From: Thermomonas sp.
Lineage (GTDB): Bacteria; Pseudomonadota; Gammaproteobacteria; Xanthomonadales; Xanthomonadaceae
DNA length: 64,000 bases
NCBI RefSeq assembly: GCF_029945965.1
Contig: NZ_JAQSDO010000003.1
Span: forward strand, 1 to 64,000
Reading direction: 5' to 3'
In this document: positions 1 to 64,000 of the stretch, one piece after another
How positions within the stretch are numbered: position 1 is the first letter of the stretch
Layout of the letters: each line of letters opens with the position of its first letter
Notes under the pieces: generated by a model
The model's input: only the letters and a program-made list of their open reading frames with translations
What the model was told of the DNA's origin: nothing
Database searches by the model: none
Made by a program: the position numbers and the translations under genes

Positions 1-57
1 ATCCGCGAAGGTGGCCGTACCGTCGGCGCCGGCGTGGTCGCCAAGATCATCAAGTGA
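1..57 (+). CDS. tuf: Elongation factor Tu, C-terminal end (partial)
   Basis: Only the last 18 codons and the TGA stop are in the window. They read IREGGRTVGAGVVAKIIK, the hallmark C-terminus of EF-Tu, the GTPase that delivers aminoacyl-tRNA to the ribosome in the cytoplasm. Position just ahead of rpsJ matches the str-S10 arrangement of gammaproteobacteria. The rest of the gene lies upstream of the window. Confidence 0.95.
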   Translation: MREGGRTVGAGVVAKIIK

Positions 58-87
58 GGCTCTTAAATTAAGAGCGCCGGCTGAGAT

Positions 88-115
88 AGAAGGACGCGCA
101 TCAGCGCGTCCTTCT
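88..115 (+). terminator. Perfect 12-bp hairpin after tuf
   Basis: The arms AGAAGGACGCGC (88-99) and GCGCGTCCTTCT (104-115) are exact complements around a 4-nt loop, 31 bases after the tuf stop. No T-run follows, so this may be a weak or Rho-assisted terminator, or a 3'-end stabilising hairpin, rather than a standard intrinsic terminator. Confidence 0.5.
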
Positions 116-201
116 GGCCAAATATCGGTGAGGCAGGATGCCGAACGTGCACTGCTCCCGGCATGGATACCGGTGAATCTAGAGAAAAATTGAAATCGCG
201 C

Positions 202-231
202 TTGCATCGGGCGGTTTCATGACGTTAGAAT
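202..231 (+). promoter_or_regulatory. Candidate sigma-70 promoter of the S10 operon
   Basis: TTGCAT (202-207) and TAGAAT (226-231) are separated by 18 bases. It lies 309 bases before the rpsJ start, predicting a leader of about 300 nt. A long S10 leader is known in E. coli, where it is the target of L4 autoregulation. Start site not tested. Confidence 0.6.
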
Positions 232-403
232 GCAAGACCACTAGCGGCAAGTCATTTCGGATTGCTCGCGGATAGCGAAAAGAGGTGCAGGAAGCACCTC
301 GTATTCGCCAGACATGGAGATGTCGCGCGGCAGGGCCTCGTCCGTTCCGGAGATTTCCGGGACACATTGACGGGGCCACTCGTGCGTTCATGCAATCCAT
401 CTG

Positions 404-430
404 GCGGACCGGGCAACCGGCCCGCTTTTT
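404..430 (+). promoter_or_regulatory. Attenuator-like terminator hairpin in the S10 leader
   Basis: GCGGACCGG (404-412) pairs with CCGGCCCGC (417-425) with one A-C mismatch around a GCAA (GNRA) loop. TTTTT (426-430) follows at once. It sits between the candidate promoter and rpsJ. In E. coli the S10 leader holds a hairpin with a U-run where ribosomal protein L4 provokes transcription termination; this looks like the functional equivalent. A second hairpin, GAGGTGC (282-288) with GCACCTC (294-300), lies upstream in the leader. Confidence 0.6.
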
Positions 431-539
431 GTTTCAGCCGCTTTTCTTCACCAAGCGGTACTGCAAGACCGTTGTTTCCACGGGGTGTGGCGCACCTAGC
501 CGTCCACCTGTCGCTCTTTAGATACAAAGGACTCCTCCC

Positions 540-851
<312 letters not shown>

Positions 852-862
852 GGACGACACAG

Positions 863-1519
863 ATGAGCGCGAAGAAATATTCGCTCGGCATCGTTGGTCG
901 CAAGGCCGGCATGAGCCGCATGTTCACCGAGGACGGCAAGTCCATCCCGGTGACCCTGATCGAGGCCACCCCGAACCGCATCACCCAGGTGAAGACCGTC
1001 GAGACCGATGGCTACTCTGCTGTACAGGTGACTGCGGGCGTGAAGCGCGCCTCGCTATTGAACAAGCCGGCCACCGGCCACCTGGCCAAGGCCAAAGTGG
1101 AAGCGGGTCGCGGCCTGTGGGAACTGCGCGTGGAAGCCGATCAGATCGGTGGCTATGAAGTGGGCGGCGAGATCAAGGCCGACATCTTCAGTGAAGGCCA
1201 GATCGTCGACGTCCAGGGCGTGACCAAGGGCAAGGGCTTCCAGGGCACGATCAAGCGCTGGAACTTCAAGATGGGCGATGCCACCCACGGCAACTCGCTG
1301 TCGCACCGTTCGCCGGGCTCCATCGGCCAGCGCCAGACCCCGGGTCGCGTGTTCCCGGGCAAAAAGATGTCCGGCCACATGGGCGACGTCAACCAGACCA
1401 CGCAGAACCTGCTGGTAGTCAAGGTTGACGCCGAGCGCGGTCTTATTGCCGTGCGCGGTGCCGTGCCGGGTGCGCCGGGTGGCGATGTGATCGTGCGCCC
1501 GACGAGCAAGGGAGTCTGA
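863..1519 (+). CDS. rplC: 50S ribosomal protein L3
   Basis: 218 aa, normal length. L3 is one of the first proteins to bind 23S rRNA and reaches toward the peptidyl-transferase centre through its central loop. The conserved [14 protein letters not shown] stretch and the glycine-rich [20 protein letters not shown] loop region are visible. The loop holds the glutamine that is methylated by PrmB in enterobacteria. Starts after an AGGAC motif; rplD begins three bases after its stop, consistent with one mRNA. Confidence 0.98.
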
Positions 1520-1521
1520 TC

Positions 1522-2127
1522 ATGGAACTCAACATCAACGGTAGCGCCAATACATTGTCGGTTTCCGACGCAGTGTTCGGCCGCGAGTTCAGCCAGGACC
1601 TGGTACATCAGGTCGTGGTGGCTTACCGCAACGCTGGTCGTGCCGGGACCAAGGCGCAGAAGACCCGTTCGGAAGTCAGAGGCACCACCAAGAAGTCGAA
1701 GAAGCAGAAGGGCGGCGGCGCGCGTCACGGCGCATTGACGGCCCCGATCTTCGTCGGCGGCGGCGTGACCTTCGCGGCCAAGCCGCGCAGCTTCGCGCAG
1801 AAGGTCAACCGCAAGATGTACCGCGCGGCGATGGCTGCGATCCTGTCCGAGCTGAATCGCCAGGGCCGGATCATGGTGGTCGAGGGCTTCGAGCTCGATT
1901 CGCCGAAGACCACCGGCATGATCGCCAAGCTCAAGGACCTCAACGTCGGCCAGCGTCCGCTGATCGTCACCGAGGACGCCACCGAGAACCTGTACCTGTC
2001 CGCCCGCAACTTGCGCTACGTGCAGGTCCGCGATGTGCAGGGCCTGGATCCGGTCGCGTTGGTTGGCGCCGACACCGTGGTGATGACCGCCGACGCGATC
2101 AAGAAAATCGAGGAGTGGCTGGCATGA
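1522..2127 (+). CDS. rplD: 50S ribosomal protein L4
   Basis: 201 aa, normal length. L4 binds 23S rRNA and lines the peptide exit tunnel through a long basic loop, visible here as a lysine/arginine-rich stretch around residues 50-75 ([15 protein letters not shown]). In E. coli L4 also represses its own operon by binding the S10 leader, and a matching attenuator-like hairpin exists upstream of rpsJ here. An AGGGAG ribosome-binding site overlaps the end of rplC. The stop overlaps the rplW start (ATGA). Confidence 0.98.
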
Positions 2128-2423
2128 GCACCGCCAATTTGTACGAAGTGATTCGTGCGCCGCGTGTGTCTGAAAAGACAGCGCGCCTGCAGGAAGTCTC
2201 CAACCAATACGTTTTCGATATCGCGAAGACTGCAACCAAGGCCGATGTAAAGGCCGCGATTGAGCAGATCTTTTCGGTCAAGGTTAAAGCGGTGAACGTG
2301 GTGAACGTGAAGGGCAAAGCCAAAGCCTTCAAGAATCGCCAGGGTCGCCGTAATGACTGGAAGAAGGCGTACGTCACGCTGGCCGAAGGCCAGTCGATTG
2401 ACGTGATGACGGCCTCGGCCTGA
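2124..2423 (+). CDS. rplW: 50S ribosomal protein L23
   Basis: 99 aa, full length. L23 sits at the tunnel exit and is the docking point for trigger factor and SRP. The ATG at 2124 overlaps the rplD stop, giving translational coupling. An in-frame ATG nine bases upstream exists but would lengthen the overlap and add non-conserved residues. The sequence [16 protein letters not shown] is the usual L23 N-terminus. Confidence 0.97.
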
Positions 2424-2434
2424 GGAACTAGTCC

Positions 2435-3262
2435 ATGGCATTGATGACATTCAAACCCACCTCGCCCGGCCGTCGTTCGATGGTCCGCGTGGTGACGCCG
2501 GGTCTGCACAAGGGCGCGCCGCATGCGGCGTTGCTTGAGCCGCAGAGCAACAGCGGTGGTCGTAATCACCACGGCCGCATCACCACCCGCCACATCGGTG
2601 GTGGCCACAAGCAGCATTACCGCGTGATCGACTTCAAGCGCGACAAGGAAGGCATCCCGGCGCGCGTGGAACGGATCGAATACGATCCCAACCGCACCGC
2701 GCACATTGCCCTGCTTTGCTACGCAGACGGCGAGCGTCGCTACATCATCGCGCCCAAGGGCCTGAAGGCCGGCGATCAGGTGATCGCGGGCCGTGATGCG
2801 CCGATCAAGGCAGGCAACACCTTGCCGCTGCGCAACATCCCGGTCGGCTCGACCGTGCATTGCATCGAGATGAAGCCGGGCAAGGGTGCGCAGATCGCGC
2901 GTGCCGCCGGCGCCGGCGTCCAGCTGGTCGCTCGTGAGGGCGTCTACGCGATGCTCCGCCTGCGTTCGGGCGAGATGCGCAAGGTGCCGGCCGAGTGCCG
3001 TGCCACCATCGGCGAAGTCAGCAATGATGAGCACAACCTCGAGAAGCTGGGCAAGGCAGGCGCCAAGCGCTGGCGCGGCGTCAGGCCGACTGTGCGTGGT
3101 GCTGCCATGAACCCGGTCGACCACCCGCATGGTGGCGGCGAGGCGAAGGCTGGCCAGGGCAACCCGCATCCGGTCACCCCGTGGGGCGTGCCGACCAAGG
3201 GTTACAAGACGCGCAAGAACAAGCGCACGCAGCAGTTCATCGTTCGCGATCGCAGGAGCTAA
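2435..3262 (+). CDS. rplB: 50S ribosomal protein L2
   Basis: 275 aa, as expected. L2 is a highly conserved 23S rRNA-binding protein needed for subunit joining and peptidyl transfer. The C-terminal motif [12 protein letters not shown] carries the universally conserved histidine (HPHGGG). GAGGAA serves as the ribosome-binding site ahead of the ATG. Lies between rplW and rpsS in canonical order. Confidence 0.98.
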
Positions 3263-3268
3263 TCGGCA

Positions 3269-3541
3269 ATGGCACGTTCACTCAAGAAAGGCCCGTTCAT
3301 CGACCATCATCTTCAGAAGAAGGTGGATGCCGCGAGTCCAAACAGCAAGAAGCCGATCAAGACCTGGTCGCGCCGCTCGACGATCCTGCCGGAGATGATT
3401 GGCTTCACCATCGCCGTGCACAACGGTCGCAACCACATCCCGGTGCTGGTCAACGAGAACATGGTTGGCCACAAACTCGGTGAGTTCGCCCTGACCCGTA
3501 CCTTCAAGGGTCATGGCGGCGACAAGAAGAGCGGGAAGTAA
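3269..3541 (+). CDS. rpsS: 30S ribosomal protein S19
   Basis: 90 aa, normal length. S19 forms a complex with S13 in the 30S head near the A and P sites. It opens [15 protein letters not shown], the standard S19 N-terminus, and ends with the basic [10 protein letters not shown] tail. An AGGAG site lies upstream. rplV follows ten bases after the stop. Confidence 0.98.
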
Positions 3542-3551
3542 GGAGATGACC

Positions 3552-3887
3552 ATGGAAGCGAAAGCCATCCTGCGCAGTGCGCGCATCTCCGCCCAGAAAG
3601 TTCGTCTGGTCGCGGATCAGATCCGCGGGTTGTCGGCCGAACGCGCCGTCAACCTGTTGAAATTCTCGGACAAGAAAGCCGCCCACATGATCCGCAAGGT
3701 CGTGGAGTCTGCAATCGCCAATGCCGAGAACAACAACGGCGCCGACGTCGATGAGCTCAAGGTCAAGACCATCATGGTCGACGAAGGTCCATCGTTGAAG
3801 CGCTTCATGGCGCGTGCGAAGGGTCGTGGCACGCGCATCGTCAAGCGCACCAGCCACATCACCGTCATCGTCGGCGAGGGCAAGTAA
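3552..3887 (+). CDS. rplV: 50S ribosomal protein L22
   Basis: 111 aa. L22 contributes a beta-hairpin to the exit tunnel and interacts with all 23S domains. I chose the ATG at 3552 ([13 protein letters not shown]) because it has AAGGAG at proper spacing and matches the family start. An ATG two codons earlier (3546) lies too close to that site. The conserved RAKGRGTRI hairpin tip is visible near the C-terminus, where macrolide-resistance changes occur in other species. rpsC starts one base after the stop. Confidence 0.97.
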
Positions 3888-3888
3888 T

Positions 3889-4632
3889 ATGGGTCATAAA
3901 GTCAATCCGATCGGCATCCGCCTGGGCATTTCCAAGGACTGGAATTCCAAGTGGTACGCCGGCAAGAAGCACTTCGCCGATTACCTGGCAGCCGACCTGA
4001 AGGTTCGCGAGATGCTTCGCAAGAAGCTGGCCCAGGCCGGCATCAGCAAGATCCTGATCGAACGTCCGGCCAACAATGCCCGCGTGACCATCCACACCGC
4101 CCGTCCGGGCGTGGTGATTGGCAAGCGCGGCGAGGACATCGAGAAGCTGCGCAAGGAAGTGTCGGACGTGATGGGCGTTCCGGCCCACATCAATGTCACC
4201 GAAGTGCGCAAGCCCGAGCTCGATGCACAGCTGGTCGCCGAGTCGATCGCGCAGCAGCTTGAGCGCCGCATCATGTTCCGCCGTGCAATGAAGCGTGCGG
4301 TCGGCAATGCGATGCGCCTGGGCGCACTGGGTATCAAGGTCAATGTCGCCGGTCGCCTAAACGGCGCCGAGATCGCGCGTTCCGAGTGGTATCGCGAAGG
4401 CCGCGTGCCGTTGCATACCCTGCGCGCGGACATCGATTACGGGTTCGCCGAAGCAAAGACCACCTACGGGATCATCGGGATCAAGGTGTGGGTCTACAAG
4501 GGCGAGATTTTCGATTTCAGCCAGGTCGGACAGGACAAGCAGGACGACTCACCGCGCAACGATCGCAATGATCGTGGCGACCGCGAGCGTCCGCGTGGCC
4601 CGCGCCGCGATCGTGGCGAAGCGAGGGATTAA
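3889..4632 (+). CDS. rpsC: 30S ribosomal protein S3
   Basis: 247 aa. S3 guards the mRNA entry channel and contributes to helicase activity of the 30S subunit. It starts [14 protein letters not shown], has the KH-domain GxxG loop as GKRG (in [10 protein letters not shown]), and ends in an Arg/Asp-rich low-complexity tail of about 30 residues ([20 protein letters not shown]). That tail is longer and more repetitive than the E. coli tail but common in this order. Nearly abuts rplV upstream and rplP downstream. Confidence 0.97.
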
Positions 4633-4634
4633 TC

Positions 4635-5048
4635 ATGTTGCAACCCAAGCGAACCAAATACCGCAAGATGCACAAGGGTCGCAATGACGGCCTGGCATGG
4701 TGCGGCAATGCAGTCAGTTTCGGCGAGTATGGCCTGAAGGCCACGACGCACGGCCGTCTGACCGCGCGCCAGATCGAGGCCGCGCGTCGTTCCATCAGTC
4801 GTTACGTGAAGCGTGGCGGCAAGATGTGGATTCGCGTGTTCCCGGACAAGCCGATCACCAAGAAGCCGATCGAAGTCCGCATGGGCTCCGGCAAGGGCAA
4901 CGTCGAGTACTGGGTCGCCGAGATCCAGCCCGGCCGCATGATCTATGAAATCGAGGGTGTCGATGAAACGACAGCGCGCGAGGCGTTCCGCCTGGCCGCA
5001 GCCAAGCTCTCGGTCAATACCACTTTCGTGACCCGGACGGTGCGCTGA
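4635..5048 (+). CDS. rplP: 50S ribosomal protein L16
   Basis: 137 aa, normal length. L16 organises the A-site tRNA-binding region of the 50S subunit. It begins [19 protein letters not shown] and contains the conserved [12 protein letters not shown] segment whose arginine is hydroxylated by YcfD in E. coli. The stop overlaps the rpmC start by one base (TGATG). Confidence 0.98.
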
Positions 5049-5233
5049 TGGAACTCAAGCAATTACGTCAGAAGTCGGCGGACGAGCTCAAGGCCCATCT
5101 GCTCGATTTGCAGAAAGAGCGCTTCGCGCTGCGCATGCAGAAGGCCACCGGCCAGCAAGCAAAGACCCACGAGGCCCGCCGCGTGCGTCGCGAGATTGCT
5201 CGCGTCAACACGCTGCTCGGGCAGCAGAAGTAA
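5048..5233 (+). CDS. rpmC: 50S ribosomal protein L29
   Basis: 61 aa, normal for this small two-helix protein located near the exit tunnel beside L23. It starts [18 protein letters not shown] and ends with the usual [11 protein letters not shown] helix. Its start shares a base with the rplP stop, indicating coupled translation. Confidence 0.96.
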
Positions 5234-5245
5234 GGAGCTGCCGCG

Positions 5246-5509
5246 ATGACCGAAATTACCAAGAAGCTGCACACGGTCGAAGGCCGCGTCGTCAGCAACA
5301 AGATGGACAAGACCGTGACGGTGCTGGTGGAGCGTCAGGTCAAGCACGCGCTGTACGGCAAGTACATCCGTCGCTCGACCAAGCTGCATGCCCACGACGC
5401 CGAGAATTCGTGCAACGAGGGCGATACCGTCCGCGTGGCCGAATGCGCGCCGATGTCCAAAACCAAGAACTGGCGCGTGGTCGAGATCCTCGCCCGCGCA
5501 GCCGAGTAA
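5246..5509 (+). CDS. rpsQ: 30S ribosomal protein S17
   Basis: 87 aa. S17 is a primary 16S rRNA binding protein with an OB fold. The conserved [16 protein letters not shown] strand and [13 protein letters not shown] segment are clear. An AAGGAG site precedes the ATG. It is the last gene of the S10 group; rplN follows after a 16-base gap in the same transcription unit. Confidence 0.97.
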
Positions 5510-5525
5510 GGGAGCAGAGACAGCC

Positions 5526-5894
5526 ATGATCCAGATGCAGAGCTATCTCGATGCCGCCGACAACTCGGGCGCCAAGGAACTGATGTGCATCAAGGTGCTG
5601 GGCGGCTCCAAGCGCCGCTACGCACACATTGGCGACATCATCAAGGTGACCGTGAAAGACGCGATCCCGCGCGGCAAGGTCAAGAAGGGCGACGTCTACG
5701 ACGCCGTCGTGGTCCGCACCCGCAAGGGTGTGCGCCGCGCCGATGGTTCGTTGATCCGCTTCGACGGCAACGCCGCGGTGCTGTTGAACAACAAGCATGA
5801 GCCGATCGGCACCCGCATCTTCGGGCCGGTGACGCGTGAGCTGCGCTCCGAGAAGTTCATGAAGATCGTCTCGCTCGCGCCTGAAGTGCTCTGA
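5526..5894 (+). CDS. rplN: 50S ribosomal protein L14
   Basis: 122 aa, exactly the usual length from the ATG at 5526 ([19 protein letters not shown]). Longer in-frame extensions upstream overlap rpsQ and are not conserved. L14 forms an intersubunit bridge with 16S rRNA and is the binding site of the silencing factor RsfS. First gene of the spc group. Confidence 0.98.
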
Positions 5895-5908
5895 GCAGGG
5901 GAACAGAC

Positions 5909-6223
5909 ATGAATCGTATCAAGAAGGGTGACCAGGTCGTGGTCACCACCGGCAACAAGAAGATCAAGGGCCAGACTGGCGAAGTCCTGCGCGTAGATGG
6001 TGAGCGCGTGTTCGTCTCCAACCTGAACCTTGTCAAGCGACACACCAAGCCGAATCCGCAAGCCGGTCAGCCCGGTGGCGTGATCGAGCGCGAGGCGTCG
6101 ATCCACATTTCCAACGTGATGCCTGTCAACCCGGCGACGGGCAAGGGCGATCGCGTTGCAACCAAGGTGCTGGAGAATGGAAAGCGCATCCGCTTGTTCC
6201 GCTCCAACGGTGAGGCGATCTGA
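5909..6223 (+). CDS. rplX: 50S ribosomal protein L24
   Basis: 104 aa. L24 is an assembly-initiating 50S protein with a KOW motif, seen here as [19 protein letters not shown] at the N-terminus. A purine-rich AGGGGAA site precedes the ATG. rplE begins two bases after the stop. Confidence 0.97.
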
Positions 6224-6225
6224 TC

Positions 6226-6768
6226 ATGAGCACGCGTCTTGAAAAGTTCTACAAAGAAGAGGTTGTGCCGAAGCTGATGAAGCAGTTCGGCTACACCAAC
6301 GTGATGGAAGTCCCCAAGCTGACCAAGATCACGCTCAACATGGGCGTGGGCGAGGCGGCCACCAACAAGAAGATCCTCGAGAATGCGGTGGCCGACATGG
6401 CCAAGATCGCTGGTCAGAAGCCGATCGTCACCAAGTCGAAAGTCTCGGTGGCCAGCTTCAAGATCCGCGACGGTTGGCCGATCGGCGCCAAGGTGACCTT
6501 GCGTCGCGCCAAGATGTTCGAGTTCCTGGACCGCCTGATCAACATCTCGCTGCCGCGCGTGCGCGACTTCCGTGGCGTGTCGGGTCGTTCGTTCGACGGT
6601 CGTGGCAACTACAACATGGGCGTGAAGGAACAGATTATCTTCCCCGAGATCGACTTCGATGCTGTCGATGCGATGCGCGGCATGGATATCGCCATCACCA
6701 CCACCGCGAAGACCGACGCCGAGGCCAAGGCCCTGCTCGAAGCCTTCCGCTTCCCGTTCCGGAACTGA
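6226..6768 (+). CDS. rplE: 50S ribosomal protein L5
   Basis: 180 aa. L5 binds 5S rRNA and contacts P-site tRNA in the central protuberance. The motifs LNMGVGEA and the C-terminal [20 protein letters not shown] are typical. GAGG upstream of the ATG overlaps the end of rplX. In E. coli the spc repressor S8 binds mRNA near this gene; whether that site exists here cannot be judged by eye. Confidence 0.98.
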
Positions 6769-6776
6769 GGACAGAC

Positions 6777-7082
6777 ATGGCCAAGACTTCCATGATCAAC
6801 CGTGATCTCAAGCGCATCAAGCTTGCCAAGAAGTACGCTCCCAAGCGCGAAGCGCTGAAGAAGATCATCTCCAGCCAGGACGCATCCTACGAGGACAAGA
6901 TGGATGCGGCGATCAAGCTGCAGAAGCTGCCGCGTGACTCCTCGCCGAGCCGCCAGACCACACGCTGTGTAATTACTGGTCGCCCGCGTGCCGTTTACAG
7001 CAAGTTCGGCTTGGGCCGCAACGCGTTGCGCCAGGCGACCATGCGCGGCGACGTGCCTGGCCTGCGCAAGGCAAGCTGGTAA
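6777..7082 (+). CDS. rpsN: 30S ribosomal protein S14
   Basis: 101 aa, the long, zinc-free (C-minus) S14 form: the zinc-type CxxC pairs are absent. It starts [20 protein letters not shown] and ends GLRKASW, both standard. S14 belongs to the 30S head. Downstream, instead of the usual short spacer, 190 hairpin-rich bases separate it from rpsH. Confidence 0.97.
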
Positions 7083-7272
7083 GCCAGAAAATTTGGTAAT
7101 AGTTCTGCTATAGTGGGCGGCTACCGCCCGTTTGGCAGGACGCCCCGCAAGGGGCAAACCGAAGGGCCCGCAGCGATGCGGGCCTTGCGACGCAGCAAAA
7201 CATTGCGGTAACGCAATCACTACAACTCGAATTCGCATTACGCGGATATCGGTACTCATCAGGGAAACTTCC
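7083..7272 (+). other. Structured 190-nt gap between rpsN and rpsH
   Basis: The gap holds three GC-rich hairpins in a row: GGGCGG/CCGCCC (7115-7129), GCCCC/GGGGC with a GCAA loop (7142-7155), and GGCCCGCA/TGCGGGCC with a GCGA loop (7165-7184). An extended -10-like TGCTATAGT (7106-7114) precedes them, without a convincing -35. No ORF of ribosomal type is seen. It may be an internal promoter with a structured leader, an mRNA processing or attenuation site, or inserted repeats. Confidence 0.5.
7106..7114 (+). promoter_or_regulatory. Possible extended -10 promoter ahead of rpsH
   Basis: TGCTATAGT fits an extended -10 (TGnTATAAT) with one mismatch. No good -35 lies 16-18 bases upstream. If active, it would give the distal spc genes an extra start with a structured leader of roughly 150 nt. 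Confidence 0.35.
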
Positions 7273-7668
7273 ATGAGCATGACTGATCCAATCGCCGACA
7301 TGCTGGTCCGCATCAAGAATGCGGCCGCTGTGGGCAAGCCGACGGTAAAGATGCCGTCTTCCAAGACCAAGGTCGCCATAGCCAACGTCCTCAAGAGCGA
7401 GGGTTACATTGGCGACGTGCGCATCACCCAGAACGGCGCCAAGGCCGAACTCGAGATCGGCCTGAAGTACTACGAAGGCAAGCCGGTGATCGAGACCCTG
7501 AAGCGCGTGTCGCGCTCGGGCCTGCGCCAGTATCGCGGCAAGGACGCGCTGCCCAAGGTCCTGAACGGCCTCGGCGTCGCCATCATCTCCACGTCCCGCG
7601 GCATCATGACCGACACCAACGCACGCCAGCAGGGCGTCGGTGGTGAAGTCCTGTGCATCGTGGCCTAA
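7273..7668 (+). CDS. rpsH: 30S ribosomal protein S8
   Basis: 131 aa from the ATG at 7273 ([17 protein letters not shown]), the family start; in-frame codons upstream lie in the structured gap and are not S8-like. S8 organises the central domain of 16S rRNA and in E. coli is the translational repressor of the spc operon. The C-terminal [20 protein letters not shown] motif, part of the RNA-binding surface, is intact. Confidence 0.97.
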
Positions 7669-7681
7669 GGGAGTAACGACA

Positions 7682-8209
7682 ATGTCCCGAGTCGCCAAGA
7701 AGCCGGTCGCCATCATCAAGGGTGTCGACCTGACCGTTCAGCCGGAACTGATCAGCGTCAAGGGCCCGAAGGGCACCCTGACCATTGCCAAGCCGGCTGG
7801 TATCGAAGTCAAGATCGAAGACGGCAACGCACTGCTGTCGGCCAACGATGTTTCGCTGGTGCCGCTGACCGGCACCCTGCGCGCGATCATCGCCAACATG
7901 GTGCATGGTGTGTCCACCGGCTTCGAGCGCAAGCTAGAGCTGGTCGGTGTTGGCTATCGCGCCGCCATGCAGGGCAAGGACCTGAACCTTTCGCTAGGGT
8001 TCTCGCACCCGGTGGTTTACGCGACGCCGGAAGGCATCACGATTACCACGCCGACGCAGACCGAGATCCTGGTCGCCGGTGCCGACAAGCAACAGGTCGG
8101 TGAAGTGGCCGCCAAGATCCGTGGGTACCGTCCGCCAGAGCCATACAAGGGCAAGGGCGTGAAGTATTCCGACGAAATCATCATCCGCAAGGAAGCCAAG
8201 AAGGCCTAA
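7682..8209 (+). CDS. rplF: 50S ribosomal protein L6
   Basis: 175 aa from the ATG at 7682 ([16 protein letters not shown]), preceded by AAGGGAG. L6 has two repeated domains and lies near the factor-binding site of the 50S subunit. The C-terminal motif [20 protein letters not shown] is diagnostic. rplR follows after 44 bases. Confidence 0.98.
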
Positions 8210-8253
8210 AGGCTCACCAGCCCCTGGCACTTCAGCTTTCGGAGACCAAGATC

Positions 8254-8607
8254 ATGCTCAAGAAAATCGCCCGCCTGCGCCGCGCCAAGTCCACCCGCTC
8301 GCGCATCCGTATCCTCGGCGTGCCACGTCTGTCGGTGCTGCGCACTGGTCAGCACCTATACGCCCAGCTGTTCAGCGCCGATGGCTCAAAGGTGCTGGCT
8401 TCGGCCTCCACCGTGCAGGCCGACGTGATGGCCGGCCTGAAGAACGGCAAGAACGCCGAAGCTGCTGCCAAGGTTGGCCAGATCATCGCCGAACGCGCCA
8501 AGGCCGCTGGTTATTTGAAGGTCGCGTTCGACCGCTCTGGCTACCGTTATCACGGTCGCGTCAAGGCGCTGGCCGATGCGGCCCGTGAAGGTGGCCTGCA
8601 GTTCTGA
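8254..8607 (+). CDS. rplR: 50S ribosomal protein L18
   Basis: 117 aa. L18 binds 5S rRNA with L5 and L25. Typical basic N-terminus ([17 protein letters not shown]) and C-terminal [26 protein letters not shown] region. CGGAGA precedes the ATG. A second atypically long spacer (180 nt, with hairpins) separates it from rpsE. Confidence 0.97.
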
Positions 8608-8787
8608 TTCACATTGAAGGCGTGGGGTTTCATCCCCATGCCTTGGGCTTGCTTTCTCGAAGCCTGCTTGCCGATGCAAGGTGCATCGGGCGCTTTGATC
8701 GGTTCCGGTCATGGCGAAACACCCGGTCCAGCCAACAACCATAAGCGGCAACGCCGCAAATATCCTTAATCAAGAAGAGACATCGAA
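8608..8787 (+). other. Structured 180-nt gap between rplR and rpsE
   Basis: Two hairpins are visible: GGCGTGGGG with CCCCATGCC (8619-8642, one G-U pair) and CCGATGC with GCATCGG (8671-8689). No T-run follows either, so neither is a typical terminator. No coding potential is seen. In most gammaproteobacteria these two genes are separated by only a few bases. Confidence 0.5.
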
Positions 8788-9318
8788 ATGGCAGATCCAC
8801 GCGAATCCCGCGGTCGTCGCGACCGCGAAGAAGTCGATGACGGCATGATCGAGAAGCTGATCGCGGTCAACCGCGTCAGCAAGACCGTCAAGGGCGGCCG
8901 CCAGTTCACCTTCACCGCACTGACGGTGGTGGGCGACGGCGCCGGCAGGATCGGCTTCGGTTATGGCAAGGCGCGCGAAGTGCCGGTGGCCATCCAGAAG
9001 TCGATGGAATACGCCCGCAAGAAAATGAGCTCCGTCGAACTGAACAACGGCACCCTGTTCCATCAGGTGAAGGCTCGCCACGGCGCCGCCAACGTGTTCA
9101 TGAAGCCAGCCTCCGAAGGTACCGGCGTAATCGCCGGTGGCGCGATGCGCGCCGTGCTGGAAGCGGTTGGCGTGAAGAATGTGCTGGCCAAGGCGGTCGG
9201 TTCACGTAACCCGATCAACCTGGTGCGTGCCACGATCCGCGGCCTGGAGTCGATGCACTCGCCTGCCAAGATTGCGGCCAAGCGCGGCAAGAAGGTGGAG
9301 GATCTGGCTCATGGCTAA
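8788..9318 (+). CDS. rpsE: 30S ribosomal protein S5
   Basis: 176 aa. S5 contributes to decoding accuracy and the mRNA entry channel. The RNA-binding motifs [12 protein letters not shown] and [14 protein letters not shown] are present. An AAGAGA site sits upstream of the ATG at 8788. Its 3' end overlaps the rpmD start by eight bases, so translation of the two is probably coupled. Confidence 0.98.
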
Positions 9319-9532
9319 GGACGACACCGCCCCGAAGGCGGCCTCAAAAGAGAGCCATGGCACCGTCACGGTGCGTCTGGTCAAGGGCCTGCGCGGTACC
9401 CAAGCACGTCATCGCCTGTCGGTGAAGGCGCTGGGCCTGGGCAAGCTCAACAGTGTCCGTGTGCTAAAGGACAGCCCGCAGGTACGCGGCCTGATCAACC
9501 AGCTGCACTACCTGGTCAAGGTCGAGGAGTAA
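9311..9532 (+). CDS. rpmD: 50S ribosomal protein L30
   Basis: 73 aa, somewhat longer than the roughly 60-aa E. coli protein because of about 12 extra N-terminal residues ([17 protein letters not shown]) before the conserved [12 protein letters not shown] start. The ATG at 9311 lies inside the end of rpsE. L30 is a small 50S protein. A later start codon giving the short form is not apparent, so the extension is probably real. Confidence 0.95.
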
Positions 9533-9537
9533 TCGAT

Positions 9538-9975
9538 ATGAAGCTCAATACACTCAAGCCCGCCGACGGCGCCCGTCAGGACGCACGCCGCGTCGGTCGC
9601 GGCATCGGTTCCGGCCTTGGCAAGACTTGCGGTCGCGGTCACAAGGGTTCGTTCGCACGTTCGGGCAAGGGCAAGATCAAGGCCGGTTTCGAAGGCGGCC
9701 AGATGCCTTTGTACAAGCGGTTGCCGAAGATCGGCTTCCATTCGAAGTCGTCCAATGACACTGCCGAAGTGTTGTTGTACCAGCTGGACAAGCTGCCGGC
9801 CGGTGACGTCGATTTCGCTGCCTTGCGCGCTGCAAAGCTCGTACCTCGCATTGCCAAGCGCGCCAAGATCGTGGTCAGGGGCGAAGTCACCAAGGCGTTC
9901 GCGCTGAAGGGCATCGCTGCCACCGCAGGTGCCAAGGCGGCCATCGAGGCTGCTGGCGGCAGCCTGGCGGAGTAA
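9538..9975 (+). CDS. rplO: 50S ribosomal protein L15
   Basis: 145 aa. L15 is an assembly protein of the 50S subunit. The glycine/arginine-rich N-terminal half ([21 protein letters not shown]) and the [15 protein letters not shown] motif are typical. It ends seven bases before secY. Confidence 0.98.
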
Positions 9976-9982
9976 GACTGGC

Positions 9983-11335
9983 ATGTCGCGAAACGCTGCT
10001 GCATTGTCCGGCTTGGCCGGTGCGGGCAAGTTCACTGAACTGCGCTCGCGCCTGCTGTTCGTGCTGGGTGCGCTGATCATCTACCGGATCGGCTGTTTCA
10101 TTCCCGTGCCGGGCGTCAATCCGGCTGCGATGTTGCAGCTGATGGAGTCGCAGAAGGGCACCATTGTTGACATGTTCAACATGTTCTCCGGTGGCGCCCT
10201 GCATCGCTTCAGTATCCTCGCGCTGAACGTGGTGCCGTACATCTCCGCATCTATCGTGATGCAGTTGATGGTGCAGATCCTGCCCAGCCTGAAGGCGATG
10301 CAGAAGGAAGGCGAGTCCGGGCGTCGCAAGATCACCCAGTATTCGCGCGTTGGCGCAGTGTTCCTTGCAGTGTTCCAGGCTGCTGGTATCGCGATCGCAT
10401 TGCAGCACCAGGGCGCCAGCAATGGCATCCCTGTGGTCTACAACCCCGGCCCCGGCTTCGTGATGACCGCGGTGATTTCACTGACCGCCGGCACCATGTT
10501 CCTGATGTGGATGGGCGAGCAGATCACCGAGCGCGGCATCGGCAATGGCGTTTCGCTGATCATCTTCGCCGGCATTGTTGCCGGCTTGCCTGGCGCCGTG
10601 ATCAATACGTTGCAGCAGGCCAACAGCGGCGACATGCAGTGGATCACAGTGTTCTTCATCCTGGCCATCGTGATGTTGTTCACCTGGTTCGTGGTGTTCA
10701 TGGAAAGCGGACAGCGCCGGATCACGGTCAATTACGCCCGCCGCCAAGGTGGCCGCAGTGCGTACATGAACCAGAGCTCGTTCCTGCCGCTCAAGCTCAA
10801 CATGTCTGGCGTGATCCCGCCGATCTTCGCCTCGTCGATCATCATGTTTCCGGCCACGGCGTCCACCTGGTTCGGCCAGTCTGGCAGTACGGCTAACAAC
10901 TGGCTGCAGAAGGCCAGCCAGATGCTGAACCCTGGTGAGCCACTGCATATGGTTCTGTACGCGGGCCTGATTATTGGCTTCGCGTTCTTCTATACCGCGC
11001 TGGTGTTCAACTCGCAGGAAACCGCCGACAACCTGAAGAAGTCCGGTGCCCTGATCCCGGGGATCCGGCCAGGCAAGGCCACCGCCGACTATGTCGATGG
11101 CGTGCTGACCCGGTTGACCGCGGCGGGTGCGGTGTACCTGGTGCTGGTCTGCCTGTTGCCGGAAATCATGCGCACCAAGCTGCAGACTTCGTTCTACTTC
11201 GGCGGCACTTCGCTGCTGATCGTTGTGGTGGTAGTGATGGACTTCATCGCGCAGATCCAGGCGCATTTGATGTCGCACCAGTACGAGAGCCTGTTGAAGA
11301 AGGCCAATCTCAAAGGCGGCTCGCGAGGCCGCTGA
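9983..11335 (+). CDS. secY: Preprotein translocase subunit SecY
   Basis: 450 aa integral membrane protein, the channel of the SecYEG translocon, with about ten hydrophobic segments. Typical elements are [12 protein letters not shown] at the end of the first membrane segment, the cytoplasmic loop [14 protein letters not shown], and [19 protein letters not shown] near the C-terminus. ATG at 9983 ([13 protein letters not shown]) is preferred over upstream in-frame codons that overlap rplO. Last spc-operon gene. The rpmJ gene (L36) that follows secY in E. coli is not found. Confidence 0.97.
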
Positions 11336-11683
11336 AGCAAGGCGGGTCTTGACCCGCCGGAGAACAGAAACAACCGCTGCGCCGGGCATTGAGCCCCGGC
11401 ACGGCAACATGGGCGACCCGGGCGGCAGTCTCGCGCACGGGTGGTACCGAACCGATCCGCGCGCTTGAGTAGCGCGCGGGCAGGCCGCGAAAGTTTTTCC
11501 TAGGGAAAGCGATCAAGGTACTGCCAGTTCGGAGCCATCGCCGGAGCATGGGCACACTCCCCATGCCGGGCTTTCACGCTGTTATGGGTGGGGGCTTCCT
11601 GAAAACCCGAGACCACGCTATAATTTCATGTTCACTGCGCCGGATTGCCAAAAATCCGCTGCCTCGTTATCGGAGATCGCCTA
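11336..11683 (+). other. secY-rpsM spacer, 348 bases, no gene
   Basis: Contains the palindrome GGCGGGTCTTGACCCGCC (11341-11358), repeated in related form at 50118-50135, a further GCCGGG/CCCGGC hairpin near 11380, and the alpha-operon promoter. No reading frame resembling L36 (rpmJ) or IF-1 was found. Confidence 0.7.
11596..11624 (+). promoter_or_regulatory. Promoter of the alpha (rpsM-rpoA) operon
   Basis: A perfect -10, TATAAT (11619-11624), with a weak -35 TTCCTG (11596-11601) 17 bases upstream. The start would fall near 11631, about 50 bases before rpsM. In E. coli the alpha operon is mostly read from the spc promoter, so an own promoter here suggests more independent control. Confidence 0.6.
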
Positions 11684-12040
11684 ATGGCGCGTATTGCGGG
11701 TGTCAACCTGCCTGCCCAGAAACACGTCTGGGTTGGGCTGCAAAGCATCTACGGCATCGGCCGTACCCGTTCCAAGCAGGTGTGCGAATCAGCCGGCGTT
11801 AATTCGTCGACGAAGATCCGCGACCTGTCCGAGCCCGACGTCGAGCGCTTGCGCGCCGAAATCGGCAAGATTGTGGTGGAAGGTGACCTGCGCCGAGAAG
11901 TCGGCATGGCGATCAAGCGCTTGATGGACCTGGCCTGCTATCGCGGCCTGCGTCATCGTCGTGGCCTGCCACTGCGTGGCCAGCGTACCCGTACCAATGC
12001 ACGCACCCGCAAGGGTCCGCGCAAGGCCATCAGGAAGTAA
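11684..12040 (+). CDS. rpsM: 30S ribosomal protein S13
   Basis: 118 aa from ATG 11684 ([20 protein letters not shown]); a 13-codon longer frame upstream is not conserved. S13 lies in the 30S head and bridges to the 50S subunit. The C-terminal tail [20 protein letters not shown] is diagnostic. First gene of the alpha operon: rpsM-rpsK-rpsD-rpoA-rplQ. Confidence 0.98.
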
Positions 12041-12050
12041 GGGATAAATC

Positions 12051-12443
12051 ATGGCCAAATCATCTACAGCTAAAACCAAGAAGAAGATCAAGCGCATCGT
12101 CACCGACGGCATTGCCCACGTGCACGCGTCCTTCAACAACACCATCATCACCATCACCGATCGTCAGGGCAATGCGCTGTCGTGGGCCACTTCGGGCGGC
12201 GCGGGTTTCCGCGGTTCGCGCAAGTCGACCCCGTTCGCCGCACAGGTCGCCGCCGAGAAGGCCGGCAAGGCTGCGCTCGATTACGGTGTGAAGTCGCTGG
12301 AAGTGCGCATCAAGGGTCCAGGCCCGGGGCGTGAGTCGGCCGTGCGTTCGTTGAACAACGTCGGCTACAAGATCATCAACATCATCGACGTGACGCCCAT
12401 CCCGCACAACGGATGCCGTCCGCCGAAGAAGCGTCGCGTCTGA
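12051..12443 (+). CDS. rpsK: 30S ribosomal protein S11
   Basis: 130 aa. S11 lines the platform of the 30S subunit near the mRNA exit. Motifs [18 protein letters not shown] and the C-terminal [16 protein letters not shown] are typical; the asparagine-glycine in PHNG can become isoaspartate in other species. Follows rpsM by ten bases. Confidence 0.98.
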
Positions 12444-12462
12444 CGCCGGGGAGCATAAGAAA

Positions 12463-13092
12463 ATGGCTCGTTATACTGGTCCCACATGTAAGCTCGCCCG
12501 TCGCGAAGGCGCCGATCTCGGCCTCAAATCGCCGGCGCGCGCGCTCGATTCCAAGTGCAAGCTGGAGCAGAAGCCCGGTCAGCACGGTGCCAACGTGCGT
12601 CGCGGCAAGCTGTCCGACTACGCCACCCAGCTTCGCGAGAAGCAGAAGGTCAAGCGTATCTATGGCCTGCTTGAGCGTCAGTTCCGCAATTACTACAAGA
12701 AGGCCGCCACCAAAAAAGGCAACACCGGCGAGAACCTCCTGCAGATGCTGGAAACCCGCCTGGACAACGTTATCTACCGCATGGGTTTTGCAATCACCCG
12801 TCCGGCCGCTCGCCAGCTGGTCAGCCACCGCGGCGTGACCGTGAATGGCAAGTCGGTGAACCTGCCGTCGTTCGCGGTCAAGGCGGGCGACGCGATTGCC
12901 CTGTCCGAGCGCGCTGCAACCCAGATGCGGGTCAAGGAATCGATGACCGTTTCGCAGCAGATGGACCTCTCGCCGTCATGGGTCGAGGTCGATGCCGGCA
13001 AGTTCGCAGGTGTGTTCAAGGCCGTTCCGGATCGTGCAGACCTGCCCAGCGACATCAACGAAGCGTTGATTGTCGAGTTGTACTCGAAGTAA
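12463..13092 (+). CDS. rpsD: 30S ribosomal protein S4
   Basis: 209 aa. S4 is a primary 16S rRNA binding protein and, in E. coli, the translational repressor of the alpha operon. The S4 RNA-binding domain is visible around residues 98-160 ([14 protein letters not shown]... [16 protein letters not shown]). The zinc-type cysteine cluster is absent, as in other proteobacteria. Confidence 0.98.
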
Positions 13093-13141
13093 GCCATTGC
13101 CACCGGCCTGCGCCACGCGCAGGCCACAGGAGACACCACGA

Positions 13142-14140
13142 ATGACGGTTACCGCCACCCAAGTGCTGCGTCCTCGCGGACCGCAGATCGAGCGTATCGC
13201 CGAGAACCGCGCCAAGGTCGTGATTGAGCCGCTGGAGCGCGGTTACGGTCATACCCTCGGCAACGCGTTGCGCCGCGTGCTGCTGTCCTCGATCCCCGGC
13301 TTCGCGATCACCGAAGTCGAGATCGACGGCGTGCTGCATGAGTACACCACGGTCGAAGGCCTGCAGGAGGACGTACTCGAAGTCCTGTTGAACCTGAAGG
13401 ACGTTGCCCTGCGCATGCACAGCGGCGACACCGACACCCTGGAGCTGAAGAAGCAGGGTCCGGGCATTGTCACTGCTGCCGACATCAAGACCAGCCACAA
13501 CGTCGAGGTGCTGAACCCCGACCACGTGATTGCCAGCTTGACCAAGGACGTTGCGCTGAACATGCGCCTGACCATCAGCCGCGGCTTCGGCTACCAGCCG
13601 GCTGCTGCGCGCCGTCGCCCGGACGAGGAGACGCGCACCATCGGTCGCCTGATGCTGGATGCCAGCTTCAGCCCGGTGCGTCGTGTCGCCTATTCGGTCG
13701 AATCCGCCCGCGTCGAACAGCGTACCGACCTCGACAAGCTGGTGCTTGACATCGAAACTAACGGCACCATCGACGCCGAGGAAGCCGTGCGCACCGCCGC
13801 CGACATCCTCAGCGACCAGCTGTCGGTGTTCGGCGACTTCACCCACCGTGATCGCGGTGCGGCCAAGCCAGTCGCCAGCGGTGTGGATCCGGTGCTGCTG
13901 CGCCCGATCGACGACCTGGAACTGACCGTGCGTTCGGCCAACTGCCTGAAGGCGGAAAGCATCTATTACATCGGCGATCTGATCCAGAAGACCGAAGTGG
14001 AGCTGCTGAAAACCCCGAACCTGGGCAAGAAGTCGCTCACCGAGATCAAGGAAGTGCTGGCCCAGCGTGGCCTGTCACTTGGCATGAAGCTCGAGAACTG
14101 GCCGCCGGCCGGCATCGCCTCGCACGGAATGATGGGGTAA
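13142..14140 (+). CDS. rpoA: RNA polymerase alpha subunit
   Basis: 332 aa. The N-terminal domain drives assembly of RNA polymerase ([20 protein letters not shown] motif near residue 40) and the C-terminal domain binds UP elements and activators (LRSxNxLK helix visible as [12 protein letters not shown], followed by [12 protein letters not shown]). ATG at 13142 ([13 protein letters not shown]) follows AGGAGA; longer in-frame extensions overlap rpsD. Confidence 0.98.
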
Positions 14141-14430
14141 GCAAGCGGCGTTTGCGCGGCATGCCGCGCGCCGCTTGCGAACGCCCGGCACGCTGCGCCG
14201 GGCAGGGCAAGCAAACGCGGCTAAGCCGCGGCCTTCGCCCTTGCTTTAGCTTCAAACAATGTACTTACAGCAACACGTAAACAGCCGACGGGTCAAAAGA
14301 CCCGCGGCAATTCTGGCCAGGATGGCCGGTTCGGACCAACCGCAGTCCACTTGCTCGAAACTAATGAGCACAACGCCGGGATGGCGACAGCGAACTTCAA
14401 TCGATCCAACATTCATCAGGAATCAATGCC
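14141..14430 (+). repeat. rpoA-rplQ spacer with stacked GC-rich palindromes
   Basis: 290 bases without a gene. GCAAGCGGCG (14141-14150) pairs with CGCCGCTTGC (14169-14178), with an inner GCGCGGC/GCCGCGC stem. A second stem, CGCCCGGC with GCCGGGC, follows near 14181-14202. These look like REP-type palindromes sitting at the rpoA 3' end. They may protect or separate the rplQ message. No promoter is evident. Confidence 0.5.
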
Positions 14431-14805
14431 ATGCGCCACCGGAAATCCGGCCGTAAATTCAGCCGCACCAGCGCACACCGCCACGCAATGTTTTCGAACA
14501 TGGCGGCTTCGCTGATCAAGAACGAACTGATCCGTACCACCCTGCCGAAAGCCAAGGAACTGCGTCGCGTTGCCGAGCCGCTGATCACCCTGGCCAAGGT
14601 TGATGGCGTGGCTAACCGCCGCCTGGCGTTCTCGCGCCTGCGCGACAAGGAAGCGGTGGGCACCTTGTTCACCATCCTTGGCCCGCGCTACGTCAGTCGC
14701 CCGGGTGGCTACCTGCGCATCCTCAAGTGCGGCTTCCGCGCCGGTGACAACGCGCCGATGGCGTACGTCGAGCTGGTCGATCGCCCGCAAGTGTCCGCCG
14801 AATAA
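14431..14805 (+). CDS. rplQ: 50S ribosomal protein L17
   Basis: 124 aa. L17 is an early-assembly 50S protein near the exit tunnel. Starts [20 protein letters not shown], the standard N-terminus, and has [18 protein letters not shown]. Distance from rpoA (290 nt) is unusually long; a terminator follows directly, closing the ribosomal block. Confidence 0.98.
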
Positions 14806-14839
14806 TCCTGCGGTAACCGCATGCGACATCGCAATATCG

Positions 14840-14872
14840 AAAACCCCGGTACTTCCGGGGTTTTTGGTTTTT
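14840..14872 (+). terminator. Intrinsic terminator of the alpha operon
   Basis: CCCCGG (14844-14849) pairs with CCGGGG (14855-14860) around TACTT, flanked by A-rich and T-rich sides so the stem extends, and followed by TTTTTGGTTTTT. Classic Rho-independent terminator just after rplQ. Confidence 0.92.
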
Positions 14873-14918
14873 GAGCGCGGTAGACGATAATCGAACGATT
14901 GCCTAATCAGGAGCACTC

Positions 14919-15437
14919 ATGTCCCCGTTCCGTTGGTCGTTCCGCAGTCAGTTCCTGCTGGGTTTCGTGGCCTGTGCGGCATTGCTGGGGTACGCACTGT
15001 ACGTGCAGTTCCAGTTGCAGATCCAGCCGTGTCCGTTCTGCATTTTCCAGAGGATCGCATTCGCGGCGCTGGGCCTGGTGTTCCTGGTCGGTGGCCTGCA
15101 TTCACCGCGTGGTGCCGGTGCACGGCGGTGGTGGTCGTTACTGGCATTCATTGCTGCGGCGGTCGGGATGGGCTATGCGGGGCGACATTCGTGGGTGCAA
15201 CTCTATCCGCCGGAAATGCCCAACTGCGGACCTGGGCTGAACTTCATGGTGGAAAGCCAGAGCTGGCTGGGCGCCGCGCGCCAGGTACTTATGGCGAATG
15301 GTGATTGCAGCGCCATCGACTGGAAATTCCTCGGCCTGAGCATGCCGATGTGGTGTCTGCTGTGGTTCATCGGTCTGGCGCTCTGGGCGTTGTACGCCGG
15401 ATTCAAGCGCAGGCAGACCCATTTGTTCCGTCGGTAA
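14919..15437 (+). CDS. dsbB: Disulfide bond formation protein B
   Basis: 172 aa inner-membrane protein that re-oxidises periplasmic DsbA and passes electrons to quinone. Four hydrophobic segments are visible. The first periplasmic pair is CPFC (in IQPCPFCIFQR) and the second pair of cysteines lies in the later loop (NCGPG and NGDCSA). An AGGAG site precedes the ATG by eight bases. Stand-alone gene after the ribosomal terminator; no dsbA nearby. Confidence 0.95.
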   Translation: MSPFRWSFRSQFLLGFVACAALLGYALYVQFQLQIQPCPFCIFQRIAFAALGLVFLVGGLHSPRGAGARRWWSLLAFIAAAVGMGYAGRHSWVQLYPPEMPNCGPGLNFMVESQSWLGAARQVLMANGDCSAIDWKFLGLSMPMWCLLWFIGLALWALYAGFKRRQTHLFRR

Positions 15438-15497
15438 CGGTTGCGGTGGATGCGTGCGGACGCGATGATGCGACGCAACATCCCCCTGATTATCCCC

Positions 15498-16877
15498 ATG
15501 CCGAACGCGCCTGCCATCCTCACTCCCGACGCCGAAACCTGGGCGCCTGACAGCTGGCGCGCGCGGCCTGCGCTGCAACTTCCGACCTATCCGGATCCCG
15601 CAGCCCTTCAAGGTGTGCTGGAAGAACTACACGCGCTGCCGCCACTGGTGACGTCGTGGGAAATCCTCGCACTCAAGCAGCAACTGGCCGATGCACAGGA
15701 CGGCAAGCGCTTCCTGCTGCAAGGTGGTGACTGCGCGGAGACCTTCGCCGAGTGCAATTCACCGGTGATCTCCAATCGCCTGAAAGTGCTGCTGCAGATG
15801 AGCGTGGTGCTGGTACACGGGCTGAAGTTGCCGGTGGTTCGCGTCGGCCGCTTCGCAGGCCAGTACGCCAAGCCGCGTTCGGCGGACATGGAAACGATTG
15901 GCGATGTGACCTTGCCGAGCTATCGCGGCGACATGGTCAACGGACCAGCGTTCACCGCCGAGGCGCGAATCCCGGATCCGCGGCGCATGATCAAGGCGCA
16001 CGCACGTTCGGCGATGACCATGAACTTCGTGCGCTCGTTGATCGACGGCGGCTTCGCTGACCTGCACCACCCGGAGTATTGGGACTTGGGCTGGGTAGGA
16101 AAAGCCGAGTTGGCAGAGGAATACCAGCGCATGGTTGGCGCGATTGGCGATGCGGTGCGCTTCATGGAAACGCTGTCCGGCGCGCAATTGCACAACGTCA
16201 ATCGGGTCGATTTCTATACGTCGCACGAAGCGTTGCTGCTGCCGTACGAAGAAGCGCAGAGCCGGCAGGTGCCACGCCAGCACGGCTGGTTCAACCTCAG
16301 TACACACTACCCGTGGATCGGCATGCGCACCGCTGCGCTAGACGGTGCACACGTCGAATATTTCCGTGGTGTCCGCAATCCAATCGCGATCAAGATCGGG
16401 CCGTCAGTCAATCCGGACCAGCTGTTGCGGCTGATTGATGTGCTCAATCCCGATGACGAGCCCGGCCGCCTGGCTTTCATCCACCGGATGGGCGCTGTGC
16501 ATGTGGCCAACAAACTGCCGCCGTTGCTGGATGCGATCAAGCGCGATGGCCGCCGCGTCCTGTGGATCTGCGATCCGATGCACGGCAATACCGAAGCCAC
16601 CAGCAACGGCTACAAGACGCGTCGCTTCGACAATATCCGTGGCGAGCTTGAGCAGTCATTCGACCTGCATGCCGCTGCCGGAACGCGCCTGGGTGGCGTG
16701 CACCTGGAGCTGACCGGCGAGGACGTGACCGAATGCCTGGGCGGCGCGCGCGAATTGACCGAGCGCGACCTCGAACGCGCATATCGCTCCACCGTCGACC
16801 CGCGCCTGAACTATGAGCAGGCGCTGGAAATCGCGATGCTGATCGTGCGCAAACGCGGCCACATCGCCAGCGCATGA
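15498..16877 (+). CDS. 3-deoxy-7-phosphoheptulonate synthase, class II
   Basis: 459 aa. Catalyses condensation of phosphoenolpyruvate and erythrose 4-phosphate, the first step of the shikimate pathway. Class II (plant/mycobacterial type) motifs are clear: QGGDCAETF, RVGRFAGQYAKPRS and DPMHGNTEATSNGYKTR, with metal-binding Cys, His, Glu and Asp in expected places. The start is uncertain: 15498 gives MPNAPAILTPD; an in-frame ATG at 15441 would add 19 residues. No strong ribosome-binding site marks either. The stop overlaps the next gene (ATGA). Confidence 0.92.
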   Translation: MPNAPAILTPDAETWAPDSWRARPALQLPTYPDPAALQGVLEELHALPPLVTSWEILALKQQLADAQDGKRFLLQGGDCAETFAECNSPVISNRLKVLLQMSVVLVHGLKLPVVRVGRFAGQYAKPRSADMETIGDVTLPSYRGDMVNGPAFTAEARIPDPRRMIKAHARSAMTMNFVRSLIDGGFADLHHPEYWDLGWVGKAELAEEYQRMVGAIGDAVRFMETLSGAQLHNVNRVDFYTSHEALLLPYEEAQSRQVPRQHGWFNLSTHYPWIGMRTAALDGAHVEYFRGVRNPIAIKIGPSVNPDQLLRLIDVLNPDDEPGRLAFIHRMGAVHVANKLPPLLDAIKRDGRRVLWICDPMHGNTEATSNGYKTRRFDNIRGELEQSFDLHAAAGTRLGGVHLELTGEDVTECLGGARELTERDLERAYRSTVDPRLNYEQALEIAMLIVRKRGHIASA

Positions 16878-17881
16878 TCGGCGCCTTGCTGCGGACCAGC
16901 CTGACACTGGTGTTGCTCGCATGCGTCTGCACGGCGCAAGCGGGTACGAATCTGCAACTGCAGGAAAGTGGCGTCGATGTGCGTCTTCGTGGGATTTCAA
17001 CAGTCGATTCAAGCATCGCCTGGGCCAGTGGTCAGAAAGGCACGGTGCTGCGTACTGTCGATGGCGGCGCGCAGTGGCAGGCGGTGCATGTGGACGGCGC
17101 CGAGACACTGGATTTCCGCGACGTCGAGGCGTTCAGCGCCGAGGTCGCGGTGGTACTCAGCATCGGGCCAGGTGAAGCCTCGCGCGTGTACCGCACCGAA
17201 GATGGCGGCTGGTCGTGGACACTTGCGCTGCAAAACCAGGATCCGCGCGGTTTCTTCGACTGCATGGCATTCGAGGGCGAGCGTGGCTGGATGCTTGGCG
17301 ACCCGGTTGATGGGCGCTACCAGCTATTCGCCACCGACAACGGCGGTCGCGACTGGCGACAGCTGGCAAATGGCCCGCGAGCGGAAACGGACGAAGCGGC
17401 ATTCGCCGCCAGTGGCACCTGCATCGCGCGCCTGCATGGCGCATTGGCCGTTGCCAGTGGTGGCGCTAGGGCACGTGTTCACATTTTGCGCGATGGTCAG
17501 CAGGAATGGCAGACGGTCGACACCGGCATGGCACGGCGCAAGTCGGAAGCCGGCGTGTTCTCCGTCGCGCTGTTGGCCAAGGGCTGGTTTGCGGTTGGCG
17601 GTGACTATCGTGGCGAGTCCATGCCGGGCAATGCCGCCATCGGCACGGGCGAGACCGTCAAGCGGATCATCGCGCCACGTGGCTATCGCTCGGGTGCGGC
17701 TTGCGTGGGCGACACACTGCCATGCATTGCGGTCGGGCCGTCCGGCACCGACCTGTGGGACGGCAATCGCTGGCATGCGCTGGGCGATGTCGGATTCGAC
17801 GCCATCGACCTGCACGGCAATATTGGCTGGCTCAGTGGCGATGCGGGACGGATCGCCCGCATCGTCATCGACGATGACTGA
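16874..17881 (+). CDS. Exported Ycf48-like beta-propeller protein
   Basis: 335 aa with a Sec signal peptide (about residues 1-23, cut near AQAG). Repeats of the BNR/Ycf48 type are visible (GTVLRTVDGGAQWQ, SRVYRTEDGGWSWT, FATDNGGRDWR), predicting a seven-bladed propeller. Ycf48/HCF136 assists photosystem II assembly in phototrophs; in heterotrophs the role is unknown, often annotated oxidoreductase or photosystem-like. Its start overlaps the DAHP synthase stop, so the two are co-transcribed, but no functional link is clear. It ends directly against the convergent amidase gene. Confidence 0.75.
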   Translation: MIGALLRTSLTLVLLACVCTAQAGTNLQLQESGVDVRLRGISTVDSSIAWASGQKGTVLRTVDGGAQWQAVHVDGAETLDFRDVEAFSAEVAVVLSIGPGEASRVYRTEDGGWSWTLALQNQDPRGFFDCMAFEGERGWMLGDPVDGRYQLFATDNGGRDWRQLANGPRAETDEAAFAASGTCIARLHGALAVASGGARARVHILRDGQQEWQTVDTGMARRKSEAGVFSVALLAKGWFAVGGDYRGESMPGNAAIGTGETVKRIIAPRGYRSGAACVGDTLPCIAVGPSGTDLWDGNRWHALGDVGFDAIDLHGNIGWLSGDAGRIARIVIDDD

Positions 17882-19513
17882 TTACTTCTTCGGTTCGAAA
17901 CTGACCGTCGGCAGGAAGTGCGGCGCCTTGCGCGCCTTGGTCGCCTGCTCGAACGCATAGCCCAGCTCCACAAGTCGCGCTTCGCTCCAGGCTGGGCCCA
18001 TGAAGGTGATGCCCAATGGCAGGCCGTGGCTATCCCCCATCGGGATCGTGATACTGGGCGTACGTGCAACCGCAGCGGCGCCATAGCCGCTACCGGTGGA
18101 ATGGTCGGCATTGATAAGGTCAGTTGGCCACGCAGGCGACATCGACGGTGCCACCAGCGCGTCGAGGTTCTGCTTCTTGAGCGCGGCCATGATCCCGTCA
18201 GGGCCTGCCAGCTTGCGTGCCTTGTCACGCGCAGCGATGTAGGCGGCATCGGTCAACGGGCCCTTGGCATTTGCCTGTTCGAAGATCTCCTGACCGAAGT
18301 AGGGCATTTCGGTAGCGGCATTGGCCTTGTTGAATTCGATCAGGCCGGTAAGGGTCTTGATCGGTGCATCGCTGGCAACGAGATAGGCCTCGAGGTCGGC
18401 CTTGAACTCGTACAGCAGGACCTGGTATTCGGCGTCATCCCACTTGCCTGCGGTCGGAATCTCCGCATCGACAACGGTGGCGCCAGCGGCCTTGAGCGCG
18501 GCAATAGCGCGTTCCATCGAAGCGTCCACGTCGGGCTGGTAGCCCATCAGCTTGCGCACCACGCCGATCCGCGCGCCCTTGAGCGCATCCGCTTTGAGAT
18601 GAGTCGTGTAGTCGATGGCGTCGGGCGTCGTGCGTTCCGCCGAAGCGGCATCATTCGGGTCGGCTGCGGCAATCACGGTCAGCAGCGCCGCGGCATCGGC
18701 GACGTTGCGGGCCATCGGTCCGGCGGTGTCCTGGGAATGCGAAATCGGGATGATCCCGCTACGGCTGACCAGGCCCACGGTCGGCTTGATCCCGACCAGG
18801 CCCGCGACCGCAGATGGGCAGATGATGCTGCCGTCGGTTTCGGTGCCGATGCCGACGCTAGCCAGGTTGGCGGCGATCGCGGTACCGGTGCCGGCGCTTG
18901 AACCGCAGGGGTTGCGATCCAGCGCATAAGGGCTCTTGGTTTGCCCGCCGCGACCGCTCCAGCCAGAAGTTGAACGGGTTGAACGGAAATTGGCCCATTC
19001 ACTGAGGTTGGTCTTGCCCAGAATCACTGCGCCGGCTTCGCGCAGGCGCTGGACCAGGAAGGCATCGGTCTTCGGATGATGATTGGCGAGCGCCAGCGAA
19101 CCCGCCGAGTTCACCATCGGCATTGCATCGATATTATCCTTGAGCAGCACCGGAATGCCGTGCAGCGGTCCGCGCAATTTACCGGCCTTGCGCTCGGCAT
19201 CCAGCGCGTCGGCATCCTTCAATGCATCGGGATTGGTTTCGATCACAGCGTTGAGCATCGGCCCGGCATCGTCGATCGCCGCGATGCGATCCAGATAGGC
19301 TTGGGTGAGCGCGCGGCTGCTCAGCGAGCCATCCGCCATCTTCGCCTGCAGCGAGGCGACGTCGGCTTCTTCGAACGCGAAAGCCGGAGCTGCCGCGGTT
19401 GATGCGGGCTTTGATGCAGCATCCTGCGACGGCGCTTGCTGTGACGGAGACTGCGAAGTGGCTTGGCAGCCAGCGAGCAGCAGCAACGAAATGGTGAGCG
19501 ACAGGCGATGCAT
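17882..19513 (-). CDS. Amidase-signature lipoprotein
   Basis: 543 aa from the ATG at 19513 (MHRLSLTISLLLLAGCQAT), which gives a lipoprotein signal with lipobox LLAGC; a longer frame would bury this. The mature part is an amidase-signature enzyme with the Ser-cisSer-Lys triad: Lys in VLLKDNID, Ser pair in the CGSSAGTGTA and ETDGSIICPSA segments. Such enzymes hydrolyse amides; the substrate cannot be told. A Pro/Ala/Ser-rich linker of about 30 residues follows the lipid cysteine. The two convergent genes have no base between their stops. Confidence 0.9.
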   Translation of the reverse strand: MHRLSLTISLLLLAGCQATSQSPSQQAPSQDAASKPASTAAAPAFAFEEADVASLQAKMADGSLSSRALTQAYLDRIAAIDDAGPMLNAVIETNPDALKDADALDAERKAGKLRGPLHGIPVLLKDNIDAMPMVNSAGSLALANHHPKTDAFLVQRLREAGAVILGKTNLSEWANFRSTRSTSGWSGRGGQTKSPYALDRNPCGSSAGTGTAIAANLASVGIGTETDGSIICPSAVAGLVGIKPTVGLVSRSGIIPISHSQDTAGPMARNVADAAALLTVIAAADPNDAASAERTTPDAIDYTTHLKADALKGARIGVVRKLMGYQPDVDASMERAIAALKAAGATVVDAEIPTAGKWDDAEYQVLLYEFKADLEAYLVASDAPIKTLTGLIEFNKANAATEMPYFGQEIFEQANAKGPLTDAAYIAARDKARKLAGPDGIMAALKKQNLDALVAPSMSPAWPTDLINADHSTGSGYGAAAVARTPSITIPMGDSHGLPLGITFMGPAWSEARLVELGYAFEQATKARKAPHFLPTVSFEPKK

Positions 19514-19628
19514 GGGCGCGAACTCCTTGAGGAATCCGCCAAGCATCGCCGCTACCGTTGGCAAGGGCAACTCGGCGACATCGATCAAGTCGCGCCAACT
19601 CAGTCCGAGTCGGCGTGGTTGCGTCAGT

Positions 19629-20156
19629 TCAGCGGCGACGCACGAACAGATCGTGTGCCAACACCCAGACCACGATCACATTGATCAGCACCACCACTGC
19701 TTCCAGCCAATGGCGATGCGTGGCAAACGCGTAGATGTCGAAGGGCAAGTACAGCGAGGCTGTGATGCAGCCGAGGAATGATGCCCAGGCCTTGGCCCGC
19801 CACAGGCCCCAGCCTTCGACGATGTGCAGGATGCCGTAGAGCAGCACCACGAATGCCGCGAAGTGCACCACGCCGGGATTGATGGACTGCGCCAGCCAGG
19901 CCATGGCGCCGTGGTCTGGATCGAGCTGAAAGCGGGCGATTAGCGCGTGCGCCCAGCGTTGCAGAGGTGCCGGACCAATGATTTCAAGTCCACTGGCAGC
20001 AAGCAATGCCAGCACGCCCTTGACGCCTTCCACCAGCGCAATCAGGTGCAAGCCCGGATGCGCATGCGGATCCGGGTTGTAGTGCGGCCCGTTTGGGTGC
20101 TGCTCGCTGTCGTGTTGCTCGCTCATGCCGCTGCTGGAGTCCGAAGCAGCGGCCAT
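19629..20156 (-). CDS. DUF2127-family membrane protein
   Basis: 175 aa. A charged, His/Asp/Pro-rich N-terminus (HPNGPHYNPDPHAHPG) is followed by about four hydrophobic helices and the pattern LIALVEGVKGVLALLAASG, matching the DUF2127 family of unknown function. An internal ATG at 20126 (MSEQHDSEQ) is an alternative start; neither has a clear ribosome-binding site. It lies between the amidase and typA on the same strand. Confidence 0.7.
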   Translation of the reverse strand: MAAASDSSSGMSEQHDSEQHPNGPHYNPDPHAHPGLHLIALVEGVKGVLALLAASGLEIIGPAPLQRWAHALIARFQLDPDHGAMAWLAQSINPGVVHFAAFVVLLYGILHIVEGWGLWRAKAWASFLGCITASLYLPFDIYAFATHRHWLEAVVVLINVIVVWVLAHDLFVRRR

Positions 20157-20213
20157 GATGCCAGCGATGCTTCACTGGCGTGCGAAAAGCGCATCGAGTT
20201 GATGCGCCTGGCC

Positions 20214-22043
20214 TCAGGCGGCGCGCGAGGCGCGCTTGCGGTCGGACTCGGTCAGTGCCTTCTTGCGCAGGCGGATTTCCTTCGGCGTGACCTCGACCAG
20301 TTCATCGTCCTCGATGAAATCCAGCGCCTGCTCCAGCGTGTACTTGATCGCCGGGGTCAGCTTGATCGCATCGTCCTTGCCCGAAGCGCGCATGTTGGTC
20401 AACGGCTTGGTCTTGATCGCATTGACGGTCAGGTCGTTGTCCTTGGAGTGGATGCCGACCAGCTGGCCTTCATAGACGTTGTCGCCTTCGGCCGCAAAGA
20501 GTTTTCCGCGCTCTTCCAGCGGGCCAAGCGAATAGGCCGGCGTGGCGCCCGGCGCATTGGCGATCATCACGCCGTTCTGGCGTTTGGCAATGGCGCCGGT
20601 TTCCTTCGGGCCGTAATGGTCGAACACATGGAACAGCAAGCCCGATCCTTGGGTCAGGGTGCGGAATTCGTTCTGGAAGCCGATCAGGCCACGCGCCGGG
20701 ATCATGTAGTCCAGGCGCACGCGACCCTTGCCGTCGGATTCCATGTTCTTCAGCTGGCCCTTGCGCACGCCCAGCTTCTCCATCACGCCACCTTGGTGAA
20801 TTTCCTCGATATCGACCACCAATTGCTCGACCGGCTCCATTTGCTGGCCGTCGATGTCCTTGATGATCACTTCCGGGCGCGACACCGCCAGCTCGAAGCC
20901 TTCGCGACGCATGTTCTCGATCAGCACCGACAGGTGCAGTTCGCCGCGGCCGGAGACCAGGAACTTGTCCGGGTCGGAGCCTTCTTCGACCTTCAGCGCG
21001 ACGTTGTGCAGCACCTCGCGCTCCAGGCGCTCGCGGATCTGGCGGCTGGTGATGAACTTGCCGCCGCTGTGTTCCTTGCTGCCGGCGAACGGCGAGTTAT
21101 TGACCTGGAACGTCATGCTGATCGTCGGCTCGTCCACGGTCAGCGCGGGCAGCGCTTCCGGGGTATCCAGCTGACAGATAGTGTCGGAGATGCTGAGGTC
21201 GGCCACGCCCGAGATGGCGACAATGTCGCCGGCTTCGGCTTCCTCGATTTCCACGCGCTCCAGGCCCATGAAGCCGAGCACCTGCAGCACCTTGCCTTGG
21301 CGCTTCTTGCCGTGGCGGTCGATCACGCTGACCGCCTGGTTGGTGCGCACCTTGCCGCGCTGGATGCGGCCAACGCCGATCAGGCCTACGAAGTTGTTGT
21401 AGTCCAGCTGGCTGATGCGCATCTGGAACGGGCCGTCCGGGTCCACGCTGGGCGCCGGCACATACTGCATGATCGCTTCGTACAGCGGGGTCATGTCGCC
21501 TTCGCGCGCAGCGTCATCCAGGCTTGCATAGCCATGCAATGCAGACGCGTAGACGATCGGGAAATCGAGCTGCTCATTGGTCGCGCCGAGCTTGTCGAAC
21601 AGGTCAAACACCTGGTCGATCACCCAGTCCGGGCGTGCACCCGGGCGGTCGATCTTGTTGACGACCACGATTGGTTTAAAGCCCATCGCGAACGCCTTCT
21701 GCGTCACGAAGCGCGTCTGCGGCATCGGCCCGTCCATCGCGTCGACCAGGATCAGCACCGAGTCGACCATCGACAGCACGCGCTCGACCTCGCCACCGAA
21801 GTCAGCGTGGCCCGGGGTGTCCACGATATTAATGCGGTTACCGTTCCAGGTGATGGCGGTGTTCTTGGACAGGATCGTGATGCCACGTTCCTTTTCCTGG
21901 TCATTGCTGTCCATGACCCGTTCGGCAAGCATCATGCGCTCGTTGAAAGTACCTGATTGCTTGAGCAGGCAGTCGACGAGAGTGGTCTTGCCGTGGTCGA
22001 CGTGGGCGACGATGGCGATATTGCGAAGGCGTTCAATGGACAT
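20214..22043 (-). CDS. typA: Ribosome-associated GTPase TypA/BipA
   Basis: 609 aa, full length. A translational GTPase related to EF-G that helps 50S assembly at low temperature and stress adaptation. G1 is [11 protein letters not shown]3 DTPGHADF and G4 NKIDRPGA, followed by EF-G-like domains and the BipA-specific C-terminal domain. Divergent from ppiB; the shared 106-base region contains TATTAT/TATAG-like elements near 22098. Confidence 0.97.
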
Positions 22044-22149
22044 GCGTAATGCGTGCCGGGTTCAGCCAGCACGGCTATCTGGGAAAGGAAGCCGGCTATT
22101 ATAGCGGGCTGCGGCGCCCGCCGTATGACTCATTCCAGCAGGAGCCAAA

Positions 22150-22644
22150 ATGTCCCTGAACGCCATCTTCGAGACCCCCCGAGGCCCGATCAACGTCGAG
22201 CTGTACCCGGACAAGGCGCCGCTGACGGTCGCCAACTTCGTAAATCTGGCCAAACGCGGCTTTTACGACGGCCTGTCATTCCACCGCGTGATCCCGGACT
22301 TCATGGTCCAGGGCGGTTGCCCGCAGGGCACCGGCACCGGTGGACCTGGCTACAAGTTCGAGGACGAAACCACTAACGGCGTGAAGCACGAGCGTGGCGT
22401 GCTGTCGATGGCCAATGCCGGTCCCAATACCAACGGCAGCCAGTTCTTCATCACCCACGTGGCCACGCCGTGGCTCGACGGCAAGCACACCGTGTTCGGC
22501 AAGGTGATCAGCGGCCTGGACGCGGTAGACGCGGTGAAGGGTGGCGACGAAATCACCTCGGTCAAGATCGAAGGCGATGCCGACGCAGTGCTGGCCGCCA
22601 AGGCCGATCGCGTGGCCGAATGGAACAAGATCCTGGCCGCCTGA
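22150..22644 (+). CDS. ppiB: Peptidyl-prolyl cis-trans isomerase (cyclophilin)
   Basis: 164 aa without signal peptide, so cytoplasmic PpiB type rather than periplasmic PpiA. Catalyses proline isomerisation during folding. Key motifs: [13 protein letters not shown] with the catalytic arginine, and [13 protein letters not shown]. The CAGGAG site precedes the ATG. A terminator-like hairpin lies about 20 bases after the stop. Confidence 0.95.
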
Positions 22645-22665
22645 TCCAGCAACATGCGAGTCCCG

Positions 22666-22690
22666 ACGGGCGGCCCTTGGTCGCCCGTTT
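22666..22690 (+). terminator. Likely terminator after ppiB
   Basis: ACGGGCG (22666-22672) pairs with CGCCCGT (22682-22688) around a 9-nt loop, followed by TTTTC. Short T-run, so moderate strength. Confidence 0.55.
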
Positions 22691-22837
22691 TCGTTGCCGC
22701 AAGTCGCACGGCGCGCGGTGCGATGCCGGGATATGCACTGTGACAGGGGCAGGCAGCGCGGGGCTGCGTGGTAACATTCCAAGGCTTGATCCAACGTCCC
22801 AGCCGCCTTGCGCGGCTCCTAGCCTGAGGTTCCCCCG

Positions 22838-24037
22838 ATGCCCCAACTCGCCCGGCGCATGGGTCGCGCCAAGCCCAGTGCCATCATGCAGGTCGCCGAC
22901 AAGGCCAAGCGGCTGAAGGCCGAAGGCCGCGACATCATCAGCTTCTCGATCGGCGTGCCGAACTTCCTGCCGGGTGAGCATGTCTATGCCGCCGCGCGCG
23001 AAGCACTGGAGAAGGACAGCGGCCAGTACGGCAGCAACCGCGGCAGCGACGCGCTGCTGGACGCCTTCCTTGCCCACATCGAACAGATCGGCTTGACCGG
23101 TTATGGCCGGGTCAACTGCGCGACCGGCATCGGCGCCAAGCACATCATCTATAACCTGGCCGAGGCACTGCTGGATGAAGGCGACACGATCACCTTCCCG
23201 GTGCCGTATTGGACCAGCTACCTCGACATCGCCGAGATCGTGAACGCCAAGGTCGACCTGCTGCCGTGCCCGGCGTCGCAGGACTACAAGATGACCCCGG
23301 CGCAGCTCGATGCGGCGCTTGCGAAGAAGCCGAAGGTGTTCCTGTTCAATAACCCGTCCAACCCGACCGGCATGGTCTACACCAAGGCCGAGGTCACTGC
23401 GCTGGCCGATGTGCTGATGAAATATCCGGACACCTGGATCATCACCGACGACATCTACAACCGGATGCTGTTTGACGGGCTCGAGTACACCAATTTCGTG
23501 ATGGCGCGCCCCGAATTGCATGACCGGGTGATCTTCATCGACTCCCTGTCCAAGACCTATGGCATGCCGGGTTGGCGTGTCGGCTTCATGGCCGGGCCGG
23601 AATCGGTGGCGCAGGCGGTGGCAGTGTTGAATTCAAACCACATCACCAATATCCCGGAGATCGTCAGCGCCGCCGCGATCGCTGCATTGTGCGGTCCGCA
23701 GGATGTGCCGACGCAGAAGAACGCCGAGTTCCAGGCCAAGCGCGACCAGGTCATGGCGGTGATGGATGCGATCCCGGGTATTGTTTGTCCGCGGCCGCAG
23801 GGCGCGTTCTACGTGTTCCCGGACATCAGCGCGTATTTCGGCAAGTCGCATGGCGACACGCTGGTCAGCAACGATGTCGATTTCTGCAACATGCTGCTGG
23901 AAACCAAGGGCGTTGCCTGCGTGCCGGGTTCGGCATTCGGCGAGCCGCGCGCTTTGCGCATCAGCTACACCTGCCCGACGCCGCAACTGGCACCGGGCCT
24001 GGCCCGCATCCAGGAATTCTGCGCCGAGCTCAAATGA
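22838..24037 (+). CDS. Class I/II PLP aminotransferase (aspartate aminotransferase-like)
   Basis: 399 aa. Fold-type I aminotransferase: substrate-side NNPSNPTG, the PLP-binding lysine in SLSKTYGMPGWRVG, and the C-terminal arginine region ALRISYT. Closest in look to bacterial aspartate/aromatic aminotransferases of the Igamma type; exact substrate uncertain. GAGGT lies ahead of the ATG. Its neighbour mdh produces oxaloacetate, which would fit an aspartate aminotransferase, but the two are separated by a repeat element. Confidence 0.85.
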   Translation: MPQLARRMGRAKPSAIMQVADKAKRLKAEGRDIISFSIGVPNFLPGEHVYAAAREALEKDSGQYGSNRGSDALLDAFLAHIEQIGLTGYGRVNCATGIGAKHIIYNLAEALLDEGDTITFPVPYWTSYLDIAEIVNAKVDLLPCPASQDYKMTPAQLDAALAKKPKVFLFNNPSNPTGMVYTKAEVTALADVLMKYPDTWIITDDIYNRMLFDGLEYTNFVMARPELHDRVIFIDSLSKTYGMPGWRVGFMAGPESVAQAVAVLNSNHITNIPEIVSAAAIAALCGPQDVPTQKNAEFQAKRDQVMAVMDAIPGIVCPRPQGAFYVFPDISAYFGKSHGDTLVSNDVDFCNMLLETKGVACVPGSAFGEPRALRISYTCPTPQLAPGLARIQEFCAELK

Positions 24038-24046
24038 CGGATCGTG

Positions 24047-24135
24047 CCGTTCATCCTTCGACAGGCTCAGGGCGAACGGTTGCACGCAACGGATCTGAAA
24101 AGACCGTTCGTGGTGAGCCTGTCGAACCACGAACG
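24047..24135. repeat. REP/MITE-like inverted repeat upstream of mdh
   Basis: The left part contains TTCGACAGGCTCAGGGCGAA (24057-24076) and the right part TTCGTGGTGAGCCTGTCGAA (24107-24126). Their outer stems, TTCGACAGGCTCA and TGAGCCTGTCGAA, are exact complements, and CGAACGG/CCGTTCG (24073-24079 and 24104-24110) is nested inside. This type of palindrome recurs in many bacterial genomes as a small non-autonomous repeat. It ends about 18 bases before the mdh start. Confidence 0.7.
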
Positions 24136-24152
24136 TCCACTAGGAGATGCCA

Positions 24153-25136
24153 ATGAAACCCCCCATCCGTGTCGCAGTCACCGGCGCCGCCGGCCAGATC
24201 GGTTACGCCCTGCTGTTCCGCATCGCTTCCGGGGAAATGCTGGGCAAGGACCAGCCGGTCATCTTGCAGATGCTCGAACTGCCGCTTGAGAAGGCGCAGG
24301 CCGCGCTCAAGGGCGTGATGATGGAACTGGAAGACTGCGCGTTCCCGCTGCTGGCCGGCATGGTCGGCACCGATGACGCCGACGTCGCGTTCAAGGATGC
24401 CGATGTCGCGATGCTGGTCGGTGCGCGTCCGCGTGGCCCGGGCATGGAGCGCAAGGACCTGCTGCTGGAAAACGCCAAGATCTTTACTGCACAGGGCGCC
24501 GCACTGAACAAGGTCGCATCGCGCGACGTGAAGGTGCTGGTAGTCGGCAACCCGGCCAATACCAATGCCTACATCGCGATGAAGTCGGCGCCCGATCTCA
24601 ACCCGGCCAACTTCACTGCGATGCTGCGCCTGGACCACAACCGCGCGCTCAGCCAGCTGGCAGGCAAGGTCGGCAAACCGGTGAGCGAGTTGCGCAAGCT
24701 GGTGGTGTGGGGCAACCACAGCTCGACGATGTATCCGGATTACCGTTTCGCGACTGTCAGCGGCGCCTCGTTGAAGGATGCGATCAACGACGCGGACTGG
24801 AATGCCAATACCTTCATCCCGACGGTCGCCAAGCGCGGCGCGGCAATCATCGAAGCACGTGGCCTGTCGTCCGCGGCATCCGCGGCGAATGCCGCCATCT
24901 GCCATGTGCGCGACTGGGTGCTGGGTACTGATGGTGAGTGGGTGACCATGGGCGTGCCGTCCGATGGCAGCTACGGTATTCCGGAAGGCGTGATCTATGG
25001 CGTGCCGGTGACCTGCGTCAATGGCGTGTACACCCGTATCGAAGGCCTGCCGATCGATGACTTCAGCCGCGCGGCGATGGACAAGACCTTGGCCGAGCTT
25101 GAGGAAGAACGCGCGGGTGTTGCTCACCTGCTGTAA
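24153..25136 (+). CDS. mdh: Malate dehydrogenase
   Basis: 327 aa from the ATG at 24153, six bases after TAGGAG; another ATG two codons upstream is too close to that site. TCA-cycle enzyme converting malate and NAD to oxaloacetate. NAD-binding [19 protein letters not shown], active-site loop [15 protein letters not shown], catalytic His in [13 protein letters not shown]. The long cytosolic-type Mdh is typical for xanthomonads, unlike the 312-aa E. coli form. Followed by a strong terminator. Confidence 0.97.
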
Positions 25137-25163
25137 TCGATAACGCCGCTGACGCGTTGCAAA

Positions 25164-25189
25164 GGGCTGGCCATGTGCCGGCCTTTTTT
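25164..25189 (+). terminator. Intrinsic terminator after mdh
   Basis: GGCTGGC (25165-25171) pairs with GCCGGCC (25177-25183, one G-U) around CATGT, then TTTTTT. Located 28 bases after the mdh stop. Confidence 0.9.
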
Positions 25190-25456
25190 GCGTTTGTGAT
25201 CAAGACAACCTGCTTCCGGTTGGGACCGGGCCGGATGTCCACGCAATGCATACTGCGTGCAGGGGAAGCCGCAGGCGGATGCCGAGGCTAGGTCACCCAT
25301 TCGGCTTAATACGCCAATGTCCAACGGTTTGCAGGATGCAACCGACGCCATGAACGAGGGGAATTCGATGGTGCAGTCGGGGCGAATCGCCGCGGCGCGT
25401 GACGTGCGCGACCTGCAGAGCGAGGCACGGAACCTGTTCCCGCGGCGGCGTCGGCC
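25190..25456 (+). other. Spacer between mdh terminator and truncated gene
   Basis: About 267 bases with no recognisable gene. A short in-frame stretch ending at 25460 (MSNGLQDATDAMNEGNSMVQ from 25317) overlaps the next start by four bases. I cannot relate it to a family; it could be a decayed small gene. Confidence 0.5.
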
Positions 25457-25756
25457 ATGATCCTTCGCCGCCTATCGCAATCACTCAAACAACAGAACTG
25501 GACGGCGATCTGGATCGAGTTCGTGCTGCTGGTGGTCGGTGTATTTCTCGGCATCCAGCTGGCGAACTGGAATGAAGAGCGCACCGAAGACATTCGGGCG
25601 CAGGCCTACCTGACGCGCATCCAGGACAATCTGCAAGCGGACGTGCAATTGATCGAGCGTCGCCAGATGTTCTGGGGCGAGGCCATCCACTATGGCAAGG
25701 GCGCGATCCATTACGCCGAACGGGTTCTACCCCGTTTCCACGGACTGTTGGGTTAA
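25457..25756 (+). pseudogene. N-terminal remnant of a small membrane protein, cut by the IS element
   Basis: About 88 codons remain before the IS end at 25722; the frame then runs 11 codons into the element and stops. The remnant begins MILRRLSQSLKQQNWTAIWI, has one membrane helix (FVLLVVGVFLGIQLANW) and a following charged region (NEERTEDIRAQAYLTRIQDN). This is the typical start of a family of single-helix proteins common in xanthomonads (about 250 aa), function unknown. The missing C-terminal part is not found on the other side of the IS, so a deletion accompanied the insertion. Confidence 0.7.
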
Positions 25757-26468
25757 GAGTCTAAAGGCCTGATCTTGTGCGTCCAGCCTGCGCTGCATAC
25801 GCGGGTTATGGAAGCGTTCGACGTAATCAAACACATCACTTCTTGCGTGGGCCAATGTCAGGTAGCGACGGCGATGCACGCGTTCGCGCTTGAGCACCCC
25901 GAAGAATCCCTCCATGGCTGCGTTGTCACCACAGTGGCCCACCGCACTCATGCTGCTGGTGATGTGGTGGTCCTTGAGAAACTTCTGGTAATCCGTACTG
26001 GTGAACTGCGTGCCGCGATCGGAGTGCAGGATCACGGGGTTGCGATCAGGGCGTTGCCAGCAGGCCATCATCACGGCCTTGAGCACCATGTGTCGGTCCT
26101 GCACGGGTGACATGGACCAGCCAATGATTTTGTTGGAGAACAGGTCCAACACCGCACACAAGTACAGCCAGCCTTCGCCGGTCTTGATGAAGGTGATGTC
26201 GACCACCCACTTGGTGTTCGGTTCCAATGCCTGGAAGTCGCGTTCCAGGTGATTACGCACATATGCCGGCCGCATGCCGGAGGGTTTGCGCCGCCACTGC
26301 CGCTTCTTTGGCACGCCGAACAGGCCCTTGCCGGCCATGAGACGTGCTACGCGGTTTGGGCAAGCGCTTTACCCAGTCGTGGAAGCCGCTGGGTGAGACC
26401 TTCAGGCAACGACACATGAGCCGGACCGGGTACTCGCTGCGGTGACGTCGGATCGCCTCGTACCTCAA
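25727..26468 (-). pseudogene. IS3-family transposase orfB, internally deleted and frameshifted
   Basis: The 5' piece reads from a TTG at 26468 (RYEAIRRHRSEYPVRLMCRC... FHDWVKR), the normal OrfB start. The 3' piece (to 25727) has the rve/DDE catalytic core: VVDITFIKT with the first Asp, LHSDRGTQFTS with the second, and GCL-type region ending with Glu in NAAMEGFFGVLKRE. Near 26350-26370 the sequence jumps from DWVKR directly to NRVARLMAGKG in another frame, dropping the HTH_21 segment (about 50 residues). The element cannot make intact transposase. Confidence 0.85.
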
Positions 26469-26752
26469 GACGATTCCTTGGCAAAGAACGCCGCCGCATC
26501 TCGCAAAAAATCCCGCTCCTTCTTCACCCTGACCAGCTCAAGCTTGAGTGCCAGCAACTCCTGGTCTCTGGCCGTGCCTGCGCCAGGGAATGCCTTCTGT
26601 TCACCCGCATCCAGTTCGCGTCGCCAACGATGCAACTGATTGGCACGTATCCCCACGTCCCGAGCAACCTGGGAAACGCTCGTCCCAGGTAGCCTGGTCA
26701 GCCCAACCGCTTCACGCTTGAACTCGCCGCTGTACTTCTTCCGCTGTTGCAT
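26465..26752 (-). CDS. IS3-family transposase orfA
   Basis: 95 aa, complete. Helix-turn-helix part (SVSQVARDVGIRANQLHRWRREL) followed by a leucine-zipper-like coiled coil (LLALKLELVRVKKERDFLRDA) ending in AAFFAKESS, typical of IS3 OrfA. It binds the element ends. In active copies OrfA and OrfB are joined by a -1 frameshift; here the partner orfB is broken. Confidence 0.88.
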   Translation of the reverse strand: MQQRKKYSGEFKREAVGLTRLPGTSVSQVARDVGIRANQLHRWRRELDAGEQKAFPGAGTARDQELLALKLELVRVKKERDFLRDAAAFFAKESS

Positions 26753-26814
26753 GACACTCCTCCTGCCCCATCATGGGGCTTAACTGAAGTGTCCGTGGTA
26801 TCGGGGTAGAACCC

Positions 26815-27651
26815 GCCGTGGCCTACATCGCCGCGGCGTTCGCGTTGCTGCAGGGCGTCGACATCGTGGATCAGCAGTTCGGCTGGCCGGAAACACTGCA
26901 GCGCGGCATTATGCTGGCGCTGGTCTTGGCCAATCAGCGCCGCTACCGCGAGAGTACCAAGGAGATGGCGCGGGCCCTTGCGCTGGATCCGAACGATGTC
27001 ACCACCAATTTCTGGAATGGCACCATCCTGGTCATAGTGGGCTATCGCAAACGGGGAGCGGCAGCCCTCGATCACGTGCTGCAACTCGATCCACTGTTAC
27101 CCAATGCCCTGGTCTGGCGAGCTCGCATCCACACTGCTGATGGTGATTTGGAAATCGCCGAGCGTCAGTTGCAACGGGCTGCCGAGGGCGGGCATAGCTT
27201 TGTTGGCCTGGGCCAATACAAGCTGGATCTTGCACGCGGCGACCATGCCGCTGCGGTCACGTAGCTCACCAAGGGGTTGCGTTATTTCGGCCAGGGTTTT
27301 TCGTCGTAGGCAGCCGGGATCTTTGCGCGTAGTTGTCTGGGCGATGCCGCCGCCAAGCGGGAGGCCATGCGCTTGATCAACGACTATCTGGCGACGAAGC
27401 CGAAGGTGCTGTCGGGCATCGTCCCTTACGTGCTGATCTGCTCGGGTGAGGTGGACCGTGGTTTCGCGTTGTCGCAATCGGCGCCGACCAACAACGATTC
27501 GCTGCTGCTGTCGGGCCTCTTCAGCGGAGAGCAACCTGAAGTGCTGCCCACACCGGCATTCACGAAATTCGTGCTGACCGACTACTGGGATGAATTAGGT
27601 CGGTCGAATTCCTGCCGCAAGAACGACGCAGGCGAATACGTCTGCAAGTAG
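26815..27651 (+). pseudogene. Decayed TPR regulator (winged-helix/TPR or adenylate-cyclase-like family)
   Basis: One frame runs from the IS border with AVAYIAAAFALLQGVDIVDQ then FGWPETLQRG, the membrane-helix region of a TPR regulator family common in xanthomonads, then jumps straight into TPR repeats (ANQRRYRESTKEMARALALD). The family has roughly 200-250 residues between these parts, so an internal deletion is likely. Two in-frame TAG stops at 27262 and 27307 split the TPR region; the frame continues to KNDAGEYVCK at 27651. The 5' part is lost at the IS. It is certainly non-functional as written. Confidence 0.8.
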
Positions 27652-27666
27652 GGGCGGCGAATCACC

Positions 27667-27759
27667 TCAGGCGCCCGGTCTGCAGTCGATGCAGCGAAGC
27701 GGTGGATGCGGGTCCATGCCCAGCGCTTTCAGAAGCAATTCCGTGCCCTTGCGCGTCAT
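27667..27759 (-). pseudogene. C-terminal fragment of a lipoamide-dehydrogenase-like gene
   Basis: Read on the minus strand, the last codons give LLLKALGMDPHPPLRCIDC then RPGA and a TGA stop. The intact gene at 37340-38809 ends [18 protein letters not shown] then GPGA. The nucleotide sequences align without gaps over about 90 bases with roughly three-quarters identity by hand count. Similarity fades upstream. Both copies point the same way and flank the kai cluster. Confidence 0.85.
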
Positions 27760-27928
27760 CACATGTAGCGCTCGGCACCAAGAGGATAGTCCCCATTGAG
27801 GACAGTTGGCGGTCAGCTCTATCAGCGATTCGATCCAGGCCCTTGCTTGTGATTACATGTTGCAAGTAGTGGTCCCCTAGCTTAGTTGATTATTTATGCC
27901 GCCTGTCAATACACAAACTGGTGGAAAA

Positions 27929-29671
27929 ATGAAAGCACTCCGCGTACCGCCGGGAAAATCCGTCAGCAAAGCACCCACCGGCATCATCGGACTGGACGAG
28001 ATTACTGGCGGAGGCTTGCCGCGTGATCGCACAACCCTACTGATGGGTGGACCGGGTTCTGGCAAGACTATCTTCTCGCTGCAGTTCCTCGTCCACGGTG
28101 CACTGAATTGCGGGGAGCCTGGCATCTTCGTTGCCTTCGAGGAAACCTCCGAGCGCATCATTGCCAATGCCGAGAGTTTTGGTTGGGATCTCGCCAAGCT
28201 CAGTCAGAAAAAACTGATTTTCATAGATGCCAAGCCCCAGGCGGACATGATCCAGTCCGGGAATTTTGATCTTGGCGGCTTGCTCGCCGCACTCGACGCC
28301 GCAGTCAAGGCGACAGGCGCAAAGCGCATCGTCTTCGATGCGCTCGACGTCCTGTTGGCGTTCTTGCCCGATCTGGCCGCGCGCAAACAGCAAACATATG
28401 AACTGCACGAATGGCTGTTGTCACATCAACTCACCGGCATCATCACTACGAAAACGGACAAGGAAGAAGCCACGTCGCTTAACAAGCAGCAGTTCGGTTT
28501 CATGCAGTTCATGGTCGATTGCGCGGTCATCCTTAACCACCATGTGGTTCTCGGCGTGTCGCAGCGCAATTTGCGCGTGCAGAAGTATCGGGGCTCCAGC
28601 TTTGACGAGAACGAAGCGCCATTCTTGATCGGGGCTAGCGGCCTTCAGGTAAGCGCAACGCGCACGGTAAATCGCCAAGTACGAAAGGTGACCAGCGAGC
28701 GCGTCACCAGCGGCATAGAGCGACTCGATACGATGCTGAGTGGCGGCTACTACCGAGGCGCCAGCGTCCTGATCACCGGCTTTCCCGGCACGGCCAAGAC
28801 GACGATTGCCGCTGCCTTCGCCGAGGCGGCCTGCGAACGGGGGGAGCACACTGCGTTTGTAAGCTTCGACTCGGATGCGAACGAGGTGATCCGCGACTTG
28901 GCCTCGGTCAACATCCGGCTCGAACGATTCGTCAAGAACGGATGCCTGCTCGTGGCCTCTGCCCGAAGCATTACCGGTAGCGCGGAAACTTACCTGGATC
29001 GCATCAAATCGCTGGCGATCGAGCACGCTGCGCGTTGCCTCGTGATCGATCCAATCTCCACCTGGTCGCAATCGGGCAACGACTTAAAAGTGCATAGCGT
29101 CTCGGAGCTGTTGACCGACTGGGCCAAGGCCCACGGCATCACGCTGGTCTGCACCAGCAATGTCGACGAGGCATCGCAAACCGAGCGAGGCCAGACGCTG
29201 CAGATTTTCACGCTCGCCGACACCTGGATCCAGCTCAGCTATCTGATGCAGGCCGGCGAGCGCAACCGTGGATTGTCCATCGTCAAGTCGCGCGGCACTG
29301 CGCATTCCAACCAGCTACGCGAGCTGATCTTGAGCGACGAAGGGGTGACTCTGGCGGACATCTATTCAGCCGGGGGCGAAGTGTTGATGGGAACGATGCG
29401 CTGGGAAAAGGAAAGCGCCGAGCGCGAAGCGCACGAAACAGCCAGCGTTTTGGCAACACTGAAACATGTCAACCTCGATGCGGAAGAAGCCGAACTGGAA
29501 GTGCGATTGAAGGCGATCCAGGTAGCGCTCGAGGCCAAGCGCGTCGAACAAGCGCTGTTGGCCACCACGATCCAGAGCCGCAAGGGTGATCTGTCACGCG
29601 GTCGTACCCGAATCAAGGAGTTGCGAGGCGCCGATGCGATCAAGCCCGAACGCAAGGCGAGGAAGCCATGA
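27929..29671 (+). CDS. kaiC: KaiC-like two-domain ATPase
   Basis: 580 aa from the ATG at 27929 (MKALRVPPGK), which has GGTGG at short spacing; an ATG at 27896 would add 11 residues. Two RecA-like domains. CI: GLDEITGGGLP, Walker A GGPGSGKT (40-47), catalytic Glu pair in FEETSE (71-72). CII: Walker A GFPGTAKT (284-291), but the Glu pair position reads FDSD (313-316). The place of the S431/T432 phosphosites of Synechococcus KaiC reads FT (427-428). A coiled-coil tail covers about 490-570. In cyanobacteria KaiC is the clock ATPase/kinase; in other bacteria such proteins serve stress or timing roles. No kaiA. kaiB overlaps its stop. Confidence 0.9.
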   Translation: MKALRVPPGKSVSKAPTGIIGLDEITGGGLPRDRTTLLMGGPGSGKTIFSLQFLVHGALNCGEPGIFVAFEETSERIIANAESFGWDLAKLSQKKLIFIDAKPQADMIQSGNFDLGGLLAALDAAVKATGAKRIVFDALDVLLAFLPDLAARKQQTYELHEWLLSHQLTGIITTKTDKEEATSLNKQQFGFMQFMVDCAVILNHHVVLGVSQRNLRVQKYRGSSFDENEAPFLIGASGLQVSATRTVNRQVRKVTSERVTSGIERLDTMLSGGYYRGASVLITGFPGTAKTTIAAAFAEAACERGEHTAFVSFDSDANEVIRDLASVNIRLERFVKNGCLLVASARSITGSAETYLDRIKSLAIEHAARCLVIDPISTWSQSGNDLKVHSVSELLTDWAKAHGITLVCTSNVDEASQTERGQTLQIFTLADTWIQLSYLMQAGERNRGLSIVKSRGTAHSNQLRELILSDEGVTLADIYSAGGEVLMGTMRWEKESAEREAHETASVLATLKHVNLDAEEAELEVRLKAIQVALEAKRVEQALLATTIQSRKGDLSRGRTRIKELRGADAIKPERKARKP

Positions 29672-29958
29672 GTCGTCTGGCCATCTACAAATTCAGGCTC
29701 TACGTGGCCGGAGAGGGACCAAATTCCGCGCAAGCACGTGCGAACTTGGCAGCGATTTGTCGAGAATATTTGCCTGATCGTCACCAGATCGAGATCATTG
29801 ACGTCATCAACGACCCCGAGCGAGCCTTGGCAGACCGCATATTCATGACCCCCACGCTGGTCAAACTGGCGCCACGCCCTGTCCAGTGCATTGTTGGAAC
29901 ACTCAGTCAGAAACAGATCGTCCTGCAGACCATGGGGATGGAATCCATAGACGTATGA
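29668..29958 (+). CDS. kaiB: KaiB-like protein
   Basis: 96 aa, thioredoxin-like fold. Family pattern visible: FRLYVAGEGPNSAQARANL, then EIIDVINDPERALADRIFMT, then PTLVKLAPRPVQCIVGTLS. KaiB binds the CI ring of KaiC after a fold switch in cyanobacteria. Its ATG overlaps the kaiC stop (ATGA), and its own stop overlaps the next gene, so all three are translationally coupled. The pairing with KaiC strengthens both calls. Confidence 0.9.
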   Translation: MSRLAIYKFRLYVAGEGPNSAQARANLAAICREYLPDRHQIEIIDVINDPERALADRIFMTPTLVKLAPRPVQCIVGTLSQKQIVLQTMGMESIDV

Positions 29959-32900
29959 ATCCAGTCAAACCCAACTCATTGCTGGATCACAGCGAGGAAA
30001 TCCACGCGTTGATCGAAACGCTGCACGCTACCGAGCAGCGTCTTGAAGAACTGACGGCGGGAGAAGTTGACACGGTTTCGAATCTCGCAGGCAGGACTGT
30101 GATGTTGCAGCATGCGCAGGAGCAACTGCGTCAAAACGAAGCGGTCAAACAGGCTGCCATCCTCAACGCATTACCGGCACATATCGCATTGCTTGATGCC
30201 CAGGGCGGCATTGTTTCGGTGAACGAGACATGGCGTCGGTTCGGGAGTGCGAATGACTTGCTGAGCCCGAAATTCGGAGTCGGCTTGAATTACGTCGAGA
30301 TATGCGACAACGCCGATGGAGACAATGCAGCCGAAGCCCAGGAAGCCGCTTTCGGTCTTCGTGCCGTACTGGCTGGCGCGAGCAATCATTTTTCGCTCGA
30401 GTATCCCTGTCACTCGCCCAATGAGCAGCGCTGGTTTCAGCTGACCGTGACACCGGTGGCCGATGGCATGTCACTCGGCGCCGTGGTCATGCACCTCGAC
30501 ATCACCGAAAAACATCATGCGGAGAAGCGACTCCGCGACCTGGATCAGAAATACCGCACGGTGTTCAAAGCCTCCAGCGATGCCATCATGATCCTGGACG
30601 AAAATGGCTTCTCCGAGATCAATGATGCGACCTTGCAGATGTTCGGCTGCAAGGCGAACGGCGAATTGCTGGGCAAACACCCCAGCGAGGTATCGCCGCC
30701 TACCCAGCCCGGTGGCGAAGATTCGGTAGAGCTGGCCAGTAGACACATGGCCAAGGTGTTCAGAGGGGGGAGCCTTCAGTTCGAGTGGATGTTCCGTCGA
30801 ATGAATGGCATCGATTTCCTGACCGACGTACTGCTGACCGCGATGGAGTTGGATGGCAAGCAGGTGGTGCAAGGCACCGTGCGCGACATTACCCGGCGCA
30901 AGGCAACCGAGGAGGAATTGACCTACAAGAGCACGATGTTGCAGACCCAGATCGAATCCTCGCTCGACGCAATACTGGTCGTTGACGAAACGTTACGCAT
31001 CATCTCCTACAACCGAAATTACGTTTCCCTGTGGCAGCTGCCTGAGAGTCTTGTGGCTACCGGCAACCACGAGCTGATACTGCAGACCATCCTTGACCAG
31101 ATCGAAGACCCCGTCGCATTCGCTGCCAGGGTCCACTATCTGTATGACCATCGCGACGAAAAGAGTCGCGAGGAAGTCCATTTGAAAGACGGTCGGCTGA
31201 TTGACCGTTACTCGGCCCCTGTCACCGGCGCAGATGGCAAATACTACGGCCGCGTCTGGTATTTTAGGGATATTACCGAAAGCGCGAAATCAGCGGCCGA
31301 TTTGCTCGAGTCGCGGCAAATGCTGCAGCTGGTGCTTGACACCATTCCATCGCGGGTATTCTGGAAAGATACTGAATTAAATTTTCTCGGCTGTAACAAA
31401 TCCTTTGCGATCGACGCGGGATTCAGGTCGGCCGAGGAACTTGTTGGCAGGAACGATCTGGAAATGCTCTCGCTAGACAGAGCCAAATCATATCGCTCAA
31501 ACGACCAGCTGGTTCTGGACGGCGGCAAGGCCATACTCGGCATAGAGGAATCGCAACCCACCTCGGACGGAAAAATCGGCTGGATACGGACCGACAAGGT
31601 CCCCATGACCAACGCCAAAGGAGTAATCACTGGAATATTGGGTACCTATGAGGACATCACCGAGCGAAAGGTGACGGAGGAACGCATCAAATACCTCAAT
31701 CGGGTCTTTGTGGTCCAGACCGGCATCAACTCACTCTTGTTGCGCGTACAGAACCGAAATGAGTTGTTCAGGGAAGCGTGCAACATCGCCGTCGATTCGG
31801 GCGGGTTCAAAATGGCCATGCTGGGCATCCTCGATCAGGACACGATGCGGATCATCCCGGTCGCAGCCGCAGGCAAGGATGAGGAGCTGTTGAGCTCCAT
31901 CCGCAACGTCCTGAATTCCGACGAGCTCGCCGCAAACACGATGTTCACGCGGGTTCTCCGTGAGAAAAAGACCATCGTGTCGAACGATTCGGCCAACGAC
32001 ACCCAGCTCATCTTTCAGAAAAACTACGCGGAGGCCGGGATTCGCTCGATGGCCATCTTGCCGTTGCTTGCATCGGGAAAGGCAATCGGCGCGCTTGCCC
32101 TGTATGCCAGTGAGATTGAATTCTTTCATGACCAGGAAATGGCGCTCCTGACCCAGCTGACCGACGACATCGTGTTCGCGATGGATCACATTGGACAGCA
32201 GGAGAAGCTCAACTACCTCGCCTACTACGATTCGCTGACTGGACTCGCTAACCGCAGCCTGTTTTTCGAGCGCGTGACGCAATACCTGCGCAGCGCGGAA
32301 AGCGGCGGGTACAAGCTCGCCATTGGCCTGATTGACCTTGAGCGTTTCAAAAGCATCAACGACAGCCTGGGCCGGTCGATGGGCGACGTGTTGCTGAAGC
32401 AAGTGGCGGCGTGGATGACGCAACGAGCGGGAGATGCCAGCCTGCTGGCGCATATCAATGCCGATCACTTCGCTGTCGTGCTGCCGGAGGTGAGCTCGGA
32501 TGGCGACTTGGCAAAACTGATGGGACACCTGCGGGATTCTTTCCAGGGCCATTCCTTCCGGCTCAATGAAATCGCTTACCGCATTGGCTTCAAGGCTGGC
32601 GTCGCGGTATTTCCGGATGACGGCACTGACGTCGACACCTTGTTCAAGAATGCCGAAGCAGCGCTGAAGTTGGCCAAGACGGGCGGCGACCGGTATCTGT
32701 TCTATACGCAGGAAATGACCCTTGCGGTGGCGGAGAAGCTCGCGCTTGAAAACGAACTTCGCCGTGCCATCGACAACGAGGAGTTCGTGCTTCATTACCA
32801 GCCCAAGGTAGATCTGGCGACTGGCATGGTCACCAGCGCCGAGGCGCTGATTCGCTGGAATCATCCGCGGACAGGGCTGGTACCGCCGGGTAAGTTCATT

Positions 32901-33509
32901 CCCATCCTGGAACAAACCGGGCTGATCCATGAAGTGGGTCAGTGGGCCCTGCGCCAGGCGATCGCGGACTACCTACGCTGGCGCCGCGCTGGTCTGCTGG
33001 GCCTGCGTATCGCGGTGAACGTGTCGCCGTTGCAGTTGCGAAACCAGGAGTTCATCGCCGAGGTCGCGCAGGTGATCGGTATCGAACCAGGTGCATCGGC
33101 CGGCTTGGAGCTGGAAATCACCGAAAACCTGATCATGGAGGACGTCGGGCAAAACATCGCCATCCTCAAGACGCTGCGCGCCATGGGCATCACGGTAGCC
33201 ATCGACGATTTCGGCACGGGTTACTCATCGCTCAGCCACCTGGCCAGATTGCCCGTGGACACGCTCAAGATCGATCGCTGCTTTGTCACCGACATGGCGA
33301 TTTCCTCGGAAGGCCTGGCGCTGGTATCCACGATCATTACCCTGGCACATTCCATGAAGCTCAAGGTCGTAGCCGAAGGTGTCGAAACCGAGGAGCAAAA
33401 GCGGCTACTGCAGTTGCTGGGCTGCGATGAAATGCAGGGGTTCCTGTTCAGCAAGGCAGTGCCGGCGGATGAGTTCGAAGCACGCTTCTTGATGCAACGA
33501 ACACACTGA
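29955..33509 (+). CDS. PAS/GAF sensor with degenerate GGDEF and intact EAL (c-di-GMP phosphodiesterase)
   Basis: 1184 aa, no membrane helix, cytoplasmic. Order: N-terminal coil (1-60), four PAS/PAC units (about 65-190, 195-315, 325-445, 455-575; each ends in a DIT motif), GAF (about 590-745), GGDEF-like (about 757-910), EAL (about 925-1175). The GGDEF signature reads NADHF (835-839), so cyclase activity is unlikely. The EAL part is intact: EALIRW (963-968), LEITEN, DDFGTGYSSL (from 1084), KVVAEGVET. It should hydrolyse c-di-GMP under sensory control, perhaps GTP-modulated by the dead GGDEF. ATG 29955 overlaps the kaiB stop. Convergent with the two-component operon downstream. AT-rich patches near 31250-31500 hint at transfer. 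Confidence 0.92.
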   Translation: MNPVKPNSLLDHSEEIHALIETLHATEQRLEELTAGEVDTVSNLAGRTVMLQHAQEQLRQNEAVKQAAILNALPAHIALLDAQGGIVSVNETWRRFGSANDLLSPKFGVGLNYVEICDNADGDNAAEAQEAAFGLRAVLAGASNHFSLEYPCHSPNEQRWFQLTVTPVADGMSLGAVVMHLDITEKHHAEKRLRDLDQKYRTVFKASSDAIMILDENGFSEINDATLQMFGCKANGELLGKHPSEVSPPTQPGGEDSVELASRHMAKVFRGGSLQFEWMFRRMNGIDFLTDVLLTAMELDGKQVVQGTVRDITRRKATEEELTYKSTMLQTQIESSLDAILVVDETLRIISYNRNYVSLWQLPESLVATGNHELILQTILDQIEDPVAFAARVHYLYDHRDEKSREEVHLKDGRLIDRYSAPVTGADGKYYGRVWYFRDITESAKSAADLLESRQMLQLVLDTIPSRVFWKDTELNFLGCNKSFAIDAGFRSAEELVGRNDLEMLSLDRAKSYRSNDQLVLDGGKAILGIEESQPTSDGKIGWIRTDKVPMTNAKGVITGILGTYEDITERKVTEERIKYLNRVFVVQTGINSLLLRVQNRNELFREACNIAVDSGGFKMAMLGILDQDTMRIIPVAAAGKDEELLSSIRNVLNSDELAANTMFTRVLREKKTIVSNDSANDTQLIFQKNYAEAGIRSMAILPLLASGKAIGALALYASEIEFFHDQEMALLTQLTDDIVFAMDHIGQQEKLNYLAYYDSLTGLANRSLFFERVTQYLRSAESGGYKLAIGLIDLERFKSINDSLGRSMGDVLLKQVAAWMTQRAGDASLLAHINADHFAVVLPEVSSDGDLAKLMGHLRDSFQGHSFRLNEIAYRIGFKAGVAVFPDDGTDVDTLFKNAEAALKLAKTGGDRYLFYTQEMTLAVAEKLALENELRRAIDNEEFVLHYQPKVDLATGMVTSAEALIRWNHPRTGLVPPGKFIPILEQTGLIHEVGQWALRQAIADYLRWRRAGLLGLRIAVNVSPLQLRNQEFIAEVAQVIGIEPGASAGLELEITENLIMEDVGQNIAILKTLRAMGITVAIDDFGTGYSSLSHLARLPVDTLKIDRCFVTDMAISSEGLALVSTIITLAHSMKLKVVAEGVETEEQKRLLQLLGCDEMQGFLFSKAVPADEFEARFLMQRTH

Positions 33510-33603
33510 TTCGAAATGAGCACAGCAGTCGGTTGGCTGGAAATGCCTTCAATGCGGCATGGTGTTGGCGATGGTGCCGGGCTTTTCCTCTCCCTATCCG
33601 CTG

Positions 33604-34002
33604 CTAGATCCTGGCCCGCAGGCCTTGGTTGATCGATTCCACGAGCGCCTCTGCGTTCCATGGTTTGGCAAGGAAATCATGCAGCCCCGCTTCGTGGCGG
33701 GCACGATCGACGGCGGCGGTCTCGGCATGGCCGGACAGCATGATCTTGACGACCGACGGGAACCGCTTGTGCGCCTCAATCAGGAATTCATCACCCTTCA
33801 TGCCGGGCATCAGCCAGTCCGACACGATCACCAGCAAGGTGTGGCCTTCTTCGGCCAGCTCGTCCAGCAGCTCCAGCGCTTCTTCGGCGCTTTCGGCCAC
33901 ATCGATCAAGAAATCATTGCCGAACGCGCGCCGAAGCTGGTCCTTCAACGCCGTCAGCACGATGATTTCGTCATCCACGCACAACAAAATTCCCTTGTTC
34001 AT
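33604..34002 (-). CDS. Single-domain response regulator (receiver)
   Basis: 132 aa, receiver only. Acidic pair D10-D11, phosphoacceptor D62 in VIVSDWLMPGMKG, switch Ser S90 in IMLSGH, and Lys K113 in LAKPW are all present, so it should be phosphorylated. The ATG shares one base with the kinase stop (TAATG), so it is the last gene of a three-gene operon. No output domain: it may act by protein contact, as CheY-like regulators do. Receiver type resembles those fused to HD-GYP or GGDEF (GDEFL motif after D62). Confidence 0.93.
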   Translation of the reverse strand: MNKGILLCVDDEIIVLTALKDQLRRAFGNDFLIDVAESAEEALELLDELAEEGHTLLVIVSDWLMPGMKGDEFLIEAHKRFPSVVKIMLSGHAETAAVDRARHEAGLHDFLAKPWNAEALVESINQGLRARI

Positions 34003-36164
34003 TATCCGGCTCCGTCGATCGGTAGATGCACGGTGAAGGTACTGCCACGCCCGACTTCACTTTCCACGGTAATCCTGCCCCTATGCTTTTCCACGATCTT
34101 GCGGACGATGTCCAGCCCCAAACCAGTGCCTTCGCCCGTGGCCTTGGTGGTGAAGAAAGGTTCGAATATCCGCTTCTGCACTTCAGGCGATATGCCGCAA
34201 CCGGTGTCGCTGATCGACACCAGTGCGTCGCCGTTTTCCTGGCACAGGCTGATAGTCAGCGTGCCCTTGTGGTCCATCGCCTGCAGCGCGTTGTGAATCA
34301 GGTTGGTCCAGACCTGGTTGATCTCGTCGGGCAGGCAGCGCACCAGCGGGATCTCCTGGAATTGGCGGACAAGCTCGGTGCCGTGCTTGATCTGGTTCTG
34401 GTAAATGGTCAACACCGTCTCCAGTCCTTCGCTCAGGTTCGATTCCGTCCACACCTGAACGCCGCCGAAGCGTGAGAAGGACTTCAGCGCGAAGATGATC
34501 TTGGCAACCCGGTCCACCGCCGTGTTGATGTTCCCGGCGTTGGTGGAAATCGTGGAAATCCCGTAGGCGGTTTCCAGGATGCGGTCTGCGGCCGGATGCC
34601 GCAGCAGTGGCAGCATCTGTTTGAGGTCGGTGTGGGATTGCAATTGCACCAGCAGGTCGGCGTGATGCCGCGCGTGGTCCAGGCCCAGGGCCTCGAGTGC
34701 CGTGGTCACCTCACGCACGACGGCGCGTTCCTCGCGCGTACTGAGCATCTTCTTGGGCTTGTTCGCGCGTTCCACCAAGGCGCTGAAGCGCTCGCGGTCG
34801 GTTTTATCGAGATCGTCAAGCAAGGCCGGCAGGCCGAGCAGGGCGCTGTCGAGCGCATCGGAAATATTGTGGCCGCTGGATTTGATCGCGCCGATCGGGG
34901 TGTTGATCTCGTGCGCCACGCCTGCAATCAATTGGCCAAGCGCGGCCATTTTTTCCGAATGCACCAGATGCGCTTCGGCCTGGTGCAGGTCTTCCAGCGC
35001 CTTGGCCGCCTGTTTGCGTGCCTTTTCGGCGACAGCGAAGGCATCGGCGTTGGCCAGCGCAATCGCAGCGAATGCGGCGGCCGATCGGAACACTTCCAGC
35101 TCGCGTTCGTGATAGGCGTCAGCCTGGTGGCTTTGCACGGTCACCACGCCTATGCGGCGGCCGTTGGCGATCAGCGGACGGAATACCGCTGACAGGATCG
35201 GCGTGCTCTCGTTGAAGCAGCTGGCGCTGGGTGCATCGGCAAGTTGCGTTTCGTTGAACAGGGTCAGTTCGCGGTCCTCGCGGAACGTCAGTACCGCCAG
35301 CGAGGTCGGGTGGTCGAGTGGAAACGAGCTGGGTTCGTCGATCAAGCCGTCCTCCACATAAAACAGGAAGTCGAGCGCATCGCCCGCCGGCGAGAGCAAG
35401 GCGACGCCGAACACGTCCACCGGCAGCAGGGCGGAGAAGCGTTTCTCCAGCGTCCGGCAGATGGCCTCGGTGTCCAGGCTTCCGGTCAGGTCCTTGCCGA
35501 TGTTGCCTACCAGCCGCAGCGTTTCGGCCGACACCGCAAGATCGTCCATCGCACGCTTGAGTGCTGCGTTGGCCTGCCAGCGCGCCGCCGTCGCCGCCAC
35601 GTGGCTGGCCACGAAATTGAGCAGGTCCAGGTCGGCCTGCGTGTAGGTGATGTCGGCGCTATAACTTTGCACGATGATCAATCCGTACACTTGGTCCTGC
35701 GCGATCAGCGGTGCGCCCATCCAGCTGTTGAAGTCGACGACGCCGCGAGCGGCCAGGATCTCGCCCTGGTCGACCAGCGACTGGAACAGGTCGTTATCCA
35801 TCAGCCACGGGAGGCGTGTGCGGATCACCAGCGAGGAAATGCCCTCGCCATAGGGGAAGGTCTCCTTGACCTGGCTCAGGTCCTCGTCCACCAGGTATTC
35901 CTGGCGGATCAGCCCATGCTCGGCATCGTAGGTGGCGATGATGAAGTTCTTGGCATACATCAGCCGGCCGACGATTTCGTGTAGTTGGGCGTAGTGTTCG
36001 TGCTCCGGACTGTCTGCGGTCGACAGCGAAGCGATCTCGTAAAGGGCGCGCTGCAGGGACTCGCCCTGGCGGCGTTCGGTCACTTCACGTTCGAGCTCGA
36101 CCACGCGCTGCGTCAGCTGCGCGACGCTCGCCGGTTGCCGTGTGCTGGCTTCGGACTCAGTCAA
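34002..36164 (-). CDS. GAF-domain sensor histidine kinase
   Basis: 720 aa from a TTG start at 36164, seven bases after GGAG, overlapping the end of the cyclase gene by eight bases. No ATG occurs before the first GAF domain, so a non-ATG start is needed; frames further upstream are antisense-like and not conserved. Coil (10-40), GAF1 (about 40-200), GAF2 (about 225-375), coil, dimerisation domain with His418 in IAGVAHEINTPIG, long helical linker, and HATPase (about 590-715: NLIHNALQAMD, DTGCGI, FFTTKATGEGTGLGL). Cytoplasmic. Probable donor to the two flanking receivers. Confidence 0.9.
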   Translation of the reverse strand: MTESEASTRQPASVAQLTQRVVELEREVTERRQGESLQRALYEIASLSTADSPEHEHYAQLHEIVGRLMYAKNFIIATYDAEHGLIRQEYLVDEDLSQVKETFPYGEGISSLVIRTRLPWLMDNDLFQSLVDQGEILAARGVVDFNSWMGAPLIAQDQVYGLIIVQSYSADITYTQADLDLLNFVASHVAATAARWQANAALKRAMDDLAVSAETLRLVGNIGKDLTGSLDTEAICRTLEKRFSALLPVDVFGVALLSPAGDALDFLFYVEDGLIDEPSSFPLDHPTSLAVLTFREDRELTLFNETQLADAPSASCFNESTPILSAVFRPLIANGRRIGVVTVQSHQADAYHERELEVFRSAAAFAAIALANADAFAVAEKARKQAAKALEDLHQAEAHLVHSEKMAALGQLIAGVAHEINTPIGAIKSSGHNISDALDSALLGLPALLDDLDKTDRERFSALVERANKPKKMLSTREERAVVREVTTALEALGLDHARHHADLLVQLQSHTDLKQMLPLLRHPAADRILETAYGISTISTNAGNINTAVDRVAKIIFALKSFSRFGGVQVWTESNLSEGLETVLTIYQNQIKHGTELVRQFQEIPLVRCLPDEINQVWTNLIHNALQAMDHKGTLTISLCQENGDALVSISDTGCGISPEVQKRIFEPFFTTKATGEGTGLGLDIVRKIVEKHRGRITVESEVGRGSTFTVHLPIDGAG

Positions 36165-37158
36165 TTTCAATCTCCACGCGATTGCGGCCGCTGTTCTTGG
36201 CGCGATACAGGGCGGCATCGGCGCGGCCGAGCAGGCTGGCCACGGTATCGCCGTCCCGGTAGGAGGCCACTCCAAAACTCGCAGTAATCGGGTCCACCCC
36301 GGCGAAGGCATGGCCTTCGATGGCAGCACGCAGGTTTTCCGCCGCGGCGAGCCCGCCGTCGCGCGTGCTGTGCCGGCAGAGCACCACGAACTCCTCGCCA
36401 CCCAGGCGGCCCACGGCGTCGGAATCACGGGTGCTACTGCGCAGGATGTCAGCAACGCCGGCCAGCACGATGTCACCGGCACCGTGGCCGTAAGTGTCGT
36501 TGACCCGCTTGAAGTGATCGATGTCGACCATGATGATGGCAAGATCGACCGCATAGCGGCGGCTACGCGCCAGTTCCTCTTCCATCTCTTCGTCGAGCTT
36601 GCGGCGATTGAACAGGCCGGTCAGTTTGTCGGTGACCGAGAGTATTTCCAACTGCTGGTTCTTTTCCACCAGCTCCTGGGTGCGCGCCGCCACCAGTGAC
36701 TCCAAATCAGCGTTCATCTGGCGCAATTTTTCGTTTTGTTTGATCAGGTCGCGTTCCTGCTGGTAAGCGCGGATTGCCGCGCGCACAGTCAGCACGATGT
36801 CCTCGTTGAGGAAGGGCTTTTCCAGGAAACGATACAGATTGGCTTCGTTGATCGCACGCTTGACGCCGCTCACGTCGCTCTGTCCGGTCAGCAGGATCTT
36901 CACCGTGTTCGGCGAGCGTTCGTGCAGGCGCACCAGCAGTTCGTCGCCACGCAACCCTGGCATCATGAAGTCGGAGATGACCAGACTCAGTTCGCGCCCC
37001 TGCGCGCGAAGTTCAGCATCGATCTCTAGGGCCTCCTCACCGCTTTCGGCGAACTCGACCTGCAAGTGCTGGCCGAAATTCGTCGCCATCATCGTACGAA
37101 GTGCACTGAGTACAGTCGAATCGTCGTCTACGCACAGAATGATGTCGCAGTTACCCAT
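36157..37158 (-). CDS. Receiver-GGDEF response regulator (diguanylate cyclase)
   Basis: 333 aa. Receiver at 1-120 with D11-D12, phosphoacceptor D63 (VISDFMMPGLRG), T91 and K114; coiled-coil linker 130-170 (QNEKLRQMNADLESLVAARTQ); GGDEF domain 170-333 with intact GGEEF (253-257). An inhibitory-site RxxD (RDSD, 244-247) lies five residues before it. Should make c-di-GMP from GTP when phosphorylated, with product inhibition. PleD/WspR-like layout. First gene of the minus-strand operon with the kinase and lone receiver; opposes the EAL protein of the kai operon. Confidence 0.95.
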   Translation of the reverse strand: MGNCDIILCVDDDSTVLSALRTMMATNFGQHLQVEFAESGEEALEIDAELRAQGRELSLVISDFMMPGLRGDELLVRLHERSPNTVKILLTGQSDVSGVKRAINEANLYRFLEKPFLNEDIVLTVRAAIRAYQQERDLIKQNEKLRQMNADLESLVAARTQELVEKNQQLEILSVTDKLTGLFNRRKLDEEMEEELARSRRYAVDLAIIMVDIDHFKRVNDTYGHGAGDIVLAGVADILRSSTRDSDAVGRLGGEEFVVLCRHSTRDGGLAAAENLRAAIEGHAFAGVDPITASFGVASYRDGDTVASLLGRADAALYRAKNSGRNRVEIEID

Positions 37159-37339
37159 GCGCCGTTCGCCTCAGGGTTCCGTTGCATTCAGTAGAACAGA
37201 ATGCGCCGCCAGGGGCAGTCGGCACGTGAACGAGAAGGCCGAGTTGTGACCGGATTCGACAATTGCAAGCTTGAGCTAGCCCACGTGCGTCGATCCGGGC
37301 AGACGCTCGGTCACTCATGTCGTACTGGCGCCTACTGGC

Positions 37340-38809
37340 TCAGGCGCCTGGCCCGCAATCGATGCAATGCAACGGCGGATGCGGACCCATGCCCAGGTCT
37401 TCCAACAGCATTCGCAGTGCGGTGCGCAGGCCTTCCTCGATCACCGGGTGATAGAACGGCATGTGCAATACCTGTGTCACGGTCATCCGCAACTGGATCG
37501 CCCAGGCCAGCAGATGCGCAAGATGTTCGTTGTCCGGGCCGATCATCTCCGCGCCCAGCAAGAGTCCGCTGCCGTTTTCGCCATAGACGCGCAGCAGGCC
37601 CTGGTTGACCAGCATCACCCGTGAGCGGCCCTGGTCCTCGAACGAGACTTCGCCGGTCGCGAAGTCCACCCCATCCTTGATCAGTTGCGCGTGGCGCTGG
37701 CCGGCGAATGCGGCCTGCGGGTCGCAGAACACGATGCCTAGCTCTGTGCGTCTGGTGTGCTTGTAGACCATGGGGAAACTGGCAGCATTCTTGCCGGCCA
37801 GATGGCCTTCGTCGGCGGCCTCGTGCAACACCGGCATGTCATTGCTCGCATCGCCGGCGATGAAGATGTGGCTGCTGCCCGCCTGCATGCTCTGCGGATC
37901 GAACATAGGCACGCCTCGCGCATCCAGTTCCAGTCCGGTATTGGCCAGCCCCAGTTTGTCGACGTTCGGAACTCGTCCCGTGGCTGCGAGCAGATAGTCG
38001 AAGCGTTCGCTGCGGGCGCTTGCATCGTCGTCGGTGAAATACACGATCACGACATCACCGTCGCGTTCGACGCGTACGTCGCGCGCATCCAGGCTGGTCG
38101 GCATTTCCGCGCCGATGATCTTTTTTGCCACGTCGCGCACCGCCGGATCGCTGAGCCCGGCGATACTGCCGCCGCGGCCAAACAGGCGCACGCGTACGCC
38201 CAGCCGATGCAGGGCCTGACCCAGCTCTACGCCGATCACCCCAGCACCAAACACCGCGACCGAGTCGGGCAGGTCCTGCCAGTCGAATACATCGTCATTG
38301 ACCACCAGGCGATCACCCGCAGCACGCAACGATTCCGGAATGCGTGGCCGCGATCCGGTCGCGATCACGATGCGGCCGGCGCGGAGACGTTCGAACGGCG
38401 GCTTAGTGCCATCGCTGGCCGCACTCAATCGCAGGGTATGCGGATCTTCGAACACGGCATGCGCACGCACCACATGTTTCTGGTCGAAATCATCCACCGC
38501 ATCTTTCACGAAGCCGACGAAGCGGTCGCGTTCCTCGCGCACGCGTTTCATCACGGCGCGGCCATCGACCTTCCCGGCATCGCTGTGGATGCCGAAGGCG
38601 GGCAGGGCGGATAGGTGATGACGAGCCTCGGCCGGGGCGATCAGCAACTTCGACGGCATGCAGCCCACGCGCGCGCAGGTCGTACCGAATGGACCGCCCT
38701 CGATCAGCGCGATGCGATCAGTCTGCTTGCGCACCTCACGATACGCACCCATGCCGGCGGTGCCGGCGCCGATGATGGCGATGTCGACTTCGTGCATGCC
38801 CATCGTCAT
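37340..38809 (-). CDS. Dihydrolipoamide-dehydrogenase-like pyridine nucleotide-disulfide oxidoreductase
   Basis: 489 aa from the ATG at 38809, which overlaps the msrA stop (ATGA); in-frame ATGs at 38803 and 38797 are alternatives. FAD-binding [17 protein letters not shown], redox-active disulfide [14 protein letters not shown]-binding [12 protein letters not shown], second FAD motif [10 protein letters not shown], and dimerisation domain with catalytic HPVIEEGL. The C-terminus carries an added Cys pair, HCIDCGPGA, unlike classical E3 subunits. Being in one operon with msrB and msrA suggests a redox-recycling role rather than a 2-oxoacid dehydrogenase. A C-terminal scrap of a relative lies at 27667. 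Confidence 0.88.
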
Positions 38810-39318
38810 GCGCCTTCGCGGCGTGGCAGCCTCCATCCCGGCCGCAGGTAGTGGCAGGTATAGCCGGTCGGATAGCGTTGCAGGTAATCCTGGTGTTCGG
38901 GTTCGGCTTGCCAGAACGGACCGGCCGGCGCGAGTTCGGTCACCACCTTGCCTGGCCACAATCCGGAGGCTTCGACATCGGCAATCGTGTCCTCGGCGAC
39001 CCGGCGTTGCTCATCGGAGGCGTAGAAGATTGCTGAACGGTAACTGGCACCGAGGTCGTTGCCTTGCCGGTCAGTCGTGGTCGGGTCATGGATCTGGAAG
39101 AAGAACTCGAGCATGTTGCGGAAGCTGGTTTGCGCGGGATCGAACACGATCTCGATCGCCTCGGCATGTGTGCCGTGGTTGCGATAGGTCGCGTTGTCCA
39201 CGTCGCCGCCGGAATACCCCACGCGAGTGGAAAGTACGCCTGGCTGCATGCGGATCAGTTCCTGCATGCCCCAGAAGCAACCACCAGCGAGGAGTGCGGT
39301 TTCGGTGCTGTCAGTCAT
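38806..39318 (-). CDS. msrA: Peptide methionine (S)-S-oxide reductase MsrA
   Basis: 170 aa. Reduces the S-form of methionine sulfoxide in proteins. The catalytic Cys is in [11 protein letters not shown] near residue 14, with conserved GYSGGD and [12 protein letters not shown]; the C-terminal SxR-type tail lacks a clear second resolving Cys pair. Middle gene of msrB-msrA-oxidoreductase, with four-base overlaps on both sides. Confidence 0.95.
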
Positions 39319-39809
39319 ACGGTGTCTCCTGAGTCCGAGCCATCAAAGGACGTGCCTTCGAAAAGGTGAAGATAATCGCCATGGCCTTCGCGCTCTAGTG
39401 CATCGACCGGAATGAAGCGCAGCGATGCGGAGTTGATGCAATAGCGTAGGCCGCCGGCATCGCTCGGGCCATCGTTGAACACGTGGCCAAGGTGGCTGTC
39501 GCCATGGGTCGAACGGACTTCGGTTCGAATCATGCCGTGGTTGATGTCGCGGAGTTCGGCGACGTGCGCGGCTTCCACCGGCTTGCTGAAGCTGGGCCAG
39601 CCGCAGCCGCTGTCGAACTTGTCCAGTGAAGTGAACAGCGGCTCGCCAGAGACGATGTCGACGTACAGGCCGGGTTCCTTGTTGCCGTTGAAGGCGTTGT
39701 CGAACGGGCGTTCGGTACCGGACTCCTGGGTGACGCGGTGCTGCTCCGGGGTCAGGCGTGCAAGGGCTTCGGGGGTTTTGTCATAGGTCCGGCTCATCGT
39801 CTTGGTCAT
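39315..39809 (-). CDS. msrB: Peptide methionine (R)-S-oxide reductase MsrB
   Basis: 164 aa from ATG 39809 ([16 protein letters not shown]); ATG 39797 is possible. Reduces the R-form of methionine sulfoxide. Motifs [13 protein letters not shown] and [16 protein letters not shown], with catalytic Cys in [11 protein letters not shown]. The zinc CxxC pairs seen in many MsrB are absent, so it is the zinc-free type. First gene of the three-gene operon. Confidence 0.94.
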
Positions 39810-39940
39810 CGCTGCGCTCCGTGGCTGTACGGCTTGTTTACCTGTCTTAGATGTAGGGTCGGGTGAACCTGCGGGCAAGTGTCCCGGCACATGCCTATGG
39901 CTTGGCCAGATAGCCAAAGTCGGGGGCCGATCTGGTGACG

Positions 39941-39972
39941 TTGGGCAATCGACTAAGGTGATCCGCTAAAAT
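39941..39972 (+). promoter_or_regulatory. Possible promoter for prpBC
   Basis: TTGGGC (39941-39946) and TAAAAT (39967-39972) lie 20 bases apart, longer than ideal, 23 bases before the prpB start. Weak evidence. Confidence 0.35.
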
Positions 39973-39994
39973 ACGGGTTTTCCCGGGAGGCTCC

Positions 39995-40906
39995 ATGCGC
40001 GACCCGAATCCCTCCTCCGCGGGCGCCCGCTTCCGCGCCGCGATCAAAGCCGAAACCCCGCTGCAGGTCATGGGCGCGATCACCGCCTATGCCGGCCTGA
40101 TGGCCAAGCGTACCGGCTTCCAGGCGCTGTACCTCTCCGGCGGCGGCGTGGCAGCCAATTCGCTGGGCATGCCGGACCTCGGCATCAGCACCATGGAAGA
40201 CGTGCTCACTGACGCGCGCCGGATCGTGGATGCCACTGGCATGCCGCTACTGGTCGACATCGATACCGGCTGGGGCGGCGCGTTCAACATCGGCCGTACC
40301 ATCCGCAATTTCGAGCGCGTCGGCGTTGCCGCGGTTCATATGGAAGACCAGGTCGGGCAGAAACGCTGCGGCCATCGCCCGGGCAAGGAAGTGGTGTCCA
40401 CCGGCGAGATGGTCGATCGCATCAGGTCGGCAGTGGATGCGCGCAGCGATCCCGACTTCGTGATCATGGCGCGCACCGATGCCGCGGCGGTGGAAGGACT
40501 CGATGCCGCGATCGAACGCGCCGTCGCCTATGTCGAGGCCGGCGCCGACATGGTTTTCCCCGAAGCGATGACTTCGCTCGACGACTATCGCAAGGTCAAG
40601 GCTGCGGTAAAGGTGCCGGTCCTGGCCAACTTGACCGAATTCGGCAGCACGCCGTTCTATACCACCGACGAACTGCGCGATGCCGGCGTCGACATCGCCC
40701 TGTACTGCTGTGGCGCCTACCGCGCGATGAACAAGGCGGCGCTGCATTTCTACGAAACCGTCCGCCGCGACGGCACCCAGAAACACATCATCGACACCCT
40801 GCAGACGCGGGCCGAGCTGTACGACTTCCTGGGCTACCACGCCTACGAAGACAAGCTCGACGCGTTGTTTGAGGACGACAAGAAACACGACAACAAGGAC
40901 GCCTGA
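39995..40906 (+). CDS. prpB: 2-methylisocitrate lyase
   Basis: 303 aa. Cleaves 2-methylisocitrate to pyruvate and succinate in propionate breakdown. ICL/PEP-mutase fold with catalytic KRCGH (in [13 protein letters not shown]), metal ligand DIDTGWGG and GSTPFYT near the C-terminal part. ATG follows GGGAGG. prpC starts two bases after the stop. The regulator prpR and acnD/prpF are not next to it here. Confidence 0.95.
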
Positions 40907-40908
40907 GC

Positions 40909-42060
40909 ATGAGCGACACACCAAGCACCCTGCCGAAGCCAAAGAAGTCGGTGGCACTCAGCGGCACGCCGGCCGGCAACACCGCGCTGTGCACGGTCGG
41001 CCGCAGCGGCAACGACCTGCATTACTGCGGCTACGACATCCACGACCTGGCGACCAAGTCGAGCTTCGAGGAAGTCGCGCACTTGCTGGTGCATGGCACG
41101 CTACCGACGCAGTCCCAGCTCAATGCGTACAAAACCAAGCTCAAGCGCTTGCGCGGCCTGCCCGCGATCGTGACCGATGCACTGGAACTCGTCCCTGCCA
41201 ATGCACATCCGATGGATGTGCTGCGCACCGGCTGTTCGGTGCTGGGCACGGTGCTGCCGGAACGCGACGGCCACCCGGCCAGCGAAGCGCGCGAGATCGC
41301 CGACAAGCTGATCGCGAGCTTCGGTTCGATGCTGCTGTACTGGTGGCATTTCACCCGCAACGGTCGTCGCATCGACGTGGAAACCGATGACGATAACGTC
41401 GCCGCGCATTTCCTGCACCTTCTGCATGGGCAGGAGCCATCGCAGCTGCATGCCGATGCGCTGGACAAGTCGCTCATTCTTTATGCCGAGCACGAGTTCA
41501 ATGCCTCGACCTTCGCCGCGCGGGTGATTGCCGGTACCGGCAGCGACATGCATAGCTGCATCACCGGCGCTATCGGCGCGCTGCGCGGGCCGAAGCATGG
41601 CGGCGCCAATGAAGTGGCGATGGACACCATCAGCCGCTACGACAATGCCGACGCCGCCGAGGCTGATATTCGCGCGCGGATGGAGAAGAAGGAAATCATC
41701 ATTGGCTTCGGCCACCCGGTGTATACCATTGGCGATCCGCGCAATCCGATCATCAAGAAAATCAGCCGCGCCCTGTGCAAGGAAGGCGGCAACCAGGTGC
41801 TGTTCGACGTGTCCGAGCGCATCGAGAACCTGATGATGGACACCAAGAAAATGTTCCCGAACCTGGATTGGTACAGCGCCAGCGTGTACCACATGCTCGG
41901 CATCCCCACCCCGATGTTCACTCCGCTATTCGTGATCGCGCGCACCACCGGCTGGAGCGCGCACGTGATCGAGCAGCGCGAGGACGGCAAGATCATCCGC
42001 CCGAGCGCGAACTACATCGGTCCGGAAGACCGGGCTTACCTGCCGATCGACCAACGCTGA
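40909..42060 (+). CDS. prpC: 2-methylcitrate synthase
   Basis: 383 aa. Condenses propionyl-CoA with oxaloacetate. Citrate-synthase fold: HLLHG active-site region, [21 protein letters not shown] with catalytic His, [13 protein letters not shown], and [19 protein letters not shown]. The operon position after prpB and the short length favour methylcitrate over citrate synthase. It contains the methylcitrate-type [19 protein letters not shown]-terminal segment. Confidence 0.94.
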
Positions 42061-42070
42061 GGCTCGCGCA

Positions 42071-42541
42071 TTGGACTGGCTGATCCCCAGCGGGCAGTTA
42101 GGCGAACACGTGCTTGTCGCGCTGGTGGCCTTCCTGGTCACGTCGCTGGTGGTAATCATCCATTACGAGGGCTTGCACTGGTTGGCCAAGCGCCATGCCG
42201 GACGTACGCCAAAGCACGACCATCGTGCGGTCCTGAAGATCATCTTCCAGCTGTTGGCCCTGCACATCGTCGAAATCTGGTGCTACGGGCTGGTGTACTG
42301 GGGACTGACCTGGGTACCAGATACCGGCTTCGTGCATGGCGAGCACGGCATGGATCGATTGTTCGATGCCGTGTATTTTTCCGCCGCCACGTTCAGTACC
42401 GTGGGCTTTGGCGACCTGTCGCCGGTGGGTGCGATCCGGCTCGTCGCTGGTCTGGAGGCGGTGACAGGCCTGCTGTTGATCACCTGGTCGGCATCGTTCA
42501 CTTACCTGGAGATGTCGCGGTTGTGGACACGTCGTGGGTGA
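42071..42541 (+). CDS. Two-helix potassium channel family protein
   Basis: 156 aa. Three to four hydrophobic segments, with pore loop and selectivity filter STVGFGD (in FSAATFSTVGFGDLSP), matching the ion-channel (Ion_trans_2) family; no RCK domain follows, so gating is unclear. Start must be TTG at 42071, ten bases after prpC; no upstream ATG is in frame and the next Met lies inside the pore region. A terminator follows. Confidence 0.82.
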   Translation: MDWLIPSGQLGEHVLVALVAFLVTSLVVIIHYEGLHWLAKRHAGRTPKHDHRAVLKIIFQLLALHIVEIWCYGLVYWGLTWVPDTGFVHGEHGMDRLFDAVYFSAATFSTVGFGDLSPVGAIRLVAGLEAVTGLLLITWSASFTYLEMSRLWTRRG

Positions 42542-42583
42542 CGCATCGGCATCGCACGACTGCCTTTCGGACAAAATGAAAAA

Positions 42584-42606
42584 GCCGTGCATTGCACGGC
42601 TTTTTT
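42584..42606. terminator. Bidirectional intrinsic terminator
   Basis: GCCGTGC (42584-42590) and GCACGGC (42594-42600) around ATT, preceded by AAAA and followed by TTTTTT, so it works in both directions. It lies between convergent genes (channel and GST). Confidence 0.93.
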
Positions 42607-42625
42607 GCATGAAGCGATGCGTCGT

Positions 42626-43255
42626 TTACAGCAGGCCTTCAGCCTTGAGCGCGGCCTGCACGCCGGGATCTGCTTGCATCCGCTGCTTGAACGCGACCAC
42701 GTTGGCCAGATCCGATACATCGATCTCCATCGCGTCAGCCCAGCGCAGGGTGATGTAGAAGTAGGGGTCGGCAACGCTGCGGAAGCCGGCCAGCCACTGT
42801 TTGTCTTCAAGCCTGGTGTTGGCGGTTTCGAAGAGCTCGCGGATGCGCTTGCGGGCCGCAGCCTTGATCGCATCGTGGTGGCTCGTGTCCTCGCTGAAAA
42901 CGCCCGGGCTGAACAACGGACTGAATGATGGATGCAGGTCGGAGTTGCAGAATGCCAGCCATTTGCACGCAATCGCGCGTTGCTGTGCACTGCCGTCGCC
43001 AGCGAGTTTGGCATCGGGTGCGCTGTCTGCGATGTAGCCCATGATTGCCGCGTTCTGGGTCAGCACGAATTGCCCAACACCGGTGGCGGCAACATCGGTA
43101 AGGGCAGGCACGTTGCCTGAGGGATTGATCGCGAGGTACGCGGGTTCCTTCAAGGTCGTCGCATTCATGACCTCGAATTCGAACGGTTGGCCGGTCCATT
43201 GCAGGGCGATATGGTCGGCGGTCGAGCAGGCACCTGGTTTGGTATAGAGCTTCAT
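42626..43255 (-). CDS. Glutathione S-transferase family protein
   Basis: 209 aa. N-terminal thioredoxin-like domain (MKLYTKPGACSTADHIALQW) with Cys10, as in bacterial beta-class GSTs, cis-proline loop PSGNVPAL, and a helical C-terminal domain ending PGVQAALKAEGLL. Likely conjugates glutathione to electrophiles or has peroxidase activity. Cytoplasmic. Confidence 0.92.
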   Translation of the reverse strand: MKLYTKPGACSTADHIALQWTGQPFEFEVMNATTLKEPAYLAINPSGNVPALTDVAATGVGQFVLTQNAAIMGYIADSAPDAKLAGDGSAQQRAIACKWLAFCNSDLHPSFSPLFSPGVFSEDTSHHDAIKAAARKRIRELFETANTRLEDKQWLAGFRSVADPYFYITLRWADAMEIDVSDLANVVAFKQRMQADPGVQAALKAEGLL

Positions 43256-43351
43256 CGGGTCTTCCTGTGTGTGGGCAGGCGACCACTATCCAATGTTGGC
43301 GATGAAGCTTCGATCATGTTGGGCGCAACGGATCGTTGCACCGGGCATGAT

Positions 43352-43813
43352 TCAGGAGCGACGCGGCTTCAGGCTCTGCACCTTGTAGAAGGTATGGTCG
43401 CCAATCGTTGCGACTTCATAGGCGGTGCGCCAGCTCGGGCTGGCAATGGCGCTTGCGGCGAAATGGCTGGCACCAGGCACCACAAGCTTGCGTTGCGCAA
43501 GTGGCAGTGCCCAATTGCGTTCGGATTCAAGCGCGATCGTGACTGCTTCGGCCCAGGCTTCCGGATTGGACAACCGGGTTTGCGGCGAAACGATCGACGG
43601 GGCGAACTGCTTGCGCGCAGTCACCACCTGACACACGTTGCGGCCCCACAGGCCACTGTCGCGGCGACGCAGGGCGACTTCCGCCACCGCCTGCTGGCCG
43701 CGCACGGATTGATCCCGCGCCTCCAGGTAGACGGTAGTGGACAGGCACAGCGAATCGGCCGCCGGCTGTGGCAGTACATGCGTGGACAGCCAGAGGATCC
43801 AGGCCAGTTTCAT
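43352..43813 (-). CDS. Cell-wall hydrolase, SleB/Hydrolase_2 family
   Basis: 153 aa from ATG 43813 (MKLAWILWLSTHVLPQ), which gives a short signal-like N-terminus and has CAAGGAG upstream. The domain pattern STTVYLEARDQSVRGQQAVAEV with Glu is typical for SleB-like lytic transglycosylases, as is SHFAASAIASPSW. Probably exported and acting on peptidoglycan. The 280 bases upstream (43814-44096) hold nothing recognisable. Confidence 0.8.
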   Translation of the reverse strand: MKLAWILWLSTHVLPQPAADSLCLSTTVYLEARDQSVRGQQAVAEVALRRRDSGLWGRNVCQVVTARKQFAPSIVSPQTRLSNPEAWAEAVTIALESERNWALPLAQRKLVVPGASHFAASAIASPSWRTAYEVATIGDHTFYKVQSLKPRRS

Positions 43814-44096
43814 GTCGAACTCCTTGCTCCGTTGCGGCGCGCGCGTCTCCGCGCGGTATTCGCACGGTTGGCAACACGTCATGGCGTACTGGGGAGGGCG
43901 GCAGCTCTGAGGCGGCCTTGTGCCCGGGCGCGAAAGCCGCAGGATTGCGTGCTCGTGCCGGTTCCCGCCAAGTCATGGGGCGGGAAAAGTTGGCGAACCT
44001 TAGGTGGGCAATCCCTAACGGCAGCTGAACAGAGGATCGGAAAGATCTGATTCGATTGGAGTTTTTACTCTCAATCGCATGCGCGGGAACCTTTGC

Positions 44097-46394
<2,298 letters not shown>

Positions 46395-47495
46395 ATGAAT
46401 AAGAAACTCCTCTGCACTGCCCTGTTGTTGGGTGGTATGGGTTTGGCGCACGCTGCGTCCGCCCAGGAGTTCGATGATCGCTGGTATGTCTCCGGTTCGA
46501 CCGGCGTCAACTTCCAGGACAGCAATCGCGGTACCAACGATGCCCAGTTCTTGACCTTGGGTTTCGGCAAGTTCCTGAACCCCAACCTGTCGTTGGAAAC
46601 GGAACTGAACTATCAGAATCCAGACAAGATCGCGAACTCGAACTTGTGGTGGAGCCAGTACGGCGTGTCGGTAGATGCGCGTTATCACTTCCGCAATGCG
46701 GATTCCAAGTGGTGGCCCTACCTGCGCGGCGGTCTCGGCTGGCAACGTCATGAGGAAGAGTTTGACGCCTACCCGAGCCCGAATTCACCGGGTCAGCACA
46801 AGGCCAGCAATCTTGCGGTCAACCTCGGCGCCGGCCTGCAGTTTGATTTCGGTCGCATGAACATGCGCACGGAAATCGGCACCCGCATCGATTTCGACGA
46901 CCAGCAGGCCCGCCTGGGTCCGCAAGCCAGCCAATTCACTGACTTGCTGGGTTCCATCGGCATGACCATTGCATTGGGCCCAGAGCCGATGGCTCCGGTT
47001 GCCCCGGCGCCGGTTGCGGCGGTGTCGACCTGTGCGGACATGGATAGCGACGGCGACGGCGTCAACAACTGCAACGACAAGTGCCCGGATTCGCAGGCTG
47101 GCCAGACCATCGGTCCAGACGGCTGCCCGGTGCCGGTGTCGATCGACCTGAAGGGCGTGAACTTCGACTTCGACAAGTCGACCCTGCGCCCGGATGCGGT
47201 TGCGATCCTCAACGAGGCCATTGAGATCCTGAAGCGTTACCCGGATCTGCGCGTCGAAGTTGCCGGTCACACCGACTCGAAGGGCACGGACCAGTACAAC
47301 CAGGCCCTGTCCGAGCGTCGCGCCACTGCGGTGTATGACTACCTGACCAGCAACGGCATCGCTGCCGGTCGTCTGGTGGGTCCGACCGGTTACGGCGAAA
47401 GCCGCCCGATCGCGCCGAACACCAATGCCGACGGTTCCGATAATCCGGAAGGTCGCGCACAGAACCGCCGCACCGAGCTGAACGTCCAGAACTGA
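46395..47495 (+). CDS. OmpA-family outer membrane protein
   Basis: 366 aa. Signal peptide cut after AHAASA; an eight-stranded beta-barrel-like part (about 25-195) with aromatic girdles; a short Pro/Ala hinge (PMAPVAPAPVAAV); a calcium-binding TSP3-like segment (DMDSDGDGVNNCNDKCPDS) with a disulfide-capable Cys pair; and a C-terminal OmpA domain binding peptidoglycan (FDFDKSTLRPDA, VAGHTDSKGTDQYN, LSERRATAV). AAGGAG precedes the ATG. Major envelope protein; the terminator follows directly. Confidence 0.95.
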   Translation: MNKKLLCTALLLGGMGLAHAASAQEFDDRWYVSGSTGVNFQDSNRGTNDAQFLTLGFGKFLNPNLSLETELNYQNPDKIANSNLWWSQYGVSVDARYHFRNADSKWWPYLRGGLGWQRHEEEFDAYPSPNSPGQHKASNLAVNLGAGLQFDFGRMNMRTEIGTRIDFDDQQARLGPQASQFTDLLGSIGMTIALGPEPMAPVAPAPVAAVSTCADMDSDGDGVNNCNDKCPDSQAGQTIGPDGCPVPVSIDLKGVNFDFDKSTLRPDAVAILNEAIEILKRYPDLRVEVAGHTDSKGTDQYNQALSERRATAVYDYLTSNGIAAGRLVGPTGYGESRPIAPNTNADGSDNPEGRAQNRRTELNVQN

Positions 47496-47521
47496 TCGGA
47501 CGCCTCAGTTGCAAGATACGA

Positions 47522-47551
47522 AACCCGGCCTAGTGCCGGGTTTTGTTTTTT
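47522..47551 (+). terminator. Intrinsic terminator after the OmpA-family gene
   Basis: AACCCGGC pairs with GCCGGGTT around CTAGT (47522-47542), followed by TTGTTTTTT. Strong. Confidence 0.92.
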
Positions 47552-47570
47552 CCGATGACAGGTTTTGCAA

Positions 47571-47599
47571 TTGCGGTTATTGCGCGCGCTACCTACACT
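47571..47599 (+). promoter_or_regulatory. Candidate sigma-70 promoter
   Basis: TTGCGG (47571-47576) and TACACT (47594-47599) with a 17-base spacer, 33 bases before the following gene. Confidence 0.55.
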
Positions 47600-47631
47600 G
47601 GCCGCATCGTTTTGTCGGGGAACACCAAGCC

Positions 47632-48129
47632 ATGCATCGATCGTTGTTCGTGCTCATGTTGTTAGCGTCGCCGTTGATCGTGCACGCACAGTCCGCGAAC
47701 ACGGCATGTGGTTCGACGATGCAGCAGGCTACGCCGGTACGCCCGACCCTGCTGGCGCCATTGGCGATCGAACTCACGCCTGCCTCCACCCAGCTCGGCA
47801 ACTCAGCCGGCGTATTGGGCCAGGCCTTCGATGAAGCGTTGTCGGTTGACAGCGTGTTGTTGCGGATCAAGCTGGACGGTTGCCAGCCCACCGCCTATGC
47901 GGCACCTGCAGGCAGCGTGGTGAAGCCGGACGATCCGGCAGGCTACAAGCCACGCACCGAGTTCGACAACACGCCCTGGCGCTTCAACATGACCCAGAAC
48001 GGCAAGAACATGACCGCCGAGGAATTCGATGCGTGGATGAAGTCACGCGGCGTGCGTGTGGCGAAGGGCGCTGCACCGGCTCCGGCAACACCCGCGGCAA
48101 TGCCAGCGGGTGCCGAGCAAACGAACTAG
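47632..48129 (+). CDS. Exported protein of unknown function
   Basis: 165 aa from ATG 47632 with a Sec signal peptide (MHRSLFVLMLLASPLIVHAQ, cleaved after the AQ area). The mature part has two Cys (ACGS and DGCQ) that may form a disulfide and ends in an Ala/Pro-rich tail. No family recognised. Its stop lies nine bases before the pseudouridine synthase, so they may be co-transcribed. Confidence 0.7.
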   Translation: MHRSLFVLMLLASPLIVHAQSANTACGSTMQQATPVRPTLLAPLAIELTPASTQLGNSAGVLGQAFDEALSVDSVLLRIKLDGCQPTAYAAPAGSVVKPDDPAGYKPRTEFDNTPWRFNMTQNGKNMTAEEFDAWMKSRGVRVAKGAAPAPATPAAMPAGAEQTN

Positions 48130-48138
48130 ACGCGCCCC

Positions 48139-48876
48139 ATGCGCAGCGGGCGTACCCGCGGCACTGGAACACGCCATGGCCTGGCTCGAGTACTTTCGAA
48201 ACGAGGCCTATGTTCGCGGAGTGAAGCCGAGCGACGCATCCGCGACGGACGCGTGCAACTCGACGGACGGGTCGTTCGCGATCCCGAACATCCCACCGAT
48301 GCGTTGAGTGCGGTCATCCTGATGGATGGCATAGAAACAGGCGCGACCACGCCGCGCTACCTGATGTTGAACAAATCGCGTGGACTGGTCACGACGCTTA
48401 GCGACGAGCGGGGCCGCGACACCGTCTATCGTTGCTTCGATGGCGCGAACCTGGGCTGGATTGCGCCGGTCGGCCGCTTGGACAAGGCCAGTGAGGGCCT
48501 CTTGCTGTTCTCGAACGACCCAGCCTGGGCGGCGCGCATCACCGATCCCTCGACGGGGCCCGGCAAGCGCTATCACGTGCAGGTCGACTGCATTCCGGAC
48601 GCGGCGCTGCTGGCGCGCATCGCGCAAGGCATCGACATCGATGGTGAACACCTGTCTGCCGTAGATGTCAGTTTGCTGCGTGCAGGTGACAAGCATGCAT
48701 GGCTGGAGATCACGCTGGACGAAGGCCGCAACCGGCAGATCAGGCGCTTGCTCCAAGCCTTCGACATCGGTGTATTGCGTTTGCTGCGGGTGGCGATCGG
48801 TACGCTGCAACTCGGTGAACTGCCAAAAGGCAAGTGGCGTCTGCTGACCGCCGCCGAAATCGAATCGTTCTCGTAG
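48139..48876 (+). CDS. RsuA-family rRNA pseudouridine synthase
   Basis: 245 aa. N-terminal S4 RNA-binding part (LARVLSKRGLCSRSEAERRI) and catalytic motif PVGRLDKASEGLLLFSND with the essential Asp, then DEGRNRQIRRL. Members modify single uridines of 16S or 23S rRNA (RsuA, RluB, RluE, RluF); the exact target cannot be assigned. The length is intermediate. Confidence 0.88.
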   Translation: MRSGRTRGTGTRHGLARVLSKRGLCSRSEAERRIRDGRVQLDGRVVRDPEHPTDALSAVILMDGIETGATTPRYLMLNKSRGLVTTLSDERGRDTVYRCFDGANLGWIAPVGRLDKASEGLLLFSNDPAWAARITDPSTGPGKRYHVQVDCIPDAALLARIAQGIDIDGEHLSAVDVSLLRAGDKHAWLEITLDEGRNRQIRRLLQAFDIGVLRLLRVAIGTLQLGELPKGKWRLLTAAEIESFS

Positions 48877-48907
48877 GGTGGACTAAGCCCACCCATGGTG
48901 TTGAGCG

Positions 48908-50101
48908 TCAGTCTTTGAGCACGCCGAGTTCGTGGCCGATGCGGATGAATGCATCGATTGCACGATCCAGGTGCTCGCGGGTGTGCGCGGCCGATATCTG
49001 GGTGCGGATCCGCGCCTGCCCCTTGGCCACGACCGGGAAAAAAAAACCGATGGCGTAGATGCCTTCTTCCAGCAATCGCTCGGCGAAACGTTGGGCGAGC
49101 GGGGCATCGTAGAGCATTACCGGGGAGATCGGATGCACGCCGGGGCGGATGTCGAAACCGGCGGCGGTCATCCGTTCACGGAAATACTGCGTGTTGGCCT
49201 GCAGTGTCTCGCGCAGGTCGCCCGCTGCGGCCAGCATCTGGAAGGCCTTGGTGCCGGCAGCCGCAACGTGCGGTGGCAATGAGTTCGAAAAAAGATATGG
49301 GCGCGAGCGCTGGCGCAGTAGTTCGACCACTTCTTTTTTCGCGGTGGTGAAACCGCCCAGCGCGCCACCCATGGCCTTGCCCAGGGTGCCGGTGAAGATG
49401 TCGATCTTGTCCATCACACCCTTGACCTCGGCGCTGCCGCGGCCGGTGGCGCCCAGGAAGCCGGTGGCATGGCATTCGTCGATATGCACCAGTGCACCGT
49501 ACTTCGCGGCCAGTGCGGTGATCTCGTCCAGTGGCGCGATGAAGCCGTCCATCGAGAACACGCCATCGGTGGTGATCATGATCGTGCGTGCGCCATCGGC
49601 CTTGGCCTGTTTGAGCTGCACTTCCAGCTCGGCCATGTCGCAGTTCGCATAGCGATAACGCCTGGCCTTGCACAGGCGCACGCCATCGATGATCGAGGCA
49701 TGGTTGAGCGCATCGGAAATGATCGCGTCGTTGTCGTCGAGCAGCGGTTCGAACAGGCCGCCGTTGGCATCGAAGCAGGCCGCGTAGAGGATCGTGTCTT
49801 CGGTGCCGAAGAACTCGGCGATCGTACGCTCCAGTTCCTTGTGCAGGTCCTGGGTGCCGCAAATGAAGCGCACGCTGGCCATGCCGAAGCCGTGCGAATC
49901 CAGCGCATCCTTGGCGGCTGCAATGATCTCCGGATTGTCGGCCAGGCCCAGGTAGTTGTTGGCGCAGAAATTCAACACTGTACGGCCGTCGGCCAGCTGG
50001 ATTTCAGCCGATTGCGGCGACGCGATGATGCGCTCGGATTTGAACAGCCCGGCGGCGCGGATCTCGTCGAGGGTGTCGTTGTAACGCTGGGTCAGTGACA
50101 T
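48908..50101 (-). CDS. kbl: Glycine C-acetyltransferase (2-amino-3-ketobutyrate CoA ligase)
   Basis: 397 aa from ATG 50101 ([14 protein letters not shown]). PLP enzyme of the alpha-oxoamine synthase family, splitting 2-amino-3-ketobutyrate with CoA into glycine and acetyl-CoA. PLP lysine in [15 protein letters not shown], substrate loop [20 protein letters not shown]. Next to tdh on the same strand, forming the two-step threonine degradation pathway. A repeated small palindrome lies in the 48-base gap between them. Confidence 0.95.
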
Positions 50102-50117
50102 CGATGAATCCTTGTAG

Positions 50118-50135
50118 AGCGGGTCTTGACCCGCT
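50118..50135. repeat. Short palindrome, second copy
   Basis: AGCGGGTCTTGACCCGCT. Shares the core GCGGGTCTTGACCCGC with 11341-11358. It lies between tdh and kbl. Confidence 0.6.
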
Positions 50136-50149
50136 AAGGGCAACTGCGG

Positions 50150-51187
50150 TCAATTCCAGCTCAAGACGATCTTGCCACTGCGGCCGGATTCCATCAGGTC
50201 GAAGCCCTTCTGGAAGTCGTCGATCGGCAACTGATGCGTGAGCACCTTGCCGAGCGGGAAGCCGGACAGTACCAGTTGCGTCATCTTGTACCAGGTCTCG
50301 TACATCTTCCGGCCGTAGATACCCTGCACGGTCAGGCCCTTGAAGATGATCTTGTCCCAGTCCGCGCCCGCGCCCTTGGGCATGATCCCGAGCATCGCGA
50401 TCTTGCCGCCGTGGTACATGCAGTCGAGCATGTCGTTGAACGCGCGCGGGTTGCCGCTCATTTCCAGGCCGACGTCGAAACCTTCCATGTGCAAGTCGGC
50501 CATCACCTCCTTGAGCGAGGTATTAGTGACGTTGACCACGCGGGTCGCGCCCATGTCGGCGGCGAGCTTCAGGCGGAAATCGTTGACGTCGGTGACCACC
50601 ACGTTACGCGCGCCGATGTATTTGCAGATGCCGGCGGCGATCACGCCGATCGGGCCGGCGCCGGTGATCAGCACGTCCTCACCGACCACGTCGAATTCAA
50701 GCGCGCAGTGCGCGGCATTGCCGTACGGATCGAAGAACGCGGCGAGTTCCGACGGGATCTGATCGGGGATCGGCCACAGGTTGGAGGCCGGCATCACGAT
50801 GTATTCGGCGAACGCGCCAGCGCGGTTCACGCCGATGCCGACGGTGTTCGGGCACAGGTGCTGGCGGCCAGCGCGGCAGTTGCGGCAATGCCCGCACACG
50901 ATATGACCTTCGGCCGATACGCGCTGGCCCAGCGTGTAGCCACCAACGCCAGGGCCGATCTCGACGATGCGGCCGACGAATTCATGGCCGATCACCAGGC
51001 CCGGTGTGATCGTGCGCTGGCTCCACTCGTCCCACAGGTAGATGTGCAGGTCGGTGCCGCAGATCGCGGTCTTTTCCAGCTTGATCAGCACTTCATTCGG
51101 CCCCGGGGACGGGACAGGCACCTCTTCCATCCAGATGCCCTTGGCCGCTTCGCGCTTCACCAGCGCCTTCATCATGGTCTGCGACAT
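50150..51187 (-). CDS. tdh: L-threonine 3-dehydrogenase
   Basis: 345 aa from ATG 51187 ([17 protein letters not shown]); ATG 51175 is also possible. Zinc-dependent medium-chain dehydrogenase oxidising threonine to 2-amino-3-ketobutyrate. Catalytic zinc [13 protein letters not shown] and GHEFVGR; structural zinc [18 protein letters not shown]-binding [11 protein letters not shown]. Operon with kbl. Confidence 0.96.
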
Positions 51188-51264
51188 GCCCGTTCCTGTT
51201 GCGACGTGTAAGACCGCCATTCTAGCGCCGGGTGAGCTTCAGTCCTGCTGCGGCACTTGAATTG

Positions 51265-51350
51265 CCGGGCGACGGCGAGACCGGCGTGTGTTCGCTACGC
51301 GGCTCGAAATGCCGCTGCGCGAATCACGCGCCGGTCTCGCCGTCGCCCGG
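51265..51350. repeat. Long palindrome, REP family A copy 1
   Basis: Perfect 22-nt arms at 51265-51286 and 51329-51350 (CCGGGCGACGGCGAGACCGG at the outer end). The core GCGGCTCGAAATGCCGCTG (51299-51317) is itself a hairpin and is identical, in reverse, to the core of 60395-60465. It lies between the tdh start and the DUF3224 gene end. Confidence 0.85.
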
Positions 51351-51359
51351 GTATCGCGT

Positions 51360-51755
51360 TCAAGCATCGCCAAGTTCGTAATCGAACGTATAGAAATGCT
51401 TGCCGTCGACGATGTCGATGGCGATCCGCCCGCGCAGGCCGGTGAGAGCGTCAGTGCCGGTGTCCGGCACCACGGTGAGATTGAGCGAAGGCGTGCCGCG
51501 GTCAAGGATGCCGTTGTGCTGGGCCAGGAAACTGCCGGCGCGGCCATCCAGCGTGCCGACGACGCGTTCGAGCGCGACATATGCGCCGGAGCCTTCCACC
51601 GGCGACATCGCCGCCAGCATGTGGACCACGCTGGTCGCCTCCAGTGGTCCATGGAACTGCTTGTCGAAGCGCATGTGGCCGATCTCGACACCATCGCCCA
51701 TGTCCAGTGAGCCCTGCGGGATGCGCTTGACGTCGAATTCGCCCTTGGCCTGCAT
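51360..51755 (-). CDS. DUF3224-family protein
   Basis: 131 aa starting MQAKGEFDVKRIPQ at 51755, seven bases after AGGA; an ATG two codons earlier is too close to it. Small beta-barrel-like (AOC-barrel) protein: GEFDVKRIP, HMRFDKQFHGPLEATS, GSGAYVALERVVGTLDG, FDYELG. Family function unknown. Located upstream of tdh on the same strand but separated by the palindrome. Confidence 0.82.
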   Translation of the reverse strand: MQAKGEFDVKRIPQGSLDMGDGVEIGHMRFDKQFHGPLEATSVVHMLAAMSPVEGSGAYVALERVVGTLDGRAGSFLAQHNGILDRGTPSLNLTVVPDTGTDALTGLRGRIAIDIVDGKHFYTFDYELGDA

Positions 51756-51882
51756 CAACATGTCCTGTTTTTTGTTAGTTGGTTGGTTGCGAGCGTAACG
51801 ATACGTGGCCGCGCGCCGTGCGTCTGCTACGCTTGCCGGCGTCACGATTCCCATGCCAGCCGGCCCCGTCTCCTGACCCGCG

Positions 51883-51907
51883 TAGGAGCGCCCACTTGGG
51901 CGCGATC
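51883..51907. repeat. Short REP-like palindrome
   Basis: GTAGGAGCGCCCACTTGGGC plus GCGATC. The stem GCGCCC (51888-51893) pairs with GGGCGC (51898-51903) around ACTT. The GTAGGAGCG...CGCGAT layout recurs as REP in pseudomonads and xanthomonads. Lies 80 bases before serA. Confidence 0.6.
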
Positions 51908-51987
51908 AATAACGCAAATGCGTCACAGGTTGCGCGCTGTGCCGGCTGCCGGGATCCGGGGACATTACCCCTAGAGGATCCTAAACA

Positions 51988-53550
51988 ATGAAAGTGCTGG
52001 CGTGCGATGGGATCCATGATGATGGCTTGGCGCTTTTCCGCGATGCGGGATGGGACGTCGCCATCTCCGACCCGATCAAAGACCCCGACGCGCTGGTGCT
52101 TGCCTTGGCCGATTGCGATGCCGTGCTGGTGCGTTCCTCGACCAGGATCACCCTGGAGTGCCTGCAGGATGCAGCTCGCCTGAAGGTGATCGGGCGTGCC
52201 GGTGCCGGCGTGGACACGATTGATGTCGGGGCCGCCACCGCGCGCGGCATCGCGGTGATGAACGCACCGGATGGCAATACCTTGGCCGCTGCCGAACACG
52301 CGATCTCGCTGTTGTTCGCGCTGGCCCGGCATATCCCTGAAGCCGATGCGGGCATGAAGGCGGGCGGCTGGCCGAAGGCCGGCCTGATCGGGTTCGAACT
52401 GGAAGGCAAGAAGCTTGGCGTGATTGGCCTTGGGCGTATTGGTGGCACCGTGGCGCGCAAGGCACAGGGCATCGGCATGGACGTGGCTGCGTTCGATCCG
52501 TTCCTGCCAGCGTCCGCCGCGGGCAAGGGCAGCGTGCCGCTGAAGACGCTGGAGGACCTGCTGGCCTGGGCCGACGTGGTGACCCTGCACATCCCGCGTA
52601 CCAAGGAGACGACGAATCTTTTATCCGAAGAACGCATGCGTTCGATGAAGCGGGGCGCGTACGTCATCAATGCCGCGCGTGGCGGCCTGGTCGATGAAAC
52701 CGCGCTGCTGCAGCTGCTCGACGAAGGCCACTTGGCCGGCGCCGCGCTGGACACCTTCGTCACCGAACCGCTGCCGGTTGATTCGCCGCTGCGCGCGCAT
52801 GCCAACCTGATCCTGACCCCGCATCTCGGCGCCTCCACAGGCGAAGCGCAGCAGGCGGTGAGCACGATTCTGGCCCGGCAAGTCATCGATTTCGTTGCCA
52901 CCGGCGCGGTCGCCGGCTGCGTCAACCTGCCGCCGTTGACCGCCGAAGCCGCGCGCGAAGTTGGTCCGTGGATGCCGCTGATGACCTCGCTAGGCCGGCT
53001 TGCCGCACGCCTGGTGCCCGCACCGACCCGGCTCGACATTACCTATGCCGGTCGCACCGATGCGCTCGATACCCGCCCGTTGACGCGGCTGCTGGTGGCC
53101 TCACTGCTGGGCGTGCACTCCAGCCGCGTCACCCCGGTCAATGCATTGGCCGAAGCCGCCGGGCGCGGCCTGGTTGTTGCTGAAACTGTCGGCGGCGATG
53201 GCGACGGTTTCGACCGCCTGCTCAAGCTGCGCGTGAGTGACGGCAAGCGCAGCCGCGAGATCGAGGCGACCCTGCATCGTGGCCCGCGCGTAGTACGGAT
53301 GGACGGCGTGGAGATCGAATTCGATCCACAGGCGCATGTACTGTTGCTACGCAACGAGGACCGGCCAGGTATGGTCGGTGCGGTTGGTTCGCAGCTCGGC
53401 ACGCTCGGCATCAACATCGTCAACTTTGCGCTGGGCGCAGCCGGCGATGGCCAGGCCCGCGCGGCGATCACCGTGGATCGCACGGTCGACGACGCACAGC
53501 TGCAGGCATTGCGGGCGATGCCCGGCGTGCTGTCGCTGGCACAGGTGTAA
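51988..53550 (+). CDS. serA: D-3-phosphoglycerate dehydrogenase
   Basis: 520 aa, the long form with an extra intervening domain and a C-terminal ACT domain (LLLRNEDRPGMVGAVGSQLG). First step of serine synthesis. NAD-binding GVIGLGRIGGTVARKA, catalytic Arg in NAARGGLVDE, His in LTPHLGAST. The ACT domain suggests serine feedback control. A phosphatase gene starts three bases after the stop. Confidence 0.95.
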   Translation: MKVLACDGIHDDGLALFRDAGWDVAISDPIKDPDALVLALADCDAVLVRSSTRITLECLQDAARLKVIGRAGAGVDTIDVGAATARGIAVMNAPDGNTLAAAEHAISLLFALARHIPEADAGMKAGGWPKAGLIGFELEGKKLGVIGLGRIGGTVARKAQGIGMDVAAFDPFLPASAAGKGSVPLKTLEDLLAWADVVTLHIPRTKETTNLLSEERMRSMKRGAYVINAARGGLVDETALLQLLDEGHLAGAALDTFVTEPLPVDSPLRAHANLILTPHLGASTGEAQQAVSTILARQVIDFVATGAVAGCVNLPPLTAEAAREVGPWMPLMTSLGRLAARLVPAPTRLDITYAGRTDALDTRPLTRLLVASLLGVHSSRVTPVNALAEAAGRGLVVAETVGGDGDGFDRLLKLRVSDGKRSREIEATLHRGPRVVRMDGVEIEFDPQAHVLLLRNEDRPGMVGAVGSQLGTLGINIVNFALGAAGDGQARAAITVDRTVDDAQLQALRAMPGVLSLAQV

Positions 53551-53553
53551 GCC

Positions 53554-54201
53554 GTGCGCATCCTGTTGGCACGTCATGGTGAAACCCCCTGGAACGCGGA
53601 AGGCCGTTACCAGGGGCAAGAAGACATTGCCCTGTCCGACGTTGGCATCGCCCAGGCGACTGCACTCGGGCAGCGCTTGCGCGAATTGCACATCGACCGA
53701 ACAGTCGCCTCGCCGCTGTCGCGTGCGCGGCGCACCGCCGAGCTTGCGCTGGGCGAGTCGCGGGCACCGAAGCTGATGTTCGACCAAGGCCTGAAGGAAA
53801 TCGCGCATGGCAGTTGGGAAGGCCTGCTGGCGAGTGAAATCCACGAGCGCGACCCCGATCGCCTGCGCGCCTGGCGTGAGGCGCCGGAAAGCGTGCAGAT
53901 GCCCGATGGCGGCGAATCATTGCAGCAGGTGCTGGATCGCGCGTGGCCGGCATTGGTGCGTGCATGCAGCGGCATGGGTGCGGAGAGCACGTTGTTGATC
54001 GTCGCCCATGATGCGGTCAATCGCGTGCTGCTGTGCCGGATCCTCGGCATCCCGCTGTCGCGGCTGTGGGGCTTTCGCCAGGCACCGACCACGCTCAACC
54101 TGCTGGAAGGCAAGGATGTCGATCATCTGGAGGTGGTGCGCCTGAATGATTGCAGCCACCACACCGCGCTGTTCGGCGAAGCGGTGCATCGGGCGTTGTA
54201 G
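53554..54201 (+). CDS. Histidine phosphatase, possible metal-independent phosphoserine phosphatase
   Basis: 215 aa from a GTG start three bases after serA. RHG motif LLARHGETPWNAEG with the phospho-accepting His, second His in IVAHDAVNRV, Arg in VASPLSRARRTAE. The phosphoglycerate-mutase-like superfamily includes phosphoserine phosphatases (PspA in Hydrogenobacter), alpha-ribazole phosphatase and mutases. Tight coupling to serA suggests the serine pathway; no cobalamin genes are nearby. Function is inferred from context. Confidence 0.85.
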   Translation: MRILLARHGETPWNAEGRYQGQEDIALSDVGIAQATALGQRLRELHIDRTVASPLSRARRTAELALGESRAPKLMFDQGLKEIAHGSWEGLLASEIHERDPDRLRAWREAPESVQMPDGGESLQQVLDRAWPALVRACSGMGAESTLLIVAHDAVNRVLLCRILGIPLSRLWGFRQAPTTLNLLEGKDVDHLEVVRLNDCSHHTALFGEAVHRAL

Positions 54202-54239
54202 TCCCATTCTGAAGCAGATGACGCCTACGCCGGATGGTG

Positions 54240-54324
54240 GCGAAAAGGGGTCAGAGAACATTTCCCTCAGATTCTCCTGCAACGCGCAGCGCCACATGGC
54301 AAATGTTCTCTGACCCCTTTTCGC
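54240..54324. repeat. MITE-like element with perfect 24-nt inverted repeats
   Basis: GCGAAAAGGGGTCAGAGAAC (start of 54240-54263) and its exact complement at 54301-54324, spaced by 37 bases. A looser outer match (GACGCCTACGCCG near 54220 with CGGCGGTAGGCGGCGTC near 54330) suggests the element reaches about 54214-54346. The GGGGTCAGAG word is known from dispersed repeats in gammaproteobacteria. Lies between the phosphatase gene and folC. Confidence 0.85.
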
Positions 54325-54404
54325 AGACGGCGGTAGGCGGCGTCTGCAATTATCGCGCCGGTCTTGTCGCCGGTTAACGCCGCGGGTCGCTCATACTTGC
54401 TTCC

Positions 54405-55670
54405 GTGCAACGAAATCTCACCGACTGGCTGGCTTACATCGAGCAGCAACATCCGAAATCCATAGCCATGGGCCTGGAGCGCGTGCGTGATGTGGCTTCG
54501 CGCATGGAGCTGGGTAAGCCGGGTACGCACGTCATTACCGTGGGTGGCACCAATGGCAAGGGTTCGACGGTGGCTTTCATCGAGGCAATCGCGCGTGCCG
54601 GCGGCTACAAGGTAGGCAGCTACACCTCGCCACACCTGCTGCGCTACAACGAGCGTGTGCGTATTGATGGTGTGGACGCGAGCGATGCTGATTTGGTCGC
54701 AGGTTTTGAGGCGGTCGATGCCGCGCGCGGCGACACGCCACTGACCTATTTCGAATACGGCACGTTGTGCGCGCTGTGGCTGTTCGAGCGTGCCGGCCTC
54801 GATCTTGCGGTGCTGGAAGTCGGGCTGGGCGGGCGCCTGGATGCGGTCAATATCATCGATGCCGATGCGGCGATCATCACCACCGTCGACCTCGACCACC
54901 AGGACTGGTTGGGCAACGACGTCGAGGCAATCGGACTCGAGAAGGCCGGCATCGCGCGCGCCTTCAAGCCATTGATCCTGGGTGATGACGATCCGCCGGC
55001 CAGCGTATTACGGCATGCGTATGCGATTGGTGCATCGGCATGGCGGATCGGCTGCGATTTTTTCATCGAGCCCATCGACGATGTGCATTGGTGTTGGCGC
55101 GAAGTAGGCCATGAGCTCGTATTGCCGACGCCGGCCTTGCTCGCATCCGTGCAATTGCGCAATGCGGCCTGTGCGATCGTCGCACTGCAATCGCTCGACT
55201 TGCATATCGATGACGACGCATACGCGTGTGGGGTCGCGAATACACGGATCGGCGCGCGCCTTCAGCGCATCGAGCGGGATGGCGTGGAGGTCGTGGTCGA
55301 TGTCGGCCACAACCCGCAGGCGGCGCGCGCGTTGGCGGCGTGGCTGGAGAGCCAGCCGCGACGACCGACGCGGGCGGTGTATGCCGCGCTGGTGGACAAG
55401 GATGTAGCTGGCGTGGTCGCGGCACTGGCAGGGCAGGTGGATGGCTGGCATGCCGCCGGATTAGCCGATGCCGGGCCGCGTGGCGAGGATGTGGAGACGT
55501 TCGTGCAGCGCCTGCAAGGCACCGCAGCGGCCGCTGCCACGCGCCATACCGATGCGCAGACGGCCCTGCAGGCGGCGATCCAGCAGGCCCAGCCAGATGG
55601 GCGCGTACTGGTGTTCGGCTCGTTCCATACCGCGGCGGCAGCCCTGCGTGCGCTGAACGCGATGCCCTGA
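54405..55670 (+). CDS. folC: Dihydrofolate synthase/folylpolyglutamate synthase
   Basis: 421 aa with a GTG start. Adds glutamate to dihydropteroate and folates. Mur-ligase-like: P-loop GGTNGKGSTVAFIE, SYTSPHLLRYNERV, GLGGRLDAVNII, TTVDLDHQDWLG, C-terminal DVGHNPQAARAL. Ends 64 bases before the SPOR-domain gene; folC, dedD-like and purF is the usual neighbourhood. Confidence 0.95.
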   Translation: MQRNLTDWLAYIEQQHPKSIAMGLERVRDVASRMELGKPGTHVITVGGTNGKGSTVAFIEAIARAGGYKVGSYTSPHLLRYNERVRIDGVDASDADLVAGFEAVDAARGDTPLTYFEYGTLCALWLFERAGLDLAVLEVGLGGRLDAVNIIDADAAIITTVDLDHQDWLGNDVEAIGLEKAGIARAFKPLILGDDDPPASVLRHAYAIGASAWRIGCDFFIEPIDDVHWCWREVGHELVLPTPALLASVQLRNAACAIVALQSLDLHIDDDAYACGVANTRIGARLQRIERDGVEVVVDVGHNPQAARALAAWLESQPRRPTRAVYAALVDKDVAGVVAALAGQVDGWHAAGLADAGPRGEDVETFVQRLQGTAAAAATRHTDAQTALQAAIQQAQPDGRVLVFGSFHTAAAALRALNAMP

Positions 55671-55734
55671 CCAGCCGTCCCCAAGCCAGCGGGCCGCTAT
55701 AATTCGCGGGTCCCCCGCTGGCGGTCCGCATACG

Positions 55735-56721
55735 ATGGATTCTTCGCTCAAGCAGCGCCTGGTTGGCGCGACCGTGCTGGTCGCCCTGGCCGTGATCTTC
55801 CTGCCCATGCTGGTCAAGGGACCGGCACCCGACAGTGGCGTGTCCGACGTGTCGTTGAGCATCCCGGCGGAACCCAGGGGCGACGCCGAAACCAAGACCG
55901 TCGATCTGCCGCTGATGCCTGCCGCTGGCGTACCGCAGGGTGGCGTGGTTGGCATGCCTGCAGATGCGCAGGACGACGAAACGGCTGGATCGCCCACGGG
56001 CGCGTTCCCGACGGTGGCCGCAGGCGATTACGTGGTCAGTTTCGGCAGCTATGCCACCACCGCCGATGCCGGGCAGGTGATTGCGGCACTGCGCAATGCC
56101 GGACTGCCAGCCTTCTCCGAAGCGACCAAATTCAACGGCCGAGACGCGCAACGCGTGCGCATCGGGCCGTTCGCGGATCGCGCGATCGCTGAATCCGCGC
56201 GCCTGGCCGCGGGCAAGGTGAACGACGGGGTGGATGCCAAGGTGGTGGTGCTGGACGCCGGTCCGGCAGGTCCTACAGCGACGCCTGAACCAGCCAAGGT
56301 TGCCGCCGCAACAGCGCCTGCACCGATCAAGCCCGAGCCGCTGCCGCCCGTGGCCAAACCTGCCACGCCACCTGCCACGGCTCCTGCGAAGCCGGTTGTA
56401 ACCAATACGACCGCAACAACACCTGCAGCGACGCCGCCAGCCGCAGTACCTGCAGTGGTCGCCAAACCTGCAGCGGATACCAGCAAGACCGGTTTTGCGG
56501 TGCAGGTTGGTGCGTTCACTGCTGCTGCAGACGCCACTGCCTTGCGCGACAAACTGCGCAGCGCTGGCTTCAATGCGTTCACCGATACGGTGACCACCGA
56601 CAAGGGCGTGCTGACCCGCGTGCGCGCAGGCCCGGCGATGAACCGCGCCGAGGCCGACGCACTCAAGGCCTCGGTCAAGGCCAAGCTCGGGCTTGACGGC
56701 ATGGTGCGTCCGCATCCGTGA
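55735..56721 (+). CDS. Double-SPOR-domain protein (DedD-like)
   Basis: 328 aa. One N-terminal membrane helix (LVGATVLVALAVIFLPMLV), then two SPOR domains: about 97-175 (YVVSFGSYATTADAGQVIAA) and 253-325 (FAVQVGAFTAAADATALRDK), linked by a Pro/Ala/Thr-rich stretch. SPOR domains bind denuded septal glycan, so it likely acts at the division site. DedD of E. coli has one SPOR; two is unusual. TATAAT at 55698-55703 may be part of its promoter. Confidence 0.88.
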   Translation: MDSSLKQRLVGATVLVALAVIFLPMLVKGPAPDSGVSDVSLSIPAEPRGDAETKTVDLPLMPAAGVPQGGVVGMPADAQDDETAGSPTGAFPTVAAGDYVVSFGSYATTADAGQVIAALRNAGLPAFSEATKFNGRDAQRVRIGPFADRAIAESARLAAGKVNDGVDAKVVVLDAGPAGPTATPEPAKVAAATAPAPIKPEPLPPVAKPATPPATAPAKPVVTNTTATTPAATPPAAVPAVVAKPAADTSKTGFAVQVGAFTAAADATALRDKLRSAGFNAFTDTVTTDKGVLTRVRAGPAMNRAEADALKASVKAKLGLDGMVRPHP

Positions 56722-56803
56722 TGCTTGATCTCAGGCCGTCGTTCGCGACGGTTTGAGTGATGTTCGATGTTTCTCCACCGGTACAAATTTGCGGGTTTTG
56801 ATC

Positions 56804-58273
56804 ATGTGCGGAATTGTCGGAATCGTCGGCCACAACGAAGTCGCAGCGCAGCTTTACGACGGCCTGACCGTACTCCAGCACCGCGGTCAGGATGCTGCCG
56901 GTATTGCTACAGCAGTTGGAACCCACCTGCGTCTGTTCAAGGGCAATGGCCTGGTCCGCGATGTGTTCGACGCCAAGGCGATGCTCCCGTTGCAAGGCAA
57001 GGTCGGGATTGCACACTGCCGTTATCCGACCGCCGGCAGCGAGGGCATGGACGAGGCGCAGCCGTTCTACGTCAATTCGCCGTACGGCATCGCGCTGGCG
57101 CACAACGGCAACCTGATCAATACCGATGCGTTGCGTCGCGAGGTGTTCGAGCAGGATCGCCGCAACATCAATACCGAGTCCGACTCCGAAGTGCTGCTGA
57201 ACGTGTTCGCGCATGAGCTGGATACGCAGAAACCACTGGCGCCCGAGTCCGCATTCCGCGCGGTTGAAGGCGTGATGCGCCGCGCCAAGGGTGGTTATGC
57301 GGCAGTCGCTGTAGTGCTGGGCCTGGGGCTGGTCGCGTTTCGCGATCCGCACGGCATCCGCCCGCTGGTGCTGGGCATCAAGCAAACGCCGGAAGGCGAC
57401 GAGTACGCGGTGGCGTCGGAATCGGTCGCCTTCGACATCCTCGGCTTCACCCGCGTGCGCGATGTCGCGCCGGGCGAGGCGGTGGTGGTGACCGCGCGCG
57501 GCGAATTGTTCACCAAGGTCTGCGCCGAACCGCAGCAGCACACGCCTTGCCTGTTCGAATACGTGTATTTCGCGCGCCCCGACTCGATGATGGACGACGT
57601 GCAGGTGCACAAGGCGCGCATGCGCATGGGTGTCACCCTGGGCGAGAAGATCAGGCGCCTGCGCCCCGACCATGACATCGACGTGGTGATGCCGATCCCG
57701 GATTCCTCGCGCGATGCCGCGCTTGAAGTCGCCAGCCTGCTTGACGTGAAATATCGCGAAGGCTTCATCAAGAACCGCTACGTCGGCCGCACCTTCATCA
57801 TGCCGGGGCAGGGTGAACGCGCGAAGTCGGTGCGCCGCAAGCTCAACCCGATCCCGTTGGAATTCCGCGACCGCGTGGTGCTGCTGGTCGACGATTCGAT
57901 CGTGCGCGGCACCACTGCCAAACAGATCGTGCAGATGGCCCGCGACGCCGGCGCGCGCAAGGTCTACCTGGCCTCGGCCGCCCCACCCGTGCGGCATCCG
58001 AACATTTACGGCATCGACATGCCATCGGTCGACGAACTGGTCGCTAACGGCCGCAGCGAAGAAGAAGTCCAGGCGTTCCTTGGCTGCGACTGGTTGATCT
58101 ACCAGGACCTCGAGGACCTCAAGGACGCGGTGTCCGGACCCAGTCATCGCATCGAGCATTTCGATGCATCCTGCTTCGACGGCAATTACGTCACCGGCGT
58201 GGATCCGGGCTATTTCGAACGCATCGAGCAACTGCGTTCTGACGATGCCAAGAAACAGCGGCGGGCGAGCTGA
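56804..58273 (+). CDS. purF: Amidophosphoribosyltransferase
   Basis: 489 aa starting at ATG 56804 so that Met removal exposes the N-terminal nucleophile Cys ([11 protein letters not shown]). First committed step of purine synthesis: PRPP plus glutamine to phosphoribosylamine. Ntn glutaminase half with [19 protein letters not shown] and AHNGNL, then PRTase half with [13 protein letters not shown]. No propeptide, Fe-S Cys set not evident, so the E. coli type. cvpA, usually between dedD and purF, is absent; the gap is only 82 bases with a small CCGTCG/CGACGG hairpin. Confidence 0.96.
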
Positions 58274-58295
58274 GTTTGCTTCCAAACGCTTGCCG

Positions 58296-59099
58296 ATGAG
58301 CGATCTGTTTTCCGCAGCACGCGCGTGCCTCGCCGCTGCATCGCCCGAGGCGAAAGTCAGCGCGACCTTCGATGCCGCTGCGGCGTTCGCACGTGGCGAA
58401 CTTTCCATCGATGCGGCATCGCCACCACCCGAAGCCATCCGCATGCCGGGCCGGCCACCGACGCCGCGGCTGGTGCATCCGCGCGAATTGCCGAAACGTG
58501 GCTTCGGTAGCAACGAAGGACGTGCCGCTTTCATCCATGCGGTCGCGCATATCGAATTCAATGCGATCGACCTGGCCTGGGATGCGGTGTATCGCTTCCG
58601 CGGATTGCCGGACGCGTACTACGCGGATTGGATTTCGGTCGCCAATGACGAAGCACGGCATTTCTCGATGCTGCGCGCGCGCCTGTACGAACTCGGCCAT
58701 GACTACGGCGATTTCGATGCGCATAACGGTTTGTGGGAAATGGCCGAGAAGACGGCAGATGACGGCCTCGCGCGAATGGCACTAGTGCCTCGGGTGCTGG
58801 AAGCGCGTGGCCTGGACGTGACGCCGGGGATGATCGTGAAACTGCGCGGGCTTGGCGACGATGCCACGGCTGACATCCTCGAAATCATCCTGCGCGAGGA
58901 AATCGCGCACGTCGCGGCAGGCTCGCGCTGGTACCGCTGGCATTGCGAACGCGCCGGGATCGAGCCGCGCGCCAGGTTCCGCGAACTGCTGCACGAGTAC
59001 GCAACCAGCGTCTTGCGCAAGCCGTTCAACATGGAAGCGCGCCGGCAGGCCGGTTTCGATGCCGAGGAACTGGAAGGACTGCTGGATGCTGCCGACTGA
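58296..59099 (+). CDS. DUF455 ferritin-like protein
   Basis: 267 aa from ATG 58296 (MSDLFSAARACLAAAS). Ferritin-like four-helix pattern with Glu/His ligands: HAVAHIEFNAIDLAWD, SVANDEARHFSML, LREEIAHVAAG. Implies a di-iron or related site; the true reaction is unknown. Downstream of purF by 22 bases. Confidence 0.82.
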   Translation: MSDLFSAARACLAAASPEAKVSATFDAAAAFARGELSIDAASPPPEAIRMPGRPPTPRLVHPRELPKRGFGSNEGRAAFIHAVAHIEFNAIDLAWDAVYRFRGLPDAYYADWISVANDEARHFSMLRARLYELGHDYGDFDAHNGLWEMAEKTADDGLARMALVPRVLEARGLDVTPGMIVKLRGLGDDATADILEIILREEIAHVAAGSRWYRWHCERAGIEPRARFRELLHEYATSVLRKPFNMEARRQAGFDAEELEGLLDAAD

Positions 59100-59154
59100 C
59101 CGTCATCAACCGTATGCTGCAAACTACCCGGCAGTCCAATATCCGAGGCCGGTC

Positions 59155-59613
59155 ATGAAGTTTCTTGCCATCGCATCATTCTCATTGTTGCTGGCAGCGT
59201 GCACGGCGCCGCAGGCGCCACCGGATGTAGTTGCGCAGCCTGTCGAGCCCACTGCGCCCGTCGCCACAAGCATAGCCCCGGCACCCAAGCGCGCGCCTGG
59301 TCCGGAAGCCGCCGGTTCCCTGCAAATTTTCCGCGCATTCGGCAACGAGCCGTTCTGGAACGTCAACGTGCAAGGCGGCCAGCTGACCTTCACTACCCCC
59401 GAAGATCAGCAGGGCACGGTTTTGCAAGGCGTACGTGCTGCGACCGGGAATGGCGGCATGGATATCAGCGGCAGCCAGGATGGAAATTCGTTCTTGCTGA
59501 GGGTACGCACCGGTAACTGCAGCGACGGCATGTCCGACAATCAGTACTCGATGACATCCGCCTTCCGCATGGGTGACGCCGTTTACACGGGGTGTGCTGA
59601 AGCCGCCAAGTAG
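59155..59613 (+). CDS. Putative lipoprotein with a COG3650-like domain
   Basis: 152 aa from ATG 59155 (MKFLAIASFSLLLAACTAPQ), lipobox LLAAC. Pro/Ala linker, then a small beta domain beginning FRAFGNEPFWNVNVQGG, seen in COG3650-type envelope proteins (heat-shock HslJ-like neighbours). Two Cys (NCSDG, TGCAE) may pair. Function unknown. An earlier in-frame start inside the upstream gene is rejected. Confidence 0.75.
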   Translation: MKFLAIASFSLLLAACTAPQAPPDVVAQPVEPTAPVATSIAPAPKRAPGPEAAGSLQIFRAFGNEPFWNVNVQGGQLTFTTPEDQQGTVLQGVRAATGNGGMDISGSQDGNSFLLRVRTGNCSDGMSDNQYSMTSAFRMGDAVYTGCAEAAK

Positions 59614-59618
59614 CGGCT

Positions 59619-60347
59619 TCAGACCGTTAGTGCAGCCAGCTCGAATCCATTCGCATCGACCCGCAACACCGAGCCCTGCGTGTACCAGTCGCCCAACACG
59701 ATGCGAGTGCAGTCGTTGGCTTCCGCGTGGATCGCCGGGCGATGGGTATGGCCATGGATCATGCGGCGGATGCCGTAGCGCGAAAACGTGCTGGCAACCG
59801 TTTCCGGACTGACATCGGTAATCGTTTCCGACATGCCGGTCGTCTGCAGTTCGCCGAAGCGTGCCTTGCTCGCGACGCGCGCCTGCGCTGCAAAAGCCAG
59901 TCGCGCGGCCAGCGGTTGCATCAGGAACTGCGCCTGCCAGCGCGGGTCGCGGGTTTGCGTGCGGAACTGTTGATAGGCGAGATCGTCGGTGCACAGCAGG
60001 TCGCCATGGCCAATCATGGTCGGCGTGCCATGCAGCAGGATGACCGCAGGATCAGGGAGGATCGTGATTCCGGCACGGCGTGCGTACTCGTTGCCGAGCA
60101 GGAAGTCGCGGTTGCCGCGGATGAAATACACCGGTACGCCGCCGTCCGACAGCACTCTCAATTTCGAGGCGACAAACGTGCCGGCTTCGGACGGATCATC
60201 GTCACCGACCCAGGCTTCGAACAGGTCGCCGAGGATGTACAGCGCCCGTGCATCGCGGGCTTCGCGTTCGATGAACTCGCCGAACAACTCGGTGATCGCC
60301 GGGCGCTCGGCATCCAGGTGCAGGTCGGAGATGAACAGCGTGGTCAT
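59619..60347 (-). CDS. lpxH: UDP-2,3-diacylglucosamine diphosphatase
   Basis: 242 aa from ATG 60347. Calcineurin-like phosphoesterase hydrolysing UDP-2,3-diacylglucosamine to lipid X in lipid A synthesis, peripheral at the inner membrane. Metal motifs [27 protein letters not shown] and HGHTHRP are complete. Its stop lies five bases from the lipoprotein gene end (convergent). Confidence 0.95.
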
Positions 60348-60394
60348 GGCGGCATTGTAGGGATTTGCAATCGAAGTTCGCGCAGACAATCAGC

Positions 60395-60465
60395 GGCGAG
60401 GGTGCCCGGTATGCCGCGCCAGCGGCATTTCGAGCCGCAGATGCGGCATACCGGGCACCCTCGCC
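60395..60465. repeat. Long palindrome, REP family A copy 2
   Basis: Perfect 23-nt arms at 60395-60417 and 60443-60465 (outer end GGCGAGGGTGCCCGGTATGC). The core CAGCGGCATTTCGAGCCGC (60420-60438) is the exact reverse complement of the core at 51299-51317; the arms differ. Lies in the divergent lpxH-gltX region. Confidence 0.85.
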
Positions 60466-60523
60466 AAAACGGCGATCCAGAGGCACAGGCTAAAATGGCC
60501 GCACTCCGATTGATCAAGTGCCC

Positions 60524-61930
60524 ATGACCGTCCGTACCCGTTTCGCCCCCAGTCCCACCGGCTACCTGCATATCGGTGGCGCCCGCACCGCGCTGTATTG
60601 CTGGCTGCAGTCGCGCCGCAACAGTGGGCAGTTTGTCCTGCGCATCGAGGACACCGACCGCGAACGCAGCACCCAGGCGGCGATCGACGCGATCCTGCAG
60701 GCGATGGCGTGGCTGGGCCTGGACTATGACGAGGGCCCGATCTACCAGACCGACCGCCTTGACCGTTACAAGCAAATGGCCGAGCAACTGGTCGCTTCCG
60801 GCCACGCGTACTACGCCTACGAAAGCAAGGCCGAGCTCGAGGCGATGCGCGAAGCGGCGATGGCAGCCGGCGACAAGCCGCGCTACAACGGTGCCTATCG
60901 GACCGCCAATGCCGAGTGGCGCGACGACCCGAACCGGGTGATCCGCTTCCGCAACCCGGACGAGGGCGTGGTGGCCTGGGATGACAAGGTCAAGGGCCGC
61001 ATCGAAATCGCCAACAGCGAACTCGACGACCTGGTGATCTTCCGCCCGGACGGCTACGCGACCTACAACTTCGCAGTGGTGGTGGACGACATCGACATGG
61101 CGATCACTGACGTCGTGCGTGGCGACGACCACGTCAACAACACGCCGCGGCAAATCAATATCTATCGCGCGCTCGGCGCAACGGTGCCCGCGTTCTCGCA
61201 CCTGCCGATGATCCTGGACGAGAACGGCGCCAAGCTGTCCAAGCGCACCGGCGCGGCGGACGTGATGCAGTATCGCGATGCTGGCTACCTGCCGCATGCG
61301 TTGCTCAACTACCTGGTGCGACTGGGCTGGTCGCATGGCGACCAGGAAGTGTTTTCGATCGCGGAAATGCAGTCGCTGTTCGACCTGTCGAACGTGCATG
61401 CAAAGCCAGCGCGGCTGGACATGGCCAAGCTCGGCTGGCTCAACCAGCAATACCTGAAGAACGATGATCCGGTGGAGATCGGCAAGCACCTGGAATGGCA
61501 TCTTCGTCAGGCGGGTTACGACTTGGCCAAAGGCCCCACTCCTGCCGACATCGTCATCGCACTGCGTGACCGCGTGCAGACGCTGAAGGACATGGCCGAA
61601 CGCGCTGCAGTGTGGTTTGGCCCGCTCACGCAGTACGACGACAAGGCGGTCACCAAACACCTCACATCAGCCGCATCTGCGCCGCTGGCCGACATGCGTG
61701 AACGTCTCGATGCGCTGGAAGCATGGACGGTGGAGGGTATCGAAACCGCGTTCCATGCCACGGTCGAGGCCTCGGGCCTGGGCATGGGCAAGGTCGCGCA
61801 GCCGCTGCGGGTGGCGATCACCGGTACCCAGGTCAGCCCGGATATCTCGCACACCATTTTCCTGGCGGGCAAGCACGAGGCACTGGCGCGGATTGATGCC
61901 GCCCTTGCAAAAATCCCGGCGGATGCCTAG
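60524..61930 (+). CDS. gltX: Glutamyl-tRNA synthetase
   Basis: 468 aa from ATG 60524 ([20 protein letters not shown]); a GTG two codons earlier is also open. Class I synthetase charging tRNA-Glu. HIGH-type motif HIGG, KMSKS-type motif KLSKRTG. The zinc-type Cys cluster is absent. Single copy in this window. TAAAAT at 60491 may be a -10. Confidence 0.96.
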
Positions 61931-61939
61931 ATCAAGGTC

Positions 61940-62443
61940 ATGGCCAAGAGCACCTCAAAGTCGCACGCCTGCATCGACCCCAAGCATCACGTGCATGATG
62001 CCGCGGGTTTCGTGCGCGCGGTGGAGCATGCCTGCCACGAACGCGGCCTGCGGCTGACCGCGATCCGCGCACGCGTGCTGGGTTTCGTTGCCGCCGCTGG
62101 CAAGCCGATCAAGGCCTATGACTTGCTGGAACTGGTGCGTGAAGGCGAGGGCGCCGGCGCCGCCGCACCGCCGACCGTCTATCGCGCGCTGGATTTCCTG
62201 CTGGCGAACGGGTTCATCCACAAACTTGAGTCCGTCAATTCGTTCGTGGCCTGCCATCACCCGAGCACCGACCAGCATTCGGTGCCGTTCCTGATCTGCA
62301 ACCGCTGCCATTCGGCGGTGGAACTGGAAGATCGCGGCGTGGTCGATGCATTGGATGCCCGTGCCCGCGCGCTTGGCTTCGTGCCACAGGCACAGACGCT
62401 GGAAGTGCACGGACTGTGCGCCAAGTGCGCGTTGGCAGCCTGA
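61940..62443 (+). CDS. zur: Fur-family regulator, probably Zur
   Basis: 167 aa. DNA-binding winged helix (RLTAIRARVLGFVAAAGKP... TVYRALDFLLANGFIHKL) and dimerisation part with two CxxC zinc pairs (CNRC, CAKC) and CHHPSTDQHS. The N-terminal HHVHD is His-rich. Zur binds zinc and represses zinc-uptake genes. A Zur-box-like palindrome occurs 67 bases downstream, before an outer-membrane gene, which supports Zur over Fur. Starts nine bases after gltX. Confidence 0.85.
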   Translation: MAKSTSKSHACIDPKHHVHDAAGFVRAVEHACHERGLRLTAIRARVLGFVAAAGKPIKAYDLLELVREGEGAGAAAPPTVYRALDFLLANGFIHKLESVNSFVACHHPSTDQHSVPFLICNRCHSAVELEDRGVVDALDARARALGFVPQAQTLEVHGLCAKCALAA

Positions 62444-62509
62444 GCAAAGCCGTCCCGTAACACCCTGGGTCGTACCCTGCCATGGGTCATGTTGACGACA
62501 TCGGTAGTA

Positions 62510-62530
62510 GAAGTGTTATGTTATAACTTC
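62510..62530. promoter_or_regulatory. Zur-box-like operator
   Basis: GAAGTGTTAT (62510-62519), G, TTATAACTTC (62521-62530): a near-palindrome matching the known proteobacterial Zur box (GAAATGTTATA... with TATAACATTTC). It overlaps the likely promoter of the next gene (TTGACG at 62492-62497 upstream). Confidence 0.75.
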
Positions 62531-62553
62531 CTAACTGTCCGATACCCATCCAC

Positions 62554-63924
62554 ATGCGCAAGTCGTTACTGACGCTGGCCCTGTTGTCGGCGATCAGCGC
62601 TCCCGCGTTGGCCGTGCCGCAGCAAAGCGACCATGACCGCATCGCCATGCTGGAAGCGCAGTTAAGCGCGCTGCAGGCCGAGATCCAGGCGATGAAAGCC
62701 ACAGCGCCGGTGCTTGCCGCGACTATACCTGCGACCAGTGCCACAGACGAGATTGATGCGTTGGCCGCCGATGCGCCGGACAGTGCGACATCTGTCGCGG
62801 ACGTCAGCATGGGCGTCGCCGCATCCAATCCCGGTACAGGCGGCGGCAACAGTGGTGCGAATGCCTTCAATCCGGCGATCAGCATCATCCTCAATGGTAG
62901 CTACTCGCACCATTCGCTGGACCCCGTCAGCTATTCCCGCGCTGGCTTCCCGCTGGTCGGCGGAGCTGGGCCGAGTGCCAATGGCTTCTCCCTGGGCGAA
63001 AGCGAGATGGCCTTCGCCACCAATATCGATGACAAGTTCTATGGCCAGGTCACCTTGGCAATCGGGAGTGAGGACGGTCAGGACCACCTTGGCGTGGAAG
63101 AGGCCTTCATCGACACCACCACGTTGCCGGCCGGGCTCAGCCTGCGGATGGGGCGGTTCTTCTCCAACATCGGTTACCTCAACAGCCACCACGCGCATAC
63201 CGATAGCTTCTTCGACCGGCCATTGCCGTACCAGGCGTTCCTGGGTGGCCAATACGGCGACGATGGCGTGCAACTGCGCTGGGTCGCGCCAACCTCGGTG
63301 TTCCTGGAGCTGGGCGGCGAGTTATTGCGTGGCCAGCCGTATCCGAGTGGTGGCGCGCAGCATGGTGGCGTCGGCACCAAGACCCTGTTCGCGCACGTTG
63401 GCGGTGATGCCGGCAGCAACAATGAATGGCTGGCGGGCGTGTCGATGCTGAAGACGCGCACGGCGGGCGGCGAGGACGGTTTCAGTGGCGATGCCAATGT
63501 CTACATCGCCGATGCGACATGGAAGTGGGCGCCGCAGGGCAATTTCAAGGATGGCGGGATCACGCTTCGCGGCGAATACCTGCTGGATGATCGCAACGGC
63601 ATCTACATCGACCCAACCAATCCATTGAACAGTGCGCTTTGGTCCGGGCAGCGCCGCGGTGGTTACCTGGAAGGCGTGTATCGCCTCAACCGGACTTGGG
63701 ATGTCGGCTATCGCTACGACCGCCTGTGGAGCGACAGTAACTTGCCGCTGGCGACCGGCTTCGATCCCTATCGGAACAGCGCAGAACTGACCTGGCGCAA
63801 CAGCGAGTTCAGCTTGTTCCGCCTGCAACTCGCGCGCGACCGACCCAATGCCGCCAACAGCGACAACGTCCTCACCCTGCAATATCAGACTGCCTTGGGC
63901 GCCCACGGCGCGCACAAGTTCTAA
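62554..63924 (+). CDS. Outer-membrane porin-like protein, likely zinc-regulated
   Basis: 456 aa. Signal peptide (MRKSLLTLALLSAISAPALA), a short coiled coil (IAMLEAQLSALQAEIQAMKA, as in trimeric porins), an Ala/Thr/Gly linker, then an amphipathic beta-strand-rich barrel (from about 110) ending in the C-terminal aromatic F (GAHKF). Two-His/Asp patches (HHAHTDSF) are visible. Family recognised only as porin-like, TonB-independent. The Zur box upstream suggests zinc-starvation expression. The next partial gene follows nine bases later. Confidence 0.75.
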   Translation: MRKSLLTLALLSAISAPALAVPQQSDHDRIAMLEAQLSALQAEIQAMKATAPVLAATIPATSATDEIDALAADAPDSATSVADVSMGVAASNPGTGGGNSGANAFNPAISIILNGSYSHHSLDPVSYSRAGFPLVGGAGPSANGFSLGESEMAFATNIDDKFYGQVTLAIGSEDGQDHLGVEEAFIDTTTLPAGLSLRMGRFFSNIGYLNSHHAHTDSFFDRPLPYQAFLGGQYGDDGVQLRWVAPTSVFLELGGELLRGQPYPSGGAQHGGVGTKTLFAHVGGDAGSNNEWLAGVSMLKTRTAGGEDGFSGDANVYIADATWKWAPQGNFKDGGITLRGEYLLDDRNGIYIDPTNPLNSALWSGQRRGGYLEGVYRLNRTWDVGYRYDRLWSDSNLPLATGFDPYRNSAELTWRNSEFSLFRLQLARDRPNAANSDNVLTLQYQTALGAHGAHKF

Positions 63925-63933
63925 GGAAACGAC

Positions 63934-64000
63934 ATGAAGACAATTGCAATTGCAGCCCCCTTGTTGCTGCTGGCCTCGATGGCAGTCGCTACCCCGGCGC
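63934..64000 (+). CDS. Start of an exported protein (partial)
   Basis: Only 22 codons are in the window: MKTIAIAAPLLLLASMAVAT, a signal peptide ending TPA. An AAGGAA site precedes it. By context after a Zur box and a porin-like gene it may be a zinc-uptake component such as a substrate-binding protein, but that is inference. Confidence 0.6.
   Translation, partial: MKTIAIAAPLLLLASMAVATPA

Follow-up and report, generated by a model that had tools for sequence, protein, structure and literature searches.

In the SasA-KaiC output of Synechococcus, a signaling protein senses the state of KaiC through its N-terminal part, and the N-terminal domain of SasA is KaiB-like (thioredoxin). A kai study in Legionella pneumophila reportedly found that KaiB and KaiC do not interact and that the operon aided stress resistance; in Loza-Correa's 2014 work, the third gene, lpp1114, may be a GGDEF/EAL gene. 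According to the available text of PMC3164672, which also mentions SasA, a histidine kinase or GGDEF/EAL gene lies immediately downstream of almost all clustered kaiC-kaiB pairs outside cyanobacteria. The KaiBC system of Rhodobacter sphaeroides has no KaiA, and its KaiC tail is a coiled coil (PMC10076222, in the parts available).

Here, we describe a Kai operon in a 64,000-nucleotide stretch of Thermomonas sp. (the window). Its GGDEF/EAL gene lies directly downstream of kaiB, overlapping it by ATGA, as in the operons of PMC3164672. The original prediction knew of no described KaiBC system with such an EAL layout; this is not supported, because GGDEF/EAL genes downstream of kaiC-kaiB have been on record since 2011 (PMC3164672, available text), and the arrangement is therefore not new. 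The kaiCB-EAL operon is recurring and already reported. The new element is the N-terminal module of the outputs, which has a near-exclusive link to kaiB and is joined to exchanged output enzymes. The available text of PMC3164672 describes no N-terminal module common to kinase and EAL outputs.

Results

Three plus-strand genes form the Kai operon, with an ATGA overlap at both junctions. The first, kaiC (27929..29671), encodes two KaiC ATPase domains (Pfam E 2e-93, two stretches) that hold both P-loops, GGPGSGKT and GFPGTAKT, and a C-terminal tail of ~85 residues; a further in-frame ATG is present at 27896. It is overlapped by kaiB (29668..29958; 96 aa; Pfam KaiB E 2.7e-22), and the output gene (29955..33509; 1184 aa) follows, encoding the N-terminal module, PAS domains (PAS_4, four stretches), a GAF domain (GAF_2), a degenerate GGDEF, and an intact EAL (E 9e-74). 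Coordinates and Pfam agree with the gene content and order originally read from the sequence, including the three opposed minus-strand genes. The genes of both operons belong to whole protein families, which excludes chance open reading frames. The promoter scan returned one site, on the minus strand within a gene (shuffled mean 3.3). The suggested gene-neighborhood check bore out the grouping: kaiCB and the EAL protein recur as a unit in many genera of Beta- and Gammaproteobacteria.

The output protein is a predicted c-di-GMP phosphodiesterase. Its GGDEF domain (32220..32687, plus strand) reads NADHF and is degenerate, and its EAL domain (32751..33455, plus strand) has intact catalytic motifs: EAL, DDFGTG, and the adjoining motifs are present and align with MorA, with MucR among the next matches. 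The EAL and DDF motifs are retained in all 31 relatives. The claim that one side carries an intact phosphodiesterase and the other an intact cyclase is also supported at the level of motifs, by these complete EAL motifs and a GGEEF motif in the opposed operon. The genome holds 17 EAL matches, this domain being one of them, which rules out the enzyme as the cell's sole phosphodiesterase.

The module (~residues 9-72; 29979..30170, plus strand) was delimited by alignments, an AlphaFold model, and genome searches. It comprises ~65 residues with a helix, a GEVDA/T motif (GEVDT at residues 36-40 in the window protein), and a predicted hairpin. The AlphaFold model renders it as helix, hairpin, and helix, the last running into the PAS domain, at moderate confidence (block means 64-79). 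At E 0.1, no Pfam or NCBIfam family matched more than one of 13 module rows. In a Foldseek search with a 200-residue model, the best 50 of 925 matches were PAS/LOV/PYP-type or larger sensors, which leaves the module uninformed. A literature text search for GEVDA, which does not reach motifs inside figures, returned only unrelated papers.

We find that the module is almost always encoded directly behind kaiB. Across two genome draws (369 and 398 genomes), 22 of 23 module places had this position: the class draw yielded 14 places in 13 of 369 genomes, 13 of them adjoining a kaiB match, and the phylum draw 10 places in 10 of 398 genomes, all adjoining kaiB. Among places outside the model-building set, 9 of 10 adjoin kaiB; the reach of the search away from kaiB is limited, because the training set consisted of genes behind kaiB and no more than 15-16 candidates per genome were scored. 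In one genome (G235), a weak match (E 1.7e-5) is not accompanied by kaiB. The genomes with KaiB matches that were examined (21 of 32 in the class draw, 34 of 37 in the phylum draw, own genome aside) mostly had the stronger matches. No detectable module was present at 39 of 60 surveyed kaiB loci; thus, KaiBC in general does not need it.

A scan with the PAS region that follows the module gave 49 named loci and a table of 48 genes with an available start; L215 was left out, the start of its matched gene lying beyond the contig end. Genes with the module lie directly behind kaiB in 34 of 36 cases, and the remaining two lie behind an apparent kaiC remnant. Genes without it never do so (0 of 12; Fisher p 1.3e-9, for related and hence non-independent genomes). 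Alignment A1 excludes L133, whose motif lies at residue 256, and includes L137, L146, and L151. Linkage by itself would hold module and kaiB neighbors together. When a kinase-type module was searched against plasmids, the single record matched was Pararhizobium qamdonense p3, which carries kaiC-kaiB-kaiB-response regulator.

On a KaiC tree of 85 frames longer than 430 residues with both domains present, the presence of the module changes only twice, or three times if the L099 cluster (a weak module match behind a kaiB 2.3 kb away) is counted as module-bearing; the shuffled mean is 28. Setting aside rows with unread output leaves 37 module-bearing rows, among which the output switches between EAL and kinase at least four times. 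Pfam identified two of the unread outputs (L112 and L146) as kinases and found no output domain in L115, L148, and L099. The number of output changes (4) is barely above that of module changes (2-3).

The closest solved chain to the window KaiC is R. sphaeroides KaiC 8dba (E 3.3e-96), with which its tail aligns up to residue 544. Residues 314-315 (28868..28873, plus strand), which we take to be the CII catalytic Glu pair, are Asp-Ser, opposite Glu-Glu in that chain. Residues 427-428 (29207..29212, plus strand) are Phe-Thr and lie opposite a Ser-Ser pair, which we equate with phosphosites S413/S414 (PMC10076222, parts available), assuming a two-residue numbering shift. The window KaiC therefore departs from the CII autokinase signature of a Glu pair and two phosphosites. 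Within its 30-row KaiC clade, the CII pair is DS in 24 rows, DT in 3, and DA in 1; the remaining 2 rows, both from one organism, have it deleted, while the CI Glu pair is intact in all 30. This argues against a phosphorylation clock, a candidate that the Asp-Ser and Phe-Thr of the window KaiC also disfavor; presumably, CII runs no phosphorylation timer. The CII motif likewise makes a circadian KaiABC clock, with its 24-h phosphorylation rhythm and KaiA, less likely. The CII Asp is still a carboxylate, and most relatives retain Ser at the first phosphosite.

Opposed on the minus strand are genes for a single-domain receiver (33604..34002), a GAF-GAF-histidine kinase (34002..36164), and a receiver-GGDEF diguanylate cyclase with GGEEF (36157..37158); Pfam recovers HATPase_c and two Response_reg domains, and we judge all three to be neighbors outside the Kai system. 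They overlap as first read: the kinase, from a TTG start of our choosing, overlaps the cyclase stop, and receiver and kinase share one base. Both operons occupy a 12.2-kb accessory stretch (25137..37339) flanked by mdh on one side and a pyridine-nucleotide-disulphide oxidoreductase gene on the other. Matches to these flanking genes are 135 nt apart in one congener (G009), and the stretch was not found in 14 congener stretches. With the kinase as query against plasmids (E 1e-60), two Leptospira records were matched, at 47% coverage.

Discussion

Gene order, the intact CI and EAL motifs, the altered CII Glu pair, the link between module and kaiB, and the exchanged outputs are observed features of this system. 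They are consistent with a nucleotide switch of the CI ATPase and KaiB that acts through the module on the phosphodiesterase, a coupling that we consider somewhat probable from sequence. The operon would have been acquired as a translationally coupled KaiC-KaiB-output unit. ATP would be hydrolyzed in the KaiC CI ring, and nucleotide state would set the docking of KaiB. That state would pass to the third protein via the N-terminal GEVDA module, which would open or close the EAL domain, so that c-di-GMP is lowered or spared; PAS and GAF domains may contribute further signals. We infer both the physical docking and the direction of control, and gating of the EAL enzyme by KaiBC is plausible. The Kai-EAL and opposed phosphorelay operons could meet via a common c-di-GMP pool.

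The original prediction had made the opposed operon part of the system, as if the Kai-EAL and cyclase/kinase/receiver operons were opposing arms of one Kai-c-di-GMP-phosphorelay circuit. Both do lie inside one accessory stretch. Among the 33 module-bearing EAL genes, 8 encode a C-terminal receiver. Five loci (L182, L185, L188, L205, and L209) have a kinase in the 3.65 kb downstream, accompanied in L182 and L205 by a receiver-HD gene, and a second GGDEF/EAL gene lies within the same distance in 12 of 32 loci (a raw count, uncorrected for background). At L195, that second gene is itself a module gene. However, the receiver-cyclase/kinase/receiver triple stands beside none of the 33 module-bearing EAL genes (25 with at least 3650 nt downstream), kinase-receiver sets of this type occur in genomes without a KaiB match, and the GC content of the two operons differs (54-59% versus 59-62%), a modest support from composition. 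Such a circuit is very unlikely. Because the triple is missing from these loci and its kinase type occurs in genomes without a KaiB match, the opposed operon seems to be a separate three-gene phosphorelay in a variable locus, and we rejected it as a component of the Kai system.

The helix that passes from module into PAS in the AlphaFold model would also suit an inherited PAS N-cap. The operon would then be a module for stress or energy, with KaiC and KaiB exerting no tight control over the third protein, as in L. pneumophila, where they reportedly do not interact and the operon aids stress resistance. None of the 12 genes that have this PAS domain but not the module lies behind kaiB, and the module is retained where the output differs, so this reading is rather unlikely. 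A true hourglass timer like that of R. sphaeroides, with KaiC phosphorylation and c-di-GMP hydrolysis as output, would fit the nearest solved chain, the C-terminal tail, and the Thr at the second phosphosite. It is made highly improbable by the Asp-Ser at the CII pair, the Phe at the first phosphosite, and the Methylotuvimicrobium KaiC (L188), whose aligned CII P-loop region is missing.

Returning to the CI-ATPase switch, the module may be the plug by which Kai proteins drive different outputs. More broadly, and as a tentative proposal, it could be a dedicated Kai-coupling domain, unrelated to the KaiB-like domain of SasA, through which KaiBC steers outputs of interchangeable type, either histidine kinases or c-di-GMP phosphodiesterases, with the EAL-clade KaiC a CI-ATPase switch that has lost its CII kinase chemistry. 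A module that marks Kai outputs whatever their enzyme type would offer a concrete candidate binding site and a sequence tag for locating such outputs. It might also connect the energy state of the cell directly to c-di-GMP, and the altered CII site would help in telling the sequences of Kai switches and Kai clocks apart.

The likeness to SasA lies in the N-terminal part of a signaling protein as candidate Kai reader. The SasA domain is KaiB-like, whereas the window module is predicted to be helix-hairpin-helix into PAS, and Pfam assigns no KaiB domain to the window output protein. The RtaNt domain, likened to SasA and KaiB, is described in kinases of kaiB-less kaiC clusters (PMC3164672, available text). 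The clusters of that study resemble the window in having a signaling gene immediately behind kaiC-kaiB, with PAS, GGDEF, and EAL among the architectures. R. sphaeroides KaiBC likewise has KaiB and a KaiC with a C-terminal tail, the closest solved KaiC; it differs in its Glu-Glu and Ser-Ser, where the window KaiC has Asp-Ser and Phe-Thr, and the window's third gene, unlike that system as described in the available parts of PMC10076222, encodes an EAL protein. The Rhodopseudomonas palustris operon (PMC4794148, parts available) shares the three-gene order of kaiC, kaiB, and a PAS signaling gene, but its output is a kinase, whereas that of the window is an EAL protein.

Gene organization and genomic setting

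Both convergent gene sets are as listed in the original prediction. On the forward strand, kaiC (27929-29671), kaiB (29668-29958), and a gene for a 1184-residue PAS/GAF/GGDEF/EAL protein (29955-33509) are chained by two ATGA overlaps. Opposed to these on the reverse strand, from 37158 down to 33604, are receiver-GGDEF, GAF-GAF-kinase, and single receiver genes. An alignment with the MorA phosphodiesterase spans the catalytic motifs of the EAL domain; the degenerate GGDEF of the EAL protein reads NADHF, and the opposed cyclase carries GGEEF.

In a draw of 99 genomes of relatives, KaiB was found in three, counting the window's own, and not in 24 other members of the genus or 34 other members of the family. 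We compared stretches of ~20 kb from 14 congeners (for genome G009, two overlapping stretches read separately). Within reach of each stretch, the order DAHP synthase-amidase-typA-PPIase-aminotransferase-mdh...prpB is conserved, with one stretch (L242) ending short of DAHP synthase. None of the 14 contains kaiC, kaiB, the EAL protein, the receiver, or the kinase (E 1e-15), and the cyclase finds merely a GGDEF match at 37-39% in three. The distance from mdh to the oxidoreductase gene is 135 nt in G009, versus 12.2 kb in the window. GC content is lowest in the kai genes (54-59%), intermediate in the opposed genes (59-62%), and highest in five neighboring genes (62-65%); third-position GC (63-73, 75-80, and 73-85%, respectively) separates them more weakly. 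Upstream of the kai genes, a transposase (25727-26338) contains an rve domain, and a second frame (26465-26752) resembles its IS3-type partner. Within 25457-27651, what look like gene remnants adjoin the transposase frames: interrupted TPR frames and a short ORF resembling a membrane protein.

An N-terminal module tied to kaiB

For the ~65-residue N-terminal part of the output protein, here called the module, 13 examples were aligned; at E 0.1, each Pfam or NCBIfam family matches at most one of them. An AlphaFold model of moderate confidence predicts a helix (residues 9-34), a hairpin (40-50), and a second helix (51-72), followed by PAS.

We surveyed 60 kaiB loci from 57 genomes: of the genomes with a match, 21 of 32 in the class draw and 34 of 37 in the phylum draw were covered, and two genomes of the order were added. 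In the window and these loci together, 6439 stop-to-stop ORFs contain 12 instances of the pattern [GS][EA][VI]DA[LIV], and 11 lie close to the start of the gene immediately 3' of kaiB. Searches with the module alignment found 14 places in 369 class genomes (13 adjoining kaiB) and 10 in 398 phylum genomes (all adjoining kaiB). The draws share part of their genomes and, because both contain the window's own place, pool to 23 distinct places, 22 of which adjoin kaiB. The sole exception (class genome G235) is the weakest match, partial and at E 1.7e-5. Nine of 10 places absent from the alignment also adjoin kaiB. Conversely, kaiB does not imply the module, which was seen in only 21 of the 60 surveyed loci.

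A second scan, with one query peptide at the module/PAS border and one within the PAS domain, returned 49 named loci, chiefly from Betaproteobacteria and methanotrophs. Among start-complete genes, 34/36 with the module lie directly 3' of kaiB, versus 0/12 without it (Fisher P = 1.3e-9, with related genomes not independent). At the other two module genes, L208 and L218, no kaiB was found. The stretches directly 5' of them (L208, 9677-10100; L218, 8226-8486) read like remnants of the KaiC N terminus, an apparent decay of kai genes in one assembly. Over all ORFs examined, 57 of 61 module matches (including the window and one locus present twice, as L116 and L188) start 18-164 nt beyond the kaiB frame. 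The four exceptions are L208, L218, the second gene of the L195 tandem, and L117, whose kaiB match is interrupted by an in-frame stop.

The verrucomicrobial locus L217 holds a Chthoniobacterales cluster, kaiC-kaiB-module-kinase-receiver (12398-18329). Its matched gene without the module sits just 5' of kaiC, and the kinase behind kaiB bears a weakly matching module (E 7e-6), which suggests that the module is not restricted to Pseudomonadota.

KaiC phylogeny and chemistry

On an 85-row KaiC tree, in which long branches are flagged, the module label requires two changes (shuffled mean, 28.4), or three when the L099 cluster, whose weak module match follows a more distant kaiB, is scored as module-bearing. 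Output type requires four changes among 37 module-bearing rows with readable output (27 EAL and 10 kinase; eight unread rows set aside). Output changes exceed module changes, though not by much. Inside the window's 30-row clade, L190 and L212 have kinase outputs. In L195, two module-bearing genes stand in tandem 3' of kaiCB (9707-17888): the first encodes a kinase-EAL fusion, a PAS-kinase-receiver-Hpt-EAL protein of 1888 residues, and the second a GGDEF/EAL protein. Compared with the window protein, 31 EAL relatives have median identities of 63% in the module, 58% in PAS1, and 71% in EAL; the middle PAS block is alignable in only nine. All 31 retain the EAL and DDF motifs; at the GGDEF site, six have GGDEF and 16 have xADHF.

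Phosphorylation of Rhodobacter sphaeroides KaiC tracks the ATP:ADP ratio (PMC10076222). Compared with that protein (8dba), window KaiC has Asp-Ser rather than Glu-Glu at the CII pair and Phe-Thr rather than Ser-Ser at the phosphosites. Within the window's clade, the CI Glu pair is intact in 30/30 rows; the CII positions hold DS in 24 rows, DT in three, and DA in one, and are deleted in two (one organism); and the phosphosites are ST, SA, SK, or SS except in the window, which has FT. In the sister clade, the five kinase-linked rows labeled HK retain both Glu-Glu and Ser-Ser. Because the CII Glu pair is altered in the window's clade and retained in these sister rows, CII kinase activity is probably weak or lost in the former, although Asp could keep some function. 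In Methylotuvimicrobium buryatense 5G (L188), the KaiC frame (8141-9484) runs uninterrupted for 448 residues but lacks the aligned P-loop and Glu region of CII, apparently through a natural deletion; a module-EAL gene lies beside it.

The opposed operon

The original prediction joined Kai, c-di-GMP, and phosphorelay genes in one circuit. Consistent with such integration, eight of 33 module-EAL genes encode a C-terminal receiver (L182, L185, L186, L194, L196, L203, L205, and L206). Within 3.65 kb downstream, five module-EAL loci have a kinase, two of these a receiver-HD gene too, and 12 of 32 a further c-di-GMP gene (raw count). The opposed operon itself seems not to be part of the Kai system: the triple is absent at all 33 module-EAL genes (32 loci; for 25 genes, the sequence extends 3650 nt or more downstream), and its kinase type occurs in genomes without a KaiB match.

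Searches with the kinase at E 1e-30 matched 66 of the 99 genomes in the relatives draw, all but itself partially; at E 1e-45, five of 184 further class genomes were matched. The kinase core (residues ~380-717) is matched at 52% in G153, 48 and 41% in G129, 47, 47, and 44% in G273, and 36% in G218; in G131, the match is restricted to the ATPase part. The class-genome search found no KaiB in G153, G129, or G273, and kaiB in G218 is on a different contig from the kinase match. Among six loci of the former three, a close homolog of the window's single receiver adjoins the kinase in three, and a homolog of the cyclase receiver is fused to a kinase-type ATPase in two. The opposed operon thus appears to be a Kai-independent phosphorelay that has an exchangeable output of its own.

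Relation to known systems

The best-supported reading, in which we infer every physical step, is that a Kai nucleotide switch would act on a c-di-GMP phosphodiesterase, with the shared N-terminal module as the likely part coupling Kai to output. The layout had been thought undescribed, but KaiBC-EAL arrangements are known in outline (PMC3164672). In the survey of 60 kaiB loci, a kai gene lies no more than 300 nt from an EAL gene in 11 loci and from a gene of either kind, EAL or GGDEF, in 23. Two loci from the window's order (L156 and L157) have PAS-GGDEF-EAL, then kaiC and kaiB, with no module detected; here, Kai and EAL genes were apparently brought together on a separate occasion. The kai-EAL arrangement is ordinary as a layout and informative as a family.
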